In this document: positions 1-32,357 of the stretch, piece by piece
Numbering within the stretch: the first letter of the stretch is position 1
Layout: every line of letters begins with the position of its first letter
From: Thermoplasmatota archaeon
GTDB lineage: Archaea; Thermoplasmatota; Thermoplasmata; UBA10834
Direction: 5' to 3'
Assembly: GCA_016930135.1 (NCBI GenBank)
Contig: JAFGHM010000061.1
Coordinates: 1 to 32,357, forward strand
DNA length: 32,357 bases
Program-made: the position numbers and the translations under genes
Notes under the pieces: generated by a model
Databases searched by the model: none
The model's input: the letters and a program-made list of their open reading frames with translations, nothing else
Told to the model about the DNA's origin: nothing

Positions 1-27
1 ACCCGGGTTCAAATCCCGGCGGGAGCA
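1..27 (+). tRNA. 3' end of a tRNA gene (T arm and acceptor strand)
   Basis: Bases 3-7 pair with 15-19 to form a perfect five-pair T stem around the loop TTCAAAT. Bases 20-26 (CGGGAGC) are the 3' acceptor strand and base 27 (A) is the discriminator. CCA is not encoded. The rest of the tRNA lies upstream of the window, so the anticodon and identity cannot be read; the 5' acceptor strand should be GCTCCCG. This end is the integration target of the adjacent element. Confidence 0.85.
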
Positions 28-28
28 C
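7..28 (+). repeat. attL: 22-bp attachment repeat inside the tRNA 3' end
   Basis: The 22 bases from the T loop through the discriminator plus one base are identical to 18531-18552. Identity stops at base 6 on the left and at base 29 on the right. It is the tRNA-side attachment site. Confidence 0.88.
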
Positions 29-49
29 CTCTTCGTCACTGGCTGTTTT

Positions 50-1216
50 TCAATTCGAGGGCACGACACACTTTGTCACGCTCTGCTGAGCCTGGGCCTC
101 CTTCCAGGCTCTCTGTATGTCGTCGCAGGCTGCCTTGTCCTTGATTCTGCCATAGAACTTCTCGGTCGTCGCGCTGTTACTGTGCCCCATTATCTTGCTC
201 ACGGAGGAGAGCTTCGCGCCCTTGTCGATGGACTGCTGACAGAACGTGGAGCGGAAGTCCTTCAGCTTGAACTGCACCATAGACTTCTCCTCGAGCAGGG
301 CTTTGACCTTGGCCCACTCCGCCTGTGTGTAGTACCTCGTGGTCCCTCTGCTCGTGCAGTAGGGCACCAGGGCTTCGTACTCGTTCACGCCGTGGGAGAC
401 AAGATACTCCTCGCGAGCACCGAGGAACTCCTCGATGGCGGGACGGATGTGCTCCAGTATGGGGACAGTCCTGTGCTTCCCGTACACGTTCTCCCCCTTC
501 GGACAGCTCACACGTATCTCGCTGTTGACGAAGTCGACATCCCCGAGCCTGAGCGTCCGCAGCTCAGACGGACGCAGTCCGGTTGAGGGATAGATGGAGA
601 CCATCAGCTTGCAGATGCTCCCGTTCCAGCCCCCAATATCGTATGCAGCCGACACGAGCGCGTCAAGGTCTCCGTTGCTGAGGCATACTATCTCGTCCTC
701 CACTTCGTTGGGGAAGTTGACGTGCCTGAGCTGCCTCATCTTCCCGATGATGGGGTTCCCGCACCAGACGAGGAAGTTGTCCAAGTACTGAAGATACTTC
801 TTCTGGGTCGACGGCTTCAACCTCAGCTCCTTCATCTTCTCGATGAACCTGCTAACCTCTGGTTCCCGTATCTTCCTCGGGGCGCAGGCGTATCCATCCG
901 GAAGGGATTCTTCCGGGTCCACGATAAGGGATATCCTGCGGAGTATCCTCTTCTCGTTGGCTAGGGTCGACTTCGCTCTGTATGGGGCGATAGCGTCGAA
1001 GTACTTGGGCAGAAGCGCGCGGAAGGGGTATCTTCCCATGTGCTTCACCCTAGGCTTCTTCCGCCTCCTCCCTTGGGCGCCCGAAGTCCTATGGCCGAAT
1101 CTGGAGGCGTCGATGCCGGAGACACGTCCATGCACCGAGCGTAGTTGTCCTCTCGGCGAAGGTGTCCTACGCCCAGTACCTGTATGGGCTGTCCTTAACG
1201 TAACCTTTTTGGACAT
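50..1216 (-). CDS. Tyrosine recombinase (integrase) of the element
   Basis: A 388-residue XerC/D-type site-specific recombinase that would integrate and excise the element at the tRNA. The C-terminal catalytic domain shows the first arginine in STGLRPSEL (R215), a lysine in GKHRTVP (K247), the DFRST box (R322, with D320 replacing the usual histidine), histidine in MGHSN (H345) and the nucleophile tyrosine in KFYGR (Y355). Residues about 60-160 form a SAM-like core-binding domain. The first 59 residues are basic and low in complexity, and M60 (codon at 1039) is a possible shorter start. The gene ends 22 nt from attL and reads toward the tRNA. A small excisionase was not found. Confidence 0.92.
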   Translation of the reverse strand: MSKKVTLRTAHTGTGRRTPSPRGQLRSVHGRVSGIDASRFGHRTSGAQGRRRKKPRVKHMGRYPFRALLPKYFDAIAPYRAKSTLANEKRILRRISLIVDPEESLPDGYACAPRKIREPEVSRFIEKMKELRLKPSTQKKYLQYLDNFLVWCGNPIIGKMRQLRHVNFPNEVEDEIVCLSNGDLDALVSAAYDIGGWNGSICKLMVSIYPSTGLRPSELRTLRLGDVDFVNSEIRVSCPKGENVYGKHRTVPILEHIRPAIEEFLGAREEYLVSHGVNEYEALVPYCTSRGTTRYYTQAEWAKVKALLEEKSMVQFKLKDFRSTFCQQSIDKGAKLSSVSKIMGHSNSATTEKFYGRIKDKAACDDIQRAWKEAQAQQSVTKCVVPSN

Positions 1217-1367
1217 ACCATGGCTTCCAGCACTCCCTGACGCTCGACCGCTAGCTCGTCCGCATCAATCGACGCAAAGCATCCAGGTAGTCGTCGTGCT
1301 TCTGGATGCCACAATACAACCGTCCGGGAAGCCCCAATTTCTGGCAATCTCGAAAGCGGGTCTGGCC

Positions 1368-1973
1368 TCATCGCCTAGAACCACCTCGTTTGGTAGCACC
1401 CGCAGACCTCAACCTCTTCCTTACGCCCTGATAACTCATGCCGACCCTCGACGCCACCTGCCTATGTGTCAGGCCCTCTGCCTTGAGCCTCACAATCTCC
1501 TCCGTGGATACGTCCATGGGCGGTCTGCCAAGCCTCTTCCCCTCAGACCGTGCCTTTCTGAGACCATCGATGGTCCGCTCCCGGATGAGTTCCCGTTCGA
1601 ACTCTGCAACGCTTCCAAGTATCTGGCGCATTAGCGTCCCAGATGGTCCCACGGTTGAGATTGGCTGGTCTACACACTCGAGCTTGACGCCCCGCCCATC
1701 CAGTTCCTTCATGATTGTCTCCAGGTTCAGCAGCGAGCGAGCTAGCCGGTCGACCTTCGTCACGAGGATGATGCCGAACCTCCTCGCTCGTGCGTCGGCA
1801 AGCATCCGCCCGAGGGCTGGGCGCTTTGAGTCTGCGCCGGATGCCTTGTCGACAAACTCACCGTAGACCTCCCATCCACGGTCAGCTGCATAGGCCCTGA
1901 GACGAATCAACTGGTTCTCAGGGTCCTGAGATTGGTCGTGTTTGGATATGCGAGCGTACATGGCGACCTTCAT
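1368..1973 (-). CDS. Small serine recombinase (resolvase/invertase family)
   Basis: A 201-residue resolvase. The N-terminus MKVAMYARISKHDQS carries the Y-R-S catalytic motif with the nucleophile serine at residue 10. The central block has the conserved KVDRLARS segment and the ILGSVAEFERELIRERT helix that leads into the DNA-binding tail. Residues about 150-195 are a helix-turn-helix (EEIVRLKAEGLTHRQVASRV). It could resolve element multimers or invert DNA. The start lies 6 nt after the stop of a short upstream frame and 155 nt from the ribbon-helix-helix gene, so it probably belongs to the same minus-strand operon. The reading frame stays open for 39 codons past its TGA (see findings). Confidence 0.9.
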   Translation of the reverse strand: MKVAMYARISKHDQSQDPENQLIRLRAYAADRGWEVYGEFVDKASGADSKRPALGRMLADARARRFGIILVTKVDRLARSLLNLETIMKELDGRGVKLECVDQPISTVGPSGTLMRQILGSVAEFERELIRERTIDGLRKARSEGKRLGRPPMDVSTEEIVRLKAEGLTHRQVASRVGMSYQGVRKRLRSAGATKRGGSRR

Positions 1974-1979
1974 CTCTAG

Positions 1980-2135
1980 CTATGCCTCCCTGTCCGTGGA
2001 GATGACCAAGGATACCATGGAGAAGGCCGAGGTGGGGCTGCAGGTAGCCTTCGTGAGCGCGGTGCCGGGGTTCGTGTTCGCCATGGTGAGCACCATGACC
2101 ATCCTGTCGAGCATCGTGACCGTCTCCTCAGCCAT
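1980..2135 (-). CDS. Possible 51-residue protein between the RHH and resolvase genes
   Basis: An ATG at 2135 overlaps the 3' end of the ribbon-helix-helix frame by 8 nt. It opens a 51-codon frame beginning MAEETVTMLDRMVM, which stops 6 nt before the resolvase start. The tight fit suggests translational coupling. The family is unknown. The opposite strand also has an open, hydrophobic 72-codon frame (1942-2160), and the true coding strand here cannot be decided by eye. Confidence 0.28.
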   Translation of the reverse strand: MAEETVTMLDRMVMVLTMANTNPGTALTKATCSPTSAFSMVSLVISTDREA

Positions 2136-2523
2136 CAACTCCCTCCTGCTCGTCTCCTAGGCCCTCCTGACCGTCTCTGCGGTCCTCCCCGCCTCTGTCG
2201 CCTTGGAGGGCATTACACGGGGCTCCAGGCCTCCCCTGAGCCGGGTAACCCGTGGAGGAATCACTCCATTGGACGTAGTCCAGGAGTATATCCCTCATCC
2301 TTTCGCTGATGGTCACGCCAAGCGCCTTCGCCTCCTCGGCGATGACTCTGTAGGTATGGATAGGCAACTTCGTGGCTGCGGAAACCATCGGGCTCGAGAC
2401 ACACGTGTCTATCTTGCCACGTCTTTTCTTCTCTTCTGGTTTCTCCTTACCCAGGAATTGTCCTTGCTTAAATACCTCCGATAAGAAGAGAAGAAGAATA
2501 AGGGAATGACTGCACCGTGACAT
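2128..2523 (-). CDS. Ribbon-helix-helix DNA-binding protein
   Basis: Residues about 47-87 look like a MetJ/Arc-type ribbon-helix-helix fold: a short strand (SAATKLPIHTYR), then helices AEEAKALG and SERMRDILLDYV. Such small dimers act as repressors or copy-number and partition regulators. The ATG at 2523 follows the stop of the replication-type ATPase by 7 nt, so the two are probably co-transcribed. An internal ATG at 2385 (MVSAATKLP) would give just the folded domain; a TATA-like TATTTAAG around 2465 could serve that shorter form. The last 45 residues are rich in G, D, R and E and look unstructured or out of frame, so the true C-terminus is uncertain. Confidence 0.6.
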   Translation of the reverse strand: MSRCSHSLILLLFLSEVFKQGQFLGKEKPEEKKRRGKIDTCVSSPMVSAATKLPIHTYRVIAEEAKALGVTISERMRDILLDYVQWSDSSTGYPAQGRPGAPCNALQGDRGGEDRRDGQEGLGDEQEGVDG

Positions 2524-2530
2524 CTGGCTC

Positions 2531-3772
2531 TCACCGCCTTTTCTTCTTATGATACTCGTAAATTCTGGTTTTCTTTCCCTTCTTACCTAGGACTTGATAA
2601 GAAGTCACCTCGTGCGTCTCAGCAAGAGTCTCAAGCCCTTCGTCCACTTCAGAGGTCTTCATTCCAGCGTTACTGGCAGTATGAATCAGCACAGACCGAG
2701 TTGTCTTGCCCGCACGTTCTAGTATTCCTCTGAGCTTCTTGACGTTCTTCTCTCCACCGACCTGGTTGCTCAGCTTGATGGCATCAGCGATGTAGGGTTT
2801 GATGGCCTTCTCCGCCTTGCGAAACTGCTTGACATCTGCAGTCCAGGTGTCGCCCAAGAAGGTCATCCCGTTGTCGCTCACTGCCTGGATTATTATGAAC
2901 TCCGGTAAGATGTCCTCGACCAGGCGGGAGAGTATCACGGCTGTGGCGATGGACCCCCTCCTACCCCTGCAGTGGAAGTCCCTGCTCTTGGCGTCCCACA
3001 ATCGCTTAGCGGAGGCGCTCCAGAGCACCTCGGTCTCCTTGCCAAGGTAGGCATTGGACAACTTCTTCAACTCGCCCACGAGCCACTGCTCCTCGTTCAA
3101 CATCCATTGGGTGGGAACAACCTGTGCTGCCCATCGACCGTCACACACCCTGATAGCGAATCTAGGAATTAGGCCCGAGAGATAATTATCGACACTGAGC
3201 GCGTTCGTCAGGTCGTCCATCACAGACGCTGAGCACCAGGTCAGATGCATCGCTGGCACCACAATCTTCTTGTTAGCAAGGCGTTTTGTGAAGGAGTCGC
3301 CGTCCTTGAGGAGTATGACCGTCTGCTCCCAGCCAGCCATGAAATCCCGTTGGAAGGCCTTCGGGAGACGGCTGAACTCATCAGGCCAGAGCCACGCAGG
3401 GGCGTAATCGCCACAATGCATAGCAGATTGCGTCTTCATGTCGCCACACGCTGCAATCAACCCCTCTGGCGAAGAGGCATCGGCGAGCCGTTCGTCAGGA
3501 ATAACCTGGCCAAGAATCCTCTTCCCGAGCTTCAAAGCTGATGTCTTCTTCGTGGTGCTCGAGTTCCCCACAATCAGACACCAGAGGTTAGCATGGACTA
3601 TCCCTGAACCCAGACGCATGTAGACTCTCCGTCCTATGACCGCGGCCAGTATCGAGAGCGCGACAGACTGGTGGAACCCCTTCGGGGCCATCGGAGAGCA
3701 GGCCTTAGCCCATGCCACATAGCGCTCAATCCAGCCCACGGTCTCCGCCTTCCGTAACTGCATCTGGTTCAA
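2531..3772 (-). CDS. DUF3987-like P-loop ATPase, probable replication protein
   Basis: A 413-residue protein of the type found in plasmids and proviruses beside replication genes. After a helical N-terminus, HANLWCLIVGNSSTTKKTSA (ending near residue 79) places a Walker A-like loop (G69 to T77) after the hydrophobic strand typical of DUF3987 proteins. WLWPDEFSR gives Walker B (D131, E132). TWCSAS and SGLIPRFAIR supply a sensor-like strand and a candidate arginine finger (R204). The loop lacks the usual GKS/GKT and has KKTS instead. The C-terminal third is lysine-rich and may be a winged helix (about 345-405). It overlaps the upstream gene by 47 nt. A role as initiator or helicase is inferred. 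Confidence 0.72.
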   Translation of the reverse strand: MNQMQLRKAETVGWIERYVAWAKACSPMAPKGFHQSVALSILAAVIGRRVYMRLGSGIVHANLWCLIVGNSSTTKKTSALKLGKRILGQVIPDERLADASSPEGLIAACGDMKTQSAMHCGDYAPAWLWPDEFSRLPKAFQRDFMAGWEQTVILLKDGDSFTKRLANKKIVVPAMHLTWCSASVMDDLTNALSVDNYLSGLIPRFAIRVCDGRWAAQVVPTQWMLNEEQWLVGELKKLSNAYLGKETEVLWSASAKRLWDAKSRDFHCRGRRGSIATAVILSRLVEDILPEFIIIQAVSDNGMTFLGDTWTADVKQFRKAEKAIKPYIADAIKLSNQVGGEKNVKKLRGILERAGKTTRSVLIHTASNAGMKTSEVDEGLETLAETHEVTSYQVLGKKGKKTRIYEYHKKKRR

Positions 3773-4010
3773 TTATCGGCTCTCGCTTGATTCTCAGGCG
3801 CCCTGGATAGAGGAGTTTGTACACCAGCTTTAGCCCGTGCCGCCCGAGCACAGGTTCCATATCCGTCAGGCCAGCCTGTATGTCACGGACATCGCCTCGC
3901 AGAATGATGCCTAGACTGGCATCGCATGATAGACCATCTACATCCCCCTGGATTCCTCGTCCAGCCCGTTTTCTACTCCTACTTTCCGCTTCAGTTATGC
4001 TGGCGGTCAT
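3726..4010 (-). CDS. Hypothetical 94-residue protein, first gene of the replication operon
   Basis: The ATG at 4010 is preceded by a clear ribosome site (AGGAGG, spacing 5) and the 3' end overlaps the start of the ATPase gene by 47 nt. No family was recognised. The N-terminus is basic (ESRSRKRAGRG), with a mixed alpha/beta body ending RLRIKREPI. The good ribosome site and overlap argue that it is real. Alternatively this frame is just a long leader for the ATPase. Confidence 0.5.
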   Translation of the reverse strand: MTASITEAESRSRKRAGRGIQGDVDGLSCDASLGIILRGDVRDIQAGLTDMEPVLGRHGLKLVYKLLYPGRLRIKREPIIEPDAVTEGGDRGLD

Positions 4011-4059
4011 AGCCGCCTCCTGGGCCCTCTAAGGCCCTGCGAATGACATGCACTTTTTT

Positions 4060-4071
4060 GCGTAAATAGAT
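4060..4071 (-). promoter_or_regulatory. TATA-like box for the minus-strand replication/recombination operon
   Basis: Read on the minus strand, ATCTATTTACGC lies about 50 nt ahead of the ATG at 4010. It would put the transcript start about 25 nt before that ATG, leaving room for the AGGAGG site. Confidence 0.38.
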
Positions 4072-4641
4072 TGCCCTCATCCTCGCATATGCGACGCCGA
4101 TTTCTGCATCCAGCACTCAAGACCGGCTTCCGTCGTCCCGCTTCGTGTGTACCAAAAAAGGTCGAATTTCATTGCCGTGGCGTAGCATATGAGAATCCGC
4201 CTCCAAGAGCCAGATGGGGGCGAAACGTCCCTACCACTTTCATGAGAACGAGGCCCAGGAAGGGCAAAATGCTCGTGCGACGCAACAGGACCACTCGGAC
4301 CTTCGGTTCTGAGGCCTCTCGGGCTAGATGCATTCCGCCTCGGCGGCTGGCCGAGGGTTCTGTGTGAAGCTCTTGAACACGATTCGTGTGGGGACCCCCT
4401 TGGCCTCAAAAAGACGGCCGAACCCCACTGCAATGGTTCCGTTTCGATAGCATTATAACCCACTTCTCACAGATGAGGAACTGAGACGGCGCGTCGAGAC
4501 AGCATTCCAAGCCGTTGCCTCTACGGAAACGGCTGGCGCATTCTGGTGAGGAACATTGCCTCAGCAGGCGCCCTCACCCGCATGATGCCGTCTTGGGAAG
4601 CTACAGTATCGACACGCCGTGCTCACAATGGAGGTGAGTCT
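4072..4641. other. Gene-poor interval between divergent operons
   Basis: About 570 nt with no convincing gene. Open frames exist on both strands over 4071-4463, but they are arginine/proline-rich, lack ribosome sites and mirror each other. A TATA-like CATTATAAC (about 4449-4457) may start the thioredoxin operon with a leader of roughly 160 nt. The interval divides leftward replication genes from rightward cargo, which would suit an origin or control region, but I see no iterons in it. Confidence 0.4.
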
Positions 4642-4971
4642 GTGAAAACGATACGAACGAAGGAGGAATTTGAGACGGTATGGAGTGAAGCTGGAGCGCT
4701 GGTGGCCTACTTCGGCGCAACGTGGTGCTGGCCGTGCAGGCAGCTCGAGCCGCTCCTGAGGAAGCTTGAGAAGGAGAACACCGGCACCATCTTCGTAAAG
4801 GTGGACATCGACAAGAACGAGGAGCTGTCGGAGACTTTCAATGTCCTGTCCGTGCCGACCTTGCTCCTCGTCAGGAAGGGTAAGCTCCAGAGCAGGATGG
4901 TGGGCCTCCAGAGCTATGCGGCCCTGAGGAAGAAGGCGAAGGGGCTCCTGAAACCCTCAAGGAACGAATGA
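4642..4971 (+). CDS. Thioredoxin-like protein with WCWPC active site
   Basis: A 109-residue single thioredoxin fold. The redox motif WCWPC is at residues 28-32 after the strand ALVAYFGAT. The partner strand IFVKVDIDKN and the cis-proline segment VLSVPTLLLVRKG follow at the usual distances. It should exchange disulfides in the cytoplasm, as there is no signal peptide. The GTG at 4642 was chosen because the full Shine-Dalgarno GGAGGTGA ends 4 nt before it; the frame upstream is unlike a thioredoxin. The common motif is WCGPC; tryptophan in the third place would alter redox potential or partner choice (inference). It is the first gene of a four-gene operon with gaps of 13-17 nt. Confidence 0.9.
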   Translation: MKTIRTKEEFETVWSEAGALVAYFGATWCWPCRQLEPLLRKLEKENTGTIFVKVDIDKNEELSETFNVLSVPTLLLVRKGKLQSRMVGLQSYAALRKKAKGLLKPSRNE

Positions 4972-4984
4972 GGAGGCGGACAGC

Positions 4985-5479
4985 ATGGGCTGGGATTTGT
5001 ACGGCAGGAAGGAAGAGAGCTACTTCAGGGTGAACCTCTACGTATGGCCTCGACTGGGGCTCGCCCTCTACTTCCTGGGCGCCGACACAGAGAAGATGGC
5101 CACAGACAACAGCGGGAAGTACGTCCCCGCAGCGACTGCCAGAGCGTGGGCGGACGCGATTGAGGAGGGTATCGATAGCCTCGGCCTCGCCATCATCTCT
5201 GACTCTTCCTGCGAGGATGACGAGGGATGGTTCCTCATCCCGACGAGCTACGGCAGGAAGGAGGTCCGTCAGCTTCTCAAGGACTTCTACGGGGAGCCGC
5301 AACGGAGACGATTGGAGTCTACGGACGCTGAAGGGCGCTCTAGTATCTCGTACATCGAGCTTGAGGGGCATCGTTCGTACCGGGTGCTGAGAATTGAGCC
5401 TCTGTCGGAGGAGCTGAGAAAGTACCTCCTCGATTTCGCCAGCTTCTGCCGTCGGAGCGGCGGGTTCACTCAATGCTGA
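4985..5479 (+). CDS. Hypothetical 164-residue protein in the thioredoxin operon
   Basis: Not recognised. It starts at an ATG 13 nt after the thioredoxin stop, with GAGGAGG overlapping that stop. The protein is acidic and probably cytosolic, without membrane segments, and has two cysteines near the end (SFCRRSGGFTQC) plus one in SDSSCEDDEGW. The beginning (MGWDLYGRKEESYFRVNLYVW) suggests a small alpha/beta domain. Cysteines could make it a client of the neighbouring thioredoxin, which is speculation. Confidence 0.75.
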   Translation: MGWDLYGRKEESYFRVNLYVWPRLGLALYFLGADTEKMATDNSGKYVPAATARAWADAIEEGIDSLGLAIISDSSCEDDEGWFLIPTSYGRKEVRQLLKDFYGEPQRRRLESTDAEGRSSISYIELEGHRSYRVLRIEPLSEELRKYLLDFASFCRRSGGFTQC

Positions 5480-5492
5480 GGAGGGGGAGTCT

Positions 5493-5594
5493 ATGGGCAA
5501 CCAGAGAGAGCCAATCCTGTCGAGGTTCGCGAAGGGCCTCCTGCTTGGCGTAGTTCTGTACCTGCTGATACAGTCGTTCCTCGGATGGCCCTGA
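5493..5594 (+). CDS. 33-residue single-span membrane peptide
   Basis: The ATG at 5493 follows an AGGAGGGGGA ribosome site and opens 33 codons. A basic N-terminus (MGNQREPILSRFAKG) is followed by a hydrophobic helix (LLLGVVLYLLIQSFLG), so it should insert with its N-terminus in the cytoplasm. Its stop is TGATG, overlapping a possible start of the next frame, and it is evenly spaced within the operon. Function is unknown. Confidence 0.6.
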   Translation: MGNQREPILSRFAKGLLLGVVLYLLIQSFLGWP

Positions 5595-5611
5595 TGTGGG
5601 AGGTGATAGAG

Positions 5612-6397
5612 ATGTCAGGCAGAGTAGTCAAGAGGAATGCCGACAGACTGAGGAAGGGAGAGAAGTTCTTCGATTCCTGGACTCCTCAGTCGGCCTGGGC
5701 CTTGGGCGTCGTCTGCGAGAGGGCAGCAGTGGACTCCTCTCACGGAACTGTCGTTGAGGCCGCCGACACGCCTCTTCTCAGGGCCTTCTGTGGACTAGTG
5801 AAGGAAGCAAGGCTATGTCGGGACCGAAGGACGGTCGTCATTGAGTCACTTCATGTCGCAGAGAGATTGCTCGCCCTAGGAATGGAGGAGGGGGCCTTCA
5901 GCGTCCGGCGAGTCCCGTCCGTTCCGGAAGAGTACGTTCCCTATGTAATCCGAGGTATACTCGACACACAAGGAGTAATAGCTTCCTTCGGGCCGTATCT
6001 AGCCGAACTCTCCTTGGAGTTCCCGACCCGTCAGAAGGCGTGCCTGAGATTCATGCACAGGGAGCTTAAGAGAAGAGGGTATAGCGTCAGAGAGATGTCG
6101 AAGGAGATAGACTTCCTCGGCATCGCCCGTGAGGAGCCCGCGAGCTACAAGTGGACCCTTACGATGTCCAAGCCAGAGGACGTCATCGACTGCTACAAGT
6201 GGCTCTACCGCACGCCTATCGCAGGCCTGAGCTTCAACAGGGCTCAGAGATGGGTATGGTCTCAGCTACATTGGCTCCTGAGAGACCTCGAAGCGTGCTC
6301 TAGGATGCTTAAGGACAAGAAGATGCTCTCAGAGCTTCGGGAAGTCATAAGGGAAGGCAAGAGGGCGAAGCTCATGGGCGATTGGAAAGAACTGTGA
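5612..6397 (+). CDS. LAGLIDADG-type (homing endonuclease fold) protein, free-standing
   Basis: A 261-residue protein with two diverged LAGLIDADG helices. The first is SAWALGVVCERAAV (about residues 29-42), where the usual acidic residue is missing. The second is YVIRGILDTQGVIASF (about 113-128), which keeps an aspartate. The segment VPEEYVPYVIRG before the second helix and the strand AELSLEFPT after it match the family plan. The ATG at 5612 was chosen because GGAGGTGAT lies 5 nt upstream; upstream ATGs at 5585 and 5594 lack that. It is not inside an intron or intein, and with one motif damaged it may bind DNA without cutting. It ends the thioredoxin operon. Confidence 0.65.
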   Translation: MSGRVVKRNADRLRKGEKFFDSWTPQSAWALGVVCERAAVDSSHGTVVEAADTPLLRAFCGLVKEARLCRDRRTVVIESLHVAERLLALGMEEGAFSVRRVPSVPEEYVPYVIRGILDTQGVIASFGPYLAELSLEFPTRQKACLRFMHRELKRRGYSVREMSKEIDFLGIAREEPASYKWTLTMSKPEDVIDCYKWLYRTPIAGLSFNRAQRWVWSQLHWLLRDLEACSRMLKDKKMLSELREVIREGKRAKLMGDWKEL

Positions 6398-6486
6398 ACC
6401 TGAAGCGGTCTAGCCGACGGGCAAGGTAAACACCCCGTAGCCGACGAGGGCTCCCATTGGCTGAGGGGTCCCCGTAGGCCAAGGGG

Positions 6487-6840
6487 TCACGAAGGGTCTT
6501 GCCTTCCTCTCTCGAGGAACTTGCTGAGCGCTATCTTGAAGGGGTCTGCTGAAGGCGCAGCTTCGTCCCCGTCTTTTCCTGACGGTGCACTCGGTGCTGT
6601 AGCTTCCTCGGCCGGTTCCGGTATCGATACCGAGGCGGCCTTCTTCCATTCTTCGAGTCTCTCTCTTCCCAGAGGCGTACGGGGAAAGATGTTCGTGCCT
6701 CCTCCGATATCGTTACAGGAGAAGTACTCCCGGCCTTTCTTGTCTCTCTTCACAATGTGTATCCCTGAGCAGAGAGGGCACTTCAGGTTCTGACCCGACG
6801 GTTCTTCCTCGTCTCTTACGATACGAAGCATATGGTTCAC
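6487..6840 (-). CDS. Zinc-ribbon-like 117-residue protein
   Basis: The N-terminal half holds CPLCSG, then KKGREYFSCND about 20 residues later, a treble-clef or ribbon-like pattern with three visible cysteines and a nearby histidine (GIHIVKR). The second half is alanine/proline/glutamate-rich (EPAEEATAPSAPSG) and probably flexible, ending in a short helix. A TATA-like TTAGAAAT near 6857-6864 would give either a leaderless GTG start at 6840 or a 9-nt leader for the ATG at 6831. Function is unknown; nucleic-acid binding is plausible. Confidence 0.6.
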   Translation of the reverse strand: MNHMLRIVRDEEEPSGQNLKCPLCSGIHIVKRDKKGREYFSCNDIGGGTNIFPRTPLGRERLEEWKKAASVSIPEPAEEATAPSAPSGKDGDEAAPSADPFKIALSKFLERGRQDPS

Positions 6841-7109
6841 TCTGTTGCCGCAGAGTATTTCTAACCTTCGATACCGACACCGAGGCGTTCCTCTGTTGTA
6901 CTATCACCCGAGAGCCCGGTCTTAGCGCTTCTGGTGAACGAAAAGACATACTGTGTGCCCGTCTTGTCGTCGCCAAGGAGATGAGGAACTGGGCTTCTTG
7001 CCAACTCCAGGTCACAGGGAAAGATGCTCTTCAGGGCGGCAATAGCCACAAAGCAACCGTCATTGTTTATCTTCAGGTAATCCCATCAAGTCGGCGACAG
7101 GTAAAGTTA

Positions 7110-7424
7110 TTGACGCAACGTGACAAGCCCTATGAGCCGGACTGGTATAGGATATACGCGGCGTTGCTCTATCTTCAGAGGCATAGAGACAAGCCTCTTG
7201 ATTTCCTCAAACTCAGTCACATTGAGGGTTCCCTGCGTAGCAATCATCCGGAAACGAAGAAGCTTGTTGCGTACTTGATGAAGGAAGGGCTTGCCAGTAA
7301 GAAAGAGGAGGACAAAACCTACTACATAACGCGTGAAGGCGAAGAATGGCTGCATAAGGCCACGCCGGTCTTCGACCGATTCTATCGCTACACAATGCAG
7401 ACCATCCGAGAGAGGATACGATAA
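7110..7424 (+). CDS. Winged-helix DNA-binding protein
   Basis: About 104 residues. A helical N-terminus (PDWYRIYAALLYLQRHRD) leads to a winged helix: the recognition region SNHPETKKLVAYLMKEGL and the wing EDKTYYITREGEEWL, as in many archaeal one-domain regulators. The tail FDRFYRYTMQTIRERIR may aid dimerisation. The frame is open from 6981, but its beginning is unlike a protein. I favour the TTG at 7110, which follows AGGT and lies downstream of a TATA-like TTTATC (7066-7071); the exact start is uncertain. Confidence 0.65.
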   Translation: MTQRDKPYEPDWYRIYAALLYLQRHRDKPLDFLKLSHIEGSLRSNHPETKKLVAYLMKEGLASKKEEDKTYYITREGEEWLHKATPVFDRFYRYTMQTIRERIR

Positions 7425-7432
7425 GGGTCGGG

Positions 7433-8302
7433 CTAACCAAAGTAGATACTTCCGAAGTTGTAGGTCCCTGACTCACTCTCGGCGACTAGCTCTATTGGCG
7501 AACTCCAGTCTACCTCATCCCCGCCTAGGCCTCTCTTGTAGTGAACCCAGTGCTCATTTGCCGCCTCGACAACTCCCTCTTCCAAGACTTCCCTTTCGGT
7601 TTGGACTAGCACTATTCTGGCTGGACCGGGCTTGAAGACGAACCTAAGCCATCTGAGACCCCTGAGAGCATACTCTGAATCTTCCTTCATGGACATGACA
7701 TCTGCGACTGTTGCGATGGGGACAGTCCGAACGAGGACTCTGACATCCTCAACCACAGGGTCCCACGGATAGGATGACCCCTCAAGCACAGCATCAAAAC
7801 GTATCTCCTCTCCTGTCTTCCTCTTGACTCTGAAATCTCTACGGAGGTACTTAGGTCTGTTTTCGAAGTAGTACCCGAACCTGTCATCGCTCTGTGCGAG
7901 ATATTTCAGATACCTGTCCAGGACATTGCTTCCCTGAGGAATCGCCGGATTTGGCTGCCAATTCTTGGCCCTGGCAACTGCGCTCGCGAGGACTCTGTAT
8001 TCGTCTAAGAACGGCTTCTCCCGGCGAGCGTACCCACTTGCGATTACAGAAGCGAATATCACCAACAGTCCCAAGATGACGACCGCGAGGTCATAGTCAG
8101 TCAGCGCAACCCATACCATGAAGATGATAGTCAGAAGAGTAACCAGAATTCCCGCCCAGAAGGCATATGTCAGAACGTATCTTATTCGTCCGACTCTCCA
8201 CATCATCTCTTCGTTGAGTTCGAACACCACAGCAATCGGGTCGCTCGTGGCAACAATCTTGTCGAGGTCCCTATCCAGTATGCTTTCTTCCTCTGTCATC
8301 AT
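7433..8302 (-). CDS. Two-helix membrane protein with large cytosolic domain, unknown function
   Basis: A 289-residue protein. After about 40 polar residues, two adjacent membrane helices (around 41-62 and 66-88, including FWAGILVTLLTIIFMVWVAL) form a hairpin. About 200 residues follow on the same side as the N-terminus; they are beta-rich, with segments such as IRFDAVLEGSSYPWDPVVED and RFVFKPGPARIVLVQTERE. The paired ATGs at 8302/8299 are favoured because AATATAA (8324-8330) sits 28 nt upstream, giving a leaderless message; the frame upstream of them looks non-coding. No family was recognised. Confidence 0.65.
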   Translation of the reverse strand: MMTEEESILDRDLDKIVATSDPIAVVFELNEEMMWRVGRIRYVLTYAFWAGILVTLLTIIFMVWVALTDYDLAVVILGLLVIFASVIASGYARREKPFLDEYRVLASAVARAKNWQPNPAIPQGSNVLDRYLKYLAQSDDRFGYYFENRPKYLRRDFRVKRKTGEEIRFDAVLEGSSYPWDPVVEDVRVLVRTVPIATVADVMSMKEDSEYALRGLRWLRFVFKPGPARIVLVQTEREVLEEGVVEAANEHWVHYKRGLGGDEVDWSSPIELVAESESGTYNFGSIYFG

Positions 8303-8323
8303 CGTGCGCAAGGACGGAATGCC

Positions 8324-8330
8324 AATATAA
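8324..8330 (-). promoter_or_regulatory. TATA box, leaderless promoter of the membrane-protein gene
   Basis: TTATATT on the minus strand starts 28 nt before the ATG at 8302, the spacing expected when transcription begins at the start codon. Confidence 0.5.
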
Positions 8331-8383
8331 GGAAATGGTACACAGTTTACCCAAATCATGTAGGTATTTATTGTACGATTTAG

Positions 8384-8391
8384 ATAAATAT
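8384..8391 (+). promoter_or_regulatory. TATA box, leaderless promoter of the ParB operon
   Basis: An AT-rich box (within TTTAGATAAATATC) lies about 27-30 nt ahead of the ATG at 8415 and is divergent to the membrane-protein promoter 55 nt away. Confidence 0.5.
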
Positions 8392-8414
8392 CCGCCCATT
8401 CCCTGTCCCTACCC

Positions 8415-8765
8415 ATGCAAGGCTGCGAGGAACGGGACATGTCAGGTCGGAATGCCCGGAAAGAAAGGGCTCTCGGTCAAGTCACGCTACAGATTGTGCC
8501 CACGAGGCACTTTGAGAAAAGATTCCTCGAGCGAATCGGAGACTGGGTGCCGACCCCACGTCACGACAAGCCATTCTTCGAATCCGGCTTCCTAGTCAAG
8601 AGCTGGAAGCCGCACACCTACTACCTCGATGTCGAAGGCATAGGCAGGTACGTGTTGGCCGAGAACGGAACCGACGTGATAGGAATCACGGTGCTCCCGC
8701 TGCTCCACTGCCATTCTGATGTTGGCCCGCACCAAGCGCGCATGTTCTTCGTTTTAGGAGGATGA
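8415..8765 (+). CDS. Hypothetical 116-residue protein coupled to parB
   Basis: A small alpha/beta protein. Its body (TLQIVPTRHFEKRFLERIGDW, later YYLDVEGIGRYVLAENGTD and VIGITVLPL) weakly recalls small RelE/DUF4258-like folds, but I could not assign a family. The ATG at 8415 suits a leaderless start; a second ATG at 8439 is possible. Its TGA overlaps the parB start as ATGA (8762-8765), so translation of the two is coupled. It could be a regulator or toxin-like partner of the ParB unit, but nothing in the sequence proves this. Confidence 0.6.
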   Translation: MQGCEERDMSGRNARKERALGQVTLQIVPTRHFEKRFLERIGDWVPTPRHDKPFFESGFLVKSWKPHTYYLDVEGIGRYVLAENGTDVIGITVLPLLHCHSDVGPHQARMFFVLGG

Positions 8766-9781
8766 AATCAATGCCAAAGAACCTGCTACTACGCTTTGTA
8801 CCACTTGGGAAGCTAAGGAAGAACCCGTTCAATCCGCGAAGGACTTTCGACCCTTCTGGAGAAGACGCACTAAGACTCGAAGATATGGCCCAACATATCA
8901 AGAAAGATGGGATTCTGCTGCCTGTTGTCGTCCGCCCCTGGAATGGAGGATACCAGATGGCCGCCGGTGAGAGGAGGCGAATGGCTGCCGAATTGGCAGG
9001 CCTGAAGCAGATTCCTGCAGTCGTCAGGAGGATGGACGACGAAACAATGCGTCGCTATGCAGTCGTTGAGAACGTCCACAGACTTGACCTTACGGACCGC
9101 GAATTGGAGGACGCTATTGGTCGCATCTGGGAACAGGATTACGAGTCGAATGAGCAGTTATCGCAAATGGCTAGCGACCTCGGGATGAACCCAACAAGAC
9201 TCCGTCGGATTCTCATGGCCTACAAAGGACGAAGAGAGAAGCCCAGCGTGGCCAGGCCAGATTTGCCCACTCGTGATGCCGCGATGCTTACAGCACTTGC
9301 CAAGGAAGCCCCAAAAGAAGCGCGACAACTTGCTGAGGCGCGTGCAAAGGGTGCGCTTGAGTCTCGTGAGCTGGACGAGACTGTGGCGATTGTGAGAGCG
9401 GCTCCGAAGGAGCGAAGGCCCGACATTCTCGAACAGGTGAGGCGCGCAACAAAGGTGAAGGTGAAGGCTCGCCGTGAACTCGAACAGACGCTTAGAGAAT
9501 CTGACCGCTACGCAAGAGAGGGTCCGAAGCTAGAGTGGCGCAGGATGCTCAGCGCGGATGAGCGGCTCTTCAACCGCGTCGTTGAACTGCGTGCTGGAAT
9601 CGAGAAGTTCGACATGACCTATCTCGAACTCTTCCAGACCTTGGACCAGAGACTGAAGGCTGTGAAGATACTGGAAGCCGTCCGAGACAACATCGACCGC
9701 ACTCTTACTCTTGCCAGAAAGGCCGAGCCTAGATGGAGGAAGGAATGGACCGAACGTCGAGCAGAACTAGAAGAAGCATAG
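8762..9781 (+). CDS. parB: ParB/Spo0J-family partition protein
   Basis: A 339-residue ParB-like protein. The N-terminal CTP-binding domain has KNPFNPRRTF (box I), GERRRMAAELAG (residues 69-80, box II) and VVENVHRLDLTDRELEDAI (box III). A helix-turn-helix covers about 128-155 (SNEQLSQMASDLGMNPTRL). The C-terminal half is charged and helical with a likely dimerisation coiled coil. ParB proteins clamp DNA at a centromere and normally work with the ATPase ParA; no ParA or Walker-type partner is seen in the element. The start overlaps the preceding stop (ATGA), with GGAGG just upstream. A transcription-regulator role is the main alternative. Confidence 0.88.
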   Translation: MKSMPKNLLLRFVPLGKLRKNPFNPRRTFDPSGEDALRLEDMAQHIKKDGILLPVVVRPWNGGYQMAAGERRRMAAELAGLKQIPAVVRRMDDETMRRYAVVENVHRLDLTDRELEDAIGRIWEQDYESNEQLSQMASDLGMNPTRLRRILMAYKGRREKPSVARPDLPTRDAAMLTALAKEAPKEARQLAEARAKGALESRELDETVAIVRAAPKERRPDILEQVRRATKVKVKARRELEQTLRESDRYAREGPKLEWRRMLSADERLFNRVVELRAGIEKFDMTYLELFQTLDQRLKAVKILEAVRDNIDRTLTLARKAEPRWRKEWTERRAELEEA

Positions 9782-10581
9782 GTCAACAACCGCTTGACGC
9801 TGACGTCCAGTCCTTAAGAGGATGGTTGCGCCGTCGGGGTTGGCAGGGGCCGCGTGGCCCAGTCCAGCGGGCGCTACGAGACGCACTTAGACGATTCAAG
9901 GAAGCGGACAAGGACACCTTCACCCTACGCGAGCTGATGGCAGAGGCCGGCCTCGACTACGACAGCAAGTCCGACTACATCGCTGCCCTACAGTTCATGT
10001 CTCGAATGCGTGCTACTGTCACAGACTTCTCTACATGGTTCTGGATGCAGCCACAATACAAGAAGTGTGTTGATGACGGGCTCACTGACAAGAGGGTCTT
10101 CAAGAAGCTGGTAACAGTAATGACAAGCTACGAGATATTCCCTGTCTACTTCGATGCCAATTCAGATAGCTATCGGCTGTTGACTCTGGAGGGATGGGCG
10201 TATCTCGCTCGTAGAAGAGCGTTGGCAATGCGAAACGAGATTGTTCGACGCGTGGAGGAACTCAACATAATGCAGCGCGAATTTCCGATGCTCAGGGAAT
10301 TGTATCCGGCGCCAGCACTACCTACGGATGGCCAATTCATCCAGTTACCTGAGACTACAGGTGTCATATGCCAAGAATGCGGTGTGGCCTTCACGGACGA
10401 GAATTCTCTCAGCGTTCATATGAAACGCCGTCATCCTGAAGTCAAATCATCGCCTGACAAGTCTGACCCGCCGCCGGATTGTCCCTTGTGCAGAGTCCCC
10501 CTCAGTGAAATGGAAGCTGGAGACTACCAATGTCGCGAATGCAGACAGATATTCAGCAGGGATGAAATGAATGCCGAGTAA
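9745..10581 (+). CDS. Helical DNA-binding-like protein with C2H2 zinc finger and zinc ribbon
   Basis: A 278-residue protein. The N-terminal 150 residues are helical with a probable winged helix (DTFTLRELMAEAGLDYDS). Residues 209-230 are a classical C2H2 finger: CQEC, 12 residues, H, 4 residues, H (VHMKRRHP). A four-cysteine ribbon follows (CPLC and CREC, residues 246-266). The start overlaps the end of parB by 37 nt; the ATG at 9745 has GGAGG 5 nt before it. Third gene of the ParB operon, it could be the DNA adaptor or regulator of that unit, comparable in place, not in sequence, to the AspA adaptor of the archaeal pNOB8 system. Confidence 0.72.
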   Translation: MDRTSSRTRRSIGQQPLDADVQSLRGWLRRRGWQGPRGPVQRALRDALRRFKEADKDTFTLRELMAEAGLDYDSKSDYIAALQFMSRMRATVTDFSTWFWMQPQYKKCVDDGLTDKRVFKKLVTVMTSYEIFPVYFDANSDSYRLLTLEGWAYLARRRALAMRNEIVRRVEELNIMQREFPMLRELYPAPALPTDGQFIQLPETTGVICQECGVAFTDENSLSVHMKRRHPEVKSSPDKSDPPPDCPLCRVPLSEMEAGDYQCRECRQIFSRDEMNAE

Positions 10582-10697
10582 GCTGTGCTTCTGACCAGCA
10601 GCTCCCTGACCGGCTTGCCCTCGCTGTCTACCGGCACCAGGACCACGGCAGGACCGAGGGAGTAGGAGATAATCTCATTTTCGGCCGCGTGTAGCAT
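10524..10697 (-). CDS. Possible 57-residue protein, leaderless
   Basis: The minus-strand frame from the ATG at 10697 begins MLHAAENEIISYSLGPAVVL and reads like a small beta-strand protein until about residue 40. It then runs antiparallel into the 3' end of the zinc-finger gene. A TTAAGAAA box about 25 nt upstream would suit a leaderless start. The last 18 residues may be read-through of an older, shortened gene. No family was recognised. Confidence 0.3.
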   Translation of the reverse strand: MLHAAENEIISYSLGPAVVLVPVDSEGKPVRELLVRSTAYSAFISSLLNICLHSRHW

Positions 10698-10802
10698 GAC
10701 TGCCGGTGACAGAGTTTCTTAACCCCCTACCACCATTCGGGGGCGGGGGACTCGACCGTTGTGGGATAGGCTCGTTCGTGAAGGCACTGAGCGAGGGAGA
10801 GG

Positions 10803-11021
10803 ATGAGCAAGAGGGACAAGCTGCAGAGGCACGTGGTTTCTGACCCAAACCACTTCTGGAGCGTTAGGATTGTGTTCTTCGTGGGGTTGGTGGCGTTCCT
10901 CAATGGTGTCGGCTTCATGTACGTGTCGAAAGACTACTGCCACCCATTCTTTGTTATTCTGGCTCTGGGGGGGTTTATCACGATGTGGCTATGTACGAAA
11001 GACCCTTCGTGGAAGAAGTGA
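10803..11021 (+). CDS. Small two-span membrane protein (72 residues)
   Basis: A basic N-terminus (MSKRDKLQRH) precedes two hydrophobic helices (VRIVFFVGLVAFLNGVGF and HPFFVILALGGFITMWLC), and the tail is DPSWKK. GGGAGAGG stands just before the ATG. The function is unknown. It lies between the ParB operon and an HNH gene on the same strand. Confidence 0.6.
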   Translation: MSKRDKLQRHVVSDPNHFWSVRIVFFVGLVAFLNGVGFMYVSKDYCHPFFVILALGGFITMWLCTKDPSWKK

Positions 11022-11127
11022 GGTTGTGAAGTGAATGTAGTACGGGTGAGCTGACAGGGTACCGGAGGAAGAATCCATCTATGAGAGATTTGATACTTCC
11101 GCCTGAGTGTGAAGAAGGAAGGTATGG

Positions 11128-11283
11128 TTGAGGGACGATGGAAGATGCAAACGGTGCGGCAGCCGACAGAATCTCGAGTTCGACCACATCATCCCAGTGA
11201 CCAAGGGCGGTGGCAACACAGAGAACAACATTGAGCTGCTCTGCAGGTCGTGTAACGCGAAAAAGTCCAGCTCCATCAAGTGA
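11128..11283 (+). CDS. HNH nuclease domain, very short or frameshifted at the 5' end
   Basis: The 51-codon frame encodes a complete core HNH motif: RCKRCGS, LEFDHIIPV, GGGNTENNIELLC, RSCN. The two cysteine pairs bind structural zinc and the histidine and asparagine form the active site. The only start available in frame is TTG at 11128, because a TGA lies at 11110-11112. Another frame begins at ATG 11081, with GGAGG upstream, encodes MRDLILPPECEEGRYG and stops at 11129-11131, exactly where the HNH frame begins. A one-base shift would fuse them into a typical 65-70-residue HNH protein, so this may be a recent frameshift or a sequencing error. Confidence 0.6.
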   Translation: MRDDGRCKRCGSRQNLEFDHIIPVTKGGGNTENNIELLCRSCNAKKSSSIK

Positions 11284-11355
11284 CCCGTCAATCCTTGTCG
11301 AGGCTCACGGGCGGGTGAATCGGAGTGCAGGCTTAAGTACATCTACGGGGCCATG

Positions 11356-11760
11356 CTAGGTGAGTCCGACATCCTTGCGCAGCTTCTCAGCACCTGAGGA
11401 ATCGTCTCGACGCTCCATCCGCTCGGCAATCAGTTCCGTCTTATGTCTCAGTTCCTTCATGCAGGTGCCGCACACATCTGCCTTGTTGTTCTTGAGCATC
11501 TCTGTGTCAGAAGCTATGCCCCACTCCTTTTCCTCTTGAGACGAATCTGTCTCTGCTTCTTTCATTCTCTTCGTACGTGCTTCGCGCACCAATTCATCCT
11601 CTCGGCTAGGATAGACCCTCACAAGAGCTGAATAGAGGATTCTCTGCCCTTGGCTGTCGATGAAGCAGCGCTCGTGGAAGGGCTTTTCGCACACAACACA
11701 AGTGGTAGAGGAGTCTCCCCAACCTATCCTCTTCTCGCAGTACGTACACTTCTTCGCCAT
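11356..11760 (-). CDS. Zinc-finger protein with charged coiled-coil tail (134 residues)
   Basis: The N-terminus has a paired-cysteine treble clef: CTYCEKR, CVVCEKPFHERCF, resembling RING/PHD-like cross-braced fingers. A long charged helix follows (REDELVREARTKRMKEAETD), and a third CxxC (DVCGTCMKEL) lies near residue 98. The ATG at 11760 starts right at the zinc domain. It is convergent with the HNH gene. Such fingers serve in protein or nucleic-acid binding; no specific role can be given. Confidence 0.65.
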   Translation of the reverse strand: MAKKCTYCEKRIGWGDSSTTCVVCEKPFHERCFIDSQGQRILYSALVRVYPSREDELVREARTKRMKEAETDSSQEEKEWGIASDTEMLKNNKADVCGTCMKELRHKTELIAERMERRDDSSGAEKLRKDVGLT

Positions 11761-11867
11761 CTTCCCGTTCGGCTAAGCCCTGAGGGCATGATAAGCCTTT
11801 CCCGAGAATCGAGGCAGAGCAGGTCATCCCGGCGTTCGACGGGGCCATGCTGCTTCCCCTCGTGCTT

Positions 11868-12216
11868 GCGGTTACCTTGCTTCTGGTCGCGGTAACCGTG
11901 CGACTGAGGGCCAAGAAGGGGTAGGATGCGACCAGAGAGCCTTTGTCGGGGCTACGGAGCCTGTGTGCAAGGTTACCGTGCTTCCTCGAACTCCTGAATC
12001 GCCCTGATTCTCTCCTTGGTTGGGGGATGAATACCTCCACCGATGAACCACATGATTCGATAGGACAAGGATGTCCTGTCGCGTGTTCATGTTCTGTGGA
12101 TGTGTCCTTAGAACCTATCCACTGCGCGGTTACCTTCGGTTACCCTTCGGAAGGCTGGCTAGAGGCCATTTCCATGCCCTGAAGAGCATGTCGTGCGTCC
12201 AATGCAAGGTAACCGC
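11868..12216. repeat. Cluster of GGTTACC/GGTAACC heptamers (iteron-like)
   Basis: Heptamers occur at 11870-11876, 11891-11897 (inverted), 11971-11977, 12128-12134, 12138-12144 and 12208-12214 (inverted). CGGTTACC at 11869-11876 and GGTAACCG at 11891-11898 form an 8-bp inverted repeat with a 14-nt loop. GCGGTTACCTT (12126-12136) and AAGGTAACCGC (12206-12216) form a perfect 11-bp inverted repeat. Elsewhere in the window the heptamer occurs only singly (for example 2244 and 19198). Confidence 0.7.
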
Positions 12217-12225
12217 GTCTCTAGG
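12126..12225 (+). repeat. Duplicated ~100-bp unit, copy 1
   Basis: This unit aligns with 14781-14877 in the same orientation, with roughly four of five bases matching by eye. Shared blocks are GTTACCTTCGGTTACCCTT, GCTAGAGG, TCCATGC, GTGCGTCCA and TGCAAGGT. Both copies begin and end with the GGTTACC-type heptamers. Confidence 0.75.
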
Positions 12226-12408
12226 GGCCTCTCACGACTCGACAGGCTCACGGGTCGTAACGCAGCCACCCGCTCGAAGTACAGTAGAGCCAACATGCCC
12301 TTCCGAGTGTCAGCACGAAGTCCGTTGATGAAACCCCGGCAATATAGCTTGCAAGCGTTCCTGTAGCCGAATCGTATGATACGACAACCAGGATGTCTTG
12401 TAGAAGAG

Positions 12409-12427
12409 ACCTCTATGTTGAAGTGTC
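12409..12427 (+). repeat. 19-bp direct repeat, copy 1
   Basis: ACCTCTATGTTGAAGTGTC is identical at 12409-12427 and 13861-13879. Weaker similarity continues about 25 nt further (CGCG, then CATAGCATC versus CATAACATC). The two copies flank the Nmad3-like gene and the four-helix membrane gene. Confidence 0.7.
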
Positions 12428-12495
12428 CGCGCGCCTCGACATAGCATCAACGGTGTGAGGGAGCATGAGACTCGAAAGAGAGAGACCATGGACAG

Positions 12496-13230
12496 TCAAC
12501 GATGTCCCTCTATGCGCTCTTCCAGAATGCGTATCCTCGACGCGTCTTTGATGAGGCGACATGCTCTTGTGTTACTGCCTACGAAGGATATGTCTGTCAT
12601 GCCTTTGCGCTTCTTGAGGCGGCTTCCGTCGGCTGCTAGCAGCACTTGGCTCATCAGCTCTCCATTGAATGGAACAGCGTGAATGAAGCGACTCGATTCG
12701 CTGGAGCCGACAAAGACCCAGAAATTGTGAGGCTCGAGGTAAGGATTGAGCTTCCAGCGCAACACGTGCGCATTCATTCTCACAGTCGCGGCAAGGTCTG
12801 GGTTGGCAACGATATCAGATTTCTTGACAACCTTATCAACCACAAGTTTCCCAATGAGATAGAAGCCTGCTGAACCCCAGCCCTTGTTCTCGTTCCATTC
12901 AACCAGTCTTGCGAGGAAGAAAAGGCTGTCTCCCCCGGCCAGCTTCCGCAGATTCGCAGCCCTTGAGTTGTTCTCAGGGATATCGCCATATGTGAAGGTC
13001 TCAAACTCAGGGTCGTTGTGCATAGCCTGGTCCAGATAGTTCTGCGGGATGAAGTCCTCAGGCGGTCGGGTGGACAGGCGTCTGAAGGACGAGTACCTTG
13101 GCAGACCGTCGACGTAGCCTTCGGATATTGGGACGAACTCGAACGTGCGGTCACCGAATAGTGGGCTTCTGAGAGCTCCGTGTGATAGGTTCGCACCAAC
13201 ATTGATGATTGCGGCCTGATGAAAAGCCAT
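12496..13230 (-). CDS. Nmad3-like protein (nucleotide-modification-associated domain)
   Basis: A 244-residue protein resembling 'nucleotide modification associated domain 3'. Matching parts are HNDPEFETFTYGDIPENN (about 71-88), KLAGGDSLFFLARLVEW (about 96-112), GFYLIGKLVVD (about 121-131), NAHVLRW and FWVFVGSSESSRFIHAVPF (about 168-186). Nmad proteins were named from gene neighbourhoods with DNA-base modification enzymes in phages and defence regions; their reaction is not established. No base modifier was found beside it. It is the only minus-strand gene of the cassette, divergent from the membrane gene at 13412. Assignment is by memory of the motif pattern. Confidence 0.6.
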   Translation of the reverse strand: MAFHQAAIINVGANLSHGALRSPLFGDRTFEFVPISEGYVDGLPRYSSFRRLSTRPPEDFIPQNYLDQAMHNDPEFETFTYGDIPENNSRAANLRKLAGGDSLFFLARLVEWNENKGWGSAGFYLIGKLVVDKVVKKSDIVANPDLAATVRMNAHVLRWKLNPYLEPHNFWVFVGSSESSRFIHAVPFNGELMSQVLLAADGSRLKKRKGMTDISFVGSNTRACRLIKDASRIRILEERIEGHR

Positions 13231-13368
13231 ATTCTCTCAACGAGTATGCTCCTGGGGGGTTATGATGTTTTGCGGATGGCCCTTCGAGAGCCCTCGATTT
13301 TGAAATGCCCATGGCTGCTCGTCTGAGGTCCCGCTGGCCATGACATCACCGTAGGACCACTTCAGCAC

Positions 13369-13396
13369 AACATCCATAGGGAAGGAAGGACGATTC
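13369..13396 (+). promoter_or_regulatory. Conserved upstream element, copy 1
   Basis: AACATCCATAGGG, then a purine stretch and CGATTC, 43 nt before the ATG at 13412. The same layout recurs at 14403-14431, and the first ten bases recur at 13896-13905, each time 34-43 nt ahead of a start codon. It may be a promoter or operator shared by the three genes. Confidence 0.55.
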
Positions 13397-13411
13397 TGGC
13401 CAGGGGAAGAC

Positions 13412-13861
13412 ATGGCAAAGCATCGAGTCAACATATTGTGTTGGGTGGGCGCAGTCATCGGCTTGGCTGCAATATTCTCAACCTGGGTCAAAATCGGCTA
13501 CCTATTCTGGGGAACTGAACTGAATCTAATCGATGTCTTGAACCATGCTGAGGATTCACTTCTCGTAGCTGGATGCTGGTTGTTTCTTGCAGGGACTCTG
13601 ATAGCATTTCTATCTCCAGAGGGCGGAACCCTTCAATTAGCTGGTGTTGTCCTATTTACCTCATGGTTTGTTGGTGAAACCGACAAGATGCCCTCAGGAG
13701 CTGGGCCTTACATGGGACTTGCTTCTGCTGTCCTTGTCATGGCAAGCTTTGCAGTGCCATTGGGAATTGGATATGGCGGAAGGAAGGTTAGGCTCAGAGA
13801 GAGATTCCTTGCCATTGGTTCGATACCAGAGTCTGTCGATTCCCCAACACCCGAAGAATGA
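13412..13861 (+). CDS. Four-helix membrane protein (149 residues)
   Basis: Four hydrophobic segments are clear: WVGAVIGLAAIFSTWVKIGY, LLVAGCWLFLAGTLIAFL, LQLAGVVLFTSWFVG and GLASAVLVMASFAVPLGIGY. A cytosolic basic/acidic tail follows (RKVRLRERF to PEE). GGGGAAG precedes the ATG. The family was not recognised. Small polytopic proteins next to nucleotide-related proteins are common in phage-defence pairs, but no effector motif is visible. Confidence 0.65.
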   Translation: MAKHRVNILCWVGAVIGLAAIFSTWVKIGYLFWGTELNLIDVLNHAEDSLLVAGCWLFLAGTLIAFLSPEGGTLQLAGVVLFTSWFVGETDKMPSGAGPYMGLASAVLVMASFAVPLGIGYGGRKVRLRERFLAIGSIPESVDSPTPEE

Positions 13862-13879
13862 CCTCTATGTTGAAGTGTC
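13861..13879 (+). repeat. 19-bp direct repeat, copy 2
   Basis: Exact copy of 12409-12427. Its first base is the last base of the membrane-protein stop codon, and it lies just ahead of the second upstream element. Confidence 0.7.
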
Positions 13880-13895
13880 TCCGCGTCTTCATCAT

Positions 13896-13905
13896 AACAT
13901 CCATA
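13896..13905 (+). promoter_or_regulatory. Conserved upstream element, copy 2 (core only)
   Basis: AACATCCATA lies 41 nt before the ATG at 13937, preceded by CAT as at 14400. The GGG...CGATTC part of the other copies is absent here. Confidence 0.45.
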
Positions 13906-13936
13906 TCTGGCCTAGTCCAATCAGGAGAATGAGGAT

Positions 13937-14362
13937 ATGGCAATGAGATGTTGGAACTGTGGCATAGTGACAAGAGTTGGTACGGAGCTGTGTGATGCTT
14001 GCGAACGTGGTTTTCTTGCCGAAGCCGCGAAGCACCAGTCTTATACACTCGGGGAAATCATGGCGGAAATCAAGAAGCATGATATTGAGATGCGCGCCAT
14101 GTACGAGAACAACAAGGACAGATTCGGACATGCCACATTGGCTACGGCGATACTCTCTGGGCTAGTACTGGCCATTACGGGAATCGCAGGTGTAGCGACA
14201 ACCATTGAGGACTGGACGAAGCTAGGGGAATGGTTGACCTTTCAGTCAGCTTGGATTCTTGTTTGCGGCGGTGCAGCGATTCCCTTTGTGGTGGAAATGT
14301 ACTGGCTCTGGGCGCGGTGGAAACAGACCAAGACGGTAGCAGAGGGGCGTTGCATACCTTAG
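13937..14362 (+). CDS. Zinc-ribbon membrane protein (141 residues)
   Basis: The N-terminus has CWNCG and CDACERG, a four-cysteine zinc ribbon (residues about 5-25). A charged helical stretch (EIMAEIKKHDIEMRAMYENN) and two membrane helices follow (ATLATAILSGLVLAITGIAG; SAWILVCGGAAIPFVVEMYW). AGGAG precedes the ATG. The ribbon and the C-terminus should both face the cytoplasm. This zinc-sensor-plus-membrane layout occurs in many archaeal small proteins without known role. Confidence 0.65.
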   Translation: MAMRCWNCGIVTRVGTELCDACERGFLAEAAKHQSYTLGEIMAEIKKHDIEMRAMYENNKDRFGHATLATAILSGLVLAITGIAGVATTIEDWTKLGEWLTFQSAWILVCGGAAIPFVVEMYWLWARWKQTKTVAEGRCIP

Positions 14363-14402
14363 GACACATGATGGGTAAGCCCGAGACGGAGTTCCCTAGC
14401 AT

Positions 14403-14431
14403 AACATCCATAGGGGTGAAAGGGCGATTCA
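14403..14431 (+). promoter_or_regulatory. Conserved upstream element, copy 3
   Basis: AACATCCATAGGG, then GTGAAAGGGCGATTC, 34 nt before the ATG at 14437. About 23 of the 28 bases match the element at 13369. Confidence 0.55.
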
Positions 14432-14436
14432 TACTC

Positions 14437-14760
14437 ATGGCGCGACAACGAGGAAAGGGAAAGCCCCTCGAGGAGCCATGTGCCATATGTGGCGAGATGC
14501 GATGGACTGATGTCGCTCATTTCCCTAGAAGGAAGCGAGACGGTGCACGAGATGAGGGGACTGTCTTCCTGTGCCCGACCCATCACAAGCTGCTGGACTC
14601 AGGGCGAATCTCAAGAAAGGAGTTCGAGGTTCTGATGAACAGCGAGAAGTTCCGAGGGAATTCTTCGTCAGTTGAGGAGTTCGTCGAGTGGGCGCACGAA
14701 GAGGGGTATCCATACGCACTCTCAGACCTCAGGGACAAGTTCTGGGATTACAAGGGATAG
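14437..14760 (+). CDS. HNH-type nuclease-like protein (107 residues)
   Basis: The sequence CAICGEMRWTDVAHF followed about 22 residues later by LCPTHHKLLDSGRIS fits a compact HNH fold: a CxxC pair, the DVAH active-site histidine and a CxxHH zinc/metal knuckle. The C-terminal half is acidic and helical (VEEFVEWAHEEGYPYALSDL). The frame is open from 14230, but that part runs over the previous gene; the ATG at 14437 fits the conserved upstream element. It differs from the HNH frame at 11128. Nuclease activity is inferred from the motif only. Confidence 0.65.
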   Translation: MARQRGKGKPLEEPCAICGEMRWTDVAHFPRRKRDGARDEGTVFLCPTHHKLLDSGRISRKEFEVLMNSEKFRGNSSSVEEFVEWAHEEGYPYALSDLRDKFWDYKG

Positions 14761-14780
14761 CACGTCGACTTCTGAGAAAC

Positions 14781-14877
14781 GCGTTACCTTCGGTTACCCT
14801 TGAGAACGCGAGCTAGAGGGTATCTCCATGCGCTGAGGAGCCTCCTGTGCGTCCAGTGCAAGGTTACCGCTTCTAGG
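14781..14877 (+). repeat. Duplicated ~100-bp unit, copy 2
   Basis: Direct-orientation homologue of 12126-12225. It keeps heptamers at 14792-14798 and 14862-14868 and a one-base variant (CGTTACC) at 14782-14788. The terminal inverted repeat of copy 1 is not perfect here. The interval to 14995 holds no gene I can support. Confidence 0.75.
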
Positions 14878-14995
14878 ATGCCTTCATGGACTAGGCAGGC
14901 TCGTGGGTTCCAGCACAGCTGTAGTCTCCTGAGAAGAACCATGGAGGAGGAAAGGCGATTCGTAGCAATGGATGTCGGCAAGTTGCTGAAGATGG

Positions 14996-17900
14996 TTAAC
15001 CAGGCTTCCTGCGCATATCTCTGCGGAGCCTGCTCCTCGCGACTATAGCGACGAGGAACATCAGCGCTAAAACTGGAACTATCACTGTCGAGAACTCCGG
15101 TATGACTTCCCAGACCTCGACATTCATCTCCGTGATGTTGTTCAAGCCTTGCGTGTCACGGACCTCGAGTCGAACGGTGTAATTGCCAGGAACTGAGTAT
15201 TGGTGATGGGCAACCTTCTCGGTGCTCCAGTCGGTGTCCCAGTTGCCGTCACCGTCGAAATCCCAGCGAACCTGCAGCACCTCAGCGAAATCCTCGAAGT
15301 CCACAGATGCACCAGAATCAAACATGAAGAATACATCCAGACTCCCGACGGGAGGCGATGCAGACATATGAGCCACTGGGGCAAGATTCGGCAGTTCGTT
15401 GATTCCGCTTGGAAGGCTGGCAGACCCAACTGCTTCAGAACCAGAGACCACCGTCAGCTCAATCGCTGGGTCTGAGGTGTTGCCAAGGTCATCCCAATCT
15501 ACGACGTCGAACTCGTATGAAAAACCTTCTTTCAACAGCAGGCCATTTGCACAGAAGGTTGTGTTCACATCCAGTCCACTCGATAGTATCATCAAGTCAA
15601 GCTGAACGCTCTCTTCAGAGACGTCCAGGCTGAATCCATTCTGCGTTGGCGATACCAGATAGGAGTAGTTGCCTTCGCTTGTCATGTTCAACCCATATCC
15701 ATGTCCCACCGGCGTCCCGCTCTCGTTTGTGGACCATAGAATCATGAGTGCGGATTCTCCTGAGCACGGAGGGTCGACAGTGAAATTCACAGTCCTAGGA
15801 ATAGCGTAGACTTGCATATCGTTCTCATCAATACCTCGACTGCCCGGAATCCCCATCACAAACTCCTTCGTGGTGCTGTCGAAGTAGCTCTCTTCTTGTG
15901 TCAGTGTATCCACAACAACTGCATTCTTCTGCGAGGCTACAAGGTAGTAACCTGCCGAGGTCATGTTAATCCAGCCCCTGTCCCATTCCCATGGCCAAGC
16001 GTTCCAGAAGAACCAAGACTTCTCGATTGCTGATGGTGTTTTTACCTTGATGGATGAATAGGCGTAGAGATGATTGGTGTAGTGGAGAGTCTTGGACGTT
16101 GTGTTGTATTGAGCATACCTAACTTCGTTGGGATAGTTGGGGTCTGAAACATTGATATAAACATTGCCATCGGACCCGTAAGTCAGACCCCACCCAACGA
16201 CTGCATGCATCCTGCTAAGGTCCAACATGTCTGGCAAGTCAGGATACAAGGCCAGTATCAATGGCGAACCATTTGAGATTGAACTGGTGATTGCGTCAAA
16301 TTCCTCGGATGCATTCAGACCTACCCAGTCAAATCCTACAGTGTGCCCAGGCTCCCACAACTGGTGAACCATTATCGCAAGAGTTGCATTCGTCAATTCG
16401 CTGTAGCCTCTCGATGATTTCTTCAGTTCGTGGGTGAATTGAGCGCGAGGCGTTTCGTCGGGAATAACTGGATATGAAGCATTTCCCAGCCAATATCTCT
16501 CAAAATATGCAACAGCGGTGCTAGACATTCCATAACAATTGCCCCCCGGCTGCCAATCCGTCCCTCTGTTCTCGAAATCATAGGTATCCCGGTCCACTCT
16601 CCATCCAGTAGGCATGTATTCTGACGGGGGCGGAACAGACAGAACCTCTACAGCTGCTCCCTTGAGGACACCCCAGGAAGGGTAGTACCCGCTCTTTGTT
16701 GCCAATGCTTCGAGCCGGTCCAATTGGTTGACGAATACATATGGAGCGTGATAGGTTGTCTCGAAAACCCCATCGAATCCGGTTAGGCCCTTTTCTGGCT
16801 CTAAGGAACCATTGACGGCGCTTATCACGATTCCTGCATTGTAGACACTGCCTACTCCGTCTGTGACATGGACTTCAACCCTAGTACTGCCTCCAGCTTT
16901 CACACTTCCTTCTTCAATCTCGAACGAAACGTACAGAGTCTTCACGACAATGTCCTCGGAGACTCCTCCTGTAAGACCACCGCTATCCTTGACCTCCAGA
17001 CTCACAGTGTATTTCCCAGCACTTTGATAGGTATGCTGAGCAGTCTTCGTTGTCGACCAATCCGTGTCCCAGATTCCGTCCGTCTCCCAATCCCACCGGA
17101 CTTCAAGCACATCTGAAGAATCTTCCGCGTCATGCGACCAATCACCGTCTACCGAGATTGTCAAGACGTCGATAGTGGAATACATCCATAGGAACGATGC
17201 AACAGGCGGCGTATTGGTGCTGGGGTATGGTTCCATCAGCGGATAGTTGTCCTGGCTGTCCGCATCGATGACATAGGGCGTGTCACCGATGCCGTCTCCA
17301 TTACTGTCTGTTCCCCCGTAGTCGGACCAGTAGTTGCCACCGCTAGGATACCCATCATCCCATAGGTTCACGGTCCCTTGGTCGTCCCTAGCCTGCCAGC
17401 CATAGTACAGATTCCCAATGAGGTTGTTGTGATACACCACCGCTCCACTTGTCAACACAAGACCGATTCCAGCTCCATTGCCAGTAATCTCGTTCTCCTG
17501 AATCTTGAGGTCCGCACAGCCATAGGAGAACATCCCATAGCCATTGCAGTCTGACACATCATTCGAAACAATACTGATATGCTGAGAAGACCAAGAATAG
17601 ATTCCATACTGGCCTATATACGAGACCCTTGCGTTCTGGATTGTGACCGTATCCACCATCATGAGGCCGATTCCGACATCCGTGCCTGATATCTGGACAT
17701 CTGCTATCCTGACGTTGCTGCAGTCCACGATTAGCAGTTGACCAACCTGAATTGAGGCGACCTCAAGACTGTCCTTTTGGGCGTAGAAGTAAACAGGCTT
17801 GCCGTTCACAGTGTTGTCTGATGAAATAGTGTGTGAGACGAAATACTGCAGTTCGGTTGACCCTCCCGCCCAAATGAAAACACCGTTCGATGTGAATGTG

Positions 17901-18406
17901 TTTCCCGTGACTACACAACTGGTGGAACTCCCCAACCATAGCCCATGCATGTGATTGTCATGAATGCTGTTTCGGACAGCACTGCAGAAGGACGATGAGC
18001 TGAATGTGATACCATAGGAGAAACCGAAAACTTCGATAGAATCCACGGTGCCGTGTGTGACTCCAGAAAAACGGACACCATAGTCAGGAACAAAGGATGT
18101 GCCATCAAGGTAGACGTTTCGAATAATGAAGTAGGATGTGGTTCCTTCTATTGTTATGGCATTGTCAGAATGGACACTAGCTGCAATTGACCAACCCTCG
18201 ATAATGTAAGGGTCCGACAGCGTTCCGCTACCACCAGTGACACCGTTTGCTGCTGTGAATCCAGAATCTCCGTTGACCACAATCGGACTATGTGCGGTAT
18301 ATGCCGAGGCTCTCTCAGGCACGACCGATATAAGCATAGCGAATGACGTTGCACTCATCAGGAATACTAGAACGACAGCTGCCACTTTCCTCCTCGAAGG
18401 CATCAT
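14996..18406 (-). CDS. Secreted, C-terminally anchored NosD/PKD protein with papain-like peptidase domain
   Basis: A 1136-residue surface protein. Order: signal peptide (1-36, AAVVLVFLMSATSFAMLI); NosD-like right-handed beta-helix (about 40-395) ending with the family mark GGNYWSDYGGTDSNGDGIGD; PKD domain (about 400-485); Ig-like domain (about 490-590); a C39/papain-like unit with cysteine in GGNCYGMSST (near 621), histidine in MHAVVGWGL (near 734) and aspartate in NVSDPNYP (near 753); a second PKD domain (about 1010-1095); and a tail IPEFSTVIVPVLALMFLV plus RSRLRR. That tail resembles the PEF-type archaeosortase signal. It probably works outside the cell on proteins or in adhesion. It is the last gene before attR, so it travels with the element. 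Confidence 0.82.
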   Translation of the reverse strand: MMPSRRKVAAVVLVFLMSATSFAMLISVVPERASAYTAHSPIVVNGDSGFTAANGVTGGSGTLSDPYIIEGWSIAASVHSDNAITIEGTTSYFIIRNVYLDGTSFVPDYGVRFSGVTHGTVDSIEVFGFSYGITFSSSSFCSAVRNSIHDNHMHGLWLGSSTSCVVTGNTFTSNGVFIWAGGSTELQYFVSHTISSDNTVNGKPVYFYAQKDSLEVASIQVGQLLIVDCSNVRIADVQISGTDVGIGLMMVDTVTIQNARVSYIGQYGIYSWSSQHISIVSNDVSDCNGYGMFSYGCADLKIQENEITGNGAGIGLVLTSGAVVYHNNLIGNLYYGWQARDDQGTVNLWDDGYPSGGNYWSDYGGTDSNGDGIGDTPYVIDADSQDNYPLMEPYPSTNTPPVASFLWMYSTIDVLTISVDGDWSHDAEDSSDVLEVRWDWETDGIWDTDWSTTKTAQHTYQSAGKYTVSLEVKDSGGLTGGVSEDIVVKTLYVSFEIEEGSVKAGGSTRVEVHVTDGVGSVYNAGIVISAVNGSLEPEKGLTGFDGVFETTYHAPYVFVNQLDRLEALATKSGYYPSWGVLKGAAVEVLSVPPPSEYMPTGWRVDRDTYDFENRGTDWQPGGNCYGMSSTAVAYFERYWLGNASYPVIPDETPRAQFTHELKKSSRGYSELTNATLAIMVHQLWEPGHTVGFDWVGLNASEEFDAITSSISNGSPLILALYPDLPDMLDLSRMHAVVGWGLTYGSDGNVYINVSDPNYPNEVRYAQYNTTSKTLHYTNHLYAYSSIKVKTPSAIEKSWFFWNAWPWEWDRGWINMTSAGYYLVASQKNAVVVDTLTQEESYFDSTTKEFVMGIPGSRGIDENDMQVYAIPRTVNFTVDPPCSGESALMILWSTNESGTPVGHGYGLNMTSEGNYSYLVSPTQNGFSLDVSEESVQLDLMILSSGLDVNTTFCANGLLLKEGFSYEFDVVDWDDLGNTSDPAIELTVVSGSEAVGSASLPSGINELPNLAPVAHMSASPPVGSLDVFFMFDSGASVDFEDFAEVLQVRWDFDGDGNWDTDWSTEKVAHHQYSVPGNYTVRLEVRDTQGLNNITEMNVEVWEVIPEFSTVIVPVLALMFLVAIVARSRLRRDMRRKPG

Positions 18407-18433
18407 CTCCCCCAGGAGCGAAACCGACTCGGT

Positions 18434-18445
18434 CCATATATAGAC
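18434..18445 (-). promoter_or_regulatory. TATA box of the surface-protein gene
   Basis: On the minus strand GTCTATATATGG lies 28-39 nt ahead of the ATG at 18406. The predicted leader is around 10 nt and contains GGGGGAG next to the start. Confidence 0.55.
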
Positions 18446-18530
18446 TATGCCAGTGTGGTCCTCACTTTTATACAGAGAAAAGGGTTTGCGGCAGCCTGCG
18501 CACTGGATTGATTTCCAGCCAGTCTCCGGA

Positions 18531-18552
18531 GTTCAAATCCCGGCGGGAGCAC
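18531..18552 (+). repeat. attR: 22-bp copy of the tRNA 3' end
   Basis: Identical to 7-28. The bases before it (CCGGA) cannot complete the T stem, so this is not a functional tRNA but the distal attachment site of the element. Confidence 0.88.
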
Positions 18553-18656
18553 TCTTTCGACCATACAATAGGCCTTGGAGGCCGCGAGCTAATGTCCGAG
18601 GAATTCACCCTGAAGGCAATGGTTATTAGAAGCCTTGGATATTGGACGACTGCATC

Positions 18657-19145
18657 ATGAGCGAGATAACCTATAGGCCAATCGGTGTCGTTCATTCTCC
18701 GTTCAAGGAAGCGAAAGGGACACCGATACAGCCCACGGCTGCCAAAGGCACTGACGGAACCATTGAGCTTTTCCCGGAATTCGCAGAAGGACTCGACGAC
18801 GTTGAGGGATTCTCTCACATCATTCTGATCTATCATTTTCATCTAGCCAAGAAATGGTCTCTGAAGGTGAGACCATTTATGGACATCAGAACCAGGGGGG
18901 TCTTCTCGACGAGGGCACCGAGCAGGCCCAACTCCATTGGCGTTTCGATAGTGCGTCTCGTCAAGGTTGAAGGAAACACGCTCCATGTTGAGGATATGGA
19001 CATTGTGGATGGAACTCCGCTTCTGGACATCAAACCATATGTCCCTGAGTTCGACACCAGAGATGTTGACAGAATCGGCTGGCTGAGTCAGAACGTTGGC
19101 AAACTCAACACCGCGAAGGACGATGGCAGATTCGACACCAGATAG
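18657..19145 (+). CDS. trmO: TrmO-family tRNA (t6A37) N6-methyltransferase
   Basis: A 162-residue YaeB/TrmO protein, which uses S-adenosylmethionine to methylate t6A at position 37 of tRNAs reading ACY codons. The motifs are typical: PIGVVHSPF at the start, DVEGFSHIILIYHFH, GVFSTRAPSRPNSIGVS (the signature loop), DIVDGTPLLDIKPYVPEFD. The ATG at 18657 begins the fold; a TTATTA box (18622-18627) lies 35 nt upstream. It is the first chromosomal gene to the right of the element. Confidence 0.9.
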   Translation: MSEITYRPIGVVHSPFKEAKGTPIQPTAAKGTDGTIELFPEFAEGLDDVEGFSHIILIYHFHLAKKWSLKVRPFMDIRTRGVFSTRAPSRPNSIGVSIVRLVKVEGNTLHVEDMDIVDGTPLLDIKPYVPEFDTRDVDRIGWLSQNVGKLNTAKDDGRFDTR

Positions 19146-19229
19146 TGGGCTCCAGAAAGGGTTCTTGGCCACCTGAGCCACTGATTGATACCAAGCTGGT
19201 AACCCGGGAGCGAGTCGCACGTCCAAGAA

Positions 19230-19859
19230 CTAACGGATCTCATCTTGCTTGTCTTGCGGATCCCTCTTCTGCACTCTAACACTTCTGAACATGTTCCACA
19301 TCGGGACGCGCTTCGCATACTCCGCATATGCGTCCCCGAATTTCGCGACATTGTGCTCGAACTCGGATCTCGCCGACAGCCAGAACAACAGAATCGCCAA
19401 AAAGCCAAGAAGGACCGAGAACAGGGACTGAAAGACGAACAGAAGAGCCACGGACCACACGGCCATTCCAAGAGTCAGCGGCTGGCGAACAACACCGTAT
19501 ATGCCCTCGTCGATGAAGACGGTCGAGGCAGTTGGATCTCCACCTGTTGCCTCACCCTTGTGTTTCAGATCGTGCAGCGCCGTGGCCACCAGAATAGCGG
19601 AGGGTATGTAGAGCGCAAAACCTACGGCCGACAACCACGACAGGCCGCCCCTTCTCCATGAATCCTCGTTCCCGACGGTCAGCTCACAAACCAGCAGAGT
19701 GAAGACCAGAGCCAACCCGGTGTGCATGTAGATCTCGGAGGGCATGTGTTCCTTCACACCCTCAGCTATCCACTTGCCGTTTACAGCCCATATCACCGCG
19801 CAGACAGCTGCGCATATCAGGTAGACGAGCACTCCTCCACACCACCGGTGACCAGACAC
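19230..19859 (-). CDS. Isoprenylcysteine carboxyl methyltransferase/PEMT-like membrane protein
   Basis: A 209-residue protein with about five membrane helices. The C-terminal part has the family block FIDEGIYGVVRQPLTLGM, a helix pair, and SEFEHNVAKFGDAYAEYAKR with the closing VPMW. This is the SAM-binding end of ICMT/PEMT-type methyltransferases. These enzymes methylate lipids or prenylated groups at the membrane; the substrate here is unknown. The N-terminal half is a separate set of helices. It is convergent with trmO. Confidence 0.78.
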   Translation of the reverse strand: MSGHRWCGGVLVYLICAAVCAVIWAVNGKWIAEGVKEHMPSEIYMHTGLALVFTLLVCELTVGNEDSWRRGGLSWLSAVGFALYIPSAILVATALHDLKHKGEATGGDPTASTVFIDEGIYGVVRQPLTLGMAVWSVALLFVFQSLFSVLLGFLAILLFWLSARSEFEHNVAKFGDAYAEYAKRVPMWNMFRSVRVQKRDPQDKQDEIR

Positions 19860-19993
19860 CCGACTCGAGACGGATTCAGCTCATGCTCATTCCGCTCGTG
19901 ATACAAAAGACCTATGGAAGATACCCCATCATACCTAACATCCGAAAAGAAGCATGAAAAAGAACGGTTGGTAAAGGGTTTGTTCAGGACGAC

Positions 19994-20596
19994 CTACAGA
20001 CCAGTCATGAGGACTTCGATCTGGCCGTTCGCATCCATGATGGCCTCCCACATCAGGACAAAGGCGCTCTCGAGCTGAACGATGCACACGTCCACGAGCT
20101 TCTGCTCGAGTGACTTGATTATCGGGGCCAGATTCTCCGGACCGACCGTGCCCATCGCCACCAGCTCACACAGAGCTTCGTACTCAGGCCACACATCGAC
20201 AGGAAGCTGAAGGTGCGTCTGGAGGCCCCGTGAAGCTACATTGGTTCCGCTCAGCCTGTCCCTCTAATCCAGATAGCTGACGTACGAGCTGTAGTCATAG
20301 TACCAGATAATGCCCACCCAGCTCAGTTCCCAGATCGCGTCTGTCACCTGACCGCTCTTTGTGGCTGTCTTGAGCATGCCCAAAGCTCCTTAGGCGCGGT
20401 ACACATCGTTTATCGGCTGATGGTAAGGGAACCAGTTCTGCTCCCAGATACCCATAGAGATGAGCGCCCGGTCGAGCGCTCCGACGATGCTCATCAGCTA
20501 GACGTTCACATCATGGGCCTCTTCCATGGGCACTTTCTTCAGAGCGCTCTGGAGCGCCAAGGCAATCACAGTCAGAACCGTCGGTAGTCTCTTCAT
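19994..20596 (-). pseudogene. 200-codon gene interrupted by three in-frame stops
   Basis: From ATG 20596 one frame runs to TAG at 19994. It is broken only by TAG (20500-20498), TAA (20392-20390) and TAG (20266-20264), codons 33, 69 and 111. Each segment reads as protein: MKRLPTVLTVIALALQSALK (a signal-like start), SIVGALDRALISMGIWEQNW, DAIWELSWVGIIWYYDY, and a final 90 codons including VDVWPEYEALCELVAMGT. No frameshift is needed. The product seems a small exported or helical protein of unknown family. The absence of indels beside three stops is unusual. Confidence 0.6.
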
Positions 20597-20862
20597 CTTC
20601 GTCTAATCCCCCCTAGCTACCTCGGTAAAGGATCCGAGTCTTCAGGGATATCTGACTGACCGGGTAAAAAACCGTTGGTCAGGCAGTCAATCAATACAAG
20701 CTCGAGCCGCGGTTTTCATTTGCGGGCATCAGGCTGCTCATTCGACATATCACAACCTCGGTGATTGGCAAAGACACATCATTTGTGAACCACAGATAAG
20801 AATACGCCAGATACCCGGTTGACGAGAATGCCGAACAGACCGCCTCTCAGGTAGTGTCCTTG
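20597..20862. other. Intergenic region with inverted repeat
   Basis: No gene seen. TGACTGACC (20653-20661) and GGTCAGGCAGTCA (20677-20689) form an imperfect inverted repeat around an AT-rich GTAAAAAACC. On the minus strand this centre is a TATA-like box ahead of the broken gene, so the repeat may have been its operator. Confidence 0.4.
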
Positions 20863-21363
20863 TCACCCCGAGGGCCTCACCTTGGTAGCGCAGATAGTGC
20901 AGAACTCGTAACTCTTCCTGTCCGTATCTTCCAAGGAGTTGGAGAAGTGCATCACACAGAAAGGATTAGGACAATGACGGAGACCTTGCGTGTGCCCGAG
21001 CTCGTGCATGGATTCCTTGAGAACTCGCGCAGAGTAGATGGAAGCATCAGTGTGCCTCAGCCGTGAAGTAGACACAACTGCACAACGACTGTCCGCGGAG
21101 GCCAGTCCGAAAACGAAATTCAGTTCTGGCACAAAGGTGTCCTGATTCGTCAGGCCCAGAGCGACGTCCTTGTCGTTCGCGAGCCGGAGCCTGCAGACCT
21201 CTGACAGGAGATCCTCCGCGTCCAGCTGACAGCCCCTCGTCCTGACCTCTGGCAGGGGTGCTCTCAACACGCTCGAGCTGAGGCCGAACCGCTCTCTCAG
21301 CATCTGCTCCACGATTCTTGCAGACCTCTCGTCGTCGAACTCCACGAGCAACAATGTCCTCAT
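20863..21363 (-). CDS. amzA: Archaemetzincin (zinc metalloprotease)
   Basis: A 166-residue archaemetzincin. The catalytic motif HELGHTQGLRH binds the active zinc. The second zinc site follows as CPNPFCVM, then 17 residues and CTIC, exactly the family pattern. Its physiological substrate is not known. The ATG at 21363 has AGGTGG 5 nt upstream; a GTG at 21372, immediately after the upstream stop, is an alternative. It is probably co-transcribed with the UPF0216 gene. Confidence 0.92.
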   Translation of the reverse strand: MRTLLLVEFDDERSARIVEQMLRERFGLSSSVLRAPLPEVRTRGCQLDAEDLLSEVCRLRLANDKDVALGLTNQDTFVPELNFVFGLASADSRCAVVSTSRLRHTDASIYSARVLKESMHELGHTQGLRHCPNPFCVMHFSNSLEDTDRKSYEFCTICATKVRPSG

Positions 21364-21372
21364 GAGCGCCAC

Positions 21373-21786
21373 CTAAGGGACATAGAGACACACGGTCGTG
21401 GTCGGGAGCTCCCTCCTGAGCACTGCCATGTGGGGGCCGTACAAGAACATCCTCGACGGGCTCTCGGATTCCGGACGGCCGAGCACCTCTGCGATGACCG
21501 CGCACTCATCCTCGCCTTCGACCCTCCAGACAGGCTGCTGGTGGCTCGCATCCGCCATGATAATGATGGGGAGTCGCAGATCGTACAAACCGCGCTTCGA
21601 GAGGGCCGAGGCAATCCTCTCGAGCTCCTCCCTCGACATGGCATACTCCCTGCCGTCCTTGCCGACATAGTGCGGATCTTTCGAGGAGGCGGCCTCTCTC
21701 AGCCTTACCCTTCGAGCGGGGGTCCGTGAGTTCACCTGCTCCAGGAGCCTCCTCAGAACCCCTTCCTCCGATATGCCCGAGGACAT
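21373..21786 (-). CDS. UPF0216/DUF61 family protein
   Basis: A 137-residue archaeal protein of unknown function. The block HYVGKDGREYAMSREELERI followed by LRLPIIIMAD and WRVEGEDECAVIAEVLGR matches UPF0216. The ATG at 21786 was chosen because GGGAGGATC sits just before it; an open frame upstream to 21861 lacks such a site. It ends directly against the archaemetzincin gene. Confidence 0.78.
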   Translation of the reverse strand: MSSGISEEGVLRRLLEQVNSRTPARRVRLREAASSKDPHYVGKDGREYAMSREELERIASALSKRGLYDLRLPIIIMADASHQQPVWRVEGEDECAVIAEVLGRPESESPSRMFLYGPHMAVLRRELPTTTVCLYVP

Positions 21787-21892
21787 GCGATCCTCCCATG
21801 ATGCCATCGCGGTCGGCCTAATTGTACGCTTCGCCCCCGGATTGGGCATCATGGACCGCACAAGAGAAGTGGATGTGAACCTGAATAGTGCT

Positions 21893-22561
21893 CTAGGATC
21901 TTCTCAACCGCTTGAGGAGCCTATCCGGGTTGTCGACCAGGGCCGTCCGGGCCTCCTCGGCAGTCATGCCCGCGCCCCTCGCAACGGTCATGGCAAAGGC
22001 CATGGTGCTCAGATCCTCCGGCGAATGCGCATCGGTGTTCACTACGAGCCTGGCTTTCTTTCCTCTCGCGAGGCACGCGATGTGTCCGTTGGCCAACGAG
22101 TGGCCCCTTCTGCAGCTGATCTCCAGGAAAACATCGTTCTCTGCCGCCAGCTCCAGCTCATCCACCGACATCAGTCCTGGGTGCGCGAGTATGTCGACCT
22201 CCGGGTTCGACACCGCCTTGTGATTTGTCCCCTTCTCGACGGGTTCGACTGGGGTTTCGCCGTGGACGACAATGATCTCCGCGCCCAGCCTCCTCGCCTT
22301 CCTGATCGCGTCATCCATGTGCCTCACGGGCACGTGAGTCAGCTCGATGCCGGGGATCGCCTCGATGCCCCACACATCCGCCTTGACGCAGTCCCTGGTC
22401 GCCGCCTTGATGACCACTTCCATGTTGGAGTACGAGGCGTGGTCGGTTATGGCGATCGCCCTGTGATCCAAGGCCGCGGCCCTCCGGATGAGCTCGATCG
22501 GCAGCAGCTCGCCGTCGCTCAGGAGCGTGTGCGTGTGGAGGTCGCATCTCTTGGCCCTCAT
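21893..22561 (-). CDS. PHP-domain phosphoesterase, candidate histidinol-phosphatase
   Basis: A 222-residue PHP protein. Metal ligands are visible in CDLHTHTLLSDGEL (residues about 6-19), AIAITDHASYSN, VVHGETPVEP, DILAHPGLM and LVVNTDAHSPED. PHP enzymes hydrolyse phosphomonoesters with metal ions; one branch is histidinol-phosphate phosphatase. Its start overlaps the hisIE stop by 4 nt, so it is the last gene of the his operon. It would supply the dephosphorylation step for which no other gene is seen. The exact substrate is inferred from context. Confidence 0.85.
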   Translation of the reverse strand: MRAKRCDLHTHTLLSDGELLPIELIRRAAALDHRAIAITDHASYSNMEVVIKAATRDCVKADVWGIEAIPGIELTHVPVRHMDDAIRKARRLGAEIIVVHGETPVEPVEKGTNHKAVSNPEVDILAHPGLMSVDELELAAENDVFLEISCRRGHSLANGHIACLARGKKARLVVNTDAHSPEDLSTMAFAMTVARGAGMTAEEARTALVDNPDRLLKRLRRS

Positions 22562-23136
22562 TTCCTCCTGCCCTCCAGTTCTCTGTGTATGTCGCTCATC
22601 TTTATCCCCTCGTCGTAAAGCAGCACCATCAGGTGGTAGAGCAGGTCAGCAGCCTCGTAGACTATCTCCTCCCTCTTCTTGTCCTTGGCCGCCAATATGA
22701 CCTCCGAGCTCTCCTCACCTATCTTCTTGAGCAGCAGGTTCCTGTTCCTGAGGAGCCTCACCGTGTACGAGGATTCGGAGCCTTCCCTCTTGCGGTCCTC
22801 GAAGACGCGCCAGAGCCTGCTCACGATATCGTCCTGTTCGAGGGGGTCCTTGTAGAAACACGAGTAGGAGCCAGTGTGGCAGGCCACCCCGGTCTGCTCC
22901 ACCCTCGCGAGGAGCGCATCGTCGTCGCAGTCCGTCATCAGCTCTATGCACTTCTGGAGATTCCCTGAGGTCTCCCCCTTCTTCCATATGCAGTTCCTCG
23001 AACGGCTCCAATAGTGCATAAAGCCAGTCTTCTTCGTGAGCTCCATCGCCTCTTCGTTCATGTACGCAAGCATGAGCACGTTGTTGTTCCTTACATCCTG
23101 GACCACGACGGGGATCAGACCGTTCTCCACCTTCAT
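22558..23136 (-). CDS. hisIE: Bifunctional phosphoribosyl-AMP cyclohydrolase / phosphoribosyl-ATP diphosphatase
   Basis: A 192-residue fusion catalysing steps 2 and 3 of histidine synthesis. HisI part (1-105): [19 protein letters not shown], the metal/zinc motif DCDDDALL and [11 protein letters not shown]. HisE part (110-192): helices with [15 protein letters not shown] and [13 protein letters not shown]. The ATG at 23136 overlaps the hisF stop (ATGA). HisI and HisE are separate genes in many archaea; here they are joined. Confidence 0.93.
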
Positions 23137-23903
23137 TCCGCTACACTCTCCCTCACCGGCACGCCCTTTGCCCGAAGGGCTTCCTTGACATCCGCGACCG
23201 TGTGCTGACCGTAGTGGAAGATCGAAGCCGCGAGAGCGGCATCCGCCTCCCCTCTTGTCAGGACCTCCACTATGTGCTCGATCGTCCCGCAGCCGCCAGA
23301 GGCGATGACCGGGACGTTGGTCGCTCTCACTATCGTCCTTGTGAGCTCTATGTCGTAGCCGGCCTTCGTGCCGTCGGCGTCCATGCTGGTGAGCAGGATC
23401 TCTCCCGCTCCCCTGTCGCAGACCTCCTTGGCCCACTCGACCGCGTCTCTACCGGTCGGTCTGGTCCCTGAATATGTGTAGACCTCCCAGCTGTCGTTGT
23501 CCCTTTTGGCATCTATCGCCACGACGACGCACTGGCTTCCGAAAGCATCGGCGCATTCGGTGATCATCTCGGGATTCTCGACCGCTGCGGTGTTCACGGA
23601 GACCTTGTCGGCGCCTGCTTTCAGCGTTTCCCTCACGTCCTCAAAGGACCGCGTCCCGCCCCCGACCGTGAGAGGTATGAACAGGTTCTCAGCGGTCTTC
23701 TTGACCGCTGAGCGAAGCGTGGCCGCTCCGGCCACGGTGGCCTTTACGTCGAGGAACACTATCTCGTCCGCGCCCTGCTCCTGGTAGGCCACTGCTAGGG
23801 TCGGAGGGTCTCCGACGCTTTGCAGGTTCTTGAAGCACACGCCCTTGACGACAGTACCATCTCTGACATCGAGGCAGGGTATGATTCTCTTAGTGAGAGG
23901 CAT
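23133..23903 (-). CDS. hisF: Imidazole glycerol phosphate synthase, cyclase subunit
   Basis: A 256-residue TIM barrel that works with His[21 protein letters not shown] carries the first catalytic aspartate (D11), [12 protein letters not shown] and VVAIDAKRD form the middle, [15 protein letters not shown] holds the second catalytic aspartate, and [12 protein letters not shown] binds phosphate. The ATG at 23903 overlaps the hisB stop by one base (TGATG). Confidence 0.95.
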
Positions 23904-24466
23904 CAGCCGGTCCTCCATTTCACACTGGACTTGGTGGACATCGTAGTGGGAGCGGGAACCATAGCCTCTCTGAGACACAGCCCCAGGGCCTTGAACGTGG
24001 CCTCGACTATGTGGTGCTTGTCCTTGCCCCTTACGACGACCGTGTGCACCGTTGCCCTCAGCTCCATCGTGAACGACCGCAGGAAGTGCTCGTACATCTC
24101 ATCCGGAAGCTCGAGGTGTATGAAGGGCCTGTCGATCAGGTCCACCGTCACCTGGACGAGCGCCTCGTCCATCGGGACTGTCGCGCTCGAGATCCTCTTG
24201 ACGGGCATCTCTCCCATAGCCTCCCTGTAGGCCCTCCCCAGAGTGATGGCGACGTCCTCCACCAGGTGGTGCTCCATATCGCCCTTGGCGGATATCTCGA
24301 GGTCTGCCCCCGAGTACTTCGCCAGGGTCTCGACCATGTGCCTCAGGAACTGATTGGGGATGGCGCATTTCGAGCGGCCGGCTCCTTCGAGCTTCAGCTT
24401 CACCTTTATGGTGGTCTCCTTCGTCTCCCTTGTTATCGAGGACTGCCTCGCCTTTCTGTTCTTCAT
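23903..24466 (-). CDS. hisB: Imidazoleglycerol-phosphate dehydratase
   Basis: A 187-residue single-function HisB (step 6). The paired metal-binding motifs HHLVEDVAI and [15 protein letters not shown] sit about 95 residues apart, as expected. [14 protein letters not shown] matches the first repeat, although the more common FLDHML reads FLRHMV here. There is no fused phosphatase domain, unlike the enterobacterial HisB. The start overlaps the hisA stop by 4 nt. Confidence 0.93.
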
Positions 24467-25173
24467 CTGAAAGACCTCACTGCCTTTCTGAAATCTATCC
24501 TGCCAGTGTATATGGCCATGCCCACTACGACGGAGTTGGCCCCCATGCGCCTGAGTGTGTCGAGGTCGACGTTGTCGGTTATGCCTCCCGACACTATGAC
24601 AGGCTTGCTGGTGGCCTTGATCAGCGCCTGTATCGGCTTCGGGTCTATTCCCTGGAGACGACCCTCCACCTCGACGTTGGTGTATAGGAAACCGAATATC
24701 GGCAGCTCCTCGAGGTCCTTTGCGACCGTGATGAGGTTTCTGCCGGAACCTTCCTGCCAGCCCTTTATCAGCACCTGGTCCGCGACGGAGTCTATCGCGA
24801 CCACGATGCCGTCAGGGTACTCATCTGCGATCTCCTTGATGAACTGCCTGTCCTGAACGGCTCTGGTGCCCACGATGACCCGTTCGCAGCCGATGTCGAA
24901 CAGCCTCTGGACCTTCTCCTGCGAGCGGACCCCTCCACCGACCTGGACCGGGATCGACACGGAAGCGGCGACCATTTCGACCAGCCTCTCGTTGTTGCCC
25001 GTCCCTAGAGCCGAGTCGAGGTCGATCATGTGTATGATCTCGGCGCCGTCGTCCTGCCATCTGCGGGCGACTCCCATGACGTCTTCGATCACGACCTTCT
25101 CGGTACCGGGCTTTCCTCCGACGAGCTGGACGCACTTGCCTCCCTTGACGTCTATCGCAGGTATGACCTTCAC
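24463..25173 (-). CDS. hisA: ProFAR isomerase
   Basis: A 236-residue TIM barrel, step 4 of the pathway. MKVIPAIDVKGGKCVQL has the catalytic aspartate (D8); IPVQVGGGVRSQEKVQ and VIVSGGITDNVDLD are the two phosphate-binding loops. The length is normal. It shares the half-barrel repeat plan with HisF. Overlaps of 4 nt occur at both ends. Confidence 0.94.
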   Translation of the reverse strand: MKVIPAIDVKGGKCVQLVGGKPGTEKVVIEDVMGVARRWQDDGAEIIHMIDLDSALGTGNNERLVEMVAASVSIPVQVGGGVRSQEKVQRLFDIGCERVIVGTRAVQDRQFIKEIADEYPDGIVVAIDSVADQVLIKGWQEGSGRNLITVAKDLEELPIFGFLYTNVEVEGRLQGIDPKPIQALIKATSKPVIVSGGITDNVDLDTLRRMGANSVVVGMAIYTGRIDFRKAVRSFR

Positions 25174-25769
25174 TTCGACTCCTCCGCTATCCTCAGGAAG
25201 TTGGCGAGCAGTCTCAGGCCGGGAGGGCCGCTCTTCTCCGGGTGGAACTGCACGCCGCAGAGAGCGCCCTTCCTCACAGCAGAGGGAAAGGACTCCCCGT
25301 ACTCGGTTTTTGCGACTGCGACGTCCTCTTCCGGGTGGCAGACATAGGAATTCGCGAAGTAGAACTGAGCACCTCGAGGCACTCCTTCGAACAGCGGGTC
25401 CGCCTCGGGAACGACATCGTTCCAGCCCATCTGCGGTATCCTCCGCGACTTGAGCTTCTTGACCTCTCCCCTGAAGGCTGACAGACCCACGCCCGGGGAC
25501 TCCTCGCTCCGCTCAAACAGAATCTGCATGCCCAAGCAGACGCCCATGGTCGGCGTCCCGTCCACGATGTGTTTGTTCAATTCCGGAAGGATTGGCCTCA
25601 GTATGTCCATTGCAGCCCCGAACGCGCCGACGCCAGGGAACACAATGCTCTCGGACCCGAGCAGCAGAGCGGGGTCGGAGACGACTTCGACCGTGGCGCC
25701 CGCACGCTCGAGACCCTTCGCAATGCTGTGCAGGTTGCCTACGCCGTAGTCCATTACGGAGACCTTCAT
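25170..25769 (-). CDS. hisH: Imidazole glycerol phosphate synthase, glutamine amidotransferase subunit
   Basis: A 199-residue class I amidotransferase that passes ammonia to HisF. The nucleophile cysteine is in GVCLGMQILFERSEE (residue about 80). The histidine-glutamate pair is in GVQFHPEKSG, and the oxyanion strand is FPGVGAFG. The start MKVSVMDYGVGNLHS is typical. The start overlaps the hisC stop by 4 nt. Confidence 0.94.
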   Translation of the reverse strand: MKVSVMDYGVGNLHSIAKGLERAGATVEVVSDPALLLGSESIVFPGVGAFGAAMDILRPILPELNKHIVDGTPTMGVCLGMQILFERSEESPGVGLSAFRGEVKKLKSRRIPQMGWNDVVPEADPLFEGVPRGAQFYFANSYVCHPEEDVAVAKTEYGESFPSAVRKGALCGVQFHPEKSGPPGLRLLANFLRIAEESK

Positions 25770-26830
25770 CCTGAGCCACCTCTTACGAGGCGCTCGAGCT
25801 TCTCAAGCAGTGCATCCAGCATTGGCCTCGGGGCCATGGTGATCCTCACGTGGTTCTCAAGAAGGGGGTACGAATTGCAGTCCCTGATAGCCACCCCTTC
25901 CGCCCTGAGCGCGGAGACTAGCGCTGGGCTGGGCGAGGGCGCCTTGCAGAGAAGGAAGTTGCAGTCCGACGGATACACCTCGAAGCCGAGTGCCTCCAGC
26001 TTGGGCCGGACATATGTCATCTCCGACTTCACCTCTGAGACCACATCGCGCACCCAGGCCTGGTTGTCCATCGCCCGGATTGCCACCGACTCCGCGAAGG
26101 AGTTCAAGCCGAAAGGTGTCCTAACGCTCCTCAGCTCGTCTATGACCTCCTTCCTGGAGACCGCATACCCGATCCTGAGACCGGCCAGACCGTATGCCTT
26201 CGAGAACGTCCTGACGTCTATCGCGTGCTCCGCGGCCATGACCTCGTTCATCATGCTCGAACCGCAGAATTCCGCATAGGCCTCATCTAGCATCACGATG
26301 CCATAGGATTCGTCAAGCACCTTCTTGACGGCCTGAGCATCGAACAAGACGGCTGTCGGGTTGTTGGGCTGGCACAAGGCAGTCAGCTTCGAACGATCCT
26401 CGATCAACTGTGCCGGGTCTAGAGAGAAATCCTCCCGGAGCATCTTCTCCGATATCCTTGCGAGGTGAAGTCGGGCGTAGAACTTGTACATGCTGAAGGT
26501 CGGCGTCGGAGAGCAGAAGACGTCCCCGGGATTGATGAAGCACTTGGAGGCGATGTCGAGTATCTCGTCAGAGCCGTTCCCGACTATGACCTCGTCAGCC
26601 GAGAGCCCGAACTCCGATGCGATGCGCTCCCTGAGCGCATCAGAGTTCTCGCTGGGATAGGCCCACAGCCTCGCGAAGTCATAGGACCTGGCGACCTCTT
26701 CGACGGCGGGGTTGACCCCGAAGAGGTTGGCGTTGTCATTGAGCAGCAGCATGTCCTTGTTCGATATGGAATAAGACGGCCTCGTCAACGCCTCGAGGGT
26801 CCGCCGTCTGAGCTCGCCTATGGATGTCAT
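25766..26830 (-). CDS. hisC: Histidinol-phosphate aminotransferase
   Basis: A 354-residue PLP enzyme of fold type I (step 7). The substrate-side motif LLLNDNANLFG, cofactor-contact VGNGSDEILD, the aspartate in MLDEAYAEF, and the PLP lysine in RTFSKAYGLAGLRIGYA are all present. The phosphate-binding arginine is near the end (HVRITMAPRP). Start and stop overlap the flanking his genes by 4 nt. Confidence 0.94.
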   Translation of the reverse strand: MTSIGELRRRTLEALTRPSYSISNKDMLLLNDNANLFGVNPAVEEVARSYDFARLWAYPSENSDALRERIASEFGLSADEVIVGNGSDEILDIASKCFINPGDVFCSPTPTFSMYKFYARLHLARISEKMLREDFSLDPAQLIEDRSKLTALCQPNNPTAVLFDAQAVKKVLDESYGIVMLDEAYAEFCGSSMMNEVMAAEHAIDVRTFSKAYGLAGLRIGYAVSRKEVIDELRSVRTPFGLNSFAESVAIRAMDNQAWVRDVVSEVKSEMTYVRPKLEALGFEVYPSDCNFLLCKAPSPSPALVSALRAEGVAIRDCNSYPLLENHVRITMAPRPMLDALLEKLERLVRGGSG

Positions 26831-28113
26831 TTTCCCGCTCTCCCAGCACGGATTCTCGCCGCATGCGCGTGCGCTGGCAAACCCTCTGCCAGCGCGATTA
26901 CATCCACCACGCCCGCAAGCCGAGAAGCGCCATCCCTGCTGATGCTCTGGTACGGGATTATCTTCAGGAAATCATAGACCGAGAGGGCGGATCTCATCGA
27001 GGCTGCGCCCTTCGTAGGAAGGACGTGGTTGGTCCCCGAGCAGTAGTCCCCGAAGGCAACAGAGGAGTAGCGCCCCAGAAACACTGAGCCTGCATTTCGG
27101 ATGGATGGCAGCATCTTTGCTGGTTCCTTGGCATCGATCAGGAGGTGCTCTGGAGCGAATTCGTTGGAGAAATCCACTGCCTCCTTCATGGACTTCGCGA
27201 GCACGAATATCGCTCCCTTCGCTGACGACTCAGATATGGTGTCCTTCCTTGCGGAGACCTTGATCATGCTCGCCAGCTCGTCCCTGACCGTCTCCAAGAG
27301 CGGCTGCGAGGTCGTGACCAGAACGGAGCGGGCGTATGGGTCGTGCTCGAGCTGTGCCAACATATCCGATGCGATCATCTCGGCGTCGCCGTCTCCGTCT
27401 GCGATTATCAGTACCTCGGACGGCCCCGCCAGGAAATCGATCTCGCAGTCGTTCCTGACAAGCAGCTTCGCCGCGGCAACATAGATCCCCCCGGGCCCGA
27501 CTATCTTCTGAACTCGCGGGATGGACTCCGTGCCATAGGCGAGGGCGCCGATAGCCTGAGGGCCGCCCACAGGGTGAACCTCTTGCACACCGCACATGTC
27601 AGCTGCCGCCAGGATCGCATCGGCGACCCTCCCCTTCTTGCCGGGCGTGCAGATTGCGATTTCTCCAACGCCAGCGATTCTTGCCGGGACGCAGCACATC
27701 AAGACCGACGAGACGTAGCTCGCCGTCCCGCCAGGCACGTAGACCCCCACCCTCTCCAGGGGTACGGTCCGCTGGCCGAACTCGCCGCAGGAATCCCTGT
27801 ACGAGAACGGCTCAAGCCGCTGTCGCCTGTGGAAGGCCTCTATCCTCTTCTTGCTGACCTCCATCGCTTTCATGAGCTGGCGCGGGACCCTCTCGCGCGC
27901 CGACTTCATCCGAGAAGCGGAGATGGACAGCGACCCGCCATCGAAGGAGTCGAGCTTCCTTGCGAACTTGCGCACTGCGATGTCTCCGCGAAGCTTGACT
28001 TCATCTACGACTGTCTTCGCGAGGAACAAGGCCCTCTCTATGTCCACACCCTCCCTCGTCATGACCGCCCTCTTCTGGAACGCAGTCATCCTGCCAAGCT
28101 CGAAGGTACGCAT
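26827..28113 (-). CDS. hisD: Histidinol dehydrogenase
   Basis: A 428-residue zinc enzyme that oxidises histidinol to histidine in two NAD steps. Signatures: GVYVPGGTASYVSSVLMC, HPVGGPQAIGALAYG, IDFLAGPSEVLIIAD, LEHDPYARSVL, FAPEHLLIDA, YCSGTNHVLPT. The length is normal. It lies one base from the hisG stop, and its own stop overlaps hisC. Confidence 0.95.
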   Translation of the reverse strand: MRTFELGRMTAFQKRAVMTREGVDIERALFLAKTVVDEVKLRGDIAVRKFARKLDSFDGGSLSISASRMKSARERVPRQLMKAMEVSKKRIEAFHRRQRLEPFSYRDSCGEFGQRTVPLERVGVYVPGGTASYVSSVLMCCVPARIAGVGEIAICTPGKKGRVADAILAAADMCGVQEVHPVGGPQAIGALAYGTESIPRVQKIVGPGGIYVAAAKLLVRNDCEIDFLAGPSEVLIIADGDGDAEMIASDMLAQLEHDPYARSVLVTTSQPLLETVRDELASMIKVSARKDTISESSAKGAIFVLAKSMKEAVDFSNEFAPEHLLIDAKEPAKMLPSIRNAGSVFLGRYSSVAFGDYCSGTNHVLPTKGAASMRSALSVYDFLKIIPYQSISRDGASRLAGVVDVIALAEGLPAHAHAARIRAGRAGK

Positions 28114-28114
28114 G

Positions 28115-28981
28115 TCAGAGGACCATCCTTTCTATCGGGAGTATCAGTATGCCAGTGGCGCCTATCTTCTTCAGCATCGTGATCACGCCGTTGACTTCGT
28201 CCTCGTTCGTGACGGCGTGTATGGCCACCATATCCTCTCTCCCTATGATGTTCATGACCGTTGGCCCGGAGACGCCAGGCAGCAACTTCTCCAGATTGGG
28301 AAGGGCGCTCTTGGGCACATTCGCCATTATGTAGCGCTTTCGGGAGGCGTTCATGACGCTCTGGATAGCACTCGTGACCTCCTCGACCCTGGCCTTCTTC
28401 TCCTCCATGGCCTTCCGATTGCCTATCAGCACTGCCTCGGACTCCAGGATCACACCTATCTCCTTCAGGTGGTTCAGCTTGAGGGTGGAGCCCGTCTCGG
28501 TCAGGTCGGTGATCACGTCCGCAAGCCCGACCTGCGGAGCGACCTCGGTGGCGCCGGAGACCTCTGCGACCTCGATGGATTTGCCCATCCCCGAGAAAAA
28601 GGCTTTCGTGAGATTGGGGAAGCATGTGGCCACAGTGCAGCCGTCCCTTATCCCCTGCAGGTCTGATATCTTGGAATCGTCGGGGACGGCGACCACCAAC
28701 CTGCATCTGCCGAAGCCGAGGGACATCAGGCTCTCCACCTTCCGCCCCGTCTCCTTCACCAGGTCAAGGCCTGTTATGCCCAGATCGGCCGCACCCATCT
28801 CGACGAACTCGGGTATGTCTTGCGCCCTCGCAAGCAGCACCTGGTACCTCCCCTTGCTGAACTCTGCCAGCAGGGTGCGGTTGCTTGCGTCCGGCACCGG
28901 GAACCCGATCCTGTTCATGAGTCTTATCGCACTCTGGTTCAATCTGCCCTTGTTGGGCAAGGCTATCCTGACTGCCGTCAC
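28115..28981 (-). CDS. hisG: ATP phosphoribosyltransferase, long form
   Basis: A 288-residue HisG, the first committed step. The catalytic part has RIALPNKGRL, ADLGITGLDLV and the PRPP-binding segment SGATEVAPQVGLADVITDL. The last ~75 residues (VAIHAVTNEDEVNGVITMLK) are the C-terminal regulatory domain of the long form, which allows histidine feedback and removes the need for HisZ. The GTG at 28981 was chosen because GGAGGTG lies 6 nt upstream; an open frame reaching 29074 has no such site. It is the first gene of the operon. Confidence 0.92.
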   Translation of the reverse strand: MTAVRIALPNKGRLNQSAIRLMNRIGFPVPDASNRTLLAEFSKGRYQVLLARAQDIPEFVEMGAADLGITGLDLVKETGRKVESLMSLGFGRCRLVVAVPDDSKISDLQGIRDGCTVATCFPNLTKAFFSGMGKSIEVAEVSGATEVAPQVGLADVITDLTETGSTLKLNHLKEIGVILESEAVLIGNRKAMEEKKARVEEVTSAIQSVMNASRKRYIMANVPKSALPNLEKLLPGVSGPTVMNIIGREDMVAIHAVTNEDEVNGVITMLKKIGATGILILPIERMVL

Positions 28982-29171
28982 TTCGACACCTCCAAGTCGG
29001 CCGCGGAACGGGCTCGGCATTCGAGCATGGCTCCGCCTGCCACCGCAGCATAAGAAAAGCTCTCTGAAGCGCACTGGCTGGAGCGGGTCGGACTACCCGT
29101 GAAGGCAACCAAACACGACTTCTGCCTTTGCCATGTCCTTGCGCCTCGAGCATGCGCGTGAAGAACTGGAT

Positions 29172-29183
29172 GATATATATGGA
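29172..29183 (-). promoter_or_regulatory. TATA box, probable promoter of the his operon
   Basis: CCATATATATCA on the minus strand is the only strong TATA box ahead of hisG, about 190 nt from its start, implying a leader of roughly 160 nt. The box is nearly symmetrical and could also act on the plus strand. Confidence 0.45.
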
Positions 29184-29316
29184 TTCCGGTCGAGGGCCAG
29201 GGCGCACTGGCCATCCTTGTACAGAGAGAACGCGCCAGGTTGAAGTCAGGCAATGCTGGCCCCCGAGAGCGGCGAACGGGATGAGTATCAACTGTGATAA
29301 CGAGCTGATAGGGTTC

Positions 29317-29322
29317 TTTAAT
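29317..29322 (+). promoter_or_regulatory. TATA box, leaderless promoter of the histidine kinase
   Basis: TTTAAT is 26 nt ahead of the ATG at 29343, so transcription should begin at or next to the start codon. This supports the long start. Confidence 0.5.
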
Positions 29323-29342
29323 GGTCATCTCTGTTCTTTAAG

Positions 29343-30713
29343 ATGAGTCGAGGTCGGAAATGGCGATTCCCGGCTTGGCTCGGTAAGATGACTACTGATA
29401 GTGGCGGAGCCGAACAGACGACCGGCGATCTGAAGAGGACTGCGATAGAGAGCATCCTCGATGTGACCTCCGGCCTCCTCTATGTCACTGATGTTGACGC
29501 GCTTCTGAACAAGATAGCCAAGACCGTCTCTGAGACCTTCGGCCTCAGGAACGTCTCGATAGGCATATCGGATAGGGAGACTGGGGACTGTTGCGTCAGG
29601 GCCACGCACGGATATTCCTCGGAGGTCGACGGACTGATACGGAAGGTCCGATACTCCGAGGAGAGGATGAAGAAGGACCTGAGGCCGGAATTCAAGGTTG
29701 GCAAGGCCACATACTACGTGCCAGGCGAGTTCAATCAGATCGAAAACGAAGAAGACATGCTCTATGTCGTGCACCCGGAGCGAATGGATCGGCCAAGGAC
29801 TCGTCCTGACGAGTGGCATGAGCTCGACTACATCGATTTCCTGATGTACAGGAAGGACGGCAGTCTTCTCGGCTACCTGGAGATAGACGAGCCCGAAGAC
29901 CACAGGATCCCGGGAGAGGAGAAGCTGCGGGCAATCGAGATCTTCTCCGACCTGGCGGCGATAGCCATTCAGAACGCCGAGCTCTATGACCAACTGGACA
30001 CTGACAGGCGCAAGATCGAGCTGCTGCTGGACCTCATCGGCCACGATGTGAACAACTACGCTCAGGCTGTGAGCGGCTTCATAGAGATCGGGATGCAGAG
30101 GGAGAATGTGCCTGAGCCTGCGAGAAAGAGCCTGGCGAAGGCGTTGGACCAGGTGTGGAATCTCAACAAGCTCGTCACGAACGTGAAGCTGTTCGCAAAG
30201 GTCGAAGCCGCGAACGGCAGCGACCTCAGGCCCATGAACCTCCTGGAGGTGCTCAGAGATGCGCTCTCTGCAGCTGAGGCGAACTACCCTAGCCGCACAG
30301 TGAGGATAGCGATGGAGGACGACGGAAGGCCCAAGCTGTGCATGATGAACAGCTTCGCCAAGGAGATCTTCGTGAACCTGGTTTCAAACGCAATCAAGTT
30401 CGATCCTCACGAGGAGGTCGACATAGAGATCAAGGTAGACAGCTCATGCACGGAGACAAGGTCTTACTGGAGCGTCTCGGTCACGGACCACGGCCTCGGA
30501 ATAGACGACTCGTTGAAGGAGTGGATATTCGAACGGTTCGCTCATGGAGGCAAGCCCGGCTCCAAGGGCAGCAGCGGGTTGGGCCTGCACATAGCTAGGA
30601 AGCTGGTAAGCACGTACAAAGGCAGGATATGGGTCGAGGACAGAGTGCAAGGCGATAGGACGAAGGGCAGTGTGTTCACAGTGCTGCTGCCGAAGGCCCC
30701 CGAGCCTACCTAG
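29343..30713 (+). CDS. GAF-domain sensor histidine kinase, soluble
   Basis: A 456-residue kinase without membrane spans. A GAF-like sensor covers about 35-215 (LLYVTDVDALLNKIAKTVSE; later DLAAIAIQNAELYDQL). The phospho-accepting helix has LLDLIGHDVNNYAQAVSGF, with histidine near 234. The ATPase domain shows the N box (FVNLVSNAIKF), G1 (VTDHGLGIDD), F box (WIFERFA) and G2 (GSSGLGLHIARKLV). The signal is unknown. The CheY-like gene 400 nt downstream is a possible partner, although secG on the other strand separates them. Its last 4 bases overlap the end of secG. Confidence 0.9.
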   Translation: MSRGRKWRFPAWLGKMTTDSGGAEQTTGDLKRTAIESILDVTSGLLYVTDVDALLNKIAKTVSETFGLRNVSIGISDRETGDCCVRATHGYSSEVDGLIRKVRYSEERMKKDLRPEFKVGKATYYVPGEFNQIENEEDMLYVVHPERMDRPRTRPDEWHELDYIDFLMYRKDGSLLGYLEIDEPEDHRIPGEEKLRAIEIFSDLAAIAIQNAELYDQLDTDRRKIELLLDLIGHDVNNYAQAVSGFIEIGMQRENVPEPARKSLAKALDQVWNLNKLVTNVKLFAKVEAANGSDLRPMNLLEVLRDALSAAEANYPSRTVRIAMEDDGRPKLCMMNSFAKEIFVNLVSNAIKFDPHEEVDIEIKVDSSCTETRSYWSVSVTDHGLGIDDSLKEWIFERFAHGGKPGSKGSSGLGLHIARKLVSTYKGRIWVEDRVQGDRTKGSVFTVLLPKAPEPT

Positions 30714-30880
30714 GATGCGGGGAACACCGCTCCAAGAACCAGGACCAGCGCTGAGATGAATATGCACATGGCAACCACGAACCACGGGTTTATCTTGAGG
30801 GCCTTGTCGTCCTCGGAGTCGAAATACCTGATAAGACCTGCCGCCGAATGGAAGCCCTCTCCCTTCTTGTTCTTGGCCAT
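30710..30880 (-). CDS. secG: Sec61-beta subunit of the protein translocase
   Basis: A 56-residue archaeal SecG/Sec61-beta. The soluble start MAKNKKGEGFHSAAGLIRYF followed by DSEDDKALKINPW is the family signature. One tail-anchor helix (FVVAMCIFISALVLVLGAVF) follows. It joins SecY and SecE in the membrane channel. A TTTAAATA box (30912-30919) lies about 35 nt upstream. It is convergent with the kinase gene, and the two overlap by 4 nt. Confidence 0.93.
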   Translation of the reverse strand: MAKNKKGEGFHSAAGLIRYFDSEDDKALKINPWFVVAMCIFISALVLVLGAVFPAS

Positions 30881-30911
30881 GGGTCCCAGGTGGACCTATT
30901 GAAGGATTTCG

Positions 30912-30919
30912 TATTTAAA
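30912..30919 (-). promoter_or_regulatory. TATA box of secG
   Basis: TTTAAATA on the minus strand, 32-39 nt before the secG ATG, leaving a leader of about 10 nt. Confidence 0.55.
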
Positions 30920-30983
30920 CGTTTAGAGAGGCCGGTGCGAGCTCCAGAATCGCGATATCGCACCTGAGGACACTGTGAAAACC

Positions 30984-30993
30984 ATTATATAAT
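30984..30993 (+). promoter_or_regulatory. TATA box of the receiver-domain gene
   Basis: ATTATATAAT, fully palindromic, is the strongest AT box in the interval. It predicts a transcript start near 31012 and a leader of about 95 nt ending in AGGAGG. Confidence 0.5.
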
Positions 30994-31108
30994 GTACAAG
31001 ATAATTAACAGTTCCCAGCCTGGCTTCCTCGGCACCCGGCCCGAGGAGCACGTTCTGGGCGAAATCAGTCGGGCCCCCGGGCGCGCTTGACCTCAGGAGG
31101 TAGTTAAA

Positions 31109-31489
31109 ATAGCCACGGTCTTCCTAGTCGATGATGAGAAGTTCATTGTCGACCTCTACCGGGACATCCTCGAGGCCAATGGGCACACAGTGGTAGCTGT
31201 CGCCTCGGACGGAGAGGAGGCCGTCCGGAAGTACCGGGATATGAAGGAAAAGCCCGTCATCATTATCATGGACCAGCGCATGCCCGTCAAGGACGGCGTT
31301 AGCGCGACGCAGGAGATCCTGAAGATGGACCCCGGGGCGACAATATTCTTCGGAAGCGCGGACCTCCACATCGAGAAGGAGGCAATCGCCGCGGGAGCCA
31401 AAGGCTTCTTGCTCAAGCCTTTCAGGATCGAGGAGCTCCTCGAAGCCATCGAGGAGACGGTGGCGGACAAGAGCAAGGCCAAGAGCTAG
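31109..31489 (+). CDS. CheY-like response regulator receiver, with apparent ATA start
   Basis: A single receiver domain of about 126 residues with no output domain. The acidic pair is in VFLVDDEKF, the phospho-accepting aspartate in IIIIMDQRMPVKDG, the switch serine in IFFGSAD and the lysine in GFLLKPF. The first canonical start (GTG 31190) would delete the acidic pair, and an in-frame TGA at 31088-31090 blocks extension. AGGAGG at 31095-31100 points to a start near 31109, where the codon is ATA. It may partner the upstream kinase. Confidence 0.82.
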   Translation: MATVFLVDDEKFIVDLYRDILEANGHTVVAVASDGEEAVRKYRDMKEKPVIIIMDQRMPVKDGVSATQEILKMDPGATIFFGSADLHIEKEAIAAGAKGFLLKPFRIEELLEAIEETVADKSKAKS

Positions 31490-31579
31490 CGGAGCCAGCT
31501 ATCTTCTGCGGGCTTCGACGGATTTCGTGCAGGTGAGCAGTGTGAGCGGTAGAGAGCAGAGAGTGTGTGGGGGCATCGG

Positions 31580-31595
31580 CCTACTTTTAAGTAGG
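31580..31595 (+). promoter_or_regulatory. lysS promoter with a palindrome over the TATA box
   Basis: CCTACTTTTAAGTAGG has 7-bp inverted arms around TT, with the TATA-like TTTTAAG in its centre. It lies 45-60 nt before the lysS ATG. A repressor bound here would block TATA-binding protein. Confidence 0.5.
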
Positions 31596-31639
31596 CAGGC
31601 CGGAATGCAGAGTGCGGCGCCCTTTGGAGGGGACCAGCC

Positions 31640-32357
31640 ATGCCTGAAGATGTGAGCGACCTGAGAGCCCTTAGGAGGGCCAAGCTGGATGAGCTGAAGG
31701 CCAAGGGGCTCAACCCGTACGAGAAGTACAGGTACGTCAGGACGCACGACTCCTCGGGGATCAAGAGGGAGTTCGAGGGGATCGGAGCGGAGAAGAGCGA
31801 GAAGACGGTATCCACCGCTGGCCGGATAATGGGCATGAGGATCCACGGCAAGGCGGGCTTCGCCGACCTCCAGGACAGAGAGGGGCGGGTGCAGGTCTAC
31901 TTCAAGTTGGATGAGCTGGGAAAGGAGAGGTTCGACCTATTCAGATCGCTCGACAAGGGCGACGTTGTCGGCGTGAAGGGACGCGTTTTCAGGACGAAGA
32001 TGGGCGAGATCACAGTCGCGGTCGAGGGCTTCGAGATACTCACCAAGGCCCTTGAGCCGTACCCCGACCAGTTCCACGGGCTTCAGGATGTGGAGACCAG
32101 GTACAGGAAGAGATACCTCGACCTGATAATGAACCAGGATGTGAGGGAGCGTTTCATCAAGAGAAGCAAGATGGTGGCGTACATGAGGGACTGGCTGAAC
32201 GAAAAGGGGTATCTCGAGATCGAGACCCCGATCCTCCAGCCCCTCTACGGCGGCGCCCTGGCGAGGCCGTTCGTGACGCATCACAACTTCCTCGACATGG
32301 ACCTCTACCTCAGGATAGCGCCCGAGCTGTACCACAAGAGGTGCATAGTCGGGGACC
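31640..32357 (+). CDS. lysS: Lysyl-tRNA synthetase, class II (cut by window end)
   Basis: The first 239 codons. Residues about 55-140 form the anticodon-binding OB fold (TVSTAGRIMGMRIHGKAGF, GDVVGVKGRVF). The class II catalytic domain begins with LEPYPDQFHGLQDVETRYR and motif 1 (LNEKGYLEIETPILQP). GGALARPFVTHHN and LYLRIAPELYHKR (the beginning of motif 2) follow. It joins lysine to tRNA-Lys. Many archaea use the unrelated class I enzyme instead, so the class II form is of taxonomic value. The ATG at 31640 lies 9 nt after GGAGGGG. Confidence 0.94.
   Translation, partial: MPEDVSDLRALRRAKLDELKAKGLNPYEKYRYVRTHDSSGIKREFEGIGAEKSEKTVSTAGRIMGMRIHGKAGFADLQDREGRVQVYFKLDELGKERFDLFRSLDKGDVVGVKGRVFRTKMGEITVAVEGFEILTKALEPYPDQFHGLQDVETRYRKRYLDLIMNQDVRERFIKRSKMVAYMRDWLNEKGYLEIETPILQPLYGGALARPFVTHHNFLDMDLYLRIAPELYHKRCIVGD

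Follow-up and report, generated by a model that had tools for sequence, protein, structure and literature searches.

To our knowledge, few LAGLIDADG enzymes have been retained after losing catalysis. Known LAGLIDADG endonucleases, such as those of Thermoplasmata inteins, Brevibacillus phage SecTim467 and PHROG 4645, carry two motifs in register and keep the catalytic acids. In the bacterial transcription factor WhiA (DUF199), a degenerate LAGLIDADG part without catalysis has been kept in a protein of new role, and DNA is bound mainly via a helix-turn-helix domain (PMC3781837). An archaeal case is the PhoVMA intein of Pyrococcus horikoshii, in which the active-site aspartates are missing from both LAGLIDADG helices; its inactive nuclease domain is interpreted as decay in PMC8966425.

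The thioredoxin-led operon described here resembles each of these systems in part. Its LAGLIDADG protein has two motifs in register like the endonucleases, but R and Q replace the acids and the gene is free-standing within a fixed operon, with its own ribosome site. As in PhoVMA, both helices are without their active-site residues, whereas here the protein is encoded by an independent, conserved gene. Unlike WhiA, it belongs to an archaeal mobile element and a thioredoxin operon, and no WhiA or helix-turn-helix family exceeded its Pfam cut-off in the protein (LexA_DNA_bind, 13.9 bits versus 23.7), which makes WhiA a weak precedent for binding by a LAGLIDADG part. We tentatively propose, with a confidence somewhat short of even, that tRNA-integrating elements of a Thermoplasmata family carry a conserved accessory operon, whose catalytically dead LAGLIDADG protein would act as an autoregulator at a dyad in the leader.

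Operon layout and genomic setting

The window, i.e. the whole stretch of 32,357 nucleotides that was analyzed, is the entire contig C73 of a draft genome (1.83 Mb, 85% complete). Translation bore out the four genes of the initial annotation, and their order, coordinates, intergenic gaps (13, 13, and 17 nt in gene order) and GGAGG-type sites ahead of all four starts hold (Table 1). The LAGLIDADG gene has an alternative in-frame ATG at 5585, giving a 270-aa frame that overlaps the peptide gene; the numbering of R46 and Q129 below refers to this frame. Thioredoxin is the only one of the four genes named by Pfam.

Table 1 Features of the window around the thioredoxin-led operon
Feature	Position	Strand	Evidence
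Left copy of 22-bp direct repeat: 3' end of tRNA gene (T-arm, acceptor)	7..28	+	Exact repeat; 0 expected in 100 shuffles
Tyrosine integrase beside tRNA end	50..1216	-	PF00589 5.8e-19; phrog_1 1.1e-27
Serine recombinase	1368..1973	-	PF00239 2.5e-43; 56% identical relative in C33 locus
Primase/helicase-like replication protein (DUF3987-like), divergent from operon	2531..3772	-	phrog_10514 2.8e-10
94-aa protein	3726..4010	-	51% identical relative at same place in C1 locus
Promoter-like block, A+T-rich (ATTATAA), then CTTCTCACA; common to three loci	4446..4474	+	Alignments
34-nt dyad or hairpin: GGTGAGG, 20 nt, CCTCACC	4545..4578	+	Alignments, pairing comparison
Thioredoxin, WCWPC, 109 aa, GTG start	4642..4971	+	PF00085 9.6e-20; homologues in 3/3 loci; dN/dS 0.20-0.32
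164-aa protein	4985..5479	+	hhalign 94.3% against viral YFRNNVWWWRP...SGGF family; homologue in C1
33-aa membrane peptide, conserved LSRFxKG and GxxxG	5493..5594	+	Homologues directly before LAGLIDADG gene in 3/3 loci
LAGLIDADG protein, 261 aa from ATG 5612	5612..6397	+	PHROG and hhalign homology; dN/dS 0.20-0.24
Right repeat copy without 5' side of T-stem, the right end of the element	18531..18552	+	Exact match to left copy

The window operon is located inside a tRNA-integrating element of 18.5 kb, bounded by exact 22-bp tRNA-end repeats with the integrase adjoining the left copy. Since the contig starts inside the tRNA, it covers just part of the left tRNA. With 2 mismatches allowed, a 23-mer around the repeat was present in each of the 19 family genomes searched, and in the four loci checked it sits at tRNA-Ser or tRNA-Glu genes.

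Two further loci were found on contigs C1 and C33 of genome G013, which brings the comparison to three loci, from two draft genomes that belong to a single archaeal family. The C1 locus encodes a WCGPC thioredoxin, the 164-aa protein, the membrane peptide and a LAGLIDADG gene truncated at the end of the contig; an integrase lies at 5085-6287 of that contig. The C33 locus encodes a WCEPC thioredoxin, the membrane peptide and the LAGLIDADG protein, without the 164-aa gene. Its integrase starts 60 nt from a tRNA-Leu(cag) gene, among partial tRNA ends; a second copy of that tRNA end and a right end of the element were not found on the contig. Thioredoxin, membrane peptide and LAGLIDADG protein thus keep the same order in all three loci (the 164-aa gene in two), behind a shared leader. 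The initial annotation had proposed a fixed association of these genes, and a search for separately scattered genes, set beforehand as a neighborhood check, speaks against a chance grouping, which we reject; this association is drawn from the two genomes of one family. No thioredoxin/LAGLIDADG operon of this type was found in a full-text library that lacks most subscription papers, and within that coverage the combination of a thioredoxin with a homing-type protein appears, as claimed, to be an undescribed unit.

Searches in broader collections returned the same loci. At the level of the order, 2 of 21 genomes encode the LAGLIDADG protein. A draw of 400 genomes from the class, with those 21 included, again gave 2, and a draw of 389 from the phylum gave 1, the window's own genome; in the genome-contig collection the protein matched G013 records only. 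When the membrane peptide was queried alone against the 400 genomes, three matches were obtained at E ≤ 2.3e-21, all inside the three operons, the next best (1.1e-4) lying within a longer frame. Elsewhere in the window's genome, contig G000:C77 encodes a thioredoxin close to the window copy without a LAGLIDADG gene; the thioredoxin is therefore not everywhere dependent on the LAGLIDADG protein. No further copies emerged from viral contigs, whether the LAGLIDADG and 164-aa proteins or their alignments served as queries, and phage records gave no match at E ≤ 1 for the window proteins. At E ≤ 10, the C33 LAGLIDADG copy had five matches in phage records, the top three being annotated as endonuclease or as intein-containing, but not significant (E 3). 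Plasmids gave just two chance matches, for the 164-aa protein, and PDB sequences gave no match.

In agreement with its initial description as cargo, the operon is situated within integrative elements, in each of the three loci on their integrase/primase side. Its surroundings are largely not shared; what recurs in one or other locus is a serine recombinase, the 94-aa protein, integrases and 66 residues of one further gene. The position of the operon would also suit a LAGLIDADG protein that serves the element in some other way by binding nucleic acid: it might guide the integrase or the serine recombinase, mark an origin or help RNA to fold like a maturase, with the dyad unrelated to it. LAGLIDADG maturases do exist. 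We consider this reading unlikely: blastp shows no meaningful similarity among the primase-like replication proteins that adjoin the three operons, whereas the operons are related, and the leader motif was not found again near recombination genes.

Homology and catalytic positions of the LAGLIDADG protein

None of the three homologues gave a LAGLIDADG match in Pfam. All three matched phrog_4645, annotated as 'endonuclease', with a best E of 3.3e-6 (0.027 for the window copy alone). In a run of the phrog_4645 model on 300 genomes of the class, 37 were matched, partly where PF14528 (LAGLIDADG_3) had found inteins; this run picked the G013:C33 copy at 7.8e-5 and not the window copy. Against single intein frames the LAGLIDADG profile scored at most 2.3 bits, too little to be informative, and a profile-profile comparison was used instead. 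With hhalign, the alignment of the three homologues matched seven LAGLIDADG sequences at 95.1% (score 59.6), against a maximum of 2.8% (score 23.2) among 100 column shuffles; single members reached 84% (window copy), 92% and 96%. The two motifs are in register, about 83 residues apart. By these profile comparisons the LAGLIDADG assignment, already made in the initial annotation, holds. The protein is basic (pI 9.2 and 8.9 in the two full-length copies). Structure prediction, suggested there as a check, gave no usable fold for this protein from three sequences (AlphaFold mean pLDDT 40, pTM 0.33), and a model with a pLDDT of 72 for the 164-aa protein.

In the hhalign alignment, LGVVCERA and LGVIYERG of motif 1 face LGFIYADG, and RGILDTQG of motif 2 faces RGYFDGDG. 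The catalytic-acid positions are thereby occupied by R46 and Q129, identical in all three copies. The places of R46 and Q129 are those of the metal-binding letter in each motif, an assignment that agrees with the legend to Blocks C and E in PMC8966425. The damage to the first motif noted initially was thus confirmed, but it is not confined to that motif, as the acid of motif 2 is replaced as well. Apparently, the protein is unable to cleave DNA in the known way. A nuclease still active through another site, with E45 (motif 1) or D127 (motif 2) as possible substitutes, would fit the invariance of these two residues in all three copies; it is very improbable, however, since D127 is the sixth letter of its motif, and the alignment, with this metal letter, puts the metal-binding places at Q129 and R46.

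As the same replacements occur in all three copies, the loss of catalysis is older than their split. Pairwise dN/dS values of the LAGLIDADG genes are 0.20, 0.20, and 0.24 (dS 0.68-1.27), calculated by a counting method with Jukes-Cantor correction; dS across all genes ranges from 0.5 to 1.5 and is hence partly saturated. The frame is open in all three copies (in C1 up to the contig end); by base composition alone, which is not a decay model, 260 open codons have a chance of 5e-5. A homing endonuclease gene in decay that hitch-hikes without function in a thioredoxin operon would account for the absence of both catalytic acids, and inactivating mutations usually accumulate in homing genes (PMC13405050). 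This explanation is hardly credible given the low dN/dS, the open frames and the identical replacements, which together indicate that the protein is maintained rather than decaying; moreover, the gene has its own ribosome site and a fixed place, and none of the three copies is frameshifted. That purifying selection has kept the LAGLIDADG protein since both acids were lost is well supported by these codon comparisons.

Partner genes of the operon

The first gene encodes a WCWPC thioredoxin, as initially called: PF00085 is matched at 71 bits (cut-off 23.5) over the full domain with the CxxC present, and the score stays under the NCBIfam thioredoxin equivalog cut-off. The full domain with WCxPC is shared with the family, in which WCGPC is usual, whereas two of the three copies here carry WCWPC (window) and WCEPC (C33). 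The window copy also departs from the usual residues just before this motif (AYF, versus VDF in its two homologues). Pairwise dN/dS values are 0.31, 0.20, and 0.32.

The second gene has a 58% identical homologue in C1 (dN/dS 0.20), and none was found in the C33 locus. The cysteines mentioned in the initial annotation are present (C76, C155, and C164), but C155 alone is common to both homologues, and we rejected the candidate role of a cysteine-rich redox partner for this reason. The 164-aa protein had no match in family libraries, and Foldseek returned nothing at E ≤ 0.001 in PDB or BFVD for its predicted structure. As a presumed relative we considered a viral family marked by YFRNNVWWWRP and, at the C-terminus, by SGGF, named here the YFRNNVWWWRP family. 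A pattern scan of viral contigs located at least 80 loci, and 75 of these 80 proteins were aligned. The 164-aa pair matched this alignment at 94.3% with hhalign, against at most 18.6% in 100 column shuffles, a result that rests on two sequences and mainly 55 N-terminal columns. Taken singly, the window protein reached 96% and the C1 homologue 53%. In hmmsearch the scores were 16.0 and 10.5 bits, with the C-terminal motif aligned by HMMER. Both sides share a YFR-N motif, an N-D/S-G segment and a C-terminal FxxFCxxSGGF; they differ in that the viral WWWRP reads YVWPR in the 164-aa protein, and the alignment is strong over 55 columns only. The two viral members tested matched no PHROG and exceeded no Pfam cut-off. 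From these profiles, the 164-aa protein is probably a distant relative of this uncharacterized viral family.

The 33-residue membrane peptide of the initial annotation is present and has homologues in all three loci; it forms one predicted helix, with pairwise dN/dS values of 0.35, 0.54, and 0.49 over 30 to 41 codons only. Its small size, single helix and conserved GxxxG would also fit an immunity or exclusion module, in which the peptide, with the thioredoxin, alters the envelope or halts growth while the LAGLIDADG protein senses incoming DNA. The probable viral relationship of the 164-aa protein points the same way, as does a complete type I restriction-modification set 385 nt downstream of the C33 operon. 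PADLOC, however, had no match for the three larger operon proteins or for four further proteins of the window element, the primase-like protein gave just a weak match (E 0.006), and no toxin-like feature was recognized, so that we regard such a module as decidedly unlikely.

The common leader and a possible regulatory role

The leaders upstream of the thioredoxin gene align over their full length in all three loci. The A+T-rich stretch followed by CTTCTCACA resembles a promoter region. The dyad downstream of it reads GGCGAGA-20 nt-TCTCGCC in C33, and its 7-bp arms are perfect in the window and in C33. In C1, the outermost two of the seven outer-stem pairs are broken, leaving four inner Watson-Crick pairs and one G-U. 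Two of the ten predicted pairs are changed on both sides and thereby compensated, and the hairpin comprises a 5/5 internal loop plus an inner stem.

Between the C33 and C1 leaders, 30 nt are identical, a run length that 1 of 20000 column shuffles attained. The longest runs of the window leader are 9 nt with C33 (1587 of 20000 shuffles) and 15 nt with C1 (115 of 20000); the window copy by itself thus adds little and is not conserved beyond the general level. In 21 genomes, a 53-position covariance model recovered the three operons with E values of at most 2e-17, and no other match exceeded 24.4 bits (the next best, in G005, scored about 24), as expected of an operon-specific site. With a rough calibration, four matches outside the three loci reached E ≤ 0.006, somewhat above expectation for 21 genomes, and the motif with 3 mismatches recurs at unrelated places in G005 and G012. 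None of the other motif or model matches looked at had a thioredoxin gene downstream (frames judged by eye). A regulon of further leader sites was rejected, and these outside matches in unrelated places were treated as chance.

The hairpin, with its internal loop and inner stem, could also act alone, with the leader controlling thioredoxin translation as a structured RNA or through a short upstream reading frame and the LAGLIDADG protein doing something else. In C1, a 34-codon ATG frame includes the block and extends into the start of the thioredoxin gene, and the window and C33, read likewise by eye, give partly similar peptides. However, the start of this frame is not common to the loci (GTG, none, ATG), no ribosome site was seen, the window frame is in frame with the thioredoxin, and 30 identical nucleotides without synonymous change exceed what coding would need. 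We therefore rate leader-only control as highly unlikely.

Comparison of the three loci has shown, at the level of sequence, a fixed gene order, a common leader, loss of both acids before divergence and purifying selection since. From this we infer that the LAGLIDADG protein is a non-cutting nucleic-acid-binding factor, most likely regulating its own operon. In the proposed mechanism, one promoter-like block and the structured leader would drive all operon genes, yielding the thioredoxin, usually the small viral-family protein, the one-helix membrane peptide and the two-domain LAGLIDADG protein. The latter may retain DNA or RNA binding after the loss of its cutting residues and bind the 34-nt dyad or hairpin, turning a homing enzyme into an autorepressor; thioredoxin and membrane peptide would be effectors given by the element to its host. 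The suggestion in the initial annotation that the LAGLIDADG protein may have become a regulator is compatible with the loss of the acids under purifying selection and with the conserved upstream dyad, and regulation itself remains our interpretation of these features. Against autoregulation stand the small number of loci (three, from two draft genomes, with the LAGLIDADG gene of C1 truncated where its contig stops), the imperfect dyad of C1 and the general conservation level of the window leader. The leader could likewise be an RNA element bound by no operon protein, and the added helix-turn-helix on which WhiA mainly relies to bind DNA was not detected in this protein.

A variant of the autoregulator builds on C153, C203, and C238, which are common to both full-length LAGLIDADG copies. 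In this reading, the thiol state of a regulator on the dyad might be set by the co-encoded thioredoxin, so that the element would sense host redox and time the release of the membrane effector. We give this redox-set switch little credence.

The operon is a real, rare and testable unit, with three loci so far. It links a defined operon, probably through the 164-aa protein, to a common, uncharacterized family of viral proteins. An apparently dead, free-standing LAGLIDADG protein in mobile elements, with a conserved leader and fixed partners, would offer a compact and testable archaeal case of an endonuclease turned regulator.

A second thioredoxin in the same genome

Another contig of the window's own genome (G000:C77; region L120) encodes a second, diverged thioredoxin with a WCYPC motif, with no LAGLIDADG gene there. 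Against the profile of the operon thioredoxin it scored 92.6 bits, compared with about 65 bits or less for the order's other thioredoxins. The contig spans 4 kb and carries small genes of an element-like kind.

Further genes of the element and the viral family

Within its bounding tRNA-end repeat, the window element also encodes a large, secreted-looking protein and a ParB-like protein (PF02195, 1.2e-23); the gene that follows the latter specifies a product with zinc-finger-like motifs. The large protein has a relative (~40% identical) in the C1 locus, one of the two further operon copies, where it lies some 10 kb away from the integrase.

The viral family to which the 164-residue operon protein is probably distantly related, marked by YFRNNVWWWRP and a C-terminal SGGF, is common, with at least 80 loci in viral contigs (L135-L214; scan). 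The two members tested matched no PHROG and no Pfam model over its cut-off.

Surroundings of the C33 operon copy

A complete set of type I restriction-modification genes begins 385 nt past the LAGLIDADG gene of the other further copy (C33; region L006). Within this region lie 3′-terminal tRNA fragments of two kinds, accompanied by two integrases, both on the same side. The arrangement resembles an array of integrated elements.

Coordinates of the features described
Region	Position	Strand	Feature
Window	8762-9781		ParB-like protein
Window	9733-10581		Gene for product with zinc-finger-like motifs
Window	14230-14760		Protein with weak match to phosphorothioate-DNA-binding restriction endonuclease model (20.4 bits, far below cut-off)
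Window	14996-18406		1136-residue protein
L007 (C1)	16042-19659		Relative of 1136-residue protein
L006 (C33)	4560-4640		Partial tRNA 3′ end
L006 (C33)	12121-17881		hsdM, hsdS, hsdR
L006 (C33)	19243-19265		Partial tRNA 3′ end
L120	3573-3920	-	WCYPC thioredoxin

Follow-up and report, generated by a model that had tools for sequence, protein, structure and literature searches.

Six copies of the heptamer GGTTACC/GGTAACC lie within positions 11870-12214 of the 32,357-nt window analysed here (the whole of contig C73), and this cluster is statistically real and specific to the integrated element that carries it. The heptamer field may well be a by-product of locally duplicated sequence and a decaying gene within the cargo region (~11.8-15 kb) of this tRNA-Glu-integrated element, a reading in which our confidence is evenly balanced. 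An intergenic segment of ~140 bp containing GGTnACC words (repeat D1) is present as two diverged copies, with 11960-11981 perhaps the remnant of a third; the adjoining broken-off end of a surface-protein gene contributes two further words through its Ala-Val-Thr codons; and the cluster was perhaps kept as a set of sites to which a protein of the element binds, the best candidate being an orphan ParB. The function proposed in a first-pass annotation of this DNA, that of a replication origin or centromere, is unlikely.

The element occupies positions 1-18559 (~18.5 kb) and is identified as integrated by an integrase gene together with a direct repeat of the tRNA-Glu 3' end at both borders (D3; 2-35 and 18526-18559). 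The tyrosine recombinase is encoded at 50-1216 on the minus strand (Pfam PF00589, 5.8e-19; PHROG integrase, 1.1e-27), and its best integrase model is archaeal XerA. At the end of another contig of the assembly, C25, is a tRNA-Glu-like gene, after which come the bases with which the window opens, and the two contigs probably join at this tRNA-Glu border. ARAGORN makes no call for the tRNA-like copy at the end of C25, which when read by eye would be an intron-containing tRNA-Glu(CTC); two other contigs each have a tRNA-Glu(TTC) whose 3' end is identical. Beyond the element border are chromosomal genes for TrmO and then his genes, the latter recognised from their translations. A search for the empty integration site by way of the flanking TrmO gene found no adjacent tRNA in the genomes of five relatives, showing that this flank is not syntenic, and no close relative of the element itself was found.

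The six heptamers are at 11870 (+), 11891 (-), 11971 (+), 12128 (+), 12138 (+) and 12208 (-), the same places at which the first-pass annotation had counted six within 350 nt. Ten copies are present in the whole window against 1.85 expected, and among all 7-mers of the window this one forms the densest 350-bp cluster; in 400 first-order Markov shuffles of the window no 7-mer of any kind exceeded five per 350 bp. The 1.83-Mb assembly, which is 85% complete, holds 57 copies, scattered, the next closest pair being ~450 bp apart. The earlier claim that the cluster stands far above the scattered copies elsewhere is thus upheld, and the genome-wide count that had been suggested as a check revealed no second cluster and no equal density anywhere else in the 1.83 Mb. 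Across the genome the heptamer is under-represented, the control word with its letters reversed occurring 128 times.

Closer inspection of the arrangement is less favourable to an ordered array. Spacings between successive heptamers are irregular (21, 80, 157, 10 and 70 bp), and their orientation is mixed. Two inverted pairs had been described, and both exist: the arms CGGTTACC and GGTAACCG are separated by 14 nt, and the second pair by 69 nt, although the arms of the latter are 12 bp long and not 11. The word GGTnACC is palindromic about its middle base, however, and that base alone decides whether two copies are called inverted or direct. Nor are the sites independent: of eight heptamers between 11.8 and 14.9 kb, five belong to D1. 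The description of the region as an iteron-like field therefore does not hold, given the irregular spacing and the contributions of a repeat and a coding relic.

D1 is present in two copies in the genome, both on the plus strand. Copy a (12128-12266) contains the heptamers at 12128, 12138 and 12208 and the half-site GCAAGGTAACC at 12204-12214; copy b (14783-14919), located between the HNH and NosD genes, contains heptamers at 14792 and 14862 and the half-site GCAAGGTTACC at 14858-14868. The copies are 76% identical over 140 columns and 82% identical over a gap-free stretch of 92 nt, and the heptamers of copy b are at places matching those of copy a, save that the first has been lost through the loss of a G. 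D1 is absent from the 18 family genomes and ~300 class genomes searched, and no relative turned up when viral and genome contigs were scanned with patterns; loci L016 and L035 were rejected as relatives, each having one short chance match. Like short dispersed intergenic repeats, D1 consists of diverged non-coding copies in gene gaps with no encoded protein, but with two copies genome-wide, both in one element, it is not an amplified family. A coding origin for D1 was rejected: the peptides read from frame 2 (+) and frame 1 (-) resemble each other between the copies, but only 8 of 17 substitutions fall at third positions, the gaps break the frames and there is no Pfam match. Cassette sites of the attC type, whose consensus is GTTRRRY, were likewise rejected because GTTACC does not match it.

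Duplication in this segment extends beyond the two copies of D1. Site 3 (11967-11981, +), a 15-bp palindrome without mismatches, GCAAGGTTACCGTGC, that contains the heptamer at 11971, shares a 14-bp identity with 14856-14869 at the D1 right end, and 11960-11981 is perhaps what is left of the end of a third D1 copy. Two other intergenic pieces, D2 (13364-13396, +; partner 14398-14430 at 85% identity and a weak copy at 14929-14961) and D4 (copy a, 12403-12448, +; partner 13853-13901 at 82% identity), are also duplicated in the same segment, which indicates that duplication is general here; both look like shared leaders of short genes.

The remaining two heptamers of the cluster, at 11870 and 11891, are Ala-Val-Thr codons within a stretch at 11811-11924 (+) whose translation, EAEQVIPAFDGAMLLPLVLAVTLLLVAVTVRLRAKKG ending at a stop, has the character of the C-terminal membrane-anchor tail of a surface protein. 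Judged from its translation, its codon-position GC and its resemblance to another such tail, this is the remnant of a broken surface-protein gene. A stop precedes the tail, the codon periodicity is strongly of the coding type, and the tail is 34% identical to the C-terminus of a 963-aa frame in the genus mate G006; the element's own NosD protein has a similar C-terminal tail and a weak match to archaeal PEF-CTERM. The region described at first pass as gene-free is thus not wholly so, 11811-11924 being the exception. The relic includes two half-sites on the minus strand, site 1 (GCAAGGTAACC, 11866-11880) and site 2 (GCACGGTTACC, 11887-11901).

We infer that duplication and decay suffice to account for the cluster, with no need of selection for an array of sites. 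In favour of this are the five clustered heptamers carried by the D1 copies, the restriction of D1 to two copies in this genome, the two heptamers within the coding relic, the presence of the further duplicated pieces D2 and D4, and the lack of a heptamer array at distant loci with a parB/zinc-finger gene pair (below). Three observations count against it. All six occurrences of the half-site GCANGGTWACC in the genome fall in these 3 kb of the element (11.87-14.87 kb), and occupation of five of 14 half-site places has a chance probability of ~2e-6, albeit for a motif picked after looking; in 18 family genomes the same motif occurs 0-7 times each, scattered and never clustered. The ends of D1 appear better kept than its middle (3/47 against 14/45 substitutions; Fisher p 0.003), but when the boundaries are chosen blind the difference is not significant (p 0.115). 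Lastly, the relic 13-mer GCGGTTACCTTGC is identical to the inverted end of D1, a match that codon use alone does not predict.

The confinement of the half-site to this segment means that a binding-site array, of a kind other than an origin or centromere, is possible. We consider it a credible though clearly less probable alternative that the sites are a binding array for a DNA-binding protein of the element, most plausibly the orphan ParB, which would load at the palindrome GCAnGGTnACCnTGC, spread or clamp nearby, and regulate or insulate neighbouring cargo genes, in the manner of VirB at virS, rather than segregate DNA. The ParB gene is at 8762-9781 (+), and assignment of its product to the ParB CTPase fold comes from matches to PF02195 (1.2e-23) and TIGR00180 (2e-26) and from GERR and ENxxR motifs aligned with those of relatives; a structure predicted without an alignment had a pLDDT of 52 and was unusable. 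Mobile elements commonly carry orphan ParBs (PMC12704722), and VirB, a ParB relative, acts at virS, upstream of promoters (PMC10770331). The present protein resembles these systems in its fold and motifs, in having no ParA and in its location on a mobile element, but differs in that the candidate site is known by sequence alone. Besides the restricted half-site, a binding array is favoured by the one complete 15-bp palindrome, at 11967, and by the W-centre change between the D1 copies, which leaves the palindrome intact. Against it, only that one site is palindromic well beyond GGTnACC, and two of the sites lie within the coding relic.

The parB gene is followed by a gene for a C2H2/zinc-ribbon protein (9733-10581, +; weak zf-C2H2 matches), of which peptide-pattern scans found no relatives in genome or viral contigs. 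A parB gene and a zinc-finger/zinc-ribbon gene lie side by side in three distant genomes of the class, in surroundings that otherwise differ: L024:7083-8830 (genome G218), L036:14437-16452 (genome G066, matched by a G117 contig) and the window at 8762-10581. Neither the heptamer array nor any comparable cluster of palindromes was found near parB in L024, L025 or L036, which weighs against a ParB-binding array. The first-pass annotation had held that absence of the heptamer at this place in related elements would count against its proposal; the array is indeed missing from L024 and L036, but these are distant (25-32% identity), and their sites could differ from the heptamer. As a side observation, the contigs G066:C32 and G117:C44, assigned to different families, both comprise 19,748 bases and show no difference in the 11.7 kb that was compared, a pattern suggestive of cross-binning in one assembly. 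Thaumarchaeal integrative-conjugative elements (PMC6563490) are likewise integrated in archaeal genomes and code for a ParB-like protein, but there parB lies beside a TFIIB gene rather than one for a zinc-finger protein, and in the present element no genes for conjugation were recognised.

The fuller proposal, in which parB and its zinc-finger neighbour form a conserved two-gene unit and the orphan archaeal ParB loads at a parS-like array (GCAnGGTnACCnTGC) within the integrated element that encodes it, acting on the expression of cargo genes and not on segregation, is more speculative, and we think it improbable. If the sites do bind the ParB, they would show where an orphan ParB loads on an archaeal mobile element, and its role could be tested directly by gel shift; if they do not, the case is a caution that a striking heptamer cluster can arise from one duplicated intergenic segment and a coding relic.

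That the sites serve as parS, the centromere of a partition system of ParABS type acting on an excised circular form, is a good deal less probable still. A ParB is encoded ~2 kb away and the sites are repeated, one of them being a full 15-bp palindrome, but no ParA was found among the 19 element proteins scanned with Pfam, and the ParA-binding motif (L/F/I)G(K/R)G(L/F/I) of PMC12704722 is, by eye, absent from the ParB. Moreover, 2.6 kb separate D1 copy b from the main cluster, and this copy has unrelated genes on both sides. With the distant parB/zinc-finger loci also lacking the array, the candidate centromere finds no support.

An iteron-type replication origin is very unlikely. Several short repeats do lie close together, as in iteron plasmids, and the observation that one element encodes both a ParB and a replication-type ATPase is supported, the latter being a DUF3987/primase-helicase-like protein (2531-3772, -; PF13148 at 3.6e-6, slightly below the curated cut-off; phrog_10514 DNA primase, 2.8e-10). 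This gene is ~8 kb from the array, however, and the repeats are neither regular nor helically phased direct repeats, and no initiator gene adjoins them. The array lies upstream of the start of a gene for a small zinc-binding, C1/Prok-RING-like protein (11356-11760, -; weak PF00130/PF14446 matches), and its other neighbour encodes an Nmad3-domain protein (12496-13230, -; PF18754, 1.5e-15). There is no adjacent AT-rich unwinding tract: the array region has 56% GC and the lowest 60-bp GC in 11761-12495 is 43%, against minima of 28-33% at 8332 and 2539. GC skew, which had been put forward as a check near 12 kb, follows gene direction and shows no switch there. The candidate origin is accordingly not supported. 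Equally improbable is D1 as a structured non-coding RNA closed by inverted GGTTACC ends, which was rejected since the closing stem of 12-13 bp predicted for copy a is not formed by copy b (whose two changes break pairs without compensation), no fold is common to both copies, fold z-scores are only -0.3 to -2.8 and no Rfam family matches.

The leaders of the short genes in the cargo region have a counterpart elsewhere. A motif like CCATAGGGGnGnAAGG precedes short genes in the window at 13364-13396, 13886-13901 and 14398-14430, and is possibly a common promoter or ribosome-binding leader. A related leader occurs six times in L025, from another genus of the same family, at 4383, 4727, 5073, 5871, 6118 and 9183.
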